A stretch of 64,000 nt of DNA, from assembly GCF_029948125.1 (NCBI RefSeq), contig NZ_JASAMB010000020.1, forward strand, positions 62,001-126,000. The letters are read 5' to 3'. The first letter of the stretch is position 1. Every line of letters begins with the position of its first letter. A program made the translations under genes and the position numbers. The notes beneath the pieces are model-generated. The model searched no databases. It was not told the origin of the DNA and worked only from the letters and a program-made list of their open reading frames with translations. Of this stretch, positions 1-64,000 are shown piece by piece. This DNA is from Catellatospora sp. KI3 (GTDB lineage Bacteria; Actinomycetota; Actinomycetes; Mycobacteriales; Micromonosporaceae).

Positions 1-986
1 GCCCGAACGGGCAGGGGTACTGGCTGGTGGGCGGTGACGGCGGAGTGTTCGCCTTCGACGCGCCGTTCTACGGCAGCCTCGGCGCCACCGGCTCCTCCGG
101 GCGGGTCGTGGGCATCAGCGGCCGTTCCGACGGCGGTTACGCGGTAGTGACCGAGTTCGGCCGGGCCACCTCGTTCGCCGCGCCCCAGCGGATCGGGGTC
201 CTCGTCGGCGACCACTACTACGTCAAGGAGGGCTCGCTCGGTGCCGGCTGGGTCGACGAGTTCGCGCCGGCGATCGCGGGCGCGATCGCCGGTGACCGGA
301 TCGTCGTCATCGACGCCAACCGGGACCTGTGGGCCAAGGACGGTGCCCTCAACGCGGGCTGGGTCAAGATCGGTTACAACGTGGTGTCGGTGAGCGCGTC
401 CGGCAACCGGATCGGCGTACTGTCCGGCAACGGCCACTACTACGTCGAAGCCGGTCCGCTGGACTACGGCGGCTGGACCGACGTCGGCTACGGCGTCACC
501 GCGGGCTCCGTCGCGGGCAACCGGATCGGCGTGCTGTCGGGCAACGGCCACTACTACGTCCGCGAGGGAGCCATCGACGCGCCCCTGGTCGACTACACCG
601 GCACCTTCGTCGCCGGGACGATCACCCCCAACCGCGTGATCATCGTCGACAACCAGGGCCGTGCCTTCGCCAACGAAGGGGCCACCAGCGCGCCCTTCAC
701 CGCTGTCGGCACCGGCGTCCGGTCCGTCGCCGCCGCCGGACAGCGCCTCGCCCTGGTCACCACCGGACGTACCGCGACTCTGCGCGAAGGCGGTCTGACC
801 GCGTCGGAGACCGTCATCCATACCGCCGCCGACGCTGTGGTGCTGTCCCCCTACCGCGTCGGAGTGCTCACCGCGGGCACGTTCCTCGTCCAGGAGGGCC
901 GGCCCACCAATGCGTGGACCGTCCAGTGGGCACCAAACACCCCCGGTAATCCGGCGCCTGTCTCGGCGGGCGGTCTGACCGGGTAG
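1..986 (+). CDS. Secreted/surface repeat protein, C-terminal part (5' end outside window)
   Basis: The frame is already open at base 3, so the gene begins upstream and only its last ~327 residues are seen. The first residues carry the GYWLVGGDGGVFAF-type motif found in tandem in actinobacterial secreted proteins. After it come about six degenerate repeats of roughly 42 residues built on NRIGVLSGNGHYYV and EGxL, two of them nearly identical (around 400-450 and 520-570). This pattern suggests beta-propeller or tectonin-like blades. No catalytic motif is visible. It ends at a TAG followed by a hairpin and converges on the NB-ARC gene. A role in binding at the cell surface is inference. Confidence 0.7.
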   Translation, partial: PNGQGYWLVGGDGGVFAFDAPFYGSLGATGSSGRVVGISGRSDGGYAVVTEFGRATSFAAPQRIGVLVGDHYYVKEGSLGAGWVDEFAPAIAGAIAGDRIVVIDANRDLWAKDGALNAGWVKIGYNVVSVSASGNRIGVLSGNGHYYVEAGPLDYGGWTDVGYGVTAGSVAGNRIGVLSGNGHYYVREGAIDAPLVDYTGTFVAGTITPNRVIIVDNQGRAFANEGATSAPFTAVGTGVRSVAAAGQRLALVTTGRTATLREGGLTASETVIHTAADAVVLSPYRVGVLTAGTFLVQEGRPTNAWTVQWAPNTPGNPAPVSAGGLTG

Positions 987-996
987 GGATCACCGC

Positions 997-1029
997 GCCG
1001 GTGGGGACGGGCCAGCCGCTCCCACCGGC
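997..1029. terminator. Bidirectional hairpin between convergent genes
   Basis: GCCGGTGGG at 997-1005 pairs with CCCACCGGC at 1021-1029 around a 15-nt loop. It lies in the 68-bp gap between two converging stop codons. There is no T-tract, as is usual in high-GC actinomycetes. Confidence 0.5.
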
Positions 1030-1054
1030 ACGTCCGCGGCGGGATCCGCCCCGG

Positions 1055-3439
1055 TCACAACCCGGCCAACCGGTCCCGTACCCGATCACCGTGCGGATGC
1101 TGCAGCTCGTCGAAGATGGTCAGCGCCCGCCGCCACGCCATGCCGGCGGCCTCGGTGCGGCCCGCCGCCAGGTGGGCGTCGCCGATGTGCATCAGCGTGT
1201 CCGCCTCGTAGTACGGATGGCCGTGCTCCCGCCAGATCCGCATCGCGTGCTGGAAGCACTCGATCGCCCGGTCGGCGTCGCCCAGATGCAGGTGCGCGAA
1301 CCCGATGCTGTCCCACGCGTCACCCTCGCCCAACGGCACCCGCATCGCCTGCTGGAGGACCAGGGCCGCACGGCAGTACGTCAGACCGTCCGTGTAACGA
1401 CCCAGCTGCGAGCTGTGCCAACCGACTGCGTTCAGCGCATCCGCTTCGCCGCCCTTGTTCCCGGCGGCCTGGTACACCGTCAGTGCCTCATGGGCGTGCC
1501 TGAGCGCGTCCTCGCTGCGGTCGGCGTGGGCTTTGGCCCGTGCCAGTCCCATCAGGCTGCGACCTTCGCCGAGCTGGTCGCCCGCGTCGCGGTAGAGCCG
1601 GACGGCCTCCTGCAGATGCGCGTACGCCTGGTCATATTGGGTGAGCTGGATCCGGGCCCGCGCCGCGCCGCCGTGCACCCGGGCCACGGTCCGAGCGTTC
1701 CCGGTCCGCTGGGCGGCGGCCAGGGCGACCTCGTGCAACGCGACGTTCTCCCGCCAAAGCCCCCGCTTGTCGAGGTGCAGCGCGATGACATAGGTCAGTT
1801 CCGGGGCATAGGCGTCGAAGCCGCTGGTCGCCGCTGCCCGGATCAGCCGGGCGAGCACGGGCAGTTCGGCGTCGACCCATCGGTTGGCGTCGGTGACGGT
1901 GGGCATCTCCTGCGGGCGCACTCCGCTCACGCTGTTCTTGCGCTCGACCCGCATGGTCGGGTTGATCTTCAGGGCGGCGGCGATGGCGGTCGTCAGGTAG
2001 TGCTCGAACATGCGGATCCGGGCGTCATGGGACCGAGGTGGGTCGGCGGCGGCCAGTTCCTCGGCGTAGAGCCGGATGAGGTCGTGCAGCGCGTACCGGT
2101 CGCCCCAGCGGTGCAGGAGGAGATTCGCCTGAGCCAGGCGGTGCAGTGCTGCCGCGGCCTCTTCGGGTGAGGTGTCGGCGAGGTCTGCGGTCGCGGGGAC
2201 GGTGATCTCCGGCCCGGGATGGGCGCCGAGGAGCCGGAACAGGATTCGGTCCGAGTCGCTGAGCGCCTCGTACGACAGGGTGAACACGGAGCGGGGATCG
2301 AACTGGTCGTCGTGGGGGCCGAACATGTCGAGCCGGCGCCGTCGGAGCTGGTCGCGTTGGGAGGTCAGGGTGGCAGCGGGGTCGTGGGCGGCTCGGGCGG
2401 CGACGACGGACAGGGCGAGGGGGAGTCCTCCGCAGAGGTCGACGAGGTCGAGGGCGGCGGAGGGGTCCGCCTGGACGGCGCCGGTGCCCAGCCGTGCGGT
2501 CAGTAGCGAGAGCCCGTCTTCGGTTGTCAAAGGGGACAGGTTCAGGCGCAGTGCCTGGATCGTGGTGTGCAGGCCGGTGAGCTGATTGCGGCTGGTGACC
2601 ACGACGAAGCAGGCGGACGTGCCGGGAATCAGGGGGCGGACCTGCTGGGCCGTGCGCGCGTTGTCGAGCAGGATGATCATTCTGCGCTGGGCCAGCAGCG
2701 TTCTGAGCAGGCCGAGGCGTGCCGGGGTGGTCTTCGGCAGTGCCCCCGCCATGACGTTGAGTCCTTCGAGCAGCGCGGTGGCGGCCTCGTCGGTGTCCAT
2801 CGGCCCTTCGGTGCGGTCATAGCCATGGAGGTCCAGGAAGAGCTGGCCGTCCGGGAACTGCTCGACCAGCCGGTGGCCGAGCAGCGTCGCCAATGTGGTC
2901 TTCCCGACCCCGGGCATGCCCTCCATGACCACGACCGGGGTCGCCCCCACCGCCCGGGGCTGCTCCGTGTACGCGGCCAGCAGCGCCAACTGCTCGCCGC
3001 GTCCGGTGAACCCGTCCGGAACCGGGGGCAGCTGGCGAGGTATGTGGCCCGCCGGCGTGGACGGCGCCTCCGGCCTCGGCTGCTGTCCGCTGTGGCGGGA
3101 CCGGGCTGCGGCCCGGTCCGTCGCCGCCTCCTCGGCGTAACGCCGGGCCCTCGTCTGATCGTCGCGCGTTCCACCGCAGGCGCGGACCAGCGCGGCTGCC
3201 ATGTCACCGCTGGGTACGCGACTGCCTTTGTACACCTCGCTGATATAGCCCGCGGAGGTCTTTCGCCCCCCGGCTGACGGAATCCGCGCGGCCATCGCGC
3301 GAAACGTCGGTGAACCGGCGCGTAATCGTAGTTCGGCCAACAACTCCAGCAGCGACCGTCCGTACCCCGTGGGCCTATCCCCATCCGCGCGGCGTGCGAC
3401 CACGGGTCCACCATACCCAGCCGGGACAATGAATGTCAT
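1055..3439 (-). CDS. HTH / NB-ARC / TPR STAND-type regulator
   Basis: About 794 residues. The N-terminal ~100 residues look like an XRE-type HTH region (LLELLAELRLRAG...AARI...ISEVYKGSRVPS). Next is an NB-ARC NTPase with P-loop GMPGVGKTTLA, Walker B MIILLDNA, sensor stretch VVVTSR, GLPLAL motif and an LHDLIRLYAEEL segment in the MHD position. The C-terminal ~250 residues are TPR-like (ARVHGGAARARIQL, ADALNAVGWHSSQLGRY, DAWDSIGFAHLHLGDADRA). STAND proteins of this type are ATP-switched transcription regulators; the inducer is unknown. The frame stays open upstream to 3535, but ATG 3439 fits better because residues before it look non-coding. No co-oriented partner lies close enough to name a target. 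Confidence 0.85.
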   Translation of the reverse strand: MTFIVPAGYGGPVVARRADGDRPTGYGRSLLELLAELRLRAGSPTFRAMAARIPSAGGRKTSAGYISEVYKGSRVPSGDMAAALVRACGGTRDDQTRARRYAEEAATDRAAARSRHSGQQPRPEAPSTPAGHIPRQLPPVPDGFTGRGEQLALLAAYTEQPRAVGATPVVVMEGMPGVGKTTLATLLGHRLVEQFPDGQLFLDLHGYDRTEGPMDTDEAATALLEGLNVMAGALPKTTPARLGLLRTLLAQRRMIILLDNARTAQQVRPLIPGTSACFVVVTSRNQLTGLHTTIQALRLNLSPLTTEDGLSLLTARLGTGAVQADPSAALDLVDLCGGLPLALSVVAARAAHDPAATLTSQRDQLRRRRLDMFGPHDDQFDPRSVFTLSYEALSDSDRILFRLLGAHPGPEITVPATADLADTSPEEAAAALHRLAQANLLLHRWGDRYALHDLIRLYAEELAAADPPRSHDARIRMFEHYLTTAIAAALKINPTMRVERKNSVSGVRPQEMPTVTDANRWVDAELPVLARLIRAAATSGFDAYAPELTYVIALHLDKRGLWRENVALHEVALAAAQRTGNARTVARVHGGAARARIQLTQYDQAYAHLQEAVRLYRDAGDQLGEGRSLMGLARAKAHADRSEDALRHAHEALTVYQAAGNKGGEADALNAVGWHSSQLGRYTDGLTYCRAALVLQQAMRVPLGEGDAWDSIGFAHLHLGDADRAIECFQHAMRIWREHGHPYYEADTLMHIGDAHLAAGRTEAAGMAWRRALTIFDELQHPHGDRVRDRLAGL

Positions 3440-3567
3440 CGCTGACGATGTCGCGGCGCTGGATCGGAAATACGTCACTGGCACCGGACGCGCATTGAAT
3501 AGCCATACGCGGACCCCGCTGAATGGATGTTTCACCTCTTGTCGTCGCAGGTGGTGGCCGTGCCTCG

Positions 3568-3582
3568 TTTCGGGGAAAGTGC
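3568..3582. repeat. Half copy of an extragenic GGGGAAA-core inverted-repeat element
   Basis: TTTCGGGGAAAGTGC in the 200-bp gap between two minus-strand genes matches the left arm of the complete inverted repeat at 33759-33808 and resembles the core of the one at 35350-35413. No right arm was seen here, so it is a relic or solo arm. Nothing else is evident in 3440-3639. Confidence 0.4.
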
Positions 3583-3639
3583 AAGGATCCGGGTCTGGAT
3601 TCGAGCACTCCCCCCGAGAACGCGGCAGCGGTCACACGG

Positions 3640-5061
3640 TCAGCGGGAGTAGCGGTAGACGGCGATGCCCTCCGCTGTGGGACAGGTCAGCATCGTGCTG
3701 CTCCAGGAGCAGAATCGAGCGGGAGAGGAGAGTTCCGCCAGCTTGAGCGACTCTCGCGTGGCCAGGTGAAAGCCGGACACGTTCCGCTGGTCGAAGACGA
3801 GGAGATCGCCCGACTCCATCCACATGGCGCTGCCCTCGATCTCGGACAGCGTGCTCCCGTCCATACCGAGCACCGTCGTATTCTGCCCACTGACCAGCAG
3901 CCCGTGGGCTGATGGGATCACGTCGTCTGCCTGGGTGGGAACCTCGACCCGCCACACCGTCTGCCCGGCGACGGCGTCCACCATGGTCACGACGGCACTC
4001 TCGGTGCCCTGGCTCACCGCGTTGCAGAACCGCCCGGCCACCGCGCACGGGTGCAGCTGCGAAGCACCGGCGGCTAGGGTGCCGCCGACCGGCGCGGCCG
4101 ATCCGTCCAGCGGCATCCGGTTGAACGTTCCCGCGACGAACTGGTACAGCCAGCCGTCGACCGCGAACTCCTGACGGCGCAGGTCGCTCGGCAGCACCGG
4201 CATCGTCAGCTCCTTGGCGACGGTGCCGGTGGCGGCGTCGCGCACCTGCACCCTCCCGTCGGTGAGGTGCAGCACGACCTTGCCGCCGGCGGTAGGTCCG
4301 TCAGACCAGCCATGGACCGGGTAGTACTCCGCCAGCTTCCGGACCGGGTTGATGCCGCCCTGCACGGCTCCGACCTCGCTGGTCCAGCGGGCTTTGCCGG
4401 TACGCAGATCGAGGGCCTGCACGGTGTGCTTCTCCTGGCAGCCGAGGACGATCACGTCGTCGAACAGCGCCCACTCGCAGTCGTTGAAGTTGTACGGCAG
4501 CGTCCAGGCGATCTTCCCGGTGTCCGGGTCGACCGCGACGACGGTGTCGCTGCCGTCCTTGACCAGCGGATTGCCGAAGCCCTGCTCGGTGAGCAGCAGG
4601 ATGGCCCCGGCCGACACCTGCATGCCGTTGGTGTCGCCGAACTTGCCCAGCGACAGCGGCGGCCACAGCGCCCGGCCGGTCGTCAGATCGACCCCGCCGA
4701 CCCACTCGGTGGCGTCCTCGGCCATCCACATCGCGAAGGAGCGGTCGCCGACGGTCGCGCTGAGCGCGAACCGGGTGGGGGAGTCGTACCGCAGCACCGG
4801 CGGGGCGGCACCGTCGAACGGGATGAAGGGGGAGTCGGCCGGGGGCACCGGTCGCAGCGGCTCGACCTGCGCGGACGGGGCCAGCAGCAGGCGCATGCCC
4901 AGGGCCGTGCCCAGGACGGCGAGGCAGGCGGCGACCAGCGTGAGCGCGTTGCCGCGGCGGCGCTGCCGGGCCCGGTGGCGGATGCCGTCGAGGGTGGGGG
5001 GCTGCAGCGTGTCGGCCCGGTCGGCCAGCTTGGCGTAGAGCCGGTCCAGATCAATTGACAT
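3640..5061 (-). CDS. Membrane-anchored PQQ-like beta-propeller protein, sigma-factor partner
   Basis: 473 residues. A short Arg-rich cytoplasmic N-terminus (RHRARQRRRG) precedes one transmembrane helix (about residues 39-60, LTLVAACLAVLGTALGMRLL). The rest is an exported domain with repeated PQQ-type propeller blades such as VVAVDPDTGKIAWTL and VQALDLRTGKARWTSEVG. The start ATG lies inside the 3' end of the upstream sigma-factor gene (11-bp overlap), so the two are translationally coupled. By position it may be an anti-sigma or sensor partner, but no ZAS zinc motif is visible, so that role is inference. The propeller could sense an extracellular ligand or envelope state. Confidence 0.75.
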   Translation of the reverse strand: MSIDLDRLYAKLADRADTLQPPTLDGIRHRARQRRRGNALTLVAACLAVLGTALGMRLLLAPSAQVEPLRPVPPADSPFIPFDGAAPPVLRYDSPTRFALSATVGDRSFAMWMAEDATEWVGGVDLTTGRALWPPLSLGKFGDTNGMQVSAGAILLLTEQGFGNPLVKDGSDTVVAVDPDTGKIAWTLPYNFNDCEWALFDDVIVLGCQEKHTVQALDLRTGKARWTSEVGAVQGGINPVRKLAEYYPVHGWSDGPTAGGKVVLHLTDGRVQVRDAATGTVAKELTMPVLPSDLRRQEFAVDGWLYQFVAGTFNRMPLDGSAAPVGGTLAAGASQLHPCAVAGRFCNAVSQGTESAVVTMVDAVAGQTVWRVEVPTQADDVIPSAHGLLVSGQNTTVLGMDGSTLSEIEGSAMWMESGDLLVFDQRNVSGFHLATRESLKLAELSSPARFCSWSSTMLTCPTAEGIAVYRYSR

Positions 5062-5530
5062 GGCTGCGATCTCCCAGAGCTGCGGCCAGGCTGGCTCGAC
5101 CGCGGGCGAGCCAGGACTTCACCGTGTTGACCGATACGGACATCTCGGCGGCGATGTCGGCCACCGACTGGTCCAGCAGGTAGTGCAGCGCCAGTGCCCT
5201 GCGCTGGTCGACGGGCAGCGTACGCAGCGCCGCGACGAGGCTCATCAGCTCCTCGTCCGGTGGTGGCACCACGTCGGGTTCGGGCGGCTGCGCCGCCCTG
5301 CGTACGCGCAGCCGCCGCCACCAGTCCGTGGCCAGCCGGGTCACCACCAGCCGCAGCCACGCCTCGGGGTTGTCGTAGCGCTGCAGGGTGGGCCAGCGCT
5401 GCCACGCGCGGGCGTACGCCTCCTGGGTGAAGTCCTGCGCTTCGGCGAGACCACCGGTGAGGCCGTAGGCCAAGCGCATCAGCCTGGGGGCGGTGCCCCG
5501 GTAGAACGCCTCGAAGTCTGACACTGTCAC
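5051..5530 (-). CDS. SigE-family ECF RNA polymerase sigma factor
   Basis: About 159 residues, the normal size for SigE-type ECF factors. Region 2 is visible (AYGLTGGLAEAQDFTQEAYARAW...WLRLVVTRLATDWWRR). Region 4 has LPVDQRRALALHYLLDQSVADIAAEM followed by the recognition helix SVNTVKSWLARGRASL. It starts with GTG at 5530; an in-frame GTG at 5524 is an alternative, as no strong Shine-Dalgarno decides between them. The downstream membrane PQQ-propeller gene overlaps it by 11 bp, forming a two-gene unit. The 187-bp gap to the divergent MDR gene should hold its promoter; no obvious autoregulatory -35/-10 pair was recognised. Confidence 0.9.
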   Translation of the reverse strand: MTVSDFEAFYRGTAPRLMRLAYGLTGGLAEAQDFTQEAYARAWQRWPTLQRYDNPEAWLRLVVTRLATDWWRRLRVRRAAQPPEPDVVPPPDEELMSLVAALRTLPVDQRRALALHYLLDQSVADIAAEMSVSVNTVKSWLARGRASLAAALGDRSHVN

Positions 5531-5717
5531 CTACAGGACACGGGGCGCCGCCGCGCCAGGTTGCACCCATTCCACCAGGCACGATCCGCGCGGCGGAGGC
5601 CGGGTTCCCCGAGACGGCCGGACGGCGGGCGCCGCCGGGCTCAGGGTGCGCTACGGGTCCAGGCTCCGGGCAGATCCCGAGGCGGGCCGCGGTCCGTGGC
5701 TGCCAATGTGGTGGGTC

Positions 5718-6677
5718 ATGAGAGCGGTCGTGTTCACCAGGTTCGGTCCGCCGGAGGTGCTGGGCCTGCGCGAGGTGCCCAGACCGTCGCCGTCGGACGG
5801 TGAGGTCCTGATCCGGATCCGTGCCACGACGGTGACGTCGGCCGAGACCGGGATGCGGCAGGGCAGGCCCATGTGGGGGCGGGTGATCCTCGGCTTCACC
5901 GGCCCTCGCCGCGCGATGCGGACCCTCGGGCTTGAGTTCGCCGGTGAGATCGAGGCCGTGGGTGCAGGTGTCACCCGGTTCGTGCCGGGCGACCGGGTCT
6001 TCGGGTTCACCGGGTTCAAGCTGGGGGCGAACGCGGAGTACCGGTGCCTGCCGCAGGCCGCGTCGCTGGGCGCGATGCCCGCCGGGTTGAGCTTCGAGGA
6101 GGCTGCGGCGGTGGTGGACGGGGCGTCGACGGCGCTGTACTTCCTGCGCGACCGGGCCGGGGTGCGCTCCGGGCAGCGGGTGCTCGTCGTGGGGGCCTCG
6201 GGCAGCATCGGGATGTACGCGGTGCAGCTGGCCAAGCATTTCGGCGCCCACGTGACCGGCGTGTGCAGCGGAGCGAACGCCGACTTGGTCCGGTCGCTGG
6301 GCGCGGACGACGTGGTCGACTACACCCGTGAGGAGGTGACCGGTCGGGGCGGACGCTATGACGTCGTGTTCGACACGGTCGGCAAGCTCGGCTATCCGGC
6401 GGCACGCCGGGTGCTGCACCGGTCGGGTTGCTACCTGCCTACCACCGGGCTGGTCAATTACTGGTACGCGGTGATGGCGGCGGTGACCGGCGCGCCGAGG
6501 GTCAGGTGCGGGATGTCGGCGGACAAGACCCGGGCGCTGCCGTTCCTGCGGGACCTGATCGAGGCGGGCGGGCTGCGGATCGTCATCGACCGCACGTACC
6601 GCCTGGATGAGATCGTCGAGGCCCACCGGTACGTCGACACCGGCCGCAAGCGGGGCAACGTGGTGGTGACGGTCTAG
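5718..6677 (+). CDS. NAD(P)-dependent MDR oxidoreductase (quinone reductase/zinc-free alcohol dehydrogenase type)
   Basis: 319 residues from ATG 5718 (MRAVVFTRFGPPEVLGL), the typical opening of the family; the frame is open further upstream but that part is not conserved-looking. A GroES-like fold comes first (LEFAGEIEAVGAGVTRFVPGDRVFGF). The Rossmann nucleotide site is VLVVGASGSIGMYAVQLAKHFGA, close to residues 153-176 (the glycine-rich core is GASGSIG). The end TGRKRGNVVVTV is also typical. The structural and catalytic zinc cysteines are absent, so it should reduce enones or quinones rather than act as a classical zinc alcohol dehydrogenase. It stands alone, divergent from the sigma-factor gene. 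Confidence 0.85.
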   Translation: MRAVVFTRFGPPEVLGLREVPRPSPSDGEVLIRIRATTVTSAETGMRQGRPMWGRVILGFTGPRRAMRTLGLEFAGEIEAVGAGVTRFVPGDRVFGFTGFKLGANAEYRCLPQAASLGAMPAGLSFEEAAAVVDGASTALYFLRDRAGVRSGQRVLVVGASGSIGMYAVQLAKHFGAHVTGVCSGANADLVRSLGADDVVDYTREEVTGRGGRYDVVFDTVGKLGYPAARRVLHRSGCYLPTTGLVNYWYAVMAAVTGAPRVRCGMSADKTRALPFLRDLIEAGGLRIVIDRTYRLDEIVEAHRYVDTGRKRGNVVVTV

Positions 6678-6742
6678 GACGAGTGGCCCGCGCTGGAGGC
6701 GACGGCTCCGGCACGGCCCACTCGGGGCTGTTCGGTGGGACC

Positions 6743-7090
6743 TCAGGGGCGCCAGTTCTCGCCGGGCGTGAACTCGTATGCGTCCGGGCCGTCTCGGTCG
6801 TTGCGCACGCGGAACAGGTGCGATCGGATGGAGAGGGCCACGAACTCGACTGACGAGATCGAGTCGTTCTCCTGGAAGCCTGTCGTGCCGGGCACCTTGC
6901 TCCAATTCTTCATCGACGGGTATCGCCAGTTCGTCAGCGGGAACTCGGTACCGTCGTAGTAGGAGGCGCTCCACAGGGCGATTCCGGTGTCCTGGCCGAC
7001 CCGTACGGCGACCGAGGAGATGACGTCGTTGAAGTCGTACTTGGCGAGGCTGGGGATCGACTCGTCGGTCAGCAGGATCCGCCCGCCTCC
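6743..7090 (-). pseudogene. Beta/gamma-crystallin domain remnant lacking a start
   Basis: The frame reads a convincing ~110-residue domain with two copies of the calcium-binding signature of microbial beta/gamma-crystallins: FNDVISSV and ENDSISSV, each in the N/D-N/D-x-x-S-S pattern, about 50 residues apart. Aromatic and Gly-rich strands between them (ALWSASYYDGTEFPLTNWRYP) fit Greek-key motifs. No ATG, GTG or TTG occurs between the start of the domain (around 7078) and the region antisense to the methyltransferase, and no signal peptide is present although such proteins are usually secreted. I call it a 5'-truncated gene; use of a CTG start or a sequencing error are alternatives. Confidence 0.55.
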
Positions 7091-7149
7091 CTGCGGCTGG
7101 TTCTCGGGTGTCGCGGAGCCCGGCTCCGGGTCGGCTAGCCTGGCCGACC

Positions 7150-7797
7150 ATGAGCGCCGACGACTGGCTGACCGACACTCGGACCTCGTACGACACCGTC
7201 GCGCAGAGCTACGCCGACTTCGTCCACACCGCGCTGGCGGCGGCGCCCTACCTGAGGTCGGCGCTGGCGCTGTTCGCCGAACTCGTGCGCGACGCCGGTG
7301 GCGGAATCGTGGCCGACGTGGGCTGCGGGCCGGGGAACGTGACCGCCCACCTGTACGACCTCGGCCTCGACATGATCGGCATCGACCTGTCCCCGGCGAT
7401 GATCGAGATCGCCCGCCGCGACAATCCGGGACCCCGCTTCGAGGTCGGTTCGATGACCGATCTCGACCTGCCGGACGAGTCAGTCGCCGGCCTGCTCGCG
7501 TCCTGGTCGCTGATCCATGTGCCCGACGATGTGGTGCCCGGGGTGTTCGCGCAGTTCCGGCGGGTGCTTCGCCCGGGTGGTCCACTGCTGCTCGGCTTCC
7601 ACGTGGGGGACACGTCCCGGCTGAAGACCGAGGGCTACGGCGGCCACCCGATGAAGGTGTACGTCCACCGCCGCCGGCCCGATCGGGTCGCGACCTGGCT
7701 GCGCGAGGCGGGCTTCACCGTGGAGGCCCAGTTACTGCTCGACGTGGACAGCGGCGCCCAGAGCGCGATCGTCATCGCCCGCCGCCAGCACGCCTGA
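7150..7797 (+). CDS. Class I SAM-dependent methyltransferase
   Basis: 215 residues. It starts at ATG 7150 (MSADDWLTDTRTSYDTVAQSYADF), where homologues normally begin. Motif I is VADVGCGPGNVTAHL, the acidic end of strand 2 is GIDLSPAMIEIARR, and motif III/post-III is FRRVLRPGGPLLLGFHVGD. This is the Methyltransf_11/25 fold used on small molecules; the acceptor cannot be read from sequence. The gene begins about 60 bp from the 5' edge of the crystallin remnant on the other strand. It is followed after 74 bp by the RibD-like reductase in the same direction. Confidence 0.85.
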   Translation: MSADDWLTDTRTSYDTVAQSYADFVHTALAAAPYLRSALALFAELVRDAGGGIVADVGCGPGNVTAHLYDLGLDMIGIDLSPAMIEIARRDNPGPRFEVGSMTDLDLPDESVAGLLASWSLIHVPDDVVPGVFAQFRRVLRPGGPLLLGFHVGDTSRLKTEGYGGHPMKVYVHRRRPDRVATWLREAGFTVEAQLLLDVDSGAQSAIVIARRQHA

Positions 7798-7871
7798 TCC
7801 GGTGCCCAAGGCCGGCCGACCGGCGAGTCGCATCGGCGGAAGTGTCGGTGCCAGGGGCGAGGATCGGCGGT

Positions 7872-8429
7872 ATGGGCGAGTTTGAACCGCAGACCGCGAA
7901 CGGCAAGGTGCTATGGCACTTCACGATGTCCCTGGACGGCTTCGTCGCGGGGCCGGACCACGCGATGGACTGGATGGCGGCCGCCACCATGCAGCCGGGC
8001 CTGATCGAGCAGTACGCGCGGACGACCGGTGCCGTGCTCGGCGGCCGTGACGGCTGGGACGCCTACCCGGACCCGCGCGGCATCTACGGCGGGGCCTGGT
8101 CCGGCCCGCTGTTCGTGCTCACGCACCGCCCTGAGGACGCGACACCCACCGAGGGAGTGACGTTCCTCGACTGCGGGCCGGTCGAGGCGGTACGCATCGG
8201 CCTGGCCGCCGCGGGCGGGAAGAACCTGGAGGTGTTCTCCCCGTCGATCGGCCGCCAGCTGCTGGAACTCGGACTGGTCGACGAGATCGACCTGCACGTC
8301 GCCCCGGTCCTGCTCGGCGCGGGCGTCCGGCTGTACGACAACCCAGCCGGGGCGCCGATCCGGCTCCACCGGGTGGGCGCGGAGGATCCGACCGCCGTGG
8401 TGAACGTCCGCTACCGCCCGCTGCGGTAA
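7872..8429 (+). CDS. Dihydrofolate reductase-family protein (RibD C-terminal fold)
   Basis: 185 residues from ATG 7872. It opens with KVLWHFTMSLDGFVAGPDHAMDWM, the hallmark SLDG strand of stand-alone RibD-C/DHFR-like reductases. It continues with GAVLGGRDGWDAYPDP, FVLTHRPE, a mid-protein nucleotide-binding strand (KNLEVFSPSIGRQLLELGLVDEIDLHVAPVLLGAG) and a family-typical C-terminus. The usual GG(A/G) loop is partly replaced by FSPSIG. It is likely an NADPH-dependent reductase of unknown substrate; true DHFR activity is unlikely because these paralogues lack the folate-site pattern. It lies 45 bp upstream of the tRNA. Confidence 0.85.
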   Translation: MGEFEPQTANGKVLWHFTMSLDGFVAGPDHAMDWMAAATMQPGLIEQYARTTGAVLGGRDGWDAYPDPRGIYGGAWSGPLFVLTHRPEDATPTEGVTFLDCGPVEAVRIGLAAAGGKNLEVFSPSIGRQLLELGLVDEIDLHVAPVLLGAGVRLYDNPAGAPIRLHRVGAEDPTAVVNVRYRPLR

Positions 8430-8474
8430 TCGATTCGCTCCGCCGGAGCCGATGGCGTAGGCTTACGGAGCCGA

Positions 8475-8548
8475 CGCGGGGTGGAGCAGCTCGGTAGCTC
8501 GCTGGGCTCATAACCCAGAGGTCGCAGGTTCAAATCCTGTCCCCGCTA
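8475..8548 (+). tRNA. Initiator tRNA-Met (CAT)
   Basis: A full 74-nt cloverleaf. Acceptor CGCGGGG pairs with CCCCGCT, leaving a C1/T72 mismatch that marks an initiator. The anticodon arm is CTGGG-CTCATAA-CCCAG with three consecutive G-C pairs next to the loop, the second initiator hallmark. The T arm GCAGG-TTCAAAT-CCTGT closes with a wobble pair. CCA is not encoded. A strong hairpin follows 8 nt later. Confidence 0.95.
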
Positions 8549-8555
8549 CTGAAAG

Positions 8556-8589
8556 AGAAGCCTGGTTCCGCACGCGGAGCCGGGCTTCT
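8556..8589 (+). terminator. tRNA transcription terminator
   Basis: Arms 8556-8571 and 8574-8589 pair over 16 positions (two G-U) with almost no loop, immediately after the initiator tRNA. It also faces the 3' end of the converging ATPase gene, so it could stop both transcripts. Confidence 0.85.
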
Positions 8590-8651
8590 GACTATTGGGG
8601 AGCATCATCGTCGCGGGAAGCATCGTCAGCCATCGGTCTGACGGCCTGGCT

Positions 8652-10814
8652 TCAAACGGCTGCCTTGCCAGAACGTACGTTCTGATGCTTGCGCATGGCC
8701 TCAAAGAACAGTCGACCGTTGACGTGCAAGTTGATCTGCTCTTGGCTCGGCAGCGACGATCGGTTCAAGGCTCGTTCCAGTCCGCGCGTGCTCATCTGGA
8801 TGATCGCGTCCATAGAGCGGACCCCGTGTTCGAAGCGGGCCACCGTCAAGAAGGCTGCGAGTACTCCGTCGTCGACGTCGAAACTGTCTTTCGTCTTGGC
8901 GACATGGTATTTCTCGAAGAGAGCATGGAGGGTCAGCGCCCGTCGCAGCTTGATCGCGGGCTCCAATGAACCGTCGGCGGAGTCGACGCTAGCGATGTCG
9001 ATGTACCCTCGGATGCGGCTGATGAAGTCGACCGCCTTGTATTCGGGGGCGGCTTTGTGTGCCTTCTTCTTGAAATCGGCGAAGGTCTTGGACGTCCCGC
9101 CGATGAAGACGAACACCGCTGGGCCCAGGCGATGCACTGTTTCTCCCTGATTGAAGTTTCCGTCCTGTATGGGCGCGAGGAAGTAGCGGAGCCAGCCGAG
9201 GCGCTTGGTCCCCATCGGAGAGTCGAACTCATCCCACAGCGCCACGGGAACAACTCCGGATAGTGCTATATCGCGGATCTGATGGAGAGCTCCGATGAGA
9301 TCGTCGGGTGATGACATCTGTGACAGATTGAACGTGTGCGATGCGATTCGCTTTTCTTCGCTCCATCTCCTGAAGAGTTCCTCCACTGCGAAGCCCTTCC
9401 CGGAGCCAGGGCATCCGAACACGGCGATGGCCAGGGGTTTGGCTCCGTGATGGAGATCGTTGTCAAGGTGGTTCTGGACGAGGTTGTCGATCGCGTGCAG
9501 ACCTTCGATCTCCTCGCGATCCACCGTGATGAGCTTGCCGAACTTGGCCAGCGGGACATCGGGCAGCCGAGCGCTGACGGCCCTCTTGCCGCTGCGGGCG
9601 ATCTGCATGAGGACAGAGTCATCGATGGCTGACATCTCGTATAGCGGCGGGCACTTCACGCGATTGTGGTCGGGGGTTGGGCGACTGGGATCAGGGATTT
9701 TGATGTCATCAAAGAGATTGTGGCTCCCATGTCTAAAGATGCTCGGGAAGAAGTTGAACGTTTTCTCGCCCTCGTTGACGTCGAACCCGGTGTCATACAA
9801 CCTCTGCATGGCTACGAGACCGCTTTTGACGGCGTCGGCGAAACGAGGGGCGTCGAAATTGCGGGACAATTCTCGGACAAGGCAGGCGCAGAGGGCTCCT
9901 CCGTACCCGAACATCATCCCCTTGTCGTGCTGAGTGCGCCATTCGCCTTCCATGAGGCTCGACCTGTGGATCAATTGCCACTGTGTGAGTCTGTCCTGGA
10001 GCAGGAGCGCGCCGGAAGGTCCGAAGGAAACGACCAGTTTGGGGCACAGGGTCAGATCCTTGAGTTCATGACGAAGTTCGACTTCTGTGATCGTGTCGTA
10101 CGCTGAACGTTCCCAGGAGAGGTTCCTGCTGATTTCAGCCTTCGCGTCCCTGAGCTTGGCAGCGCTGGTCAGGATGATGAGGCGCTCTTTGAGCCAGGCG
10201 TGCTCGCTCTTGCCGTTGCTCGCCAGTATCGTTTTGATCTCTTCCCAAAGTCCACCTTCGACTATGTTGAAACTCATCTTTAGAAGAACCCACGGCGGGT
10301 CGTCGGCATACTCGCTGAGAAGCAGTACATCTCTCCAATTCGCCGGATTTCTTCTGAAGCCGAGGTCGGCGTCGTCGATCACGATGATTCTTGGCGGTTG
10401 GGTCGGTCGGTTGGTGGGCGTGGCGTCTTTGCGAACCGAGGCGGGGTCGTCGACCGCGCGGCGAAAGCCGACATGTCCAGCTAGCCGGAAGACTGTTTTC
10501 TTATCGGATGAATAAGATCTCATTGTTGAGATCGAGTGGTTGAAGCCGCTGCCGTATGCGGTCAAGTCGGTGGCCAGTTCCGGTTCTTGCGCGCAATGCA
10601 CCTGGTCTCGACCTGCCTTACCGCCGTTGATGGCAGCGTTGATCATCGATTTAAGCTGAAAGATTCCACCCTTGTGCCAATAGAGGTCGACGTTGGTGTG
10701 GGGGCGGTCGTCGGTGTTCTGTAGATTGCAATCGTTCTTCGGGACGATTGCCCAATCGATGGTTTGATCGCCAGTGACCAGCACTGGGTGCGTCGAAACA
10801 GATAGAGCGCTCAT
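8652..10814 (-). CDS. Orphan PfkB-like / AAA ATPase fusion, function unknown
   Basis: 720 residues from ATG 10814 (AGAGG ribosome site upstream). The first third resembles a degenerate ribokinase/PfkB fold: opening strand HPVLVTGDQTIDWAIV, GGIFQL near residue 50, IIVIDDADLGFRRNP, then SFGPSGALLLQDR and a Gly-rich GMMFGYGGALCACLV where kinases have their GAGD loop; the canonical catalytic Asp is not obvious. From about residue 430 comes an AAA-type NTPase: AIAVFGCPGSGKGFAVEELF (Walker A) and PVALWDEFDSP (Walker B), then VFVFIGGTSKTF as sensor 1 and a helical lid. Base composition is visibly lower in GC than its neighbours and it has no operon partners. Proximity to a tRNA suggests acquisition by transfer. 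It is not a transposase or known restriction gene. A role in stress or phage conflict is speculation. Confidence 0.6.
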   Translation of the reverse strand: MSALSVSTHPVLVTGDQTIDWAIVPKNDCNLQNTDDRPHTNVDLYWHKGGIFQLKSMINAAINGGKAGRDQVHCAQEPELATDLTAYGSGFNHSISTMRSYSSDKKTVFRLAGHVGFRRAVDDPASVRKDATPTNRPTQPPRIIVIDDADLGFRRNPANWRDVLLLSEYADDPPWVLLKMSFNIVEGGLWEEIKTILASNGKSEHAWLKERLIILTSAAKLRDAKAEISRNLSWERSAYDTITEVELRHELKDLTLCPKLVVSFGPSGALLLQDRLTQWQLIHRSSLMEGEWRTQHDKGMMFGYGGALCACLVRELSRNFDAPRFADAVKSGLVAMQRLYDTGFDVNEGEKTFNFFPSIFRHGSHNLFDDIKIPDPSRPTPDHNRVKCPPLYEMSAIDDSVLMQIARSGKRAVSARLPDVPLAKFGKLITVDREEIEGLHAIDNLVQNHLDNDLHHGAKPLAIAVFGCPGSGKGFAVEELFRRWSEEKRIASHTFNLSQMSSPDDLIGALHQIRDIALSGVVPVALWDEFDSPMGTKRLGWLRYFLAPIQDGNFNQGETVHRLGPAVFVFIGGTSKTFADFKKKAHKAAPEYKAVDFISRIRGYIDIASVDSADGSLEPAIKLRRALTLHALFEKYHVAKTKDSFDVDDGVLAAFLTVARFEHGVRSMDAIIQMSTRGLERALNRSSLPSQEQINLHVNGRLFFEAMRKHQNVRSGKAAV

Positions 10815-10966
10815 GGGATGCCTCTTGGTTGCTCAATTCGCTGTTGCTGCGGCCAAGCCCATGTGTGATAGACGGTGCTCACGGCTTACGTCGTACGCTC
10901 GATGCGACCACGTCGAGGAGTGACGCCTCTGTTCCATTGGACACCCTGGTCCGAGGTTTGAAAAGG

Positions 10967-10981
10967 GATCACGGCGTGATC
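10967..10981. promoter_or_regulatory. Short perfect inverted repeat upstream of the ATPase gene
   Basis: GATCAC-GGC-GTGATC lies about 150 bp upstream of the ATPase start codon, in the 269-bp gap that also carries the cellulase terminator. It has operator geometry but no known binder. No -35/-10 pair could be assigned with confidence. Confidence 0.3.
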
Positions 10982-11048
10982 TGTTCCGTGGGTTGATGCG
11001 GGTCGCTGGGTCCTGCAGCGACTCGACCCCCGCGGGTCGATGCCACTG

Positions 11049-11076
11049 CCGGGAGCCGACCCGGGTCGGCTCCCGG
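11049..11076 (-). terminator. Perfect 28-bp palindrome downstream of the cellulase gene
   Basis: Arms 11049-11062 (CCGGGAGCCGACCC) and 11063-11076 are perfectly complementary with no spacer, 8 bp after the cellulase stop. It should fold as a 12-bp stem in RNA and terminate cellulase transcription. Confidence 0.8.
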
Positions 11077-11083
11077 TCTCAGG

Positions 11084-12241
11084 TCAGCTCCAGGAGATGG
11101 CGAAGCTGTTGTCGGTGAAGGCGGCCGAGCCGTTCGTGCCGCTGATCTCGAAGCCGAACTGGGCCTCGCCGACGGTCACGTCACCCCACCAGTTCTGGGT
11201 GCGCAGCCAGTTCAGGATGGCGCGGATGTCGACCGTGCCCGAGTTCGTGTTGCTGGTGCGCAGGAACGAGAACACCGCGTTGGCCCCGTTGTTGCCCCGG
11301 TAGACGTTCCAGGTGTGCCCGCCGAGGCTGAGGTTGCGGAACGCCGGCACGGCACCGTTCGAGTCGTACTGGTCGGCGATCGGGCCGACGGCGCCGTTGT
11401 AGTTCATCCACAGCATGATCTCGTAGGCCCAGTTGTTGGCCCAGATGTCGTACGTGGTGGCGTAGTTGCCGCTGCCGGGCACGCTGACGTTGAACGAGCT
11501 GGTCATGCTGCCCAGCGAGCTGACGGTCCGGTTGACCGTGCCCTTGACCGTGTGCGGGTACGACTTGACGCCCGACGTCGTCGGGTGGTTGGCGATGACG
11601 CCCCAGTTCGTGGGCGTGCGCGCCCAGATGGTCTGGCTGCCCGCGCCGGAGCCCCAGATGTTGTTGTAGACGGTGTACCCGCTGTTGACCCAGTTGTCCC
11701 ACTGCCCGGAGGCCACCCAGACGGCGTCGGACGGTACGCCGGGGGTGCCGCTGCTGCGCGATGGGCTGGGCGAGATCGAGCGCGACGGCGACGGTCCGGC
11801 GGTGCGGGTAGGGCTGGGCGAGCCGCTCACGCCGCCGGTGCAGGTGACGCCGTTGAGGCGGAAGCTCGTGGGGGCCGGGTTGCTGCTGGTGAACGACCCG
11901 TTGAAGCCGAAGTTGACGGTGCCGTTGGTCGCCACCGAGCCGTTGTAGCCGACGTTGACGGCGGTGACCTGCGTCCCGCTCTGGGTGATGGTGGCGTTCC
12001 AGTGCTGGCCGACGGTCTGGCCGCCGGAGTAGGACCAGACCAGGTTCCAGCCGCTGAGGGGGTCGCCGAGGTTCTTGACGGTGACGTCGGCGCCGAAGCC
12101 GCCGGGCCACTGGTTGGTGACGTTGTAGGTGACGGTGCAGCCGGCCGCCGCGTACGAGGGCAGTCCGGTGACGACCGCGGTCCCCAGGGCGGCCATCGTC
12201 GCCGCCGCTACGGCTGCGATGGCTGAGGTCCGTTTCCGCAT
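11084..12241 (-). CDS. Secreted endoglucanase: CBM2 + GH12
   Basis: 385 residues. A Sec signal peptide ends near AYA/AAG (about residue 33). Residues 34-135 form a family 2 cellulose-binding module (CTVTYNVTNQWPGGFGADV, SGWNLVWSY, VGYNGSVATNGTVNFGF, closing Cys). A Ser/Pro/Thr-rich linker runs to about 168. The rest is a GH12 catalytic domain: nucleophile Glu in WAYEIMLWMNY (near residue 270) and acid/base Glu in QFGFEISG (near 363). GH12 enzymes cut beta-1,4-glucans (cellulose, some xyloglucan) with retention. The promoter region carries an AT-rich inverted repeat about 75-100 bp upstream. The gene is divergent from a GH3 gene, but that protein looks cytosolic and acts on a different polymer. 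Confidence 0.93.
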   Translation of the reverse strand: MRKRTSAIAAVAAATMAALGTAVVTGLPSYAAAGCTVTYNVTNQWPGGFGADVTVKNLGDPLSGWNLVWSYSGGQTVGQHWNATITQSGTQVTAVNVGYNGSVATNGTVNFGFNGSFTSSNPAPTSFRLNGVTCTGGVSGSPSPTRTAGPSPSRSISPSPSRSSGTPGVPSDAVWVASGQWDNWVNSGYTVYNNIWGSGAGSQTIWARTPTNWGVIANHPTTSGVKSYPHTVKGTVNRTVSSLGSMTSSFNVSVPGSGNYATTYDIWANNWAYEIMLWMNYNGAVGPIADQYDSNGAVPAFRNLSLGGHTWNVYRGNNGANAVFSFLRTSNTNSGTVDIRAILNWLRTQNWWGDVTVGEAQFGFEISGTNGSAAFTDNSFAISWS

Positions 12242-12314
12242 GACTCCTCCAGTCGGTCGCCAGGGGGGCGGTCGCGGCCGTGGAGGGGCTGCTGGGCGTC
12301 CGGTGGCGACGGAT

Positions 12315-12341
12315 TTAAGTTTATCGTATTTACAAACTTAA
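12315..12341. promoter_or_regulatory. AT-rich inverted repeat upstream of the cellulase gene
   Basis: TTAAGTTT (12315-12322) and AAACTTAA (12334-12341) are perfect inverted arms with an 11-bp spacer, a striking AT island in GC-rich DNA. It is a likely promoter/operator for the cellulase on the minus strand. The chitinase gene carries a comparable TTTACTT-TT-AAGTAAA. Confidence 0.55.
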
Positions 12342-12531
12342 GAGCGGCTGTCGCGCGGGTCAACGCCGTGCGGACGATCGGCACGACCGGGTCGCCCGGA
12401 CCGGGCTGTCGAATCAGGATGCCGACCGGTACGCTCCCGCCCATCCGTGCGCACAGATGACTCCGACGCGCCTCCAGTGCGCTGGATCGCGCACAGCGCC
12501 TGCGCGCAGTGAGCGAAAGGGAAGATCCACG

Positions 12532-14007
12532 ATGACGCAGCTCGACTCCGACCTGGCCCTGCTGGCCGACACCGTGCTGCAGCCCGGCTTCGTCGGCACC
12601 TCGGCGCCGGACTGGGTGCGCCGCAGACTCGGCCGGGGCCTGGGCGGGGTCGCGCTGTACTCGCGCAATGTCGCCGACCGCGAGCAGACCGCCGAGCTGA
12701 CCGCGCAGCTGCGTGCCGAGAACCCGGACGTGGTGATCGCGATCGACGAGGAGGCCGGTGACGTCACCCGGCTGGACGCCCGCACCGGCAGCGACCGACC
12801 CGGGAACCTGGCGCTGGGCGCCGTGGACGATCCGGACCTCACCGAGGCCGTGGCCCGCGACATCGGCGCCGACCTGGCCGCCGTGGGCATCACCCTGAAC
12901 TACGCGCCCACCGTCGACGTCAACTCCCGGCCCGAGAACGTCGTCATCGGGGTGCGGTCCTTCGGCGCCGATCCGGCGCTGGTCGCCCGGCACAGCGCGG
13001 CCTGGGTGCGCGGGCTGCAGGCGGCCGGGGTGGCCGCGTGCGCCAAGCACTTCCCGGGGCACGGCGACACCGTGGAGGACTCGCACTTCGACGCGGCCCG
13101 GGTGCACGCCTCGCGCGAGGAGCTGGCCGCCACCGCGCTGCCGCCGTTCACCGCCGCGATCGCCGCCGGGGTGCGCGCGATCATGACCGGACACCTGCTG
13201 GTCACCGCGTACGACGAGGAGCTGCCGGCCACGTTGAGTCCGGTGCTGCTGACGGGGCTGCTGCGCGAGCGGCTGGGCTTCCAGGGGCTGATCGTGACCG
13301 ACGGCATCGAGATGGCGGCCGTGGCCCGGCAGTGGGGCGTCGGCGGGGCCGCGGTGCGGGCGCTGGCGGCCGGTGCCGACGCGATCTGCGTGGGCGGCGA
13401 GTACAAGAACGAGGGCATCGTCGGGCTGCTGCGCAACTCGATCGTCACCGCGGTGCGCGAGGGTGCGCTGGCGCAGGAGCGGCTGGCCGACGCGGCGGCG
13501 CGGGTGCGCGCACTGGCCCGGTGGGGGCGCGAGGCCGCGGCGGATCTCGGGCGTACGCCGGAGGTCGGGCTCGCCGCGGCCCGGCGGGCGGTGCGGGTGA
13601 CCGGTTCGGGGCTGCCGCTGGCGGGTCCGGCGCACGTGGTCGAGCTGGACACCCCGACCGGGATCGCCGTCGACCAGAGCATGCCCTGGGGCGTGGCCGG
13701 GCCGCTGGCCGCGCTGCTGGCCGGTACCACCACCGGACGGGTCGGCCCCGAGCCCGAGCCGGACTGGCTGGACGCGGCGCTCGCGGCGGCGGACGGCCGG
13801 GCCCTGGTCGTCGTGGGGCGCGACGCCGCCCGGCACCCCTGGGCGCGGCAGGCGCGGGCGCGGCTGCTCGCGGCCCGGCCGGACGCGGTCGTGGTCGAGC
13901 TCGGCATGCCGGAGCCCGAGCCGGTGGGGTCGGTCTATGTGGTCACCCACGGCGGAACCCGTGCCTGCGGACGGGCCGCCGCCGAGGTCCTGACCGGACG
14001 GCACTGA
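12532..14007 (+). CDS. GH3 beta-N-acetylhexosaminidase (NagZ-like)
   Basis: 491 residues from ATG 12532 (GAAAGGGAAG ribosome site); no signal peptide, so cytosolic. It has the N-acetylhexosaminidase-specific GH3 signature KHFPGHGDTVEDSHFD (near residues 173-188), whose Asp-His pair supplies the acid/base in NagZ enzymes. The nucleophile Asp lies in GLIVTDGIEMAAV (near residue 257). After about residue 350 there is an additional C-terminal domain of the type seen in longer Gram-positive and actinobacterial members. The likely role is removal of GlcNAc from cell-wall muropeptides or chito-oligosaccharides during recycling. The 290-bp divergent region with the cellulase gene must hold both promoters. 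Confidence 0.9.
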   Translation: MTQLDSDLALLADTVLQPGFVGTSAPDWVRRRLGRGLGGVALYSRNVADREQTAELTAQLRAENPDVVIAIDEEAGDVTRLDARTGSDRPGNLALGAVDDPDLTEAVARDIGADLAAVGITLNYAPTVDVNSRPENVVIGVRSFGADPALVARHSAAWVRGLQAAGVAACAKHFPGHGDTVEDSHFDAARVHASREELAATALPPFTAAIAAGVRAIMTGHLLVTAYDEELPATLSPVLLTGLLRERLGFQGLIVTDGIEMAAVARQWGVGGAAVRALAAGADAICVGGEYKNEGIVGLLRNSIVTAVREGALAQERLADAAARVRALARWGREAAADLGRTPEVGLAAARRAVRVTGSGLPLAGPAHVVELDTPTGIAVDQSMPWGVAGPLAALLAGTTTGRVGPEPEPDWLDAALAAADGRALVVVGRDAARHPWARQARARLLAARPDAVVVELGMPEPEPVGSVYVVTHGGTRACGRAAAEVLTGRH

Positions 14008-14203
14008 TCGGAAAATCTTCTGAATCGGATGCGGCGCGACCGGAGCGGTCACTTGGCTGGCCGCGCCGGTCAAAACGTCGAGACATGTCTATTCACGTGC
14101 GGAAACGGTCTATGTCTTTCAGTTAAGAGTCTTGCCAGTTTAAGAAATCCACCTTACGTTTGCCCCCGACTGACTCGCATTCTCCAGTCGCGGGGGGACA
14201 CTC

Positions 14204-17200
14204 ATGGCCGAGTCCGAAGCAGGCATTCTCACGGCGGCGCAGCAGCGGCTGTGGTTCCTGGACCGGTTGGACCCAGGCGATGCGGCGTACCACATCTCGA
14301 CCACCAGCCGCCTGCGCGGGCAGCTGGACTACGAGCTGCTGACGCGCGCCTACGACGACGCCACCCGGCGGCACGAGAGCCTGCGCACCCGCTTCGGCGA
14401 CCACGACGGCGTGCCGTACCAGCAGGTCCAGGACCCGCGCCCGACCCCGGTCGAGTACGCCGACCTGTCGGCCGCCCCGGACCCGCAGGCGGCCGCCCGC
14501 GCCCGGGTCGAGGAGCTGATCGGCCGCCCCTTCGACCTCGCCCAGGGGCACCTGATCCGGGTCGGACTGCTGCGGCTGTCCGCGGACGAGCACGTCCTGT
14601 GCACCGTCGTGCACCACATCGTCGGCGACGGCTGGTCGATGAACCTGCTCTACCGGCAGATCACCGAGTCCTACCGGGGCCTCGAACCGGCCGCCCCGGC
14701 CGTGCGCTACCTCGACCACGCCGCCGCCCGCGCCGGTGCCGCCGGCACCGGCCTGGACTTCTGGGCCGGCGTCCTGGCCGACCCGCCGACGCTGGACCTG
14801 CCGCTGGACCGGCCCCGCCCGCCCGTGCGCACGTCGGCGGGCGGCGTGGTGTTGCGCGAGTTCCCCGGCGACACCCTGCGCGCCGTGCAGGCCGCCACCC
14901 GGCAGCTGCGGTGCACGCCGTACATGCTGCTGGTGACGCTGTACGAGCTGGCCCTGGCGCAGCTGTCCGGCCAGGACGACCTGACCGTCGGCACCCCGGT
15001 CGCCGGGCGCGACGACACCGCGCTGGAGGCGGTGTTCGGCTACTTCAGCGGGATGCTGGTGCTGCGCGCCGACCTCTCCGGCGACGTCACCTTCCGCGAC
15101 CTCGTGCTGCGGACCCGCAAGTCGTTCATGGAGGCGTTCGCGCACCAGGACATCCCGTTCGAGGACCTGACCGCGCGGCTGGACCTGCCCCGCGACCTGA
15201 GCCGCAACGCACTGTTCCAGGCCACGTTCACGCTGCACACCACCATGAACGTCTCCGCCACCGCGACCGACGGGTTCGGCGGGCTGGCCGCCGAGGCGTT
15301 CGACTCCGGCACCCCGCACGTCAAGACCGACGTGGCGATGGACGTGCAGCTCGGCGCCGACGCGATGGACGTGGCGCTGACCTACAACCGCGACCTGTTC
15401 GACCCGGCCACCGCGCACGCGCTGGCCGACCGGTTCACCGCGCTGCTGCACACGGTGCTGGCCGACCCGGACGCCCGCGTCCGCGAGCTGCCGCTGGTCG
15501 ACGACGACACCCGCGCCGAACTGCTGCGCCTGGGCACCGGACCCGACCTGGCACCCGACGTGCCCCTGCTGGACCGGATCGAGTCGACCGTCGCGGCCAC
15601 CCCGGACGCGATCGCGCTGCGCAGCGGGGACGAGCAGGTCAGCTACGCGCGGCTGTGGACCGGCGCGGGCGAGCTGGCCGAGTCGCTGCGCGCGGCCGGG
15701 GTCGCCCCGGGCGCGCTCGTCGGCGTGAGCGTGCCGCGCGGCGCCGACCTGATCGTGTCGCTGCTGGCGGTATGGCGGGTCGGCTGCGGCTACGTGCCCC
15801 TCGATCCGCAGCTGCCCGCCGCCCGCCGCGACGCGATGACCGCCCAGGCCGCGGTGGCCGCGGTGCTGACCGCCGACGGCGTCCTGCCCGGCGCGGCCGA
15901 GCCGACGACCGCACCCGACGCCGCCTATGTGCTGTTCACCTCGGGTTCGACCGGGACGCCGAAGGCCGTTCTGGTCGGCCGGCGAGCCCTCGACGACCGT
16001 ACGACGTGGATGGCCGCCGAGTACGCGCTGACCGCCGCCGACCGGGTGGTCCAGTTCGCGGGCGTCGGGTTCGACACCCACGCCGAGGAGATCTGGCCGA
16101 CCCTGGCCACCGGCGGCACGCTCGTGCTGCTGCCCGACGGCCCGCAGTCGCTGCCCGAACTGCTCGCCGCCGACCCGGCGGTCACGGTCCTGGACCTGCC
16201 CACGGCGTACTGGCAGGCGCTGCTGGACGTGGTGCCCGCGTGGCCCGCCGCGCTGCGGCTGGTCATCCTCGGCGGAGAACAGGTCGACGCCGCCGCGATC
16301 GCGACGTGGCGGGACCGGCACGCCGACCGGATCCGCCTGGTCAACACCTACGGCCCGACCGAGGCCACGATCATCGCCACCGCGACCGACCTGGGCGGGG
16401 CCGACACGCGCCGCCGCCCGCCGATCGGCCGCCCGCTGGCCGGTGTCCGGGCCTACGTGCTGGACCGGTTCGGGCGCCTGGTGCCGCCCGGCGCGGCCGG
16501 GGAGCTGTGCCTGGCCGGAGCGGGGCTGGCCGAGGGCTACCTGGGCCAGGGGGAGCTGACCGCCGAGCGGTTCGCGCCCGACCCGTACGGGCCGGGGCTG
16601 ATGTACCGCACCGGGGACCGGGTCCGCTGGCGCCGGGACGAACCCGTGCTGGAGTTCCTGGGCCGGGTGGACCGGCAGCTGAAGGTGCGCGGGGTGCGGA
16701 TCGAGCCCGGCGAGGTCGAGGCGGTCCTCACCGGGCATCCGGGTGTCGGCCAGGCGGCCGTGGTGGCGGTCGGGGACACCCTGGTCGGGTACGTCACCGG
16801 CCCGGTCGGCGCCGACGAGGTGCGCGCGTCCGCCGCGCGGCGGCTGCCCGCGCTGCTGGTGCCGAGCGTGGTCGTGGTGCTGGCCGAGCTGCCGCTGACG
16901 CGCAACGGCAAGGTGGACCTGCGCGCCCTGCCGCCGGTGACCGTCGGGCAGGAGCTGCGCGCCGACTACCTCGCACCGCGTACCGACGCCGAGGTGCTGG
17001 TCGCGGGGATCTTCACCGAGCTGCTGCCGATCGAGCGGGCCGGGGCGCACGACGACTTCTTCGCCCTGGGCGGGCACTCGCTGCTGGCCACCCGGGTCAT
17101 CGCCCGGCTGCGTGCCACCGTCGAGCTGGACCTGCCCATCCGGGCGCTGTTCGACCGGCCCACCGTGGCCGGGTTCGCCGACGCCGTCGAGCAGGCGCTG

Positions 17201-17271
17201 GTCGCCGAGATCGACCGGCTCACCGAGGAAGAGGCCGCGGCGCAACTGCTCGCGGCGGGACAGGGAGCACC

Positions 17272-17275
<4 letters not shown>
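14204..17275 (+). CDS. NRPS, C-A-T module (specificity unassigned)
   Basis: 1023 residues; first gene of the NRPS operon, ATG 14204 preceded by GGGGGG. Condensation domain about 10-430 with intact VHHIVGDGWS; adenylation domain about 440-900 with LFTSGSTGTPK, an unusual A4 GVGFDTHAEEIW, NTYGPTEATI, YRTGDRVRW and the catalytic Lys in LTRNGKVDLR; carrier domain with Ser959 in LGGHSLLA. No epimerase, methyltransferase or thioesterase. Reading the ten specificity positions by eye gives about D-T-E-D-I-G-T-I-I-K. I recall codes beginning DTEDVGT for beta-lysine domains, so a basic residue is possible, but this is not verified. The stop overlaps the next start (GTGA, 4 bp), showing coupling. The 196-bp upstream gap should contain the operon promoter. 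Confidence 0.9.
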
Positions 17276-22809
<5,534 letters not shown>

Positions 22810-22846
22810 ACGCGCGCTACCGCGTCACGGGCCGGGCGGTGACCGC

Positions 22847-24375
22847 GTGAGCGCCGTCGCCGCCGCCAGGGCCGCCGCGCGTGCGGCCGGACGCGCCCCG
22901 CTGACCGTGCCGCAGCTGCTGGCGGCGCGGGCCCGGACCCAGCCGGACCATGTCGCGATCACGCAGGGTTCGACCACGCTCGACCTGGCGACCTGGCAGC
23001 GGCGCACCCAGGCGATCGCGGCCGGGCTGCGGGAGGGCGGCGTGCGGCCGGGGGACCGGGTCGGGCTGCTGTACGGCGCCCGCGACTGGATCGCCTACGC
23101 CACCGCGTACACCGGCGTCCTGGCCGCCGGTGCCGTCGCGGTGCCGCTGTCGACCCGCAGCGCCGCCGCCGAGCTCGACTACATGCTGCGCCACAGCGGC
23201 GCGGTCGCGCTGCTGCACGGCCCCGACGCGGTCCGGCCCGAGACACCGATCCAGCTGGTATGGGATCCCGCCGCCGTAACCGCCCTGCCCGACGCCGGAC
23301 CGCTGCCCGGCCCCGACCCGGCCGCGCCCGCCCAGATCCTCTACACCTCCGGCACCACCGGTCGGCCCAAGGGCGTCACCGCCGTACACGCCAACCTCAC
23401 CCACGGCTGCCGCATCGACCCGCCGCTGCGCCGCCTGGCCCACTCCCGGCAGTTCCTGCACGCGTTCCCGATCGGCACCAACGCCGGGCAGACCATGCTG
23501 CTCAACGCCCTGGACGCGCACGCCGGGATGCTGGCCACCGCCCGGTTCGCCGCCGCGCACTTCGCCCGGCTCATCGCCGAGCGCCGCGTCGGCAGCGTGT
23601 TCGTGGTGCCCGCGATGGCGATCGAGCTGCTGCACTCCGGTGCGCTGGCCGAGCACGACCTGTCCAGCGTGGTGCTGCTCGGCTCCACCGCCGCCGCGCT
23701 GCCGCCGTCGATCGCGGCGGGCCTGGCCGCGCAGCTGCCCAAGGCGACGATCGTCAACTACTACACCTCCACCGAGGCCGCGCCGACGCAGACCAGCATG
23801 GTGTTCCACCCCGACCGGCCCGCCGCGCTCGGCAAGGCCACCGGCGGCGGTGAGCTGCGCATCCTGACCGCCGACGGCACCCCGTGCCCGCCCGGCACCG
23901 TCGGCGAGGTGTGGCTGCGCGCTGCCGGGACGGCCCGGTCCTACCACGACGACCCGGACGCGACCCGGCACGTGTTCCGCGACGGCTGGACCCGGATGGG
24001 CGACGTCGGCCACCTCGACGAAGACGGCTACCTGTACCTGGCCGACCGCGAGAGCGACGTCATCAAGAGCGGCGCCGACAAGGTCTCCACCGTCGCCGTG
24101 GAAGCGGCCCTGCACGAGCACCCGGAGATCACCGACGCGGCCGTGCTCGGCCTGCCCGACCCGGTGCTCGGCAAGGTGCCCGCGGCGGTGCTGGTCGCCG
24201 CGCGGCCGCTGACCCTGGCCGAGGTACGCGCGTTCCTGGCCACCCGGCTGGCCGCCCACGAGCAGCCCAGCCGCCTCGCCCACGTCACCGAACTGCCCCG
24301 CAACGCCGGGGGCAAGGTCATCAAGCACCGGCTCCGGGCCCTGTTCACCGAGCGGCCCGACCAGGAGGGAACCTC

Positions 24376-24379
<4 letters not shown>
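22847..24379 (+). CDS. Stand-alone acyl/aryl-activating enzyme (AMP-forming)
   Basis: 510 residues from GTG 22847, 37 bp after the NRPS-MFS gene. ANL-superfamily motifs are complete: ILYTSGTTGRPKGVTA, NYYTSTEAAP, GWTRMGDVGHLDEDGYLYLADRESD and the catalytic Lys in RNAGGKVIKHRL. No carrier domain is fused and I see no FAAL-type insertion. It probably activates a carboxylic acid (fatty or aromatic) as AMP ester and hands it to CoA or to the free carrier protein encoded two genes downstream, giving the starter unit of the peptide. The substrate cannot be read. The stop overlaps the next start by 4 bp (ATGA). Confidence 0.82.
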
Positions 24380-27386
<3,007 letters not shown>

Positions 27387-27390
<4 letters not shown>

Positions 27391-27638
27391 CCGCCACGAC
27401 CCTGGAGACCGACCTCGCCGGACTGGTGGCCCAGGCCAGCGAGGGCGCGGTGACCCCGGCGCAGGCGCTGGCCGAGCCGCACTCGCTGGGCCTGCTGGGC
27501 CTGACCTCGCTGGGGTTCCTGCGGCTCATCCACGCCGTCGAGCGCCGCTACGGCGTCGCGCTCGACCTGGACGACGATGTGTCGTACCTGGACACGATCG
27601 GCAGCCTGGCCGCGCACCTGCGCGAACGGGGCGTCTGA
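27387..27638 (+). CDS. Free acyl/peptidyl carrier protein
   Basis: 83 residues from GTG 27387, overlapping the upstream stop by 4 bp. The phosphopantetheine attachment site is Ser41 in LLGLTSLGFLRLIHAVERRYG, read as the GxTSL form of the DSL motif, followed by the usual acidic helix region. It is the natural acceptor for the free acyl-activating enzyme in the same operon and so probably carries the starter unit. It ends with TGATG, sharing a base with the next start. Confidence 0.88.
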
Positions 27639-29059
27639 TGCCGACGGTGGCGGTGCGCGGGGCACCGGGCGCGGCCGCGCCGCTCACCTGGGGCCAGTAC
27701 GCCATCTGGGCCGCGATCGGGCGTACCGCCCCCAACGACCACTACTTCAACCTCACCCGCGTGCTGACCCCACCGGACAGGTGCCGCCCGCTCGATCCCG
27801 ATACGGCACTCGACCGGATCGGCACGGCGCTGAGCAGGCATCCGGCCCTGCGCACCCGGATCGTGCCCGCCGGCACCGCCCCGGGCCGGGCACCAGCCGG
27901 CACCGACCGGTCGGCGGTGCCGCCGGGGTCGGCGGTCCAGCAGGAGATCGTGGCGGAGGCCGACGTCGCCGTGCGCACCGTCGCGGCCGCCGACGAGGCC
28001 ACGGCCGGATCCGCCGCGACCGACCTGGTCGAGGAGCTGGCCGCGACCGCGTTCGACTACGGCACCGAGGCGCCGGTCCGGGTCGGGCTCGTCCTCGTCG
28101 ACGGTGCCGTCGCCCGGGTGGTGCTGGCACTGTGCCACCTGGCCACCGACGGCCACGGCGCCGACATCCTGCTCCGCGACCTGCGCCTGGCGCTGCTCGG
28201 CCGCACCGGGCCGCCGCCGGGCGACCCGGGCACGGTCGTGGCCGAGGAGACCTCGGCGGCGGGGCGGGACCGCAGCGACGGCGTAGTGGACACCTGGCGC
28301 GACGCCTACCGGGCCCTGCCGCCGAGCATGTTCCCCACGCCGCGCGCCGAACCGCAGCCGGTGCGCTGGTGGGTCGGGCGGCTGACCTCGCCCGCCCTGG
28401 GGCTGGCCGCCGCCGCGCTCGCCGCGCGGCACCGCACCAGCGTGTCGTCGGTGCTGTTGGCGGCCACCGCCGCGATGGTCAGCGCCGACGGCGCGGGCGA
28501 CCGGGCGGCCGTGCTGACCATCGTCGGCAACCGGTTCGACCCGTCCCGGCGCGACCTGGTCGCCACCCTGTCCCAGGAGGGCCTGTTCACCCTGGACACC
28601 TCCGCCGCCGACTTCGCCGACCTGCTGCGGCCCGCCTGGCGGGAGAGCCTGCGCGCCTACCGGTCCGGCTACTACGACCAGCTCGCCCTGGACGCCGCGC
28701 TGGCGCAGGTCAGCGCCGAGCGCGGCGAGCAGGTCCATCCGATGTGCTGCTTCAACGACATGCGCCTGGTCGACCTGCCGCCCGGCCCCGCGCCCACCGC
28801 CGAGCAGGTCCGCGCGGCCCGCGCCGCGACCGTGTTCACCTGGGCGGCGCCGCAGCCGCTGGTCGGCTGCCGGTTCTGCGCGCACGTGACCGCCGCCGGT
28901 CCGGCGCTGACCTACCAGGTCACCGGCGACACCCGGTACCTGCCGCCGCAGCGGCTGCGGGCGTTCGCGCTGGGGCTGGAGGAGCTGGTGGTGGCGGCCG
29001 TGGCCGGCCCGGCGCCGCTTGCGGCGCTGCCGGCGCGGCTGGGCGGGGCGGCCGCATGA
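27638..29059 (+). CDS. Stand-alone condensation/acyltransferase-like protein
   Basis: 473 residues. The N-terminus (LTWGQYAIWAAIGRTAPNDHYFN) is the opening of a condensation domain and the core motif is LCHLATDGHGAD: the second His and the DG of HHxxxDG are kept while the first His is Cys. The second lobe (TSVSSVLLAATAAMVS, LTIVGNRFDP) also fits the chloramphenicol-acetyltransferase-like fold. It could transfer the carrier-bound starter, or modify the peptide by ester or amide formation. A non-catalytic role is less likely because the catalytic His is present. It overlaps the next start by ATGA. Confidence 0.8.
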   Translation: MPTVAVRGAPGAAAPLTWGQYAIWAAIGRTAPNDHYFNLTRVLTPPDRCRPLDPDTALDRIGTALSRHPALRTRIVPAGTAPGRAPAGTDRSAVPPGSAVQQEIVAEADVAVRTVAAADEATAGSAATDLVEELAATAFDYGTEAPVRVGLVLVDGAVARVVLALCHLATDGHGADILLRDLRLALLGRTGPPPGDPGTVVAEETSAAGRDRSDGVVDTWRDAYRALPPSMFPTPRAEPQPVRWWVGRLTSPALGLAAAALAARHRTSVSSVLLAATAAMVSADGAGDRAAVLTIVGNRFDPSRRDLVATLSQEGLFTLDTSAADFADLLRPAWRESLRAYRSGYYDQLALDAALAQVSAERGEQVHPMCCFNDMRLVDLPPGPAPTAEQVRAARAATVFTWAAPQPLVGCRFCAHVTAAGPALTYQVTGDTRYLPPQRLRAFALGLEELVVAAVAGPAPLAALPARLGGAAA

Positions 29060-30933
29060 GGCTCACCGCTTACGCCCGCGCCTGCGCCGTCGACCCCGGC
29101 AAGAGCCTCGACTTCGTGGTCGCCTGCGTCGAGCCTGGTCATCCGCTCGGACACGTCACCGTCGTGGACGTGCCGACCGGGCAGGTCATGCTCGTCGACA
29201 CCGTGGACGGGCCGCACTGGTCGCTGGACGTGCCCGGGAACTGGCCCAGTTCGCTGTACCGGGCCGCGTTCCGCGGCGACGGCCGCGCCGCCTCGACGGT
29301 CGCCGACAGCCCCGAGGCGGACGTCCACTTCGTCGTACGCGGCACCGGCGACGCCGAGGTGCTGGTGTCGGTGCCGTTCCTGACCTGGCAGGCGTACAAC
29401 CGGGCGGGTGAGCCGGGGCAGGGCCTGTACTACGCGGAGGAGCCGACCCGGGCCGCGAAGGTCGGCTTCGACCGCCCCGGCGGCGGGCCGCCGCCGCAGG
29501 AATGGGAGCACGGGCTGATCCGGTGGCTGCCCGGCAGCGGGCTGCGGGTGGCGTACTGCGCCAACCTGGACCTGCACGACCAGCCCGAACTGCTGGCCCG
29601 GCACCGGGTGCTGGTCGTCAACGGCCACGACGAGTACTGGACCTGGGAGATGCGCGACCACGTCGAGGCGTACGTGCGCGGCGGCGGCAACCTGGCCGTG
29701 TTCGGCGCCAACACCTGCTGGTGGCAGATACGGCTTGAGGACGGCGGCCGGAGCATGGTGTGCCATCGCGACGCCGTCGCCGACCCGGTGGCCCGTACCG
29801 ATCCGTCGCGCACCACCGTCGAGTGGTCCAGTGCGCCGGTCGACCGGCCTGAGAACGCGCTGACCGGGGTCAGCTACCGGCGCGGGGCCGGGACGTGGGG
29901 CGAGCACATGGTGAAGATGCGCGAGGAGTCGTACCGGGTCCGGTTCGCCGAACACTGGGTGTTCGCGGGCACCGGGCTGCGCGACGGCGAACCCTTCGCC
30001 CAGGGCGCCCTCGGGTACGAGACCGACGCCGCCGACTTCACCGAGGTCGACGGCGTACCCCGGGTGACGGGCCGGGACGGCACCCCGCCCGGGTTCGTCA
30101 TCCTCGCCACCGCCGACCTGCGGCACTGGCGCCACTACGGGCAGGGCGGCCACGCCACCATGGGCGTGCACCGGCTGGGGCAGGGCGAGGTGTTCACCGC
30201 CGCGACCGTCAACTGGGGCGCCGCACTGGCCGACCCGGTCGTGGACCGGATCACCCGCAACGTGCTGGCGCGCTTCACCCGGGCGGCCGAGCCGGGCTTC
30301 GAGCCGATCGGCCCGGCGGTGCCGGGCGCGGTGCTGGCCGCGTGCGAGGGGCGCCTGTTCGCGGCCGCGGACGGCGTGCTGCGGGTACGGGAGCTGTGCG
30401 GGCAGAACCTGTCGTGGCGCACCGTGGACACCGCGCCGGAGCTGGTGGCGCTGGGCTCACCACGGGAGGCGTACCGGGGCATGCCGTTGGGTCTGCTGGG
30501 CGTGACCACCGACGGGCGCATCGTCTACCGCGATCCGGTGCCCGAACCGGCCCCGTGGCGCGACCTCGGCGGCGCCGCCGCCGGGACGACGGCGCTGGCC
30601 TGCGTGAACGCCACCTACTTCGCGGTCGCCGACGGCGGGCTGTGGTCCCGGACAGCGGCGTCGCTGGCCGACGGCACGGGAGCCTGGCAGCGGATCGACG
30701 ACGCGACCGGCGTGGTCGCGCTGGCCGGGCTGAGCGGCCTGCTGTTCGCCGCGACCGGCGCCCGGCTGCGCTGCCGGCCGCCGGTGGACGGCCCGGCGCC
30801 GTGGACCGACCTCGGCCCGGCCGCCGGGGTGACCGCGCTGGCGGGCGCGGCCGGCATGCTCGTGGCCGGGGGCGCGGACCTGCGCTGGCGGCAGGCCGCG
30901 GCCGCGCGTGATTCCCGGCCGCCGGCGCCGTAG
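29056..30933 (+). CDS. N,N-dimethylformamidase beta-subunit-like protein, last gene of the NRPS operon
   Basis: 625 residues from ATG 29056. The first ~420 residues show the conserved block of the DMFase large-subunit family: LLARHRVLVVNGHDEYWTWEM, then DHVEAYVRGGGNLAVFGANT, CWWQIR, and a C-terminal GxGEVFTAATVNWG segment. In DMFase a mononuclear iron is held by two Tyr and a Glu; the Tyr of HDEYW is a candidate ligand. About residues 430-620 form short repeated strands (GVTTDGRIVYRDP, NATYFAVADGGLWSR, GLLFAATGARLRC) that look like a small beta-propeller. No signal peptide is visible. The likely role is hydrolysis or formation of an amide on the peptide; unproven. Confidence 0.75.
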   Translation: MRLTAYARACAVDPGKSLDFVVACVEPGHPLGHVTVVDVPTGQVMLVDTVDGPHWSLDVPGNWPSSLYRAAFRGDGRAASTVADSPEADVHFVVRGTGDAEVLVSVPFLTWQAYNRAGEPGQGLYYAEEPTRAAKVGFDRPGGGPPPQEWEHGLIRWLPGSGLRVAYCANLDLHDQPELLARHRVLVVNGHDEYWTWEMRDHVEAYVRGGGNLAVFGANTCWWQIRLEDGGRSMVCHRDAVADPVARTDPSRTTVEWSSAPVDRPENALTGVSYRRGAGTWGEHMVKMREESYRVRFAEHWVFAGTGLRDGEPFAQGALGYETDAADFTEVDGVPRVTGRDGTPPGFVILATADLRHWRHYGQGGHATMGVHRLGQGEVFTAATVNWGAALADPVVDRITRNVLARFTRAAEPGFEPIGPAVPGAVLAACEGRLFAAADGVLRVRELCGQNLSWRTVDTAPELVALGSPREAYRGMPLGLLGVTTDGRIVYRDPVPEPAPWRDLGGAAAGTTALACVNATYFAVADGGLWSRTAASLADGTGAWQRIDDATGVVALAGLSGLLFAATGARLRCRPPVDGPAPWTDLGPAAGVTALAGAAGMLVAGGADLRWRQAAAARDSRPPAP

Positions 30934-30950
30934 CGGCGAGTCGTCAGTGC

Positions 30951-31316
30951 TCAGGGAGCCACCGGACGGCCCAGCGCCGCCGCGACGATGCGGATCGCCT
31001 CGTCGCGGTCGATGCCGAGGCCGGCGATGACCGCCGCGTAGTCGCGGGCGGCCCGATGGGCCTGCTCAAGGGCCTGCTCACCGGCGGCCGAGACGAACGA
31101 GCCGGCCCGTCCCCGGGTCTCGATCAGCCGGGCCTCCTCCAGCTCCCGGTACGCCCGACCGACGGTGTTCACGGCGAGGCCCAGGTCGGCCGCGAGCCGC
31201 CGGATCGTCGGCAGTCTCGTGCCGACCGCCAGCGTGCGATCCTGGATCTGGCGCGCCAGCTGCACCCGGAGCTGCTCGTACGGCGGCGTCGGCGAGTTCT
31301 GGTCGATGACGATCAT
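30951..31316 (-). CDS. GntR-family regulator (YtrA type)
   Basis: 121 residues, the compact YtrA-type size. The winged HTH is clear: PPYEQLRVQLARQIQDRTL, GTRLPTIRRLAADLGLAVNTVGRAYRELEEARLIETRGRAGSFV. The C-terminal ~45 residues form the short helical dimerisation segment. Its ATG overlaps the stop of the upstream membrane-protein gene (ATGA), so the two are one operon. It probably represses its own operon at the bracketing inverted repeat at 32108-32151. It converges on the NRPS operon with only 17 bp between stops and no clear terminator. Confidence 0.9.
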   Translation of the reverse strand: MIVIDQNSPTPPYEQLRVQLARQIQDRTLAVGTRLPTIRRLAADLGLAVNTVGRAYRELEEARLIETRGRAGSFVSAAGEQALEQAHRAARDYAAVIAGLGIDRDEAIRIVAAALGRPVAP

Positions 31317-32092
31317 CGGGTGGCCATGGCCTGCCGCGCCGCCGACGCCGGACGTGGCGCTCGGAACTGGATCAAGGCGAACGCTGCGACGCCCGCCACC
31401 ACCAGCGCCACGGCCGCCGCGTTCCACCAGCCCAGCGACTCCCCGTACAGGAAGATGGGCGGCAGCGACCACACCAGGCTGGGGGTGACCAGCGCGCGGG
31501 CATCCTCGACACGCATGATGACGTCGGCGGTGAGCGACGCCTCGTCCTGCGCCACGGCCGGGCTGGCCAGCACCTGGCGGAGCTGCAGGAGCAGACCGGC
31601 GCAGGCACCGGCGAGGCCGATCAGGACGACCGCCGCCCCGCGCCGCAGGCCGGGGTCGGCGACCGGCAGCACGCTCAGCGCGAGCAGCCCGGCACTGGCG
31701 TACGCGGCGACGGTGAAGACCGCGAACGGCCTGCCCAGCACCGCCGGCCAGCCCAGCTCGACCGGGTGGGCCACCCGCTGGGGCAGCCCCGCGCCGGCCC
31801 GCTGGTCGGCGCGGCGCACCCACCGGCCGACCAGCCACTGCCCCGCCAGCAACGCGGCCACCAGCGCCACCAGCACCAGCAGCGGCCACCGGGCGGACGT
31901 GACGTCGCCCGGCAGTGCGAGCGCGTGGGTGAGTGCCGCGCCCATCAGGAACACGGCCAGCAGGAGGCTGTCCATGAACTTGGCCCGTCCGCGCACCGCC
32001 AGCCGGGCCGCCAGCAGGGGGGTCGGCTCGGCGTCGGCCATACCGTGCCGGGCCAGCCACTGGCTGACCTCCGCATGCTCCGCCGGGCTCAT
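31313..32092 (-). CDS. Multi-pass membrane protein partner of the GntR regulator
   Basis: 259 residues. A soluble N-terminal stretch (SPAEHAEVSQWLARHG) is followed by about six hydrophobic helices: FMDSLLLAVFLMGAALTHAL, WPLLVLVALVAALLAGQWL, FAVFTVAAYASAGLLALSV, AAVVLIGLAGACAGLLLQL, LVTPSLVWSLPPIFLYG and AAAVALVVAGVAAFALI. I do not recognise a specific family. ATG 32092 was chosen because GGAGGTGG sits 5-8 nt before it; an in-frame ATG at 32140 lies inside the presumed promoter. Paired YtrA-type genes often regulate membrane or transport functions, which is the only functional hint. Confidence 0.75.
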   Translation of the reverse strand: MSPAEHAEVSQWLARHGMADAEPTPLLAARLAVRGRAKFMDSLLLAVFLMGAALTHALALPGDVTSARWPLLVLVALVAALLAGQWLVGRWVRRADQRAGAGLPQRVAHPVELGWPAVLGRPFAVFTVAAYASAGLLALSVLPVADPGLRRGAAVVLIGLAGACAGLLLQLRQVLASPAVAQDEASLTADVIMRVEDARALVTPSLVWSLPPIFLYGESLGWWNAAAVALVVAGVAAFALIQFRAPRPASAARQAMATR

Positions 32093-32107
32093 CGCGCCAC
32101 CTCCGTA

Positions 32108-32151
32108 TGTCGCAAGTAATGTATCATCAAGATGAGCCATACCTTGCGACA
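32108..32151 (-). promoter_or_regulatory. Promoter bracketed by a 9-bp inverted repeat (probable GntR operator)
   Basis: TGTCGCAAG (32108-32116) and CTTGCGACA (32143-32151) are perfect inverted arms 26 bp apart. On the minus strand a possible -35 TTGTCG overlaps the outer arm and a -10-like GATACAT lies between the arms (19-bp spacer). The inner arm falls near the expected transcription start. This geometry fits autorepression of the GntR operon. Confidence 0.5.
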
Positions 32152-32166
32152 AAGTCAACCCCTCCG

Positions 32167-33681
32167 TCAAGGCAGCCGGACCGACTGGGCGTGGCGGAAG
32201 GTGTCGGTCGGGTCCCAGCGGGCCTTCACCCGCTGCAGCCGTTCGTAGTTGCCCCCGAAGTAGAGCGCGGACCAGGGGGTGTCCGAGGTGTTCCAGGCGG
32301 GGTCGGACAGGTCGACGTCGGGGTAGTTGACGTAGCAGCCGTCGAGCTGGTCGTCGGGGACCGGCACGCCGCCCCGGTCGGCGAACACCGACCGGTAGGC
32401 GCGCCGGATCCAGTCCAGGTGCCGGTCGTCGTCGGCGGCATCGGCCCAGTACGCCTGCCACTGCGCCTTCAGCACGCTGTCGCGGTGCGGGTATGCCGTC
32501 GCGTCGGCGGCCACCGCGTTGACGGCCCCGCCGAACGAGTCGAGCTGCAGCTGGGCGTCCGGGTGGCCGTACGCCAGCGACGCCCAGATCGCCTCCCGCT
32601 GGGCCGCGGTGAACCCGCGCCGCAGGAACGCCGACTTGTACTTGGCCCGCAGCCTCAGGTCGGTGCCTGCGGCGAGCTGGTTGGCCCAGGCCCACTTGAG
32701 CCTGCGCGGCGCGGCCGCCTCGGGCAGCGCCGCCACCTTGCCCGCCTGCTCGGTCATCGGCGCCGCCGGGCCCACCTCGGCGCCGACCTCGGCGACGAAC
32801 GCCCGCAGCAGTGGCTCCGCGTCCGGGCTGGTCGCGTCCATGGTGGAGCGCAGGCTGATCCCGGCGGCTGCCCGGGTCGGCACCAGCAGCGCCGACGCCA
32901 GCCCGGCGTACGGGTCGGCCACGTCGGCGTGCCGCTCGTGCCAGGCGCCGAAGTTGGCCAGCAGCCGGTCGAACCCGTCGCGGTCCAGCGACTCCCACGG
33001 CCAGGTGGCGGCGTGCAGCCACACCTCGGCCGGCGGAGCCGGCAGGGCGCGCGAGGGTTCGGCACCGGCCTGGGGCGAGCGCAGCCAGAAGCGGGTGACC
33101 ACGCCGAACGTGCCGCCGCCACCGCCGGTGTGGGCCCACCACAGGTCGTGGTGCGGGTCGTGCGGGTCCCGGGAGGCCAGCACCGCGCGTACGGCGCCGT
33201 CGGCGTCGACCACCACCACCTCGACCGCTTCCAGGTGGTCGATGGTGAGCCCGTGCCGCCGCGACAGCACGCCGTAGCCGCCGCCGGTGAAGTGGCCGCC
33301 GACCCCGACACTGTGGCAGGACCCGCCGGGGATGGTGACGCCCCAGCCCTTGAGCAGCTTCTTGTACACCGCGCCGAGGGTCGCCCCCGCGCCGACGGCG
33401 AACGCGCCGCGCTCGGCGTCCCAGTCGACGGTGTCCAGTCCGGACGCGTCGATGAGCAGCGCGACGTCCGGGTGGGCGACGAAGTCCTCGTAGCAGTGGC
33501 CGCCGCCGCGCACCGCGATCCTGCGTCCGGTGTGCACCGCGCGGGTCACCGCGGCCACCACGTCGGCGGTGTCGCGTACGCGGTGGATCTCGTCCGGGCT
33601 GCCGGCGAAGCGGCGGTTGAGCGCGCGCGCGAGTTCCCCGTGCGCGGCATCGCCAGGCCTGACTATCTGCGCGTCCACCAT
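32167..33681 (-). CDS. FAD-linked oxidase, berberine-bridge-enzyme type
   Basis: 504 residues. The FAD_binding_4 (PCMH) domain covers about 20-200: VRGGGHCYEDF carries a His in the position often covalently bound to FAD, followed by GAGATLGAVYKKL, IPGGSCHSVGVGGHFTGGGYGVLSRRHG and TGGGGGTFGVVTRF. The second covalent Cys of bicovalent enzymes would fall in GGSCHSVG. The C-terminus NYPDVDLS...YFGGNYERLQRVKARWDPTDTF is the BBE domain. No signal peptide. Such enzymes oxidise alcohols, sugars or amines, often in secondary metabolism, so a link to the nearby NRPS operon is possible but unproven. GTG 33690 is an alternative start; ATG 33681 has the better GGGTGG spacing. Confidence 0.88.
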   Translation of the reverse strand: MVDAQIVRPGDAAHGELARALNRRFAGSPDEIHRVRDTADVVAAVTRAVHTGRRIAVRGGGHCYEDFVAHPDVALLIDASGLDTVDWDAERGAFAVGAGATLGAVYKKLLKGWGVTIPGGSCHSVGVGGHFTGGGYGVLSRRHGLTIDHLEAVEVVVVDADGAVRAVLASRDPHDPHHDLWWAHTGGGGGTFGVVTRFWLRSPQAGAEPSRALPAPPAEVWLHAATWPWESLDRDGFDRLLANFGAWHERHADVADPYAGLASALLVPTRAAAGISLRSTMDATSPDAEPLLRAFVAEVGAEVGPAAPMTEQAGKVAALPEAAAPRRLKWAWANQLAAGTDLRLRAKYKSAFLRRGFTAAQREAIWASLAYGHPDAQLQLDSFGGAVNAVAADATAYPHRDSVLKAQWQAYWADAADDDRHLDWIRRAYRSVFADRGGVPVPDDQLDGCYVNYPDVDLSDPAWNTSDTPWSALYFGGNYERLQRVKARWDPTDTFRHAQSVRLP

Positions 33682-33715
33682 GCGCGCCACCCTACTAGAA
33701 ACAAACCTAAAAGAA

Positions 33716-33752
33716 CCGGGGCGCCGCCCGCCCGCCCGTGCGGGCGCCCCGG
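33716..33752 (-). terminator. GC-rich hairpin downstream of the alpha/beta hydrolase
   Basis: CCGGGGCGCC (33716-33725) and GGCGCCCCGG (33743-33752) pair perfectly around a Cys-codon-free 17-nt GC loop. It sits in the gap after the hydrolase gene and before the oxidase start. Confidence 0.5.
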
Positions 33753-33758
33753 TGCAGC

Positions 33759-33808
33759 TTCGGGGAAAGTGCTGGAATCTTGGCAGGAATCACTGCACTT
33801 TCCCCGAA
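33759..33808. repeat. Extragenic inverted repeat, GGGGAAA-core family
   Basis: TTCGGGGAAAGTG (33759-33771) and CACTTTCCCCGAA (33796-33808) are perfect 13-bp arms. The 24-bp loop contains GGAATC twice. Related arms occur at 3568-3582 and 35350-35413, so it is a dispersed extragenic family that may also act as a terminator. Confidence 0.65.
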
Positions 33809-33849
33809 CACGTCGAGTGCTTCAGCGGCGGCCGTCACATCGATGCAGG

Positions 33850-34719
33850 TCAGGCAGCCACGCCGTCCATGAAGGCGCCGGCCCGGTCGAGGATCCGGTC
33901 CGGGCAGCTCATCGGCAGGTCGTGGCCCGCGCCCGGCACGACCTCGACCTCGGCGCCGGTCAGGGTCCGGATCCGGCGCGCCACCTCGGCGGCGTCGTAG
34001 AGCTGGCCGCGCTCGCCGAGCAGGACCAGCATCGGTACCCCGACCTCGCGCAGTTCCTCGTCCGTCAGTGGCGGCGGGACGGGCAGGCGCCGCCGGAAGC
34101 CCATCATGGCGGTGGCCAGGCCCATCAGGTCGTCGTCGCGCAGGGTGGCGTTGCGCAGCCGGCCCGCCGCCCGGTGGCGCAGCGGCCGGGGGCCCATCCC
34201 GGCGAGGCCGCCGAGCACCACCCAGGCGATGAACCGACCGGTGACCTTCCCGAATCCGGCCGGGTCCAGCAGGGTGAGCGAGGCGACGGCGGCGGGGTCG
34301 CGCAGCGCGTACCGCAGCGCGGTCCATCCGCCGTATGAGCAGCCGATCAGGTGCGCGCGTCCGATCCCGAGCGCGGTGAGGACTTCGCCCAGCCACTGCG
34401 TCAGGTGCTCGGGGCCGTCGATCGGCCGGTCCTGGGTGGAGCCGCCGGGGTCGCCCACCGGGTCGATCGCGATCACGCGCCGGTGCCTGCCCAGCTCCGC
34501 CACGTAGCGGTGCCACATCAGGGCGTTGCCTCCCGCCCCGGGCAGCAGCACGACCGGCGTTGCCCCGGCGGGGCCGCACGTGTGCACGCGAGTGGTGCCG
34601 AAGGTGGTCGGCACGTCCGCGGCGGTCCGGTCCGGCCAGCGGCGGTCGAGGGCCTGACCGTACGCGGTGAGGAATCTGGCGCGTGCTTTCTCGCTGGTGA
34701 AGCCTCCCACCGTTTTCAT
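33850..34719 (-). CDS. Alpha/beta-fold hydrolase
   Basis: 289 residues. After an N-terminal helical stretch the fold begins at PVVLLPGAGGNALMW (oxyanion-hole region). The nucleophile elbow is LIGCSYGGWTAL (Ser near residue 145), a late Asp/Glu candidate lies in LVLLGERGQLYDA, and the catalytic His is in VPGAGHDLPMSCPDRI. Substrate unknown; serine hydrolases next to TetR genes often act on lactones or esters. Only 22 bp separate its ATG from the divergent TetR start, and the shared inverted repeat overlaps its first base, so TetR control is very likely. Confidence 0.87.
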   Translation of the reverse strand: MKTVGGFTSEKARARFLTAYGQALDRRWPDRTAADVPTTFGTTRVHTCGPAGATPVVLLPGAGGNALMWHRYVAELGRHRRVIAIDPVGDPGGSTQDRPIDGPEHLTQWLGEVLTALGIGRAHLIGCSYGGWTALRYALRDPAAVASLTLLDPAGFGKVTGRFIAWVVLGGLAGMGPRPLRHRAAGRLRNATLRDDDLMGLATAMMGFRRRLPVPPPLTDEELREVGVPMLVLLGERGQLYDAAEVARRIRTLTGAEVEVVPGAGHDLPMSCPDRILDRAGAFMDGVAA

Positions 34720-34734
34720 GATACGACTGTATCA
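34719..34734. promoter_or_regulatory. TetR operator in a 22-bp divergent promoter
   Basis: TGATAC-GACT-GTATCA, a perfect 6-bp inverted repeat, fills most of the gap between the divergent hydrolase and tetR starts. TATCAT (34730-34735) is positioned as a -10 for tetR with transcription beginning at or near the GTG, implying a leaderless mRNA. Confidence 0.6.
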
Positions 34735-34741
34735 TCAAAAG

Positions 34742-35350
34742 GTGCCGAAGAGAGTCGACCATGAGGTGCGCCGCCGGGAGATCGGTGCGGCCCTGCTGCG
34801 GATCGCCGATACGAAGGGCCTGCAGTCGGCCAGCATGCGGGAGGTCGCGGCCGAGGCCGGGGTGTCGCTGCGGCTGGTGCAGTACTACTTCCAGAGCAAG
34901 AACGGCCTGCTGCTCGCGGGCCTGGCCTACCTGGGCGAGCAGCTGTCGGCCCGGGTGGAGCGGCACATCCGTGCCCTGGGCACGCCCCCGACCCCGGCCG
35001 GCATGGTCTACGGCACGCTCACCGCGATCCTGCCGACCGACGAGGAGAGCCGCCGGATCACCCGCACCTACGCGGCGTACTACACGCTGGTGCTGGCCGA
35101 ACCGGACCTGGCCACCGAGCACGGGACGGCCTACCCCGACGCGCTGGAGAGGTTCCTGGCCAGGCAGATCGAGGCGGCGGGCGCGGCCTCGCCGGCGGAC
35201 TCGGCGACGATCGCCGCGGGGCTGCTCGCCCTGACGAACGGGCTGGGCTCCAGCGTGCTGGGCGGCCAGCGGGACGGCGAGGCGGCACTGGCCGTGCTGC
35301 GATACCACCTCGACCGGCTGTTCGGCGCGGTCGCTGGCGGCGGGCAGTAG
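34742..35350 (+). CDS. TetR/AcrR-family transcriptional regulator
   Basis: 202 residues from GTG 34742 (VPKRVDHEVRRREIGAALLRIADTKG). The HTH is ASMREVAAEAGVSLRLVQYYFQSKNGLLLAGL, typical of TetR. The rest is an all-helical ligand domain with no recognisable ligand signature. The frame is open upstream to 34667, but that would overlap the operator and the hydrolase gene. It should repress itself and the divergent hydrolase. The stop codon abuts a 22-bp-armed inverted repeat. Confidence 0.9.
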   Translation: MPKRVDHEVRRREIGAALLRIADTKGLQSASMREVAAEAGVSLRLVQYYFQSKNGLLLAGLAYLGEQLSARVERHIRALGTPPTPAGMVYGTLTAILPTDEESRRITRTYAAYYTLVLAEPDLATEHGTAYPDALERFLARQIEAAGAASPADSATIAAGLLALTNGLGSSVLGGQRDGEAALAVLRYHLDRLFGAVAGGGQ

Positions 35351-35413
35351 TGCAGTTTCGGGGAAACTGCAGGAATTGCGCTCAAGATTGGTGCAGTTTC
35401 CCCGAAACTGCAC
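35350..35413. repeat. Long perfect inverted repeat, GGGGAAA-core family
   Basis: Arms 35350-35371 and 35392-35413 are perfect over 22 bp with a 20-bp loop, and each arm is itself nearly palindromic (TGCAGTTTC-GG-GGAAACTGCA). It starts on the last base of tetR and lies between convergent genes, so it can act as a bidirectional terminator. It is related to 33759-33808 and 3568-3582. Confidence 0.8.
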
Positions 35414-35422
35414 GTGAAAAGG

Positions 35423-35460
35423 CCGGTGGCCCGGCTCCGCGTGTGGAGCCGGGCCACCGG
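35423..35460 (-). terminator. Chitinase transcription terminator
   Basis: CCGGTGGCCCGGCTCC (35423-35438) pairs perfectly with 35445-35460 around GCGTGT, 13 bp beyond the chitinase stop. Confidence 0.85.
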
Positions 35461-35472
35461 TGTGGCGGAGGG

Positions 35473-36888
35473 TCAGCGTCCCTGGAGGGACTTGACGTTG
35501 TCGCCGAAGGTCCAGCTCTTGCTGCCGTCCCAGTTGATGGACCAGGTCATCAGGCCCTTGAGGCTGCCGCTGAAGCTGTTCCACGACTGCGACACCAGGC
35601 TCGGCGCCATGTAGCCGCCACCGGCGCCCGACTGCGCGGGCAGGCCCGGCACCTGCTTGTCGTAGGGGACCCGGATGGTGACCCCGCCGATGGTCAGACC
35701 GTTGTTGAGGCAGGTGGTCTGCGCGGTGAAGCCCTGCACGGTGCCCGCGGAGTACGAGTCGCCGGCGCAGCCGTACATGCTGCCGTTGTAGTACTGCATG
35801 TTCAGCCACCACAGGCGGCCGTTGTCGGCGTACTTCTTGATGATCGGCAGGTACGAGCCCCAGATCGAGCCGTAGGTGACGCTGCCGCCGGTGACGTACG
35901 CGGTCTCCGGCGCCATGGTCAGGCCGAAGTTGGACGGCATCTGCGCCAGCACGCCGTCGATGATGCGGATGAGGTTGGCCTGCGAGGTCGACAGGGTGCT
36001 GATGCTGCCGCTGCCGGTCAGGCCGGTCTCGATGTCGATGTCGATGCCGTCGAAGTTGTACGTCTTCAGGATCGGCACGATGGTGGCGATGAACCGGTCG
36101 GCGACCACGCTGGAGCTGAGGTCGATGCCGGCCGCGGCGCCGCCGATGGACAGCAGGATGGTCTGCCCGGCGGCCTTGGCCGCGCACATCTCGGCCGGGG
36201 TGGCCACCTTGACGCCCGCGTCCATGCCGTTCTCCCACAGCGCGGTGCCGTCGGAGCGGATCACCGGGAACGCGGCGTTGATGACGTTGTAGCCGTGCTG
36301 CGCCATGCGCGAGTCGGTGATCGGGATCCAGCCCATGCCCGGGTGCACGCCGTTGGACGCGCCGTCCCAGTTCTCCCAGTAGCCGACCAGCACCTTGCCG
36401 GCCGGGCGGGACTTGACGGCGCAGGTGGTGCCGCCGGGGGAGGTGGACGGCGACGGAGAGGGCGAAGCCGACTTCGACGGGGACGGCGAGGGGGAGGCCG
36501 AGCGCGACGGCGACGGCGAGGGCGACGCCGAGCGGGAGGGCGAGGCGGACGGCGACGGCGGAGTGGTGCCGTCGCAGGCGCCGAGGTCCTTCCACAGCGA
36601 CGGGGTGGCGGCGGGGTTCCAGCCGGCGCCGACGTACGCGGTGTGGGTCACCAGGGCCTGGTACAGCCGCCCGTTGTAGGTGACCTGGGTGCCCGCGGTG
36701 TAGGTGTTGCCCTCGGCCCAGGCCGGGGCGGTGCAGGCGGCCAGCGCGGTCACGGCGCCGGTGGGCTCGGCGGCCTGTCCGCTGGGCATGGAGACCACGG
36801 CGACCGCGAAGGTGACGGCCGTGCTGGCGGCCAGTGCGACCGCCCAGCGCGCCGCGCGACGCGGTGTCCGAAACGAAGTGTTCGACAT
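35473..36888 (-). CDS. Secreted GH18 chitinase with CBM5/12
   Basis: 471 residues from ATG 36888. A signal peptide (WAVALAASTAVTFAVAVV...GQAAE) is followed by a CBM5/12 chitin-binding module (CTAPAWAEGNTYTAGTQVTY...YQALVTHT...WNPAATPSLWKDLGAC). A repeated Ser-Pro linker (PSPSPSRSASPSPSPSKSA type) joins it to a GH18 domain with substrate strand ILLSIGG and catalytic DGIDIDIE (general acid Glu near residue 284), then MAPETAYV and WWLNMQYYNG. It belongs to the ChiC/ChiD-like actinobacterial group by appearance. It releases chito-oligosaccharides outside the cell. An AT-rich palindrome 20-35 bp upstream of the start probably contains its promoter or operator. Confidence 0.94.
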   Translation of the reverse strand: MSNTSFRTPRRAARWAVALAASTAVTFAVAVVSMPSGQAAEPTGAVTALAACTAPAWAEGNTYTAGTQVTYNGRLYQALVTHTAYVGAGWNPAATPSLWKDLGACDGTTPPSPSASPSRSASPSPSPSRSASPSPSPSKSASPSPSPSTSPGGTTCAVKSRPAGKVLVGYWENWDGASNGVHPGMGWIPITDSRMAQHGYNVINAAFPVIRSDGTALWENGMDAGVKVATPAEMCAAKAAGQTILLSIGGAAAGIDLSSSVVADRFIATIVPILKTYNFDGIDIDIETGLTGSGSISTLSTSQANLIRIIDGVLAQMPSNFGLTMAPETAYVTGGSVTYGSIWGSYLPIIKKYADNGRLWWLNMQYYNGSMYGCAGDSYSAGTVQGFTAQTTCLNNGLTIGGVTIRVPYDKQVPGLPAQSGAGGGYMAPSLVSQSWNSFSGSLKGLMTWSINWDGSKSWTFGDNVKSLQGR

Positions 36889-36907
36889 CCCGCAATTATT
36901 AGTAAGG

Positions 36908-36923
36908 TTTACTTTTAAGTAAA
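36908..36923. promoter_or_regulatory. Palindrome immediately upstream of the chitinase gene
   Basis: TTTACTT-TT-AAGTAAA is a perfect 7-bp inverted repeat, with a further AT-rich TTACTAATAATT on the start-codon side. It resembles the AT island before the cellulase gene and is a likely operator/promoter for the chitinase. Confidence 0.55.
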
Positions 36924-36986
36924 TGGGTCCAGGGATGCCAATCTCGTAGATCATCTACTGTGGACGCCCAGGTCCGTAAAGCATGA

Positions 36987-37012
36987 AGGCCCGGCTCGTA
37001 CGAGCCGGGCCT
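36987..37012. terminator. Perfect 26-bp palindrome downstream of the MFS gene
   Basis: AGGCCCGGCTCGT/ACGAGCCGGGCCT reads as a perfect palindrome about 65 bp after the exporter stop. It is a stable stem suited to termination of the minus-strand exporter transcript. Confidence 0.75.
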
Positions 37013-37077
37013 CGGTGCCGAACGGGGCTGCCGCATCCCCGCCTGGTGCGGGCAGCCCGTCCGGTGCCTCGGTGGAA

Positions 37078-38646
37078 CTAGTGCAGCACGAACGCCGGCT
37101 CGGCCGGCTTGCCCTCGGTGCCCTCGGCCGCGGCCCGGACCACCTTCTTGCGCGGCAGGAACAGCGCCGGGACCACGCACAGCGCGACCAGCACCATCGC
37201 CACCAGGTAGGTGCTGCCGAACGCGCCGGCCAGCCCCTCCTTGCCCTGGGTCAGGATTTGCGGGGGCACCTGGTCGGCCGGGAGGACGCCCTGCGCGACG
37301 GCGTAGAAGGCGCTGGCCGCCTGGTCGGCGAGCACCTTGTTGGTGAGCACCACGGCCATGACGGCGGTGCCGATCGAACCGGCGGTCTGCTGGACGATGT
37401 TCATCATCGTCGAGCCCCGGGCGATCTGGCCGTCGGTGAGGCTGCTCATCGCCGCCGACATGATCGGCATCATGGTCAGGCCCATGCCCATGCCCAGCAC
37501 GAACAGCGCGCCCAGCAGCACCAGGTACGAGGTGTCGGCGCCGACCTGGGTGTAGACCGCGAGCGCGGCCGTGATCAGGGCGATTCCGGTCAGCACCAGC
37601 TTGCCCGGGCCCATCTTGTCGGTGAGCTTGCCGCCGATCGGCATGGTCAGCATCGCGCCGAGGCCGTTGGGGGCCAGCAGCAGGCCGGCGTCGAGGGTGC
37701 CCTCGCCGCGCACCTGGATGAAGTAGCTCGGCAGCAGCAGCATCGAGCCCATGAACGCCACCGAGAACAGGGTCATCGTGATGACCGAGATGGTGAGGTT
37801 GCGGTCCTTGAACAGGCTGAGGTCGATCAGCGCGTGCTGCTTGCGCAGCGCGTGCAGCACGAACGCGACGACCAGGACCAGGCCGATGATGCCCGGGACC
37901 AGGACCTTCGCGGACGCGACCTTGCCCTCGCCGGCGATGGAGGAGACGCCGTACAGGAACAGGGCCAGGCCCGGGGAGAGCAGCAGCATGCCGAAGAAGT
38001 CGAAGGACTCCGAGGGCTTCGGCTCGTCCTTGGCCAGCACCCGCCACGCGGCGACCAGCGCGATGAGGCCGATCGGCAGGTTGATCAGGAAGACCCACTG
38101 CCATTCGAAGGACTCGATCAGCCAGCCGCCCAGGATCGGGCCGCCGATCGGGCCGAGCAGCATCGGCACGCCGAGCACGGCCATGACGCGGCCGATCCGC
38201 TCCGGGCCGGCGGCCCGGGTCATGATCGTCATACCGAGCGGCATGAGCATGCCGCCGCCCAGGCCCTGCAGCGCCCGGAACGCGATCAGCGGGCCGATGT
38301 CCCAGGCGAAGCTGCACAGCACCGAACCGGCCACGAACAGCACGATCGAGGTCAGGTAGAGGCGCTTGGTGCCGAACCGGTCGGCCGCCCAGCCGGTGAC
38401 CGGGATCACCGCGGCCAGCGCCAGGGTGTACGCGGTCATGGTCCACGCGACGGTGGCCGGGGTCGCGTGGAACTCCTGGCCGAAGGTCGGCAGGCCGACG
38501 CTCACCACGGTGATGTCGAGGATCGACATGATGGCGCCGAGCACCACCACGCCGGCGACCTTCAGGACGCCGCTGTCCAGCTTCTCGGTCGCGGCTGCTG
38601 GGGCCGGGGGGTCAGCCGCGGCTGGCGGGCTGCTGGTGGTGGTCAT
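37078..38646 (-). CDS. DHA2-family MFS multidrug exporter (EmrB/QacA type, 14 TM)
   Basis: 522 residues from ATG 38646, which has AGGAG at the right distance; an in-frame ATG 15 bp upstream does not. About 14 hydrophobic helices. DHA2 landmarks are present: motif D1-like LDITVVSVGLPTFGQEFH, WTMTAYTLALAAVIPVTGWAADRFGTKRLY (motif A), FRALQGLGGGMLMPLG (motif B), and motif C GPIGGPILGGWL near WQWVFLINLPIG. It should export drugs or cationic compounds by proton antiport. No TetR gene is adjacent. It might serve self-resistance or export for a secondary metabolite, but the NRPS operon already has its own exporter. Confidence 0.93.
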   Translation of the reverse strand: MTTTSSPPAAADPPAPAAATEKLDSGVLKVAGVVVLGAIMSILDITVVSVGLPTFGQEFHATPATVAWTMTAYTLALAAVIPVTGWAADRFGTKRLYLTSIVLFVAGSVLCSFAWDIGPLIAFRALQGLGGGMLMPLGMTIMTRAAGPERIGRVMAVLGVPMLLGPIGGPILGGWLIESFEWQWVFLINLPIGLIALVAAWRVLAKDEPKPSESFDFFGMLLLSPGLALFLYGVSSIAGEGKVASAKVLVPGIIGLVLVVAFVLHALRKQHALIDLSLFKDRNLTISVITMTLFSVAFMGSMLLLPSYFIQVRGEGTLDAGLLLAPNGLGAMLTMPIGGKLTDKMGPGKLVLTGIALITAALAVYTQVGADTSYLVLLGALFVLGMGMGLTMMPIMSAAMSSLTDGQIARGSTMMNIVQQTAGSIGTAVMAVVLTNKVLADQAASAFYAVAQGVLPADQVPPQILTQGKEGLAGAFGSTYLVAMVLVALCVVPALFLPRKKVVRAAAEGTEGKPAEPAFVLH

Positions 38647-39023
38647 GCGGGGGCTCCTCATGCTTGTCGACTATTCGGGCGCTGAACCAGCTATCGGTCC
38701 TAATCTGACATCGGCGCCTTCCGCCATGGTCGCAGTTGGGTCCCGGGTAGCCGCAGGGTAGTCACCCTTGCGTGGCGCGCGACACGCCCGACCCCGGTAT
38801 TTCGCCATATGATCAAAGCTTGCGCAGGTAGCAGGGCAAGAATCAGCGACGGAGGTCGATGTGTGCAGATGCTGCGCCGTCGCGCCTGGTGGGAAAACCG
38901 CTAGCCTCGCACCGATTTGCGAACCCTCAGGTCAGCCGCCTGGCAACGTTGTCGGTCGGGTCGCCGCCACCGGCCTGAGCGGCAGAGTTATCGAATCGTT
39001 ACGCCGGGGCCGGGCCCGGCCGG
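38647..39023. other. 377-bp intergenic region with a possible 39-residue ORF
   Basis: It should hold the exporter promoter. The only coding candidate is 38859-38978 on the plus strand: ATG behind a good GGAGG, giving a 39-residue product beginning MCADAAPSRLVGKPL. A GTG two bases further, in another frame, would read CRCCAVAPGGK. Neither has a known family, and the following gene is in the opposite orientation, which argues against a leader peptide. No RNA gene or repeat was recognised. Confidence 0.25.
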
Positions 39024-39914
39024 TCAGTCGCGGTCCAGGTCGCGGGCGATGCCTTCCAGGATGCGCGGAGTGTGGGCCGGGGGAGCCGCGTCGACGCACA
39101 GCTGCTCCATGACGGTCAGGTACCGCTCCACGTCCTCGCGCTTGTCCAGGTAGAGGGCGCTGGTCAGCTGCTCCATGTACGCGACGTCGGGCAGGTCGTG
39201 CTCCGGGAAGCGCAGCAGGGCGAAGGATCCGCTGTAGGCGGCGTGCCCGCCGTGGGCGAACGGGATGACCTGCAGGGTGACGTTCGGCAGCTTGGTGGCT
39301 TCGAGCAGCTTGGCGATCTGCGCCCGCATGACCGCCCGGCCGCCCACCGGCCGCCGCAGCGCACCCTCGTCGACCACGGCCCAGAAGTGCGGCGGGGCGG
39401 GGCGGCTGCGGGTGAGGATCTGCTGGCGGGTCATCCGCAGCTCCACCCGCCGGTCGACCTCGGCGGTCGGCTTGCCGGCGTGGCCGAGCATGATCACCGA
39501 GCGGGCGTAGTCGGCGGTCTGCAGCAGGCCGGGCACGAACTGCACCTCGTACATGCGGATGATCTGGGCGGCCGACTCCAGCCCCAGGTACGACTGGAAC
39601 CAGGCGGGGTAGACGTCGCCGAACTGCTGCCACCAGCCCGCCTCGTTGGCCTGGCGGGCCAGCGCCATCATCGTCTCGCGCTCGGTGGTGTCCGTGACGC
39701 CGTAGAACGTGAGCAGGTCGGCCACGTCGCGTTCCTTGAAGCCGACCCGGCCCAGCTCCATCCGGCTGATCTTGGACTCGGAGGCCCGGATGTGCCAGCC
39801 GGCGTCCTCGCGCGTGATCCCCCCGGCCTCGCGCAGGCGGCGCAGCTGGGCGCCGAGCAGCATCCGCAGCACGGTGGGGCCTCCGCTCGCCCCGGCTTCC
39901 GGGTCCGCTGCCAT
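39024..39914 (-). CDS. XRE-family regulator with DUF5753 domain
   Basis: 296 residues from ATG 39914. The HTH lies at about 18-75 (LGAQLRRLREAGGITREDAGWHIRASESKISRMELGR). The rest is the DUF5753 ligand or partner domain typical of actinomycetes (YEVQFVPGLLQTADYARSV...RMTRQQIL...WAVVDEGALRRPVGG...LQVIPFAHGGHAAYSGSFALLRF...YLDKREDVERY). These proteins usually pair with a DUF397 protein encoded next to them, as here. They control development or antibiotic production in Streptomyces-like bacteria. An earlier in-frame ATG exists at 39992 but the sequence there is not conserved-looking. Confidence 0.93.
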   Translation of the reverse strand: MAADPEAGASGGPTVLRMLLGAQLRRLREAGGITREDAGWHIRASESKISRMELGRVGFKERDVADLLTFYGVTDTTERETMMALARQANEAGWWQQFGDVYPAWFQSYLGLESAAQIIRMYEVQFVPGLLQTADYARSVIMLGHAGKPTAEVDRRVELRMTRQQILTRSRPAPPHFWAVVDEGALRRPVGGRAVMRAQIAKLLEATKLPNVTLQVIPFAHGGHAAYSGSFALLRFPEHDLPDVAYMEQLTSALYLDKREDVERYLTVMEQLCVDAAPPAHTPRILEGIARDLDRD

Positions 39915-40003
39915 CAGTCCACCGTCCTGCCGCTGATCTCGTTGCGCATACTGTCCCAAAGCGAGGGTCGACTGTCGAGAAGCAGCGATCAATCAAGCAA
40001 CGA

Positions 40004-40234
40004 TCAAGAAAGTAGATCGTCGAAGTCGCCGTCGTAGACGCCCAGCAGGAACGCCGACATCTCGGCGGGAGTGTAGAGCAGGACGGGGCCGCCGGGGTCG
40101 CGGGAGTGGCGGATCGCGTAGCCCCCGCCGGGCAACCGGCCGATCTCGACGCAGTTGCCGTCGGCCCCGCTGCGCTCGCTCTTTCGCCAGGTCACCGCGG
40201 TCAGCTCCGGTGCTGCGCCGTGGGTGTGCGTCAT
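40004..40234 (-). CDS. DUF397 protein
   Basis: 76 residues with the complete DUF397 signature: WRKSERSGADGNCVEIGRLPGGGYAIRHSRDPGGPVLLYTPAEM (given here as motif order WRKSE, NCVEI, IRHSRDP, PAEM). It is encoded upstream of, and in the same direction as, the XRE/DUF5753 gene (89 bp apart) and probably binds or modulates that regulator. Its 5' region shares a divergent promoter zone with the small gene at 40500. Confidence 0.92.
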   Translation of the reverse strand: MTHTHGAAPELTAVTWRKSERSGADGNCVEIGRLPGGGYAIRHSRDPGGPVLLYTPAEMSAFLLGVYDGDFDDLLS

Positions 40235-40266
40235 CCCGTGCTCCTTCTGCCCCCCACGCCAGAGAC

Positions 40267-40297
40267 ACGTGCAGTCGGCATTGCATCTGCACGTGCA
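40267..40297. promoter_or_regulatory. Inverted TGCACGT repeats between DUF397 and the divergent small gene
   Basis: ACGTGCA (40267-40273) and TGCACGT (40288-40294) form an inverted repeat with 14-bp spacing. The second arm extends to the perfect palindrome TGCACGTGCA (40288-40297), and further TGCA/TTGCAC words occur up to 40340. It is a good candidate operator for the XRE regulator. Confidence 0.4.
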
Positions 40298-40499
40298 TTT
40301 GGCGCTTGCTTTTGCACAGGATACCCGTGCATCATGGTTGCAGCTAAGTCAGATAGTTCGATGGAAGCGCGACCACCGCCACCCCCGGCACCAGTGCGAA
40401 CGCGACCTGGCAGCTCTGCAGACGGCACGGACCCCCTCCCGGAACCGTCTGGGCACCGCGACACACCGCTGTACCGCGTTACGGGAGGATTCACGATCC

Positions 40500-40763
40500 A
40501 TGCCACGACCGAAGGTGCACCCGGACCGGCGCGAGCTGGCCGAAGTCGAGTCCACGGAGTCCTACGCTCCGCGTGACCGGGTCTGGGTATTCCGCGAGGG
40601 CGAGTGGGACCCGGCCGTCATCTACGAGGCCTCGGGATTCGCCGCCACGGTCATCTGCCGCGCGGCCTCAGCGCGCGGCAATGAGATCGAGATCAGGACG
40701 GCACGCTTCCTGGCCAGGCGAGATTCGATCGTCCCCGCGATCGACACGCTCACGTACGTGTGA
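40500..40763 (+). CDS. Small protein of unknown function
   Basis: 87 residues from ATG 40500 with GGGAGGA 8-14 nt upstream. The sequence (MPRPKVHPDRRELAEVE, then YAPRDRVWVFREGEWDPAVIYEASGFAATVICR) suggests a small beta-barrel fold rich in alternating charged and hydrophobic residues, reminiscent of SH3/Tudor-like DNA- or RNA-contacting domains. I recognise no family and see no signal peptide or catalytic motif. It is divergent from the XRE/DUF397 pair, so it could be a target of that regulator. It ends 13 bp before a strong hairpin. Confidence 0.65.
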   Translation: MPRPKVHPDRRELAEVESTESYAPRDRVWVFREGEWDPAVIYEASGFAATVICRAASARGNEIEIRTARFLARRDSIVPAIDTLTYV

Positions 40764-40776
40764 GGTACAGGCCAGG

Positions 40777-40821
40777 CAGGCCGGGTACGGGCAGCGGTGC
40801 GAGCCGCCCGTACCCGGCCTG
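40777..40821. terminator. Bidirectional terminator
   Basis: CAGGCCGGGTACGGGC (40777-40792) pairs perfectly with 40806-40821 between the converging small gene and the MetE-like gene. Confidence 0.85.
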
Positions 40822-40862
40822 ATTCGTCCGCGCTGGCGCCCCATGCGGCGCAGCGCGGACGG

Positions 40863-41924
40863 TCAGACGCCCAGCTGCGCCGCGGCCAGGGCCGTGCCCT
40901 CCAGCCGCGCGCGCACCTTGGCGAAGGCCGTCTCCCGCGAGGTCGACGTGTCGTCGCCGAACGGGGAGAACCCGCAGTCGTCAGTGGTGCCCAGCCGCTC
41001 CACGCCCAGGTGCTCGGCGGCCCGCAGCACCCGGTCGCGGACCTGCTCCGGGGTCTCCACCCGCGGGTCGATCGGGTCGGTGACCCCGACGAAGACCTGC
41101 TGTCCGTCGCGGACCTGCGCCCCGATGATCCGCAGCACCCGGTCGGGGTCGGCCTCACTCGCCAGCTGGACGAAGAACGCCCCCGCGTTCAGCGCGAACA
41201 GCTTCGGCAGCAGCTGCGCGTAGTCGACGTCGGCGCTGTGGGTGGAGTCCTGATCGCCGCCGGGGCAGGTGTGCACGCCGATCCGGCCCCGCTCGGCGTC
41301 GCTGAACCGGGCCAGCACCTGGTTGTTCAGGTCGATGAACGAGTCGAGCACGCCGCCGGACGGATCCAGCTTCAGCGCCAGCCGACCCTCGGTGAAGTCG
41401 AGCTGCACCCGGTGCGCCCCGGCGTCCAGCGCGCTGCGGATGTCGGCCTCCGCCTCGGCGACCAGGTCGGCGACGAACGCGTCGCGGTCGTAGCCGGCGA
41501 TGCCGTCCTGCGGGTAGAGCAGGCTCAGCGCCGAGGCGGCGATCACCGCCTGCTTGACCGGCACCGAGGCGTGCCGCTGCGCCGCGGCGAGGTAGCTGCC
41601 GGCGCGTACGCCGTAGCGGAACGGGCCTGCGGTCAGCCGGGGCAGCTGCCGGGTGTGCCCGTCGGCGAACGGGATCACCGCGCCGTCGGCGGCCAGCGCC
41701 AGCCCGACCAGGGGGTACGTGGCGAAGCTCGGCTTGCTCTGCTCGCCGTCGGTGACGACCGGCGAGCCCAGCTCCTCGAACCGCTTGACGGTGTCGCGGA
41801 CGGCCGCGTCGTAGTGCTCATCGAGCTCCGTTGACGAGATCTTGCCCGCGGCGTGGTCGGCCACGGCCGCCAGCAGCTCAGGGGAGCGCGGGATGCTGCC
41901 GATGGGCTCGGTCGGGATACTCAT
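40863..41924 (-). CDS. MetE-like cobalamin-independent methyltransferase, C-terminal-domain protein
   Basis: 353 residues, corresponding only to the catalytic C-terminal barrel of MetE. Zinc-site residues typical of the family are present: His and Cys in IGVHTCPGGD, a Glu in QLDFTEGR and a late Cys in TTDDCGFSPFGDD. The N-terminus IPTEPIGSIPRSPELL is also typical of these short forms (UROD/MetE-like). They transfer methyl groups to thiols; whether this one makes methionine from homocysteine, or handles another thiol, cannot be told because the N-terminal folate-binding half is missing. It has its own promoter region and is not in an operon with the methyltransferase upstream. Confidence 0.85.
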   Translation of the reverse strand: MSIPTEPIGSIPRSPELLAAVADHAAGKISSTELDEHYDAAVRDTVKRFEELGSPVVTDGEQSKPSFATYPLVGLALAADGAVIPFADGHTRQLPRLTAGPFRYGVRAGSYLAAAQRHASVPVKQAVIAASALSLLYPQDGIAGYDRDAFVADLVAEAEADIRSALDAGAHRVQLDFTEGRLALKLDPSGGVLDSFIDLNNQVLARFSDAERGRIGVHTCPGGDQDSTHSADVDYAQLLPKLFALNAGAFFVQLASEADPDRVLRIIGAQVRDGQQVFVGVTDPIDPRVETPEQVRDRVLRAAEHLGVERLGTTDDCGFSPFGDDTSTSRETAFAKVRARLEGTALAAAQLGV

Positions 41925-42070
41925 GCGCGCGAGTCTAATGTAGATGGTCGCGATACGGGCTGATCGGCGGTGGTACGAGATGAATGTTGCGTTACGCGAG
42001 AGCGGCACGGGGATCGCCCGTGCGAACCAACGAGCCCGCGCCCGTCCGGTGACGCCCCTACGCACGCGAA

Positions 42071-42112
42071 AGCGGCGCGGTCGGCAGGGAAGTCCCTGCC
42101 GACCGCGCCGCT
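42071..42112 (-). terminator. 20-bp perfect hairpin after the DUF574 methyltransferase
   Basis: Arms 42071-42090 and 42093-42112 are complementary over all 20 positions with a 2-nt centre, 15 bp beyond the methyltransferase stop. Confidence 0.88.
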
Positions 42113-42127
42113 CGACGGCAGCGTGGG

Positions 42128-42949
42128 TCAGCGCTTGCGCGCCACGCCCGCCCAGTAGAAGGCGCTGGCCGGATCCTCGACCGGCTCGTCCGGGCGCCAG
42201 CCCATCACCGGCACGACGCCGGGCTCGACCAGGTCCCAGCCCTCGAAGAAGCGCTCCACCTCGGCCTTGGTGCGCGGGATGACGGTCATGCCGCCGCGCG
42301 CGGCCGACGACCGGATCAGCTCCATCGCCTCCTCGTCGAACTCGCGACCGGGGTGCGTGACGACCAGGTAGCTGCCCGAGGGCAGCGCGTCCATCAGGGC
42401 CCGGGTGTGCGCCCACGGGTCCTCTTCGGTCTTGAGCAGCATCAGCACCGCGATCATCATCAGCGCCACGGGCTTGTTCAGGTCCAGGGTGGCCAGCAGC
42501 GCCGGGTCGTTGAGGATGCTTTCGTGGTCGCGCAGGTCGGCGTGGATGTACTCGCTGCGGCCCTGCTCGGAGCTGACCATCAGGGCGCGGGCGTGGACCA
42601 GCACGATCGGGTCGTTGTCCACGTAGACCACCCGGGTCTCCGGGGCGATCGCCTGGGCGTCCTCGTGCAGGTTCGGCCGGGTCGGGATGCCCGTGCCGAT
42701 GTCGAGGAACTGGCGGATGCCCGCCTCGGCGACCAGGTGGCGCACGGCCCGGCCGAGGAACTTCCGGTTCTCCTTGGCCATCGTCTTGATGGTGGGGATG
42801 GCTTGGATGAAGGCCTCGCCCATCGCCCGGTCGGCGGCGAAGTTGTCCTTGCCGCCCAGCCACCAGTCGTACATGCGCGCCGAGTGCGGCGCGCTGGTGT
42901 CCACGCCGGGCGGCGCGACCTCTTCGCGAACCTTGCTGTCCTGCGACAC
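42128..42949 (-). CDS. DUF574 SAM-dependent methyltransferase
   Basis: 273 residues from GTG 42949, preceded by GGGAG. It shows the DUF574 pattern: PHSARMYDWWLGGKDNFAADR, the SAM loop FLDIGTGIPTRPNLHE, VVYVDNDPIVLVHARAL, DLNKPVALMMIAVLML and PSGSYLVVTHPG. The family is expanded in Streptomyces-like bacteria, often with several copies per genome; acceptors are mostly unknown. In-frame ATG codons upstream (43030, 43018) would add residues outside the conserved family start. Confidence 0.9.
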   Translation of the reverse strand: MSQDSKVREEVAPPGVDTSAPHSARMYDWWLGGKDNFAADRAMGEAFIQAIPTIKTMAKENRKFLGRAVRHLVAEAGIRQFLDIGTGIPTRPNLHEDAQAIAPETRVVYVDNDPIVLVHARALMVSSEQGRSEYIHADLRDHESILNDPALLATLDLNKPVALMMIAVLMLLKTEEDPWAHTRALMDALPSGSYLVVTHPGREFDEEAMELIRSSAARGGMTVIPRTKAEVERFFEGWDLVEPGVVPVMGWRPDEPVEDPASAFYWAGVARKR

Positions 42950-43055
42950 GTGCCGCTCCCATCGACCCTGGTTGGTGATAAGGGAAGCAGCATAGTCCGC
43001 CGACCTGATTGGAGCCATACCGACCGCCACGGAAGCGTCACCTAGTGATCATGGG

Positions 43056-43093
43056 GCCGGACCGCACGCCGGCGTGGGTGCGTGCGGTCCGGC
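43056..43093 (-). terminator. Terminator of the GH2 gene
   Basis: GCCGGACCGCACGC (43056-43069) and GCGTGCGGTCCGGC (43080-43093) are perfect 14-bp arms, 24 bp beyond the GH2 stop. Confidence 0.82.
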
Positions 43094-43116
43094 GGTTCCG
43101 GATCAGCGGGTCGGGA

Positions 43117-45867
43117 TCACGGCGCCCAGGGCGCCACCACCTTCCAGCTGGTGTCGGCGTCGTAGTTGCTCGGGTTGTCGCTGGCGTTGGGCCCGCCCGC
43201 CGAGGCGATCCACACCTCGGCGGAGTAGTGGCGCAGCCGGTAGCCGTTGATGTTGATGGACTCCAGGGTGACGTTGCCGCTGCCGTACCGGCCCGGCTGG
43301 GCGCAGAAGGTCGCGTCGTTCTTGAACAGCGTGCTGCCGTCCGAGGCGTCCTTGCGGACGCGGAACGCCGCGTGGCGCAGGTAGTGGCCCGGGAAGTTGC
43401 GCGACTCGAACGAGTAGCAGCTCGGGTCGGCCAGGCCGCGGCGGACGTAGAAGGTGGCGTCGGCCTTGAGCGTGGCGGAGCTGCCCGAGTTGACCACCTC
43501 GGTGTAGCCGAGCGAGGCGGAGTGGCGCAGGAACCGGTCGGTGAACCCGGGCGTGACCACCTGGAACGACTGGGCGGCGTTCAGGGTGAGGTCGGCGCCG
43601 CTGCGCCACCACGGCGGGACGCCCGCCCAGGTCGCGTCGGCGGCGAAGCTGGTCGGGCTGTCCCAGGCGTTGGCGCCGGAGCTGTTCGCGACGTACACCT
43701 CGGACGCGATGTGGCGCAGGTACCGGCCGGGGAGGTTGTACGACTCGAGCGAGCTGCCGCCTCCGGCCAGCCCGGCCCGGACGCAGAACGTCGCGTCGGC
43801 CTTGAACCCGGTGCTGTTGTCGTTGGCGTCGCGCCGGACCCGGTAGCCGGAGTGGCGCAGGAACTGGCCGGGTGCGCCGCGCGACTCGAACGAGACGCAG
43901 CCGGCGTCGGCCAGGCCGGGGCGTACCCAGAAGGTGGAGTCCTTCTTGAGCGCGTCGGTGCTGGCGGCGTTGACGACCGAGGTGACGCCGAGGTTCGCGG
44001 CCACGCTCAGCGACCGGTCGGTGCAGCAGGAGGTGGTGACCTTCAGCGACACCGGCTGGTCGACCGGCAGGTAGGTGCCCTGCGCGGCCGCCTTCACCGA
44101 GTTGTTGACCGCGGTCACCTGTGCGAAGTTCATCTTCTGGATGGCGCGGTCGTAGGTGTAGAAGCCGTTGACCTCGTTCTCCACGTCGGTCGGCTCGGTG
44201 TAGACCGACGCGGACAGGCCGCGGGTGCTGATCAGGTCGCGCAGCTGGCCGGTGATGCCGACGTAGCGCTGGGTCAGCGACGCCGAGTCCGGCAGCATCT
44301 CGTAGCCGAAGCCGTTGCCCGGCGACCACTCGTGGCCGGAGACCCGCAGGCCGAGGCCGCCGTACTCGCCGAGGACCGCGATGCGGCTGGCGGTGGGCAG
44401 CTGCGGCTGGCCGGGGCCGACGTAGATGTGGTCGTCGATGGTGTCGCCGTTGCCGCCGTCGAAGCCGCAGCAGTTGGAGCCGGAGTTGTTGGTGACCAGG
44501 CGGGTCGGGTCCCAGCTCTTGACCAGGTCGGCGATGCGGGCGGGCTCGTACTCGCCCCAGCCCTCGTTGAACGGCACCCACAACACGATCGACGTGATGC
44601 CCTTGAGCTGGTCGACGATGCGGTGCAGCTCGGCCTCGAAGGTGGTCTTGTCGGCCGCCGACGGGGTGAAGCCGGTCTTCATGGCGGGCATGTCCTGCCA
44701 GACCAGCAGGCCGAGGCGGTCGGCGTGGTAGAACCAGCGGGCCGGTTCGACCTTGATGTGCTTGCGGACCATGTTGAAGCCCAGCGCCTTCTGCTGCTCC
44801 AGGTCGAAGCGCAGCGCGGCGTCGGTCGGCGCGGTGTAGATGCCGTCGGGCCAGTAGCCCTGGTCCAGGGTGCCCAGCTGGAAGACGAACTTGCCGTTGA
44901 GCACCGGGCGCAGCACGCCGCCGACCACCGCCTTGCCGATGGAGCGCATGCCGAAGTAGCCGCCGACCTGGTCGCCGCCGCCGGTGCCGGTCAGCGTGAC
45001 GCGCAGGTCGTACAGGAACGGGTCGTCGGGGGTCCACAGGTGCGCGTTGGGGATGGTGACGCGCAGGTGGGCGCCGGGGGCGCCGGTGGCCGTGCCGACC
45101 ACGGCGCCGCCGCTGAGCACCTCGGCGGTCACGCCCTGGGCCGAGCCGCTGACCTGGGTGACCAGGTCGAGCTGTCCGGCGGCCAGGTCCGGGGTGGTGT
45201 CCAGGCGGGTGATTCGCGCGGCGTTGGTCGGCTCGAGCCATACCGTCTGCCAGATGCCGCTGGCGGCGGTGTAGAAGATGCCGCTGGGGCTGAGGCGCTG
45301 CTTGCCCAGGGGGATGCCGGCCGCGTCGACGGGGGAGTAGACCCCGACGATGAGCTCGTTGGTGCCGCCGTTGAGCGCGCCGGTGATGTCGAAGGTGAAC
45401 GCGTCGTAGCCGCCGCTGTGGCCGCCGATCGACACGCCGTTGACCCAGACCGAGGCACGGTAGGTGACGGCACCGAAGTTGAGCTGCACGCGACGGCCCG
45501 ACCAGGCGGCCGGGACGGTGAAGGTGCGCCGGTACCACATGTTGTTCTCGTGCCGCTTGATCCCGGACAGGGCCGACTCGATCGGGTACGGCACCAGCAC
45601 CGTCTCGGCCAGGGTCTGGCCGGTCGGCGGGGTGTTGAGGTTGGCCGCCCCGGCGAACTGCCACTGGCCGTTGAGGCTCTGCCAGTCGGGGCGGGTCAGC
45701 TGCGGGCGGGGGTACTCGGGCAGCGGGTTGGTGAGCGAGACCTGGCTGGTCCAGGGCGTGGACAGGGGCGGGGTCTTGGGTACGTAGCCGGCCTGCGCGG
45801 GTGACGCGGCGGTGACGAGCACCGTCGCGATCAGACTCAGCGCGGCCAGACCTGCTCTGACCTTCAT
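43117..45867 (-). CDS. Secreted GH2 glycoside hydrolase with two AbfB (CBM42-like) domains
   Basis: 916 residues. Signal peptide about 1-26 (LSLIATVLVTAASPAQAG). GH2 jelly-roll: WQSLNGQWQFAG...NMWYRRTFTVPAAWSGRRVQLNFGAV...ASVWVNG; then an Ig-like domain and the TIM barrel, with acid/base Glu in VPFNEGWGEYE (near residue 432) and nucleophile Glu in LGEYGGLG (near 500). Two C-terminal beta-trefoil AbfB-type domains follow, marked by repeated SFESRxxPGxFLRH, VRRDANDNSTGFKADATFCV and SLESYNLPGRYLRH. AbfB domains bind arabinose side chains, so an arabinogalactan- or arabinoxylan-type substrate is likely; exact specificity (galactosidase, glucuronidase, other) is open. It is divergent from an ABC sugar importer with a shared LacI-type palindrome. 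Confidence 0.92.
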   Translation of the reverse strand: MKVRAGLAALSLIATVLVTAASPAQAGYVPKTPPLSTPWTSQVSLTNPLPEYPRPQLTRPDWQSLNGQWQFAGAANLNTPPTGQTLAETVLVPYPIESALSGIKRHENNMWYRRTFTVPAAWSGRRVQLNFGAVTYRASVWVNGVSIGGHSGGYDAFTFDITGALNGGTNELIVGVYSPVDAAGIPLGKQRLSPSGIFYTAASGIWQTVWLEPTNAARITRLDTTPDLAAGQLDLVTQVSGSAQGVTAEVLSGGAVVGTATGAPGAHLRVTIPNAHLWTPDDPFLYDLRVTLTGTGGGDQVGGYFGMRSIGKAVVGGVLRPVLNGKFVFQLGTLDQGYWPDGIYTAPTDAALRFDLEQQKALGFNMVRKHIKVEPARWFYHADRLGLLVWQDMPAMKTGFTPSAADKTTFEAELHRIVDQLKGITSIVLWVPFNEGWGEYEPARIADLVKSWDPTRLVTNNSGSNCCGFDGGNGDTIDDHIYVGPGQPQLPTASRIAVLGEYGGLGLRVSGHEWSPGNGFGYEMLPDSASLTQRYVGITGQLRDLISTRGLSASVYTEPTDVENEVNGFYTYDRAIQKMNFAQVTAVNNSVKAAAQGTYLPVDQPVSLKVTTSCCTDRSLSVAANLGVTSVVNAASTDALKKDSTFWVRPGLADAGCVSFESRGAPGQFLRHSGYRVRRDANDNSTGFKADATFCVRAGLAGGGSSLESYNLPGRYLRHIASEVYVANSSGANAWDSPTSFAADATWAGVPPWWRSGADLTLNAAQSFQVVTPGFTDRFLRHSASLGYTEVVNSGSSATLKADATFYVRRGLADPSCYSFESRNFPGHYLRHAAFRVRKDASDGSTLFKNDATFCAQPGRYGSGNVTLESININGYRLRHYSAEVWIASAGGPNASDNPSNYDADTSWKVVAPWAP

Positions 45868-45936
45868 GCGGGACAGCACCTCCGGGCGACGGGGTTGTCA
45901 CGGGACGGACATCTTGCTGACACGGATACCGGGCTG

Positions 45937-45948
45937 TATAACGTTATA
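45937..45948. promoter_or_regulatory. LacI-family operator palindrome
   Basis: TATAACGTTATA is a perfect 12-bp palindrome with the central CG typical of LacI/GalR operators. It is centred about 75 bp upstream of the GH2 start and 110 bp upstream of the importer start, so one operator can control both. The likely binder is the LacI protein encoded at 50705. Confidence 0.7.
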
Positions 45949-46052
45949 GAGCCTAGGCCTGGGTCTCTCTAATCTCCACCTTTTAGTGATATGTGTCGAA
46001 ATATGGCACAAAACTGGTTGACCGTCCATCCAGTACTCAGGAGATCCCTCAA

Positions 46053-47129
46053 ATGAAGATCAGTTCGCGGACTTCGGTCCGTGCCGCAGTCGTCCTGCTG
46101 GGCGGCGCGATGATGCTCTCGGCCTGCACCAAGGCCGAGGACAGCGGCACCCCGGGCACCGACGCCAGCGCCGGTGCGCAGGTCGTCGCATCCGCCAGCC
46201 CCGGCGGGGCCGGCTGCACGCTGCAGCAGTACGGCAGCGAGAAGCTCGACCTCAAGAACGCCGTCGTCGGCTTCTCGCAGTCGGAGAAGGAGGCCAACCC
46301 GTTCCGGATCGCCGAGACTCAGTCGATCAAGGACGAGGCGGCCAAGATCGGCGTCAAGCAGCTGCTGGTCACCAACGCCCAGTCGCAGCTGTCCAAGCAG
46401 ATCAGCGACATCCAGGACATGCTGAACCAGGGTGCGCAGTTCCTGATCGTGGCGCCGCTCAACTCCGACGGCCTCGAGCCGGCCCTGGCCGCCGCGGCGG
46501 CCAAGAAGGTTCCGGTGCTGACCATCGACCGCAAGGTCAACGCCGGCGCCTGCAAGGACTACCTGGCCTTCCTCGGCTCGAACTTCGTCGAGCAGGGCAA
46601 GCGCGCCGCCGACGCGATGGTCAAGGCCACCGGCGGCAAGGGCAAGGTGGCGATCCTGCTCGGCTCCTCGGGCAACAACGTCACCACCGACCGCACCAAC
46701 GGCTTCGTCGACCAGATCAAGGCCACCGCGCCCGGCATCGAGATCGTCGCCCAGCAGACGGGTGAGTTCTCGCGGGAGAAGGGCCAGGCGGTGATGGAGC
46801 AGCTGCTGCTGTCCAAGCCGGAGATCACGGCGGTCTACGCCGAGAACGACGAGATGGCCCTGGGCGCGGTCACCGCGATCAAGGGCCGGGGGAAGAAGCC
46901 CGGCACCGACATCAAGATCGTTTCGATCGACGGTACGGCCAACGCCGTCAAGGCGATCGTCGACGGCACCATCAACGCCGTCATCGAGTCCAACCCGCGC
47001 TTCGGCCCGCTGGCCTTCGCCACCGCGGCCAAGTTCTACAGCGGCGAGGCGATCCCGGCCAACGTGATCATCTCCGACCGCGAGTACGACCCGGCCAACG
47101 CGGCCTCCTCCCTGTCCAGCGCTTACTGA
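46053..47129 (+). CDS. Sugar ABC transporter substrate-binding lipoprotein (ribose/galactose type)
   Basis: 358 residues from ATG 46053 behind AGGAG. The lipoprotein signal peptide ends in the lipobox LSAC (near residue 25). The mature part is a type I periplasmic-binding fold: NAVVGFSQSEKEANPFRIAE, IQDMLNQGAQFLIVAPLNSDGL, VPVLTIDRKV, GKVAILLGSSGNNVTTDRTNGF, AVYAENDEMALGAV and IVSIDGTANAVKAIVDG. The pattern is closest to YtfQ/RbsB-like galactofuranose, galactose or arabinose binders. It delivers a sugar, probably one released by the divergent GH2 enzyme, to the permeases encoded downstream. Confidence 0.92.
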   Translation: MKISSRTSVRAAVVLLGGAMMLSACTKAEDSGTPGTDASAGAQVVASASPGGAGCTLQQYGSEKLDLKNAVVGFSQSEKEANPFRIAETQSIKDEAAKIGVKQLLVTNAQSQLSKQISDIQDMLNQGAQFLIVAPLNSDGLEPALAAAAAKKVPVLTIDRKVNAGACKDYLAFLGSNFVEQGKRAADAMVKATGGKGKVAILLGSSGNNVTTDRTNGFVDQIKATAPGIEIVAQQTGEFSREKGQAVMEQLLLSKPEITAVYAENDEMALGAVTAIKGRGKKPGTDIKIVSIDGTANAVKAIVDGTINAVIESNPRFGPLAFATAAKFYSGEAIPANVIISDREYDPANAASSLSSAY

Positions 47130-47137
47130 CCCACCCA

Positions 47138-47173
47138 CGGGCGCCCGGGATCCTATACGATCCCGGGCGCCCG
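47138..47173 (+). terminator. Intercistronic hairpin after the binding-protein gene
   Basis: CGGGCGCCCGGGATC (47138-47152) and 47159-47173 are perfect 15-bp arms around CTATAC. Located between the binding-protein and ATPase genes, it should attenuate read-through or stabilise the upstream message, giving excess binding protein over ATPase. Confidence 0.75.
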
Positions 47174-47203
47174 CCCTCGACAGAACCGGAGGCAGATCCG
47201 CCG

Positions 47204-48706
47204 ATGCTGGACGTGCGCGGAGTGTCCAAACGCTTTCCCGGCGTGCTCGCCCTGCAGGACGTGTCGCTGACCGTCGCGCCGGGCGAGGTCCACGCCCTCG
47301 TCGGCGAGAACGGCGCGGGCAAGTCCACCCTGATCAAAGTGCTCACCGGCGTGTATACCCCGGACGAGGGCCAGGTGCTGCTCGACGGGGCACCGGTGTC
47401 GTTCGGCAGCCCGCGCGAGGCGCAGAACGCCGGAATCTCCACCATCTACCAAGAGGTGAACCTGGTCCCGCTGATGAGCGTGGCCCGCAACCTGTTCCTC
47501 GGCCGCGAACCGATGCTGCCCGGCGGGCTCATCGACTTCGGCCGCATGCACCGCGAAGCCGCGCAGACCCTGGCCCGCTTCGGCATCACCGTCGACGTCC
47601 GCCGCCCGCTGCGCTCGCTCGGGCTGGGCGCGCAGCAGATGGTGGCGCTGGCCCGCGCCGTGGCCGTCGACGCGAAGCTGCTCATCATGGACGAGCCCAC
47701 CTCGTCGCTGGAGCCGCGCGAGGTGCAGACCCTGGAGGCGGTCGTCCGCGACCTGTCCGCCCAGGGCATCGCCATCATCTACGTCAGCCACCGCCTCGAC
47801 GAGCTCTACCGGCTGTGCGACCGGGTCACCGTGCTGCGCGACGGCAGGGGAGTGCACAGCGGCAAACTGGCCGACCTCGACCGGCTGCACCTGGTGTCGC
47901 ACATGCTCGGCCGCGACCCGGCCGCGGTCAGCCGCGAGGGCCTCACCGGCTTCGAGGGCCACCACGACACCGACGCCGAACCGCTGGTCAGCGTACGCGG
48001 CCTCACCCGCCGCCACGTGCTGCACGACGTCTCCTTCGACGTACGCCCCGGCGAGGTCACCGGCCTGGGCGGCCTGCTCGGCTCCGGCCGCTCCGAGACC
48101 GCCAAGGCCGTGGTCGGCGCCCTGCCGCTCGACAGCGGCACCGTCACCATCGGCGGCAGGCGGCTGCGGCGGCTCAACCCGGCCGCGGCCATCCGCGCCG
48201 GCATGGTGCTGCTGCCCGAGGACCGCAAGGCCGAGGGCATCGTGCCCGAGCTGTCGGTACGCGAGAACATCGTGCTCGCCGCGCTGCCGCGCATCTCCCG
48301 GTTCGGGCTGGTGTCGCGCAAGCGGCAGGACCGCATCGTGGAGACGTTCATGCAGCGGCTGCGGATCAAGGCGGCCAGCCCTGAGCAGCCCGTCGGCGAG
48401 CTGTCCGGCGGCAACCAGCAGAAGGTGCTGCTGGCCCGGTGGCTGTGCCTGCACCCGCGCCTGCTGCTGCTGGACGAACCCACCCGCGGCATCGACGTCG
48501 GCGCCAAGGCCGAGGTCCAGGCCCTGGTGGACGAGCTGGCCCGGGACGGGCTGGCGGTCGTGCTCATCTCCTCCGACCTGGAGGAGTTCGTGGAAGGAGC
48601 CGACCGGGTGGTCGTGCTGCGCGCCGGTGCGGTCACCGGCGAACTCACCGGCGACGAGGTCACCGAGGCCGGGATCATGGCGGCGCTGGCGGGGGAGCAG
48701 GCATGA
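47204..48706 (+). CDS. Sugar ABC transporter ATPase, duplicated (RbsA/MglA/YtfR type)
   Basis: 500 residues with two ATPase halves. The first has Walker A GENGAGKSTLIKVL, Q-loop IYQEVNLVP, a degenerate signature LGLGAQQMVALARA, Walker B LLIMDEPTSSL and switch His in VSHRLDE. The second has a degenerate Walker A (GGLLGSGRSETAKAV), signature LSGGNQQKVLLARWL, Walker B LLLLDEPTRGIDVG and a Ser in place of the switch His (ISSDLEE). This asymmetry is normal for the CUT2 family. The stop overlaps the permease start by ATGA. Confidence 0.94.
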   Translation: MLDVRGVSKRFPGVLALQDVSLTVAPGEVHALVGENGAGKSTLIKVLTGVYTPDEGQVLLDGAPVSFGSPREAQNAGISTIYQEVNLVPLMSVARNLFLGREPMLPGGLIDFGRMHREAAQTLARFGITVDVRRPLRSLGLGAQQMVALARAVAVDAKLLIMDEPTSSLEPREVQTLEAVVRDLSAQGIAIIYVSHRLDELYRLCDRVTVLRDGRGVHSGKLADLDRLHLVSHMLGRDPAAVSREGLTGFEGHHDTDAEPLVSVRGLTRRHVLHDVSFDVRPGEVTGLGGLLGSGRSETAKAVVGALPLDSGTVTIGGRRLRRLNPAAAIRAGMVLLPEDRKAEGIVPELSVRENIVLAALPRISRFGLVSRKRQDRIVETFMQRLRIKAASPEQPVGELSGGNQQKVLLARWLCLHPRLLLLDEPTRGIDVGAKAEVQALVDELARDGLAVVLISSDLEEFVEGADRVVVLRAGAVTGELTGDEVTEAGIMAALAGEQA

Positions 48707-49653
48707 CCGACCTCGCCCTGCCCCGCACCGCCCGGCTGTCGGCCGCCCTGCCCCAGTACGGCGTCTACGCCGCGGTGCTGGTGCTGCTGGCGTTCAACGC
48801 CGTGTTCACCGACAACTTCCTCACCGGCGCGAACCTGCGTACCCAGCTGATCCAGGTCGCACCGGTGCTGATCGTGGCACTGGGCATGGCCATGGTCATC
48901 GGTACCGAGGGCGTCGACCTGTCCGTCGGCTCCGTGATGGCCCTGTCGGCCGCCGCGCTGCCGCTCTACCTCGGCTACGGCATGTGGCCCGCCATCGCGA
49001 TGGCGCTGCTCACCGGCGTGGTCGTGGGCGCGGTCAACGGACTGCTGGTCGCCGTGGTCGGGCTGCAGCCGATCGTGGCCACCCTCGCCCTGCTCGTCGG
49101 CGGCCGGGGCCTGGCCCTGGTGCTGGCCGAGGGGCGGCTCAAGCAGATCGAGAACGCCGACCTGCTGGCCCTGGGCTCCGACGACCTGCTCGGCATCCCG
49201 GTCGTGGTGGTCATCGCGGGGCTGCTGTCGCTGGCGGTGGGCCTGCTGGTGTCGCGCACGACGTACGGCCGCCAGCTGGTGGCCGTCGGCGGCAACCGGG
49301 CGGCGGCCACGCTGGCCGGGCTGCCGGTGCGCCGCGTGCTGCTCGGCACGTACGTGCTGTGCGCGGTGCTCGCCGCCCTGGCCGGGGTGCTCGCCACCGC
49401 CCGGCTCACCGCCAGCGACCCGTCCGCGATCGGCAACCTGATGGAGCTGTCCGCCATCACCGCCGTCGTCGTGGGCGGCACGCCGCTGAACGGCGGCCGG
49501 ATCCGGGTCCTCGGCACCGTCGCCGGTGCGCTGCTGATGCAGCTGCTGCGGGCCACCCTGATCAGCCACAACCTGTCCGACTCGACGGCGCAGATGGTCC
49601 AGGCGGTCATCATCCTCGGCGCCGTCTACCTGGCCCGGGAGCGACGCCGATGA
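48703..49653 (+). CDS. CUT2 sugar ABC permease 1
   Basis: 316 residues with 8-10 hydrophobic helices. The CUT2 signature IGTEGVDLSVGSVMALSAA is clear, followed by GLQPIVATLALLVGGRGLAL, GRQLVAVGGNRAAATLAGL (coupling region) and AITAVVVGGTPLNGG. It forms the channel with the second permease. The start overlaps the ATPase stop and the stop overlaps the next start. Confidence 0.94.
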   Translation: MTDLALPRTARLSAALPQYGVYAAVLVLLAFNAVFTDNFLTGANLRTQLIQVAPVLIVALGMAMVIGTEGVDLSVGSVMALSAAALPLYLGYGMWPAIAMALLTGVVVGAVNGLLVAVVGLQPIVATLALLVGGRGLALVLAEGRLKQIENADLLALGSDDLLGIPVVVVIAGLLSLAVGLLVSRTTYGRQLVAVGGNRAAATLAGLPVRRVLLGTYVLCAVLAALAGVLATARLTASDPSAIGNLMELSAITAVVVGGTPLNGGRIRVLGTVAGALLMQLLRATLISHNLSDSTAQMVQAVIILGAVYLARERRR

Positions 49654-50672
49654 GCACCACGTCCACCCTCGCCGCCCCCGCGCCGCAGCGGCACGAGGTC
49701 CCGGTCGAGCAGTCCACCCGCGGCGAGCGCATCGCCGGGCTGCTGCAGCGCCACGGCGCCCTGGCGGTGCTCGGCATCGTCGTGGTCGTCGCGTCGATCC
49801 GGTTCCCGTCGTTCGGCACGGTCGGCAACGCGCAGGGCGTCGCGATCCAGTCGGCGTTCCTGGCGATCGTCGCCCTGGGCATGACCTTCGTGATCATCGG
49901 TGGCGGCATCGACCTGTCCGTGGGCTCGGTGTTCGCCCTCGGCGGCGTGCTCGCCGCGTACGGCTCGCGCTGGGGGATGCTCGGCGCGCTGCTGCTGCCG
50001 CTGGTCGTGTGCGGGGCGATCGGGCTGGTCAACGGCCTGCTCATCGCGCGGGCGCGGCTGGCGCCGTTCATCGTGACGCTGGCCAGCCTGCTCGGGGCGC
50101 GCGGGCTGCTGCTCGCCCTGACCGACGAGGGCGCCCAGACGTACCTGATCGACAAGACGTCGGCGTTCGCGAAGCTGGGGCAGGGCACCCTGCTCGGCCT
50201 CGGCTACCCGGTGTGGCTGGCGCTGCTGGCCTTCGCCGTCGGCGGCCTGCTGCTGCAGCGGACCCGGTACGGGCAGGCGGTCTTCGCCGTCGGCGGCAGC
50301 GAGCAGGCGGCGGCGATGATGGGCCTGCCCGTGGCCCGGATCAAGATCATCACGTACGCCGCGAGCGGGCTGCTGGCCGGGTTCGCCGGGGCGCTGAACG
50401 CGGCCCGGCTGTCCTCCGGGGTGACCATCCTCGGCGTCGGCATGGAGCTCGACGCGATCGCCGCGGTGGTGATCGGCGGCACGCTGCTGGTCGGCGGGGC
50501 GGGCAGCGTCAGCGGCACGCTGTGCGGAGTGCTGCTGCTCGGCGTGATCCAGAACGTGATCAACCAGATCGGCACACTCGACTCGTCCTACCAGTCAGTG
50601 GTGAGTGGAGCGTTCCTGATCGTGGTGGTGGTCGTGCAGACGTACCTCAGCCGAAGTCAGCGTCTGCGTTGA
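49650..50672 (+). CDS. CUT2 sugar ABC permease 2
   Basis: 340 residues. The N-terminal ~35 residues are polar, then come the family segments IGGGIDLSVGSVFALGG, LAPFIVTLASLLGARGLLLAL, GQAVFAVGGSEQAAAMMGLP and AIAAVVIGGTLLVGGAGSVSGTL. Two different permeases make a heterodimer, as in the galactofuranose YtfT/YjfF importer. That supports a furanose or galactose-type substrate, though this is only an analogy. Confidence 0.94.
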   Translation: MSTTSTLAAPAPQRHEVPVEQSTRGERIAGLLQRHGALAVLGIVVVVASIRFPSFGTVGNAQGVAIQSAFLAIVALGMTFVIIGGGIDLSVGSVFALGGVLAAYGSRWGMLGALLLPLVVCGAIGLVNGLLIARARLAPFIVTLASLLGARGLLLALTDEGAQTYLIDKTSAFAKLGQGTLLGLGYPVWLALLAFAVGGLLLQRTRYGQAVFAVGGSEQAAAMMGLPVARIKIITYAASGLLAGFAGALNAARLSSGVTILGVGMELDAIAAVVIGGTLLVGGAGSVSGTLCGVLLLGVIQNVINQIGTLDSSYQSVVSGAFLIVVVVVQTYLSRSQRLR

Positions 50673-50704
50673 CGCTCGATCACCGGCCATGATGACAATG
50701 AGCA

Positions 50705-51748
50705 ATGAGCGGAGGAAGCCCAGCGGTGGGGGTCAGTCTCAAGACGATCGCCGCGCGAGCCGGTGTTTCGTTGGCGACGGTTTCCAACGTGATCAACGGA
50801 TACCGGCCGGTCGGCGAGGCCACCCGGGAGCGCGTGCAGCAGGCGATCGACGAGTTGGGGTACACCCCCAACCTGTCCGCCCGGCACCTGCGCCGGGGCC
50901 GTACCGGCATCATCGCGCTGGCGATCCCGGAGTTGAACAACCCGTACTTCGCCGAGCTGGCCGGGGCGGCGATCCGGGAGGCCGGGCGGCACGGGTACAC
51001 CCTGCTGCTCGACTACACCGACGGTGACCGGGAGAAGGAACTCCTGGTCAGCGACGGGTTCCGGGAGCAGATCATCGACGGGCTGATCCTCAGCCCGGTG
51101 CAGCTGGACCGGGCCGCGGTGCTGGCCCGGACCAGCTCCACCCCGCTGGTGCTGGTCGGCGAGAGCGTGTACGACGTGCCGTACGACCACATCGCCATCG
51201 ACAACGCGGCGGCCAGCAGCGCGGCCATGCAGCACCTGATCGGCCTCGGCCGGCGGCGCATCGCCTTCGTCGGCGCCCACGCCGACGCCCGCCGCCAACC
51301 CGCCCACCTGCGGTTGCGCGGGTACGAGGACGCGCTGGCCGCCGCCGGGCTCCGCTTCGACGCGGGCCTGGTGGCGACCACGCCGACATTCGGGCGCGGC
51401 GACGGGGCGGCCGCGGTGCACCGGCTGCTGGACAGCGGCCAGCAGGTGGACGCGGTGTTCGCGTACAACGACCTGGTCGCCATCGGCGCCATGCGCGCGC
51501 TGCACGAGCGCGGCCTGCGGGTGCCCGAGGACGTCGCCGTGATCGGGTTCGACGACATCGAGGAGGGGCGGTTCAGCAGCCCTACGCTCACCACGATCTC
51601 GCCGGACAAGGAGAGCATCGGGCGGCTCGCGGTGTCGGCGCTGATCGCACGGGTGGAGCAGCGCGGCACCGAGCAGCCGCGCGAACTCCAGCCGTCGTGG
51701 GAGCTGGTGCCTCGCGAGAGCACCCTGGGCGCGGCCGCCCATGGCTGA
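50705..51748 (+). CDS. LacI-family transcriptional regulator of the sugar locus
   Basis: 347 residues; ATG 50705, with an in-frame GTG near the HTH as alternative. The HTH is VSLKTIAARAGVSLATVSNVINGYRPVGEATRERV and the hinge is NLSARHLRRGRTGIIAL, including the minor-groove Leu. The periplasmic-binding-like effector domain follows (IPELNNPYFAELAGAAIREAG, LILSPVQLD, HIAIDNAAASSAAMQHLI, VIGFDDIEEGRFSSPTLTTI). It lies 32 bp after the permease gene, so it is part of the importer operon and probably represses it and the GH2 gene through TATAACGTTATA. Confidence 0.93.
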   Translation: MSGGSPAVGVSLKTIAARAGVSLATVSNVINGYRPVGEATRERVQQAIDELGYTPNLSARHLRRGRTGIIALAIPELNNPYFAELAGAAIREAGRHGYTLLLDYTDGDREKELLVSDGFREQIIDGLILSPVQLDRAAVLARTSSTPLVLVGESVYDVPYDHIAIDNAAASSAAMQHLIGLGRRRIAFVGAHADARRQPAHLRLRGYEDALAAAGLRFDAGLVATTPTFGRGDGAAAVHRLLDSGQQVDAVFAYNDLVAIGAMRALHERGLRVPEDVAVIGFDDIEEGRFSSPTLTTISPDKESIGRLAVSALIARVEQRGTEQPRELQPSWELVPRESTLGAAAHG

Positions 51749-52637
51749 CCTGGCAGCGGCGGCCGCCGCCATCGCCGCCCACCACGGCGTGCCGCCCGAC
51801 CAGGTGCGGCCGGTCCCCGGCGGCATGGACAACCACGCGTTCACCCTCGGCGAGCACCTGTTCCTGCGCATCGCCCAGCCCGGCAGCGAAGACCAGCTGC
51901 GCCGCGAAACGCTGGTCATCGGTCCGGCGCGGGCCGCCGGGGTGCGCACGCCCGCGATCATCGCGTACGACGACAGCCTGCGCCTGACCTGCACCCCCTA
52001 CCTGGTGCAGGAGCGCGTACCCGGCACCGACCTCGCCGCCGCCGAGTCGCCGGCCGCGCCGCACCTGCTGCGCGACCTCGGGCGCGACCTGGCCCGCCTG
52101 CACTCGCTGGCCCCCGTGGCCGGGCTGCACGTCGAAGTCGGCGGCGACCCGGTCGACCTCGTCGACGCGATGGCCACCGTCGGCTACCTCGACTCCGACA
52201 CGGCTCGCTGGCTCACCCGCTGGTTCGCCCACCTCGACGAGCTGCGGCCGCCCGAAGGCGTGGCGGTGCTGCACGGGGATGTGGCACCGCAGAACGTGCT
52301 GTCCGGCGCGGACGGCGGGTATGCGGCGCTGGTCGACTGGGGTGACACGCACCTGGGGGATCCGGCGGGCGACTTCGCGAAGCTGCCGCTGTCCGAGGTG
52401 GTCGAGGCGCTGGCCGGGTACGCCGAGCTGGCGCCGGAGGCGCCGGTCAGCGCGACGGCGGTTCTGCGGGTGCACCTGCACTGGGCGCTGGCGCGGCTGC
52501 GCGATCCGACGCCGCAACCGGGGCGGCGGCACTGGACCGCGCCGCCGGCCAGCCGGGTTCTCGGCCTGCTGCGCTTCCTGTCCGACCCGCCCGCCGCCTG
52601 GTCCCACCTGGTCCCCACCCGCCTGCCCCGCCCCTAG
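51741..52637 (+). CDS. APH-fold phosphotransferase/kinase
   Basis: 298 residues; ATG 51741 overlaps the end of the LacI gene by 8 bp. It has the aminoglycoside-phosphotransferase fold with catalytic loop VLHGDVAPQNVLSG (HGD-x4-N) and metal Asp in LVDWGDTHLGDPAGDFA. The N-terminal lobe has LFLRIAQPG in the Lys-strand position, with no obvious ATP-anchoring Lys (Arg instead). The substrate is not predictable: sugar, aminoglycoside or choline-like. Coupling to the sugar operon makes a sugar or sugar-derivative kinase attractive, but this is inference. Confidence 0.8.
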   Translation: MADLAAAAAAIAAHHGVPPDQVRPVPGGMDNHAFTLGEHLFLRIAQPGSEDQLRRETLVIGPARAAGVRTPAIIAYDDSLRLTCTPYLVQERVPGTDLAAAESPAAPHLLRDLGRDLARLHSLAPVAGLHVEVGGDPVDLVDAMATVGYLDSDTARWLTRWFAHLDELRPPEGVAVLHGDVAPQNVLSGADGGYAALVDWGDTHLGDPAGDFAKLPLSEVVEALAGYAELAPEAPVSATAVLRVHLHWALARLRDPTPQPGRRHWTAPPASRVLGLLRFLSDPPAAWSHLVPTRLPRP

Positions 52638-52822
52638 CGCGATCCGCACCGCCTCCTTCCTCCCGGCGATCGCCTTTTCCGTTCGGTGATCGCCTCTTCC
52701 TTCCGGTGATCGTCTTCCTTCCGGTGATCGCGGAACGCGGTCAAAACCTGCGCCGACGGCCGAGGTTGTGACCGCGTTCGACGATCTCCGAATGGTGATC
52801 ACCGGCGGGGGTCATTTTCTTG

Positions 52823-52904
<82 letters not shown>

Positions 52905-52949
52905 GCGGTTCGTCGGGCGGTCGCGTGGGTGAGGCGGTGGGGCGTTGTG

Positions 52950-53262
52950 GCCGGAAGGCGCGATCTTGGGGTGCAGTCTGGGCGGTGATCGTCCTTTGTG
53001 GTCGGAATGTGCGCCTGCAATTGAGGTTCTGACCTCGGATGACGATCACCGGGAGTGATCGCTGGTTGGGGGCGGTTCATCCGGCGGTTCGCGGTTTGTC
53101 AGGTGTTGCGGGGCGAAGCCGTGCGGTGATGTGACCTGAAGTTGCGATCTTGGAGCCCGGTACCGGCTGTGATCGTTGTTTGTGGTCGGAGCGTGTGTCT
53201 GTGAGCGGGGTTTTGACCTCGGGCGACGATCGCCGAGGGATGATCGCGGGGTTGGGCGGACT
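52950..53262. repeat. Pair of diverged ~130-bp direct repeats
   Basis: Both copies share, in order, GCGATCTTGG, GTGATCGT-TTGTGGTCGGA, GTTTTGACCTCGG/GTTCTGACCTCGG, GACGATC and a GTGATCGC/GATGATCGC block. A third, weaker version (AGGTTGTGACC...GACGATC...GGTGATCACC) lies near 52760-52812. Confidence 0.7.
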
Positions 53263-53329
53263 TCTCGACTGGCTGCGGCCGCCGTGCCGCTTTGGGGCGA
53301 TCTTTGCCATTGATGCCGCTGCCAATCGC

Positions 53330-53417
53330 CAGTCGCCCGCCATCCGCCGCCGATCACCGGCGGCCAGTCGCCCGCCATCCGCCGCCGATCACCGGCGGCC
53401 AGTCGCCCGCCATCCGC
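53330..53417. repeat. 35-bp tandem repeat, about 2.5 copies
   Basis: Units begin with CAGTCGCCCGCCATCCGCC at 53330, 53365 and 53400; the first two are identical and the third is truncated. Each includes the palindromic GCCGATCACCGGC. Confidence 0.95.
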
Positions 53418-53553
53418 GCCGGTCGCTGGTGGTCGGGCGTGCGCTGGCGGGTGCGGCGTTTGTGGGCGGCGGGGCGGGGTGGGGGTATCGGCGTGGGTGG
53501 TAGGAGGTGTTCGGTAGTACAGAACTGTTAATTAAGTTCATAGATTCGCCTGC

Positions 53554-54897
53554 ATGACTGACAGAAAGTGGATCGCGGCGCTGGCCGCCACGGTGGCCGC
53601 CTCGGTCGCCCTGGTGGTCACGCCCGCCGCGGTGGCCTCGACCGGCCAACCAGCCGCGACCCCTGTGGCGGCAGACCGGGGCATGGTGTCCGAACTGGCC
53701 CGTACTCTGCGGATCAGCCCGGAGCAGGCGCTGGCCCGGCTCGGGCGCGAATCGGCGTTCGCGCGGACCGAGGACGGCCTGCGCCGCGCTCTCGGTACCG
53801 GCTTCGGCGGCGCCTATCTGAACGACGACGCCTCGGTGCTCACCGTCGCCGTCACCGGCGAGGCCGCGGCGGCCAGGGTGCGCGCGGCCGGGGCGAAGCC
53901 GGTGCTGGTGGCGCGCAGCGAGTCGGGGCTGCGGGAGGCGGCGGCCCGCCTCGACCGCCGGGCCGCGCAGGCGCCCGCGCAGGTTCCGGGCTGGTACCCG
54001 GACGTGCGCGGCAACACCGTCGCGGTCCTCTACCGCGCCGGTGCGCTGGAGGCGGCCAGGGCATGGGTCGCCGCCAGCGGCCTGGACGCCGCGACGGTCC
54101 GGTTCGAGGCCAGCACCGAGCAGCCCCGGCCGCTGATCGACGTCGTCGGCGGCAACGCTTACTACATCGGCAGCGGCACCCGCTGCTCGGTCGGGTTCGC
54201 GGTCACGGGAGGCTTCGTCACCGCCGGGCACTGCGGCACCAGTGGCGCGACCACGACCCAGCCGAGCGGCAGCTTCGCCGGGTCGAGCTTCCCGGGCAAC
54301 GACTACGCGTGGGTACGGGTCGCCGCCGGCAACACGCCCCGCGCGCAGGTCAACCGCTACCCCGGCACTGTGGCGGTGGCCGGTTCGCAGGCGGTCGGGG
54401 TGGGCGCCTCGGTGTGCCGCTCGGGTTCGACCACCGGCTGGCACTGCGGCACCGTCAGCGCCCTCAACAGTTCGGTCACCTATTCGCAGGGCACCGTGAC
54501 CGGTCTGATCCGTACCGACGTCTGCGCCGAACCCGGTGACTCGGGCGGTTCGCTCATCGCCGGTGACCAGGCGCAGGGCGTCACCTCCGGCGGTTCGGGC
54601 AACTGCTCCTCCGGCGGGACGACCTACTTCCAGTCGGTCAACGAGATCCTGCAGACGTACGGGCTGACGCTGACGGTCAGCGGCGGCACCCCGCCGACCT
54701 CGCCCGGCCCGAGCACCTCGCCAGGCAACCCCGGCGGCTGCGGCGGCCTGCCGGGCTGGAGCGCCACCACGGCCTACGCGCCCGGCGCGAGCGTCGCCTA
54801 CCAGAGCCGCCGCTACGAGGCGACCTGGTGGTCGACCGGCGCCGAGCCCAGCGCGCCCGGCTCCTGGGCGGTCTGGGCCGATCGCGGCGCCTGCTAG
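53554..54897 (+). CDS. Secreted S1-family serine protease (streptogrisin type) with CBM5/12
   Basis: 447 residues. Signal peptide about 1-29; pro-region to about residue 200 with RISPEQALARLGRE and GAYLNDDASVLTVAVT, typical of alpha-lytic/streptogrisin propeptides. The mature protease has His in VTAGHCG (near 226), Asp in GNDYAWVRV (near 250) and Ser in EPGDSGGSL (near 329), plus disulfide Cys pairs. A Pro/Ser linker leads to a C-terminal CBM5/12 (CGGLPGWSATTAYAPGASV, ending WADRGAC) that binds chitin-like surfaces. TTAATTAA lies about 20 bp upstream of the start. A hairpin separates it from the M4 protease gene, so the two are transcribed in the same direction but probably separately. Confidence 0.94.
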   Translation: MTDRKWIAALAATVAASVALVVTPAAVASTGQPAATPVAADRGMVSELARTLRISPEQALARLGRESAFARTEDGLRRALGTGFGGAYLNDDASVLTVAVTGEAAAARVRAAGAKPVLVARSESGLREAAARLDRRAAQAPAQVPGWYPDVRGNTVAVLYRAGALEAARAWVAASGLDAATVRFEASTEQPRPLIDVVGGNAYYIGSGTRCSVGFAVTGGFVTAGHCGTSGATTTQPSGSFAGSSFPGNDYAWVRVAAGNTPRAQVNRYPGTVAVAGSQAVGVGASVCRSGSTTGWHCGTVSALNSSVTYSQGTVTGLIRTDVCAEPGDSGGSLIAGDQAQGVTSGGSGNCSSGGTTYFQSVNEILQTYGLTLTVSGGTPPTSPGPSTSPGNPGGCGGLPGWSATTAYAPGASVAYQSRRYEATWWSTGAEPSAPGSWAVWADRGAC

Positions 54898-54915
54898 CAC
54901 GATTCCCTCCCCTCC

Positions 54916-54958
54916 GGGTGGCCGGGGCACCTTCCGCTGGACGGCGCCCCGGCCACCC
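54916..54958 (+). terminator. Terminator of the S1 protease gene
   Basis: GGGTGGCCGGGGC (54916-54928) and GCCCCGGCCACCC (54946-54958) form perfect 13-bp arms between the two protease genes. Confidence 0.8.
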
Positions 54959-54996
54959 ACCAGACCCGACCAACCCCGTAGAAGGAGATACCCCTC

Positions 54997-57357
54997 GTGA
55001 AATCCATCGGCCTCAGGCTCACGTTCGCGGCGACCGCCGCGGCGGTGGGTCTCGCCCTGGTGCTGCCGGGTGTGACCGGCGCGGCGGCCAGCCCCGGCGC
55101 CGCACCCGCCCCGGCGCCCGACCCGGCCGCCCGCGCCGCGGCCGCCGCCGACCGGGCCGCCACCGCCGGGGTCGACGCCCTGGCCAAGGGCCCGGACGAG
55201 ACCTTCGTACGCCGTCACGTCGTCGCCGGGTCCGGCGGCTTCCAGTACGTCGCGTACGAGCGCACCTACCGCGGCCTGCCCGTGCTGGGCGGTGACGCCG
55301 TGGTGGTCACCGATCGCGACGGCACCGTACGCGACACCGCCTCGGCCATCGGCCGCGGCGTCAAGCCGGCCACCACCACCCCGAAGGTCACCGCGGCCGA
55401 GGCGGCCGCCACCGCGCGCCGCCGGCTCGACCGGGTCGACCGCACCGCCTCGGCCCAGCTCGTCGTGTTCGCGACGTCGGCCGGGGACCGGCTCGCCTAC
55501 GAGGTCGTGCTGGAGGGCCGCAAGGGCGGCGCGCCCAGCCGCCTGCACGTGGTCGTCGACGCCGCGAACGCGGCCGTGCTCGACGTACGCGACGACGTGC
55601 GCCTGGGCAGCGGCAACGGCTACTTCAACGGCCAGGTCGGCATCTCGACCAGCGGCTCGGGCTCCTCGTACTCGATGACCGACGGCACCCGGCCCGGCAT
55701 CCGCTGCGGCGGGCAGGGCGGCACCGCCTACACCGGCACCGACGACGCGTGGGGCAACGGCTCCGGCACCAACCTGGAGACCGCCTGCGTGGACGCGCTC
55801 TACGCGGTGCAGCGCGAGTGGGACATGCTCGGCGCGTGGCTGGGCCGCAGCGGCATCGACGGCAACGGCGGCGGCTTCCCGGCCCGGGTCGGCCTCAACG
55901 AGGTCAACGCGTACTGGAACGGCAGCTACACCAACTTCGGCCACAACCAGGCCAACAACCGCCAGGCCACCCCGATCGACGTGGTGGCGCACGAGTACGG
56001 CCACGCCATCTTCCAGACCACGCCGGGCGGCGCCGGGTCCGGCAACGAGAACGGCGGCATCAACGAGTCCACCGGCGACATCTTCGGCGCGCTGACCGAG
56101 GCGTACGCCAACAACGCCAACGACCCGGCGGACTTCCTCGTCGGCGAGGAGGTCGACCTGGTCGGCGGCGGGCCGATCCGCAACATGTACAACCCGTCGG
56201 CGCTGGGCGACCCGAACTGCTACTCCTCGGCGATCCCGAGCACCGAGGTGCACGCGGCGGCGGGCCCGAACAACCACTGGTTCTACCTGACCGCCGTCGG
56301 CTCGGCCGGCGGTGGCGGCAACCCGGCCAGCCCGACCTGCAACAGCAGTTCGGTCACCGGCATCGGCCTGCAGAAGGCGGGCCAGATCTACATGGCCGCG
56401 CTCAACCTGAAGACCTCGGCCTGGCGCTACGTCAACGTGCGTACGGCGACGCTGCGGGCCGCGGTCAACCTGTTCGGCGCGGCGTCGGCGGAGTGCCGCA
56501 CGGTCAAGGCGGCCTGGGACGCGGTCAGCGTGCCCGCGCAGTCGGGCGAGGCCCAGTGCACCGCCAACCCGGGCAACGACTTCTCGCTGACGGTCGGCCC
56601 CGGCAGCGGCTCGGTGCAGCGGGGCGCGTCGGTGACCACCACGGTCTCGACCGCGACCACCTCGGGCAGCGCGCAGACGGTCAACCTGACCGCGAGCGGC
56701 CTGCCGTCCGGGGTGACGGCGAGCTTCAGCCCGTCGTCGGTCACCTCCGGCGGGTCCAGCACCCTGACGCTGACCGCGAGCGCGTCGGCGGCGACCGGGT
56801 CGGCCGCGATCACCGTGACCGGTACCGGTTCCGCGGCGACGCACACGGCCACGTACACGGTCACGGTGACGACCGCGCCGGGCGGCAACGACTTCGCGGT
56901 GACGCTGTCACCGTCGTCGGCGACCGTGGCCGCGGGCAGCTCCACGACCGCGTCGGTGGGCACCAGCACCACGTCGGGCAGCGCGCAGACGGTGAGCCTG
57001 TCGGTGACCGGCGCGCCGACCGGGGTGACCGCCTCGGTCAGCCCGTCGTCGGTGACCTCGGGCGGCTCGGCGACGCTGTCGGTGTCGGTCGGGGCGAGCG
57101 CGGCGGCTGGGACGTACACGCTGACCGTGACCGGTGCCGGGACCAGCGCGACCCGCACCGCGACCTTCACCCTGACCGTGACCGGCGGTGGCGGCGGCTG
57201 CGGCGGCCTGCCCGCCTGGAATGCCACCACGCCGTACGCGCCTGACGACACGGTCTCCTACAACGGGCGACGCTGGAAGGCGACCTGGTGGTCGACCGGC
57301 GCGGAGCCCGGTGCGCCCGGCTCGTGGGCGGTCTGGTCCGACCAGGGCGCCTGCTAG
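54997..57357 (+). CDS. Secreted M4 (thermolysin-type) metalloprotease with two Ig-like repeats and CBM5/12
   Basis: 786 residues from GTG 54997 behind AAGGAGAT. Signal peptide about 1-32; an FTP/PepSY propeptide follows (RRHVVAGSGGFQYVAYERTYRGLPVLGGDAVV). The peptidase has zinc motif VVAHEYGHAIF (near 328-338), third ligand Glu in GGINESTGDIFG (near 356) and the His region EVHAAAGPNNHWFYL. Two ~100-residue Ig-like repeats (FSLTVGPGSGSVQRGASV and FAVTLSPSSATVAAGSST) share STTSGSAQTV and SPSSVTSGGS motifs. The last ~50 residues are a CBM5/12 almost matching that of the upstream protease. It degrades protein on or near chitinous material. Confidence 0.95.
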   Translation: MKSIGLRLTFAATAAAVGLALVLPGVTGAAASPGAAPAPAPDPAARAAAAADRAATAGVDALAKGPDETFVRRHVVAGSGGFQYVAYERTYRGLPVLGGDAVVVTDRDGTVRDTASAIGRGVKPATTTPKVTAAEAAATARRRLDRVDRTASAQLVVFATSAGDRLAYEVVLEGRKGGAPSRLHVVVDAANAAVLDVRDDVRLGSGNGYFNGQVGISTSGSGSSYSMTDGTRPGIRCGGQGGTAYTGTDDAWGNGSGTNLETACVDALYAVQREWDMLGAWLGRSGIDGNGGGFPARVGLNEVNAYWNGSYTNFGHNQANNRQATPIDVVAHEYGHAIFQTTPGGAGSGNENGGINESTGDIFGALTEAYANNANDPADFLVGEEVDLVGGGPIRNMYNPSALGDPNCYSSAIPSTEVHAAAGPNNHWFYLTAVGSAGGGGNPASPTCNSSSVTGIGLQKAGQIYMAALNLKTSAWRYVNVRTATLRAAVNLFGAASAECRTVKAAWDAVSVPAQSGEAQCTANPGNDFSLTVGPGSGSVQRGASVTTTVSTATTSGSAQTVNLTASGLPSGVTASFSPSSVTSGGSSTLTLTASASAATGSAAITVTGTGSAATHTATYTVTVTTAPGGNDFAVTLSPSSATVAAGSSTTASVGTSTTSGSAQTVSLSVTGAPTGVTASVSPSSVTSGGSATLSVSVGASAAAGTYTLTVTGAGTSATRTATFTLTVTGGGGGCGGLPAWNATTPYAPDDTVSYNGRRWKATWWSTGAEPGAPGSWAVWSDQGAC

Positions 57358-57371
57358 TCCGGGGTGGGGGA

Positions 57372-57406
57372 GGGACGGCTGCCCGACTTCAGGGGGCAGC
57401 CGTCCC
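57372..57406 (+). terminator. Terminator of the M4 protease gene
   Basis: GGGACGGCTGCCC (57372-57384) and GGGCAGCCGTCCC (57394-57406) are perfect 13-bp arms, 15 bp after the stop. Confidence 0.88.
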
Positions 57407-57732
57407 GTCCGCCGTCCGGGCGTCAGCGGGCGGGCTCCACTGCCCGTCGTCCAGGACGGAGGACGGATCCGCCAGCGAAGTGACGTGCGCTTCCTGCCCG
57501 GCGAAATGGGGGTGCGGCGTGGCCAGCACGCCGGTGTCGATCTTATGGCCGCGGCCGCGTCGGCACCGCCCCGTTCCTCGGCGCGAGTGCGGCGAAGGCC
57601 ACGGCCGGTGAGGGCAGGCGGTGGCATCGGACCGGCAGGGGCGGCGGCGTCTCGCTGCGGTCACGTCGGACAGCGAACCGCCGCGTCGGCGGACTCGGCC
57701 GATACGATGCCGTCCGTGGACCACTCGGCGTC
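57407..57732. other. 326-bp gap, no gene seen
   Basis: Apart from the expected promoter of the BTAD regulator, nothing recognisable. Open frames on both strands here have no motif and no plausible start. Confidence 0.5.
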
Positions 57733-60700
57733 ATGGCAGCGGTAGGCCCCGGCCCGGGGCCGACCGTGGACGTGCTCGGCCGCCTGTCCGTGCACCACGC
57801 CGGCCGCCGCGCCGAGATCGGCAGCGGCAGGCAGCGGGCGCTGCTGTCCCTGCTGCTCCTGCGGCCGGGCCGGTTCGCGAGCACCGACTGGCTCGCCGAC
57901 GCCCTGTGGGACGGCGACCCGCCGCCCAGCGCGGACACGACGCTGCGCACCCACGTCGCGGGGCTGCGCCGGATCCTCGAACCGGACCGGACCGCCGGTG
58001 CCGGACCGCGCGTGCTGCGCCACCGCGACGGCGGCTACCACCTGGACCTCGCCGCCGACGCGGTCGACCTGGACCGGTTCGAGGCGCTGCTCACCCGCGC
58101 GGGCTCGGCGCACGCCGACGGCGCCGCGGCCGCCGCCGAACGCGACTACACCGCGGCGCTGAGCCTGTGGCGTGGTGACCCGCTGCCCGACGTCGCGGAC
58201 CTCTCCGCCGTCCAGGCCGACCTGGCCCGGCTGCACGGGCTGCGGCTGCAGGCCGCCGAGGGGCGGCTGACGGCCGCCGTCGAGGCGGGCGGCCACCTGC
58301 GCGTGCTGCCCGAACTTCAGGCGTTCGTGGCCGCGCACCCGCTGCGCGAGGCCGCGCGGGCGCAGCTGATGCTGGCCCTCTACCGCTGCGGGCGGCAGGC
58401 CGAGGCGCTGGCCCTGTTCGCCGAGGCGCACCGGCTGCTGTCCGGCGAGTACGGGCTCGATCCGGGCGAGCGGCTGCGGGCCGTACACCGGGCGATCCTG
58501 GCGCAGGACCCGGCGCTGGACCCACCGCGGCGCGGACCGGGCAGCCTGCCCGGAGCCGGTGCCGCCGAGCAGGCGCTGCCCGGCCGGGCGGCCGTGCTGG
58601 GGCGGCTCGCCGAGGCCCGCGCGGCGGCCGTCGCCGGGACCGGACGCTTCGCGCTGGTCGTCGGCGAGGCGGGCGTCGGCAAGACCAGCGTCGCCGAGCG
58701 GGCCGCGGCCGCCGCCGAACGAGACGGGACGCCGGTGGTGTGGGCCCGCTGCCCGGCCGTGGGCCAGGCACCGCCGTTCTGGGTCTGGGTCCAGCTCGTA
58801 CGGCGACTCGCCGACGGGCCCAGGGCCGGGCAGGCCGCGACCGGCCAGCTGGCCGCCCTGGGCGCGCACGCCCCGGAAGCGTCCGGCCAGGCCGATCCGG
58901 TCGCGCGGTTCCGCCTGTACGAGGCCGTCGCCGAGCTGGTCGCCGCGGCCGCCGCCGAGCGCGGGCTGCTGATGGTGATCGACGACCTGCACGCCGCCGA
59001 CCCCGACTCGCTGCTGCTGCTCAACTTCCTCGCCGGTGCCCTGGCGTCCACCCGCGCCCTGGTCGTGTTGACGACCCGGCCCTACCAGCACGATGCCGGC
59101 CTGGTCGCCGCAGTCGCGGAGCTGGCCCGCGCCCCCGGCACCGTCCGGCTCGACCTGTCCGGGCTCGACGAGGCCGCGCTCGCCGAGCTGATCCGCAGCC
59201 AGACCGGCGGCGACCCCGCGCCGGAGGCGGTCGCGGCGCTGCGCCACCGCACCGGCGGCAATCCGTTCTTCGCCGTGGAGCTGCTGCGCCAGGGCGCATC
59301 GGCCGAGCTGCCGCCCACCGTCCGCGACGCGCTGTCGCTGCGGCTGGACGCCCTGCCCGCCCCGACGCGTGACTGCCTGGACGTGCTGGCTGTCGGCGGG
59401 CAGGAGCTGGACCTGCGGCTGCTGGCTCAGGTGCTGGACACGCCGGTGCCCGCGCTGGCCGAGGCGCTGGTTCCCGCGTTCGCCGCGCGGCTGGTCGTCG
59501 AGACCGAACCCGGCCGGGTCGGGTTCGGGCACCCGCTCTACGCCGAGGTCGGCTACGCGCTGCTGGCGCCGCCCCGGCGGGCGTGGCTGCACGCCCGGCT
59601 GGCGCTGGCGCAGGAGCGGCTCGGCGGGGCCGCACCTTCCGCGATCGCCTTCCACTACGGCCGGGCGGTCGGCCTGGGCCACGGCGACGACCACCTGCGC
59701 TGGCTGCTGCGGGCGGCTGACGACGCGACCCGGCGCCTGGCGTACGAGGACGCGCTGGCGCACCTGGACCTGGCCGCGGCGCAGCTGTCCGAGCGGGACG
59801 GTGCGGCCGCGCGGGAGCTGTCGGTGCAGTTGCAGCGGGCCGCGCTGCTGCAGGTCACGGTCGGCATCGGCAGCGACGCGGTGGACCGGGCCTGTGCGCG
59901 GGCCCGCGAACTGCTGGCGGCGGTCGGCCCGGGGACTGATCTCGCCTCGGCGCGGTGGGTGCTGGGCGAGCTGGCCGCCAACCGCGCCGAGTACGCGATC
60001 TGCGTAGAGCTGGCGGTGCCGCTGGCGGCCGAGGACGACGAGCTGGCTCGGGCGGCCGGGGCGTACCTGCTCGGCGCGGCGTACTACTTCCTGGGGCGGT
60101 TGGGTGAGGCGGAGCGGCGGCTGACCGAGTCCGCCCGCCTGCTGTCGGGGATGGACCCGCGGCTGCTGGGGCGGGAGGTGGCGCGGCGGCCGGCGCTGGC
60201 GCCGTACAACTTCCGGGCGCTGGTGCGGTCGCTGCGCGGCGACCGGGCCGGTGCGCAGCAGGACCTGACCGCCGCGGCGGTGCTGGCCGACCGGCTCGAC
60301 GACCCGTACGGGCGGGCCAACGCGGCCCTGTACGCGGCGTGGCTCGGCCTGCAGGAGCTGGACGCCGCCGCGGGCAGCGCCGCGGCGCTGCGGTTCCGGC
60401 AGCTCGGGCAGGCGCACGGCATGCCGCACTTCGTCACCACGGCGGAGCTGTTCGCCGCCTGGGCGGCGGTGTCGGGCGGCGACCCGGCGGCCCGCGACCG
60501 GCTGCGCGCGGCGTACGAGGGCATCTACCGTCTCGGCCTGCGCGCCACCCGTACCGTGACCCTCGGCGCGATGGCCGCCGCGCACCTGGCGGCGGGCGAC
60601 CGCACCGGCGCGGCGGAGCTGGCGGCGGAGGGCCTGGCGCTGGCGGCGCAGACCGGCGAGCGGGTGTTCCTGGCCGAGCTGCTGCGCCTGCGGGCGCTGG

Positions 60701-60807
60701 CCACCGGCGACCGGTCCGGCCTGGACCGGGCTGCCGCGGTCGCGGCCGGGCAGGGCGCCCGCCTGCTGGCCGACCGGATCGCGCGGACGGTCGCCGACCT
60801 GCGTTGA
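57733..60807 (+). CDS. BTAD (SARP-like) transcriptional regulator with AAA ATPase and TPR-like C-terminus
   Basis: 1024 residues. Residues about 10-100 are an OmpR-type winged helix (VDVLGRLSVHHAGRRAEIGSGRQRALLSLLL...LADALWDGDPP...LRTHVAGLRRIL) and 105-255 the bacterial transcriptional activation domain (DRFEALLTRAG...LSLWRGDPLPD...PLREAARAQLMLALYRCGRQAEALALF). An ATPase follows with P-loop VVGEAGVGKTSVAER and Walker B LMVIDDLHAADPDSLLLL, then TPR-like helical repeats. This is the AfsR-like large-SARP layout used for pathway control. It lies 87 bp upstream of a FAD monooxygenase in the same direction, the most obvious target. Confidence 0.92.
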   Translation: MAAVGPGPGPTVDVLGRLSVHHAGRRAEIGSGRQRALLSLLLLRPGRFASTDWLADALWDGDPPPSADTTLRTHVAGLRRILEPDRTAGAGPRVLRHRDGGYHLDLAADAVDLDRFEALLTRAGSAHADGAAAAAERDYTAALSLWRGDPLPDVADLSAVQADLARLHGLRLQAAEGRLTAAVEAGGHLRVLPELQAFVAAHPLREAARAQLMLALYRCGRQAEALALFAEAHRLLSGEYGLDPGERLRAVHRAILAQDPALDPPRRGPGSLPGAGAAEQALPGRAAVLGRLAEARAAAVAGTGRFALVVGEAGVGKTSVAERAAAAAERDGTPVVWARCPAVGQAPPFWVWVQLVRRLADGPRAGQAATGQLAALGAHAPEASGQADPVARFRLYEAVAELVAAAAAERGLLMVIDDLHAADPDSLLLLNFLAGALASTRALVVLTTRPYQHDAGLVAAVAELARAPGTVRLDLSGLDEAALAELIRSQTGGDPAPEAVAALRHRTGGNPFFAVELLRQGASAELPPTVRDALSLRLDALPAPTRDCLDVLAVGGQELDLRLLAQVLDTPVPALAEALVPAFAARLVVETEPGRVGFGHPLYAEVGYALLAPPRRAWLHARLALAQERLGGAAPSAIAFHYGRAVGLGHGDDHLRWLLRAADDATRRLAYEDALAHLDLAAAQLSERDGAAARELSVQLQRAALLQVTVGIGSDAVDRACARARELLAAVGPGTDLASARWVLGELAANRAEYAICVELAVPLAAEDDELARAAGAYLLGAAYYFLGRLGEAERRLTESARLLSGMDPRLLGREVARRPALAPYNFRALVRSLRGDRAGAQQDLTAAAVLADRLDDPYGRANAALYAAWLGLQELDAAAGSAAALRFRQLGQAHGMPHFVTTAELFAAWAAVSGGDPAARDRLRAAYEGIYRLGLRATRTVTLGAMAAAHLAAGDRTGAAELAAEGLALAAQTGERVFLAELLRLRALATGDRSGLDRAAAVAAGQGARLLADRIARTVADLR

Positions 60808-60894
60808 GGCGCGCCTGCACGCGGCCTGCACGCCGCCTCCACGGCGCCCTGATGCCCTGGACGGGTATGTGGAACCCGCCCTGAAGGAGCAATC

Positions 60895-62496
60895 GTGTCC
60901 ACCCCCGAACGCCCCACCGAGGTCGACGTGCTGGTCGTCGGCTGCGGCCCGGTCGGCGCGCTGACCGCCAACCTGCTCGGGCTGCGCGGCGTCACCACCC
61001 TGGTGGTGGAGCGCAGCCGCGAGCCGCACGGCCAGCCCCGCGCCTTCTCCTGCGACGACGAGGCGCTGCGCATCTACCAGGCGGCGGGCCTGCTGGCCGA
61101 GGTCACCGACGGGATGCGGCGGGCGCCGCTGGTCGACTACACCGACGGCGCGGGCCGGCCGTTCGCGCACATCGCGCTGTCCGAGGTGGACTTCGGGCTG
61201 GGCCATCCGCCGCTGCAGTTCTTCGACCAGCCGCGCCTGGAGCACGCGCTGCGGGCCGGACTGGCCAGGTTCCCGCAGGTGGAGCTGCGGCTGGGGGTGG
61301 CGCTGGCGGAGTTGTCGCCCGATGCCGACGGCGTCTCCGCGCGGCTGCGCGACCTGGCCTCCGGTGCCGAGGCGCAGGTACGCGCCCGGTATGTGCTGGG
61401 CTGCGACGGTGCCCGCAGCACCACCCGGGTGCTGGCCGGTGTCGAGCTGCGCGGGTCGACGTACGAGGAGCCGTGGCTGGCGGTCTCCGGTGACCTGCCG
61501 CCGGAGGCGGTGCGGCTGGACCGGACCAGGTTCGTGTGCGACTGGCGCCGCCCGGCGTTCGTGTCACCGGCCGCCGACGGCGGCTACCGGCTGGAGTTCA
61601 TGCTGCGGCCGGGGGAGACCGCCGAGCAGGTCGAGCACCCGGCCGCCGTGGCCGACCTGGTCTCGCCGTACGTCGACCCGCAGCGGTTCCAGGTGCGCCG
61701 GGCGGCGGTGTACACCTTCAACCACCTGGTCGCCGACCGCTGGCGGGCCGGTCGGGTCTTCCTGCTCGGCGACGCCGCGCACCAGATGCCGCCGTTCATG
61801 GGGCAGGGGCTGTGCAGCGGGCTGCGCGACGCGGCGAACCTGGTCTGGAAGCTGCACCTGGTGCTGGCCGGGCGGGCCGGGCAGTCGCTGCTGGACACCT
61901 ACGAGCAGGAGCGCCGCCCGCACACCGAGGAGATGGCGCGGATCACGGTCGGGGTGGGCCGGGTGTTCCTGGCCCGCAGCCGGGCGGGCGCGAAACTGCG
62001 CGACGTGCTGCTGCGCGGGGTGCAGCTGCTGCCCCGGGTCCGGCGGTTCGTGCGGCACTTCGAGTTCAAGCCGCTGCCCCGGCACCGGGCCGGCTGGCAC
62101 CGGGGCGGCGGCCCCGCCGGGACGATGTTCCCGCAGCCGCTGGTCGCCGTCGCGGGCGCGGCGGCCCCGGTGCCGCTGGACGAGGTGCTGGGCGACGGGT
62201 TCGCGGTGCTCGGCCCCGAGGCCGGGCCGCAGGCCGCGGCCGGGTGGCGGGACCTGCCGGTACGGTTTGTGCGGGTCTGCCCGCCCGGGGTCGCACCGGC
62301 GGTCACCGACGGGAGCCACCTCGAGGTCGCCGACACCGACGGGCGGCTGACGGAGTGGTTCCGGCGGCACCGGGCCGGGGCGGCGGTGCTGCGCCCGGAC
62401 CGGTTCGTCTACGCGACGGCGTCGGCGCGGTCGCTGGCCGAGGTGGCGGACTCGCTGGTCGGGGCACTCGGGGCGGACCGCCCGGCGGTGGACTGA
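60895..62496 (+). CDS. FAD-dependent aromatic monooxygenase (MhpA/PHBH fold)
   Basis: 533 residues from GTG 60895 behind AAGGAG. The FAD-binding GxGxxG is VLVVGCGPVGALTANLLG, the DG motif is YVLGCDGARSTTR, and the second FAD motif is RVFLLGDAAHQMPPFMGQGL followed by CSGLRDAANLVWKL. MhpA-like hydroxylases (3-(3-hydroxyphenyl)propionate type) share this layout and a C-terminal thioredoxin-like domain (FVRVCPPG...VLRPDRFVYA), seen here. It hydroxylates a phenolic compound using NAD(P)H; the substrate is open. It converges on an Rrf2 regulator 12 bp away. Confidence 0.9.
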   Translation: MSTPERPTEVDVLVVGCGPVGALTANLLGLRGVTTLVVERSREPHGQPRAFSCDDEALRIYQAAGLLAEVTDGMRRAPLVDYTDGAGRPFAHIALSEVDFGLGHPPLQFFDQPRLEHALRAGLARFPQVELRLGVALAELSPDADGVSARLRDLASGAEAQVRARYVLGCDGARSTTRVLAGVELRGSTYEEPWLAVSGDLPPEAVRLDRTRFVCDWRRPAFVSPAADGGYRLEFMLRPGETAEQVEHPAAVADLVSPYVDPQRFQVRRAAVYTFNHLVADRWRAGRVFLLGDAAHQMPPFMGQGLCSGLRDAANLVWKLHLVLAGRAGQSLLDTYEQERRPHTEEMARITVGVGRVFLARSRAGAKLRDVLLRGVQLLPRVRRFVRHFEFKPLPRHRAGWHRGGGPAGTMFPQPLVAVAGAAAPVPLDEVLGDGFAVLGPEAGPQAAAGWRDLPVRFVRVCPPGVAPAVTDGSHLEVADTDGRLTEWFRRHRAGAAVLRPDRFVYATASARSLAEVADSLVGALGADRPAVD

Positions 62497-62508
62497 CGGC
62501 GGCGGCGT

Positions 62509-62979
62509 TCAGGCGCGGCCCGTGGCCAGCCAGTCGCGGACCTGGGCCGTGGAGTCGGCGCCGACGCTGCGGGCCAGGTCCGCGATGGTCACCTGCCGCA
62601 GCGACTGCCGCCAGGCGCGGTCGGCGTCGTACATGACCCGGGCGATGCCGCACGGGGCTGTGCACGACTCCGGCGGGGCGGCCAGCGGGCCGCGCTGGCG
62701 CACCTCGGTGCAGACGAACGCCCCGGCCGGCCCCTCGATCGCCTCCACGACGTCGAGCACGGTGATCTCCGCGGCCGGGCGGGTGAGCAGGTAGCCGCCC
62801 GCCTTGCCCTGCACCGACCGCACGAGTCCGGCCCGGGACAGCTCCTGCAGCTGCTTGGCCAGGTAGCTGGGGGAGACGTCGTGGAGTCGGGCGAGCCGGA
62901 CGGCGGGCACCGGCTCGGTGGCCGCCGTCAGCGCGAAACAGCAGTGCAGCGCCCACTCCACGCCCCCGGACAGCTTCAT
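62509..62979 (-). CDS. Rrf2-family transcriptional regulator
   Basis: 156 residues from ATG 62979 (MKLSGGVEWALHC), the canonical Rrf2 opening; an ATG 18 bp upstream is less likely. The winged HTH (LARLHDVSPSYLAKQLQELSRAGLVRSVQGKAGGYLLTRPA) is intact. Three Cys near 92-115 (FVCTEV...ESCTAPCGIA) match the Fe-S ligand set of sensing members, so it may respond to NO, oxygen or iron-sulfur status. It ends 12 bp from the converging monooxygenase gene. Confidence 0.92.
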   Translation of the reverse strand: MKLSGGVEWALHCCFALTAATEPVPAVRLARLHDVSPSYLAKQLQELSRAGLVRSVQGKAGGYLLTRPAAEITVLDVVEAIEGPAGAFVCTEVRQRGPLAAPPESCTAPCGIARVMYDADRAWRQSLRQVTIADLARSVGADSTAQVRDWLATGRA

Positions 62980-63007
62980 GCCGTCCATGGTACGCATCCC
63001 GGATGAA

Positions 63008-63025
63008 AGCTGTCCGAGTACAGCT
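63008..63025. promoter_or_regulatory. Inverted repeat upstream of the Rrf2 gene
   Basis: AGCTGT-CCGAGT-ACAGCT (6-bp arms) lies about 30-45 bp upstream of the Rrf2 start and touches the stop codon of the peptidase gene upstream. It is a candidate autoregulatory site. Confidence 0.4.
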
Positions 63026-63657
63026 CAGGGGTGGTTGCCGTAGCGGGCCGCGGGTGCGCCGGTGAGCAGGGCCCAGTAGCGGTCGCCGTACGACCAGTGC
63101 CACCACTGGGCCGGGTAGTTGACCAGCCCGGCCTGGCGCATCGCCGAGCCGAGCAGGTCCCGGTTGGCGCGGGCCTGACGGTCGACGTCGGCGTCGCTGG
63201 TGCACAGCGCCGAGCCGGTGTCGTGCAGCTCCGTGCCCAGCCACAGCCGCACCCCGTCGACGGTGCACAGTGTCAGGTCGACCGCCCCGCCGGTGAGGTG
63301 CGGGGCCAGCGGCGGCGGCGGGCAGTGCCGGGCGGCGGCGCGGCGCAGCGAGTCGTCGCCGTCCGGACGGTCGGCCCGCAGCCGCGCCACCGCCGCCTCG
63401 AACAGCCGCTGCTGCTCCTCCGCGCGCCGGTACCCCTCGACGACGAGCAGCCGCAGACCCCGCGGCAGCAGCATCTGCGCCATCACCAGCCGGTCGGCCA
63501 CCCCCTGCCGCACCTGGGCGTACGAGCCGTCGACGTCGGCCACCAGCTGGTCCATCCGCAGCGCCGCCATCGCCCGGACGTCGACCAGCGGTTCCCCGCA
63601 GTCGGCCACGGGTACGGCAGCGACCCGGGGATCGGACAAAGAAATGATCTCGGACAT
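63025..63657 (-). CDS. M15D peptidase, VanX-like D-Ala-D-Ala dipeptidase
   Basis: 210 residues from ATG 63657. VanX-type features: RLLVVEGYRRAEEQQRLF (arginine that stabilises the transition state), zinc ligands His and Asp in PHLTGGAVDLTLCTVDG, and the third His in YPAQWWHWSYGDRYWALL. The residue before WWH is Gln, where active VanX-type enzymes have the catalytic Glu (EWWH). It may therefore be weakly active or have another role. No vanH/vanA homologue is nearby, so a glycopeptide-resistance operon is not indicated; a housekeeping dipeptidase is likelier. Confidence 0.85.
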   Translation of the reverse strand: MSEIISLSDPRVAAVPVADCGEPLVDVRAMAALRMDQLVADVDGSYAQVRQGVADRLVMAQMLLPRGLRLLVVEGYRRAEEQQRLFEAAVARLRADRPDGDDSLRRAAARHCPPPPLAPHLTGGAVDLTLCTVDGVRLWLGTELHDTGSALCTSDADVDRQARANRDLLGSAMRQAGLVNYPAQWWHWSYGDRYWALLTGAPAARYGNHP

Positions 63658-63666
63658 GACGTGCCC

Positions 63667-63708
63667 TTCCAGTGTGCGGTCGCTAGATCGTGCGACCGCA
63701 CACTGGAA
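63667..63708. terminator. 17-bp perfect inverted repeat between two minus-strand genes
   Basis: TTCCAGTGTGCGGTCGC (63667-63683) and its complement at 63692-63708 flank an 8-nt loop. It sits 20 bp downstream of the TPR gene and 10 bp upstream of the peptidase start, so it should terminate the former; it would also hide the peptidase leader if transcribed through. Confidence 0.75.
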
Positions 63709-63727
63709 TTCCGCTGTAACGCCCCGA

Positions 63728-64000
63728 TCAGCCGCCGAGCAGCTCGGCGTGCTCCCGGGCGCCGTGGTCGTGGAAGACCCGTAGCGCGTCGGCCCGCAGC
63801 AGGGCCGCCTGCTCGTGCTCACCCCGGGCGCTGTGCAGCGCGCTGAGGTCGCGCCGCACCCGGGCCGCCCACAGCGGCGACTCGAACGACTCGAACAGCT
63901 CCAGCGAGGCCCGCAGGAAGTTGCCGGCCAGATCGGCCCGGTCCAGCCGCAGATGGGCGTCGCCGAGGGTGCGCAGCGTCACCGCCTGCCCGAACCGGTC
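63728..64000 (-). CDS. C-terminal end of a TPR protein (5' part outside window)
   Basis: The frame is open to the window edge, giving at least 90 residues. The visible part has TPR-like helices (AVTLRTLGDAHLRLDRADLAG, then NFLRASLELFESFESPLWAARVRRDLSALHSARGEHEQAA). It resembles the C-terminus of NB-ARC/TPR or SARP regulators such as the one at 1055-3439, but the defining domains are not in the window. It ends near a 17-bp hairpin. Confidence 0.7.
   Translation of the reverse strand, partial: DRFGQAVTLRTLGDAHLRLDRADLAGNFLRASLELFESFESPLWAARVRRDLSALHSARGEHEQAALLRADALRVFHDHGAREHAELLGG

What the first reader, a model, noticed from the sequence alone, without database searches (positions are those of the whole stretch)
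14204..30933. Seven-gene NRPS operon with free starter-loading parts and an unusual tailoring enzyme
Seen: seven co-directional genes with 4-bp or 1-bp overlaps at five of six junctions. They encode C-A-T, C-A-T-TE-MFS, AMP ligase, C-A-T, free carrier, stand-alone C-like protein and a dimethylformamidase-like protein. Known: a free AMP ligase plus free carrier is a common starter-loading solution. Inference: an acyl- or aryl-capped tripeptide or tetrapeptide containing Gly, X and Ser. I do not recognise the set as a characterised pathway.
Basis: partly seen in the sequence, partly recalled or inferred. Interest (0 to 1): 0.8.

Follow-up and report, generated by a model that had tools for sequence, protein, structure and literature searches.

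The report
Peptide-making operon with exporter-fused release enzyme
A seven-gene bacterial operon appears to build a small capped peptide (acid cap, glycine, a probably basic residue, serine) and to release it with an enzyme of the type that closes reactive four-membered rings, built in one chain with the pump that would export the product; the same release-plus-pump unit turns up in many related soil bacteria and I found no described product.

Summary
In detail: seven co-directional genes (14204-30933), five of six junctions overlapping by 4 or 1 bp, encoding C-A-T, C-A-T-TE-MFS, AMP ligase, C-A-T, free carrier, stand-alone C protein and a dimethylformamidase-type protein. The set is a unit in 6 of 11 Catellatospora genomes and recurs in Dactylosporangium and Embleya.

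In 80 related loci the TE is Cys in all 74 whose last module reads Ser, Cys or Asp, and Ser in the 6 whose last module reads an acidic-pocket code. The TE-MFS profile matches 156 of 300 Micromonosporaceae genomes, some in the MFS part only. Multi-module relatives give the order Gly, X, Ser. The amidase keeps the DMFase residues I could map.

Best reading: acyl-Gly-X-Ser, released as a serine beta-lactone and exported by the fused MFS. Order well supported; ring chemistry and g6/g7 roles inferred. New variant of a known kind.

The parts
14008..14203 (+). intergenic stretch upstream of the operon, presumed promoter region
   Evidence: sequence read; no sigma-70 consensus match found, so unproven
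14204..17275 (+). g1: NRPS module C-A-T; A-domain code DTEDIGTII (acidic pocket, residue X, probably basic); C motif HHIVGDG; carrier LGGHSLL
17272..22809 (+). g2: terminal NRPS module C-A-T-TE-MFS; A-domain code DVWHVSLID (Ser); C motif HHIVCDG
20569..21396 (+). TE domain of g2 (bounds approximate) with Cys nucleophile (GHCGVG) and ObiF-type Asp/His positions
21451..22461 (+). MFS exporter domain of g2 (Pfam MFS_1 residues 1394-1730; TIGR00900 model positions 1-362 of 364)
22847..24379 (+). g3: stand-alone AMP-forming acid ligase, presumed to load the acyl or aryl starter
24376..27390 (+). g4: NRPS module C-A-T; A-domain code DILQLGVIW (Gly); C motif HHLIFDG
27387..27638 (+). g5: free carrier protein, phosphopantetheine Ser in LGLTSLG
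27638..29059 (+). g6: stand-alone condensation-fold protein; motif CHLATDG (catalytic second His kept, first His replaced)
29056..30933 (+). g7: DMFase-type amidohydrolase domain (residues 53-392) followed by a beta-propeller domain (about 416-613)

Best explanation
A complete, small NRPS pathway. The ligase (g3) activates an acid of unknown identity and loads it on the free carrier (g5). g4 adds Gly, g1 adds a residue X with an acidic binding pocket (probably a basic amino acid), g2 adds Ser, giving acyl-Gly-X-Ser on the g2 carrier. The ObiF-type Cys thioesterase of g2 takes over the chain as an enzyme thioester and releases it by attack of the Ser hydroxyl, giving a peptidyl alpha-amino-beta-lactone; the MFS domain in the same polypeptide sits at the membrane and exports the reactive product. 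The stand-alone C protein (g6) uses g5-bound acyl groups in trans, as SgcC5 does with its own carrier in C-1027 biosynthesis (recalled), and the DMFase-type amidase (g7) removes an amide-linked group from the product or an intermediate. Shown here: gene set, domain order, active-site residues, residue codes, module order in fused relatives, TE kinship, conservation of the fusion. Inferred: the identities of acid and X, ring closure, export of this product, and the g6 and g7 substrates.
For: Domain content and junctions. A-codes Gly, DTED-type, Ser. In multi-module proteins among the 80 loci the order is Gly then X in 26, X then Ser in 1, Gly-X-Ser in 1 (L123, one 4146-aa protein ending in TE-MFS), no reversed case; 2 further proteins paired a classed with an unclassed A domain (gene calls). 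TE profile: best PDB match ObiF1 6n8e 120 bits, ahead of a type II TE 6vap 81, SulM 57, RifR 49; Cys, Asp and His align with ObiF C1146, D1254, H1284 (numbers from PMC6668435 passages; alignment). Tree: TE-MFS TEs plus ObiF1 plus SulM form one branch, 94/100, apart from RifR, 6vap and five TEs of the own genome. Nucleophile-residue association: Cys-TE in 74 of 74 loci ending in Ser (42), Asp (21) or Cys (11); Ser-TE in 6 of 6 ending in the DTED code (the six are L074-L078 and L081). In ObiF the Cys-to-Ser mutant mainly hydrolyses (PMC6668435 passages). A+TE+MFS in one frame in 79 of 80 loci. g6: C fold, second His kept in 48 of 48 hits (some clusters counted twice). g7: residues equivalent to DMFase H519, E521, N547, E657 identical in 20 of 20 homologues, Y399 in at least 90%.
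Against: Cys-TE also occurs with Asp ends (21 of 80), which cannot give a beta-lactone, so the Cys alone does not prove ring formation (the S. clavuligerus relative too is Asp-ended with Cys-TE). The Ser-TE group may be one lineage (three of the six were in the tree and form one clade), so the association may be a single event. The 80 loci are the best 80 of 371 confirmed and not independent: several genomes give two loci. The ObiF-type triad is shared with hydrolytic type II TEs (PMC6668435 and PMC11298585 passages). GHCGVG is one residue longer than ObiF GHCAG. SulM and several own-genome TEs have long branches, which makes their place unsure. DMFase ligand Y440 could not be mapped; the g7 model is poor around the active site and its TM-scores to DMFase are only 0.28-0.35. 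g7 was seen in only 7 of 80 loci (flanks end early) and not in the G062 stretch. Amino-acid names of codes are recalled, not from a call; X is not identified (one search found no paper with any of six such codes).
Confidence: 0.45

Rival explanations
1. Same assembly line, but the TE simply hydrolyses (or transfers) the chain, giving a linear acyl-Gly-X-Ser acid; the Cys and the Asp position are inherited from a type II-like ancestor.
For: Triad geometry shared with hydrolytic type II TEs (PMC6668435 and PMC11298585 passages; RifR and 6vap among the matches); Asp-ending relatives keep the Cys-TE although they cannot make a beta-lactone.
Against: Nearest solved TE is the beta-lactone TE, and the TE-MFS TEs branch with ObiF1 and SulM rather than with RifR and 6vap; where the last module reads the DTED code the TE has Ser instead.
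Confidence: 0.3
2. The TE makes a larger ring or an oligomer: for example the side chain of X, or the Ser hydroxyl of a second chain as in enterobactin, attacks the chain on the TE, giving a lactam, lactone or cyclic oligomer.
For: X is probably basic and so could supply an amine (code); Ser ends would allow oligolactones.
Against: A tripeptide gives awkward ring sizes with the side chain of X (reasoning); Cys and Asp ends in otherwise parallel clusters do not suit one oligolactone mechanism; EntF does not appear among the 16 PDB sequences matched at E 0.001.
Confidence: 0.15
3. The product is a metal chelator and the cluster a siderophore system: bidentate acid cap, basic residue hydroxylated or acylated by g6 in trans, MFS as siderophore exporter.
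For: Free aryl carrier plus ligase is typical for aryl-capped siderophores (general knowledge); the PCP-C didomain that g6 matches best comes, as I recall, from fuscachelin synthetase.
Against: No N-hydroxylase, salicylate or DHB synthesis, ferric-siderophore binding protein or reductase among the seven genes or the neighbours scanned.
Confidence: 0.1

Closest known systems
Obafluorin synthetase ObiF/ObiD (beta-lactone NRPS)
   Same: Free carrier and adenylating enzyme for the starter; terminal C-A-T-TE module for a beta-hydroxy amino acid; Cys-Asp-His TE of the same geometry, nearest solved TE.
   Different: Here two more modules (Gly, X); Ser instead of beta-OH-p-NO2-homoPhe; TE followed by an MFS exporter instead of the MbtH-like domain; extra stand-alone C protein and amidase; no transaldolase among the genes scanned.
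SulM thioesterase (sulfazecin, monobactam)
   Same: Cys-TE of the same group, closes a four-membered ring.
   Different: Beta-lactam through a sulfamate nitrogen; the words MFS and transporter do not occur in that paper's main text; the match is weaker than ObiF1 (57 against 120 bits).
SgcC5 (free-standing condensation enzyme of C-1027)
   Same: Stand-alone C fold; SgcC5 is among the structural matches of g6 and g6 keeps the second His of HHxxxDG. The biochemical role of SgcC5 is recalled.
   Different: g6 is distant (17-18% identity), has Cys for the first His of HHxxxDG, and its acceptor is unknown.
Paracoccus dimethylformamidase and N-acetyl-(R)-beta-phenylalanine acylase (DMFA2 family)
   Same: Top sequence and structure matches of the g7 catalytic domain; equivalents of Y399, H519, E521, N547, E657 present.
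   Different: g7 has a short N-terminal part instead of the immunoglobulin-like and pentraxin domains of DMFase, a C-terminal beta-propeller, and no small-subunit gene recognised in the operon.
TE-MFS NRPS cluster on the Streptomyces clavuligerus ATCC 27064 megaplasmid (L182)
   Same: Ligase, Gly module, and Cys-TE (GHCGVG) followed by MFS.
   Different: Last residue code Asp-type; no g7 match within the 38-kb stretch; no annotation in the collection, product unknown to me.

Membership tests
Modular NRPS assembly line | C, A and T domains with intact core motifs in order, and a terminal TE | tested here: met
   Pfam domains; HHxxxDG in g1, g2, g4 and carrier serines present
ObiF-type (strained-ring) thioesterase | Cys nucleophile in the GxCxG-like motif | tested here: met
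   GHCGVG, one residue longer than ObiF; Cys in 74 of 80 relatives
ObiF-type (strained-ring) thioesterase | Catalytic Asp late in the domain, 30 residues before His | tested here: met
   D and H in 80 of 80 loci; aligned with ObiF D1254 and H1284
ObiF-type (strained-ring) thioesterase | Groups with ObiF1 and SulM rather than with type II TEs | tested here: met
   branch support 94/100 in a 32-row tree with warnings about long branches, SulM among them
ObiF-type (strained-ring) thioesterase | Last module activates a beta-hydroxy amino acid | tested here: met
   DVWHVSLID, the Ser code (code meaning recalled); but 32 of 80 relatives have Cys-TE with Asp or Cys ends
ObiF-type (strained-ring) thioesterase | Releases a beta-lactone | not testable with these tools
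   needs enzyme or metabolite
Obafluorin pathway | L-Thr transaldolase ObiH and fused MbtH-like domain | tested here: not met
   neither found in the seven genes or the neighbours scanned with Pfam
DMFA2 (dimethylformamidase-type) amidohydrolase | Fe ligands Y399, Y440, E521 | tested here: inconclusive
   Y399 and E521 equivalents Y114 and E193 present; Y440 not mapped, Y125 is an invariant candidate
DMFA2 (dimethylformamidase-type) amidohydrolase | Catalytic H519, N547, E657 | tested here: met
   H191, N219, E322 identical in 20 of 20 homologues
DMFA2 (dimethylformamidase-type) amidohydrolase | Amide hydrolysis with iron | not testable with these tools
   -
Free-standing condensation enzyme (SgcC5-like) | C-domain fold with catalytic second His of HHxxxDG, not fused to A or T | tested here: met
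   first His replaced by Cys
NRPS siderophore cluster | Chelating-group genes and ferric-siderophore uptake genes in the cluster | tested here: not met
   none among the seven genes and the neighbours scanned

The most novel reading that the evidence does not exclude
Actinomycetes carry a large, undescribed class of small peptidyl lactone (Ser), thiolactone (Cys) and Asp-ended products built on an acyl-Gly-X core, released by ObiF-type Cys thioesterases that are physically fused to a dedicated MFS exporter, so that a reactive warhead is closed and handed straight to the pump. The Catellatospora operon is the serine beta-lactone branch, with an iron amidase that finishes the molecule.
Probability: 0.3. 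Interest if true: 0.85.

Novelty: new variant of a known kind. Interest (0 to 1): 0.6.

Why it matters
If true, it would show chain release coupled to export in one polypeptide and add a genome-minable family of covalent enzyme inhibitors: the TE-MFS profile matches 156 of 300 Micromonosporaceae genomes sampled (by my hand count of its capped list of places, at least 111 of the 300 have a place that covers both TE and MFS). It also gives a natural comparison set (last residue Ser, Cys, Asp or the acidic-pocket code, with the TE nucleophile Cys or Ser) with which to test what makes a thioesterase cyclise or hydrolyse.

Tried and rejected
Siderophore reading: no chelator or uptake genes in the scanned neighbours. 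Operon extension: a GH3 gene lies directly upstream in the window, G118, G071, G100 and G129 and in L052, which is the same contig as G133 by length; in the gene families it has members only in Catellatospora stretches (listed), so I leave it out. Downstream GntR, FAD-oxidase and hydrolase genes are on the other strand and not constantly adjacent. Identity of X from the literature: no paper held any of six code strings. Known-cluster search: no paper with dimethylformamidase plus gene cluster plus nonribosomal; none with all terms for MFS-fused NRPSs or with 3 of 6 such terms; 15 partial hits whose titles did not fit; tyrobetaine idea not borne out by the listing; 10 papers listed for NRPS beta-lactones, none naming this family in its title or abstract start. 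The library lacks most subscription journals. Phylum-wide prevalence at E 1e-150 gave 1 of 396, the own genome only; the threshold was strict, so I used family searches at E 1e-60, but the thin phylum result stands as a caution about breadth. Self-resistance hints near relatives: ten neighbour proteins scanned, nothing convincing. Structure of g7: mean pLDDT 69, active-site geometry not usable. Corrections to my notebook: entry 3 says 8 of 10 g7 contexts, the right count is 7 of 10; entry 1 says 12 TM for the MFS, but the hydropathy count gave 9 peaks over the threshold, so completeness rests on the Pfam and TIGR00900 matches.
Full report
1. The observation. Seven genes on the + strand, g1 14204-17275, g2 17272-22809, g3 22847-24379, g4 24376-27390, g5 27387-27638, g6 27638-29059, g7 29056-30933, overlap by 4 bp (g1/g2, g3/g4, g4/g5, g6/g7) or 1 bp (g5/g6), with one 37-nt gap (g2/g3). 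Codon scoring supports all seven (the model was trained on six of them, so for those six this is not independent). Pfam gives C-A-T, C-A-T-TE-MFS, AMP ligase, C-A-T, carrier, a Condensation hit just under the cut-off (29.9 of 30.6 bits) and DMFA2_C.

2. Is it a unit? The window lies in an 8.2-Mb, 96-contig genome of the genus that named relatives identify as Catellatospora. A TE-MFS of about 90% identity or more is present in 6 of 11 genus genomes, the own one included, and in the five other carriers the whole set is there in the same order at 73-95% identity per part (the G133 and G071 stretches were cut at one end, the named copies L052 and L053 show those ends). G062 shows no g7 in the stretch fetched and has two g1-like modules. 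In several Streptosporangiaceae the parts are rearranged: g7, g6, g5 and an NRPS module lie on one strand, and ligase, C-T and NRPS-TE-MFS on the other (G449, G354, G604, G666, G596, G512; also L103).

3. The assembly line. Residues at the Stachelhaus positions (located by motif anchors) read DILQLGVIW in g4 (Gly), DTEDIGTII in g1, DVWHVSLID in g2 (Ser). Code meanings are recalled. The g1 pocket has Glu and Asp, which suggests a basic amino acid; no paper in the library prints any of six such codes. The comparison set is the best 80 of 371 loci confirmed with the TE-MFS profile; some genomes give two loci. Of the 80, 59 show a Gly domain, 58 an X domain, 50 both; loci end where contigs or flanks end, so misses are not absences. 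Within multi-module proteins the order is Gly-X in 26, X-Ser in 1, Gly-X-Ser in 1, never reversed; 2 more proteins paired a classed with an unclassed domain. The Gly-X-Ser protein is L123, a single 4146-aa chain ending in TE-MFS. So the dispersed genes g4, g1, g2 most likely act in that order.

4. The release domain. The TE nucleophile is Cys in 10 of 10 close relatives, GHCGVG in nine and GHCAIG in one. In the 80 loci: Cys 74, Ser 6; the Asp and His of the triad in 80 of 80. The last A domain is Ser-type in 42, Asp-type in 21, Cys-type in 11, DTED-type in 6; all 6 DTED ends have Ser-TE and all 74 others Cys-TE (the six are L074-L078 and L081). The three Ser-TEs placed in the tree form one clade inside the Cys-TEs, so this may be one event. 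The profile of 20 TEs finds ObiF1 first (E 9.7e-34, 120 bits), then a type II TE (81), SulM TE (57 and 53) and RifR (49). The alignment puts Cys, Asp and His on the ObiF triad C1146, D1254, H1284, numbers taken from passages of PMC6668435. In a 32-row tree the TE-MFS TEs, ObiF1 and SulM form one branch (94/100), without RifR, 6vap and five TEs of the own genome; long branches (SulM and several own-genome rows) are flagged. Passages of PMC6668435 say that the ObiF Cys is needed for beta-lactone formation, that the Ser mutant mostly hydrolyses, and that the triad resembles that of the type II TE RifR. Passages of PMC11298585 say that SulM and ObiF TEs, which close lactam and lactone rings, share the Cys and the late Asp and group with type II TEs. 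Hence my reading: ring closure on Ser. The Asp-ended relatives are the main difficulty.

5. The fused exporter. MFS matches cover the model (MFS_1 1-338 of 347; TIGR00900 1-362 of 364). A, TE and MFS lie in one open frame in 79 of 80 loci, so the fusion is not an artefact. At E 1e-60 the TE-MFS profile matches 156 of 300 Micromonosporaceae and 62 of 150 Streptosporangiaceae-side genomes (family of G596), up to 9 matches per genome. Some places cover only the MFS part; by hand count of the capped list, at least 111 of the 300 genomes have a place covering both parts. At E 1e-150 a phylum sample gave 1 of 396, the own genome. The own genome has a second, distant TE-MFS NRPS with GHCVG. I recall no described NRPS with this fusion, and the searches named under Tried and rejected found none.

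6. Starter and trans parts. g3 is closest to fatty-acyl and feruloyl-CoA synthetases among solved structures, which does not fix the acid. g5 has the carrier serine. g6 is a C-fold protein: profile E 1.5e-23, model pLDDT 89.9, structural matches led by HtmB2-CT, CmnI and PCP-C didomains, with SgcC5 at rank 16. The second His of HHxxxDG is kept in 48 of 48 hits (named and unnamed copies of some clusters both counted) while the first is Cys, Ser or Thr and the final Gly is often replaced. In the 80 loci a free carrier of the g5 family is seen in 33 and lies directly beside a stand-alone C gene in 28. This pairing suggests that g6 works on g5-bound groups; its acceptor is unknown. With three C domains already serving Gly, X and Ser, g6 is one C too many for a plain tripeptide: it either replaces the C of g4 or adds a second acyl group.

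7. The amidase. g7 matches DMFA2_C and is the only match to that family in the own genome. Solved relatives are DMFase and N-acetyl-(R)-beta-phenylalanine acylase by sequence and by structure, there with low TM-scores of 0.28-0.35 from a weak model. DMFase residues named in passages of PMC7686228 map as Y399-Y114, H519-H191, E521-E193, N547-N219, E657-E322; the last four are identical in 20 of 20 homologues and Y114 in at least 90%. Y440 is not mapped. The C-terminal part is a beta-propeller. In a class-wide sample 157 of 394 genomes have some relative at E 1e-10, and most listed places cover the DMF domain only. Of 10 fetched contexts of the best matches, 7 have g7 directly beside g6 and g5 in an NRPS cluster and 3 (G419, G470, G400) show none. 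So g7 is a plausible active amidase tied to the g5-g6 pair. I guess deacylation of product or intermediate, with low confidence.

8. Comparison and verdict. Works like: obafluorin logic (free carrier, ligase, beta-hydroxy amino acid, Cys-TE). Member of: modular NRPSs, yes; ObiF-type TE group, yes on the features tested, product untested; obafluorin pathway, no. Novelty: new variant of a known kind.

Noticed in passing
G000:C89, L202-L204 (about 125517-127631 of the contig): A second, distant (38%) NRPS with Cys-TE fused to MFS in the same genome, motif GHCVG, last A-code DLTKVAHVS.
   Followed up: partly
L090, L097, L099, L103 and others (24 of 80 loci): 2-oxoacid dehydrogenase E1-alpha, E1-beta and E2 genes beside or inside the TE-MFS clusters, perhaps supplying the acyl starter.
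   Followed up: partly
L075, L076, L078, L089, L100 and others: In Streptosporangiaceae the g4 counterpart next to the ligase looks like a C-T protein without an A domain, so its carrier must be loaded in trans or carry the acyl group.
   Followed up: no
G264:C50 149524-157966, G131:C66 46181-54606, G275:C7 85481-94045: Pairs of adjacent stand-alone C-like proteins (35-38% to g6) lie a few kb from another TE-MFS match in Micromonosporaceae.
   Followed up: no
window 8001-12000: Stretch of about 62% GC in a window otherwise at 69-79% GC, beside tRNA-Met (8475-8549), with a 720-aa protein (8652-10814, -) that has only a sub-threshold AAA_22 match and no PADLOC match.
   Followed up: partly
window 11084-14007 and 35473-36954: GH12, GH3 and GH18 genes around the operon; the GH3 gene sits directly upstream in the Catellatospora clusters read on that side.
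   Followed up: partly
window 53593-57357: Two proteases in a row, an alpha-lytic/trypsin type and an M4 thermolysin type; the second has a CBM5/12 domain, the first a sub-threshold match to it.
   Followed up: no
L117, L120, L125, L128, L129, L131: Micromonospora clusters with a TauD-family dioxygenase gene, an Asn-type module (DLTKVGEVG or similar) and a Ser-coded TE-MFS module, a related but distinct pathway.
   Followed up: no
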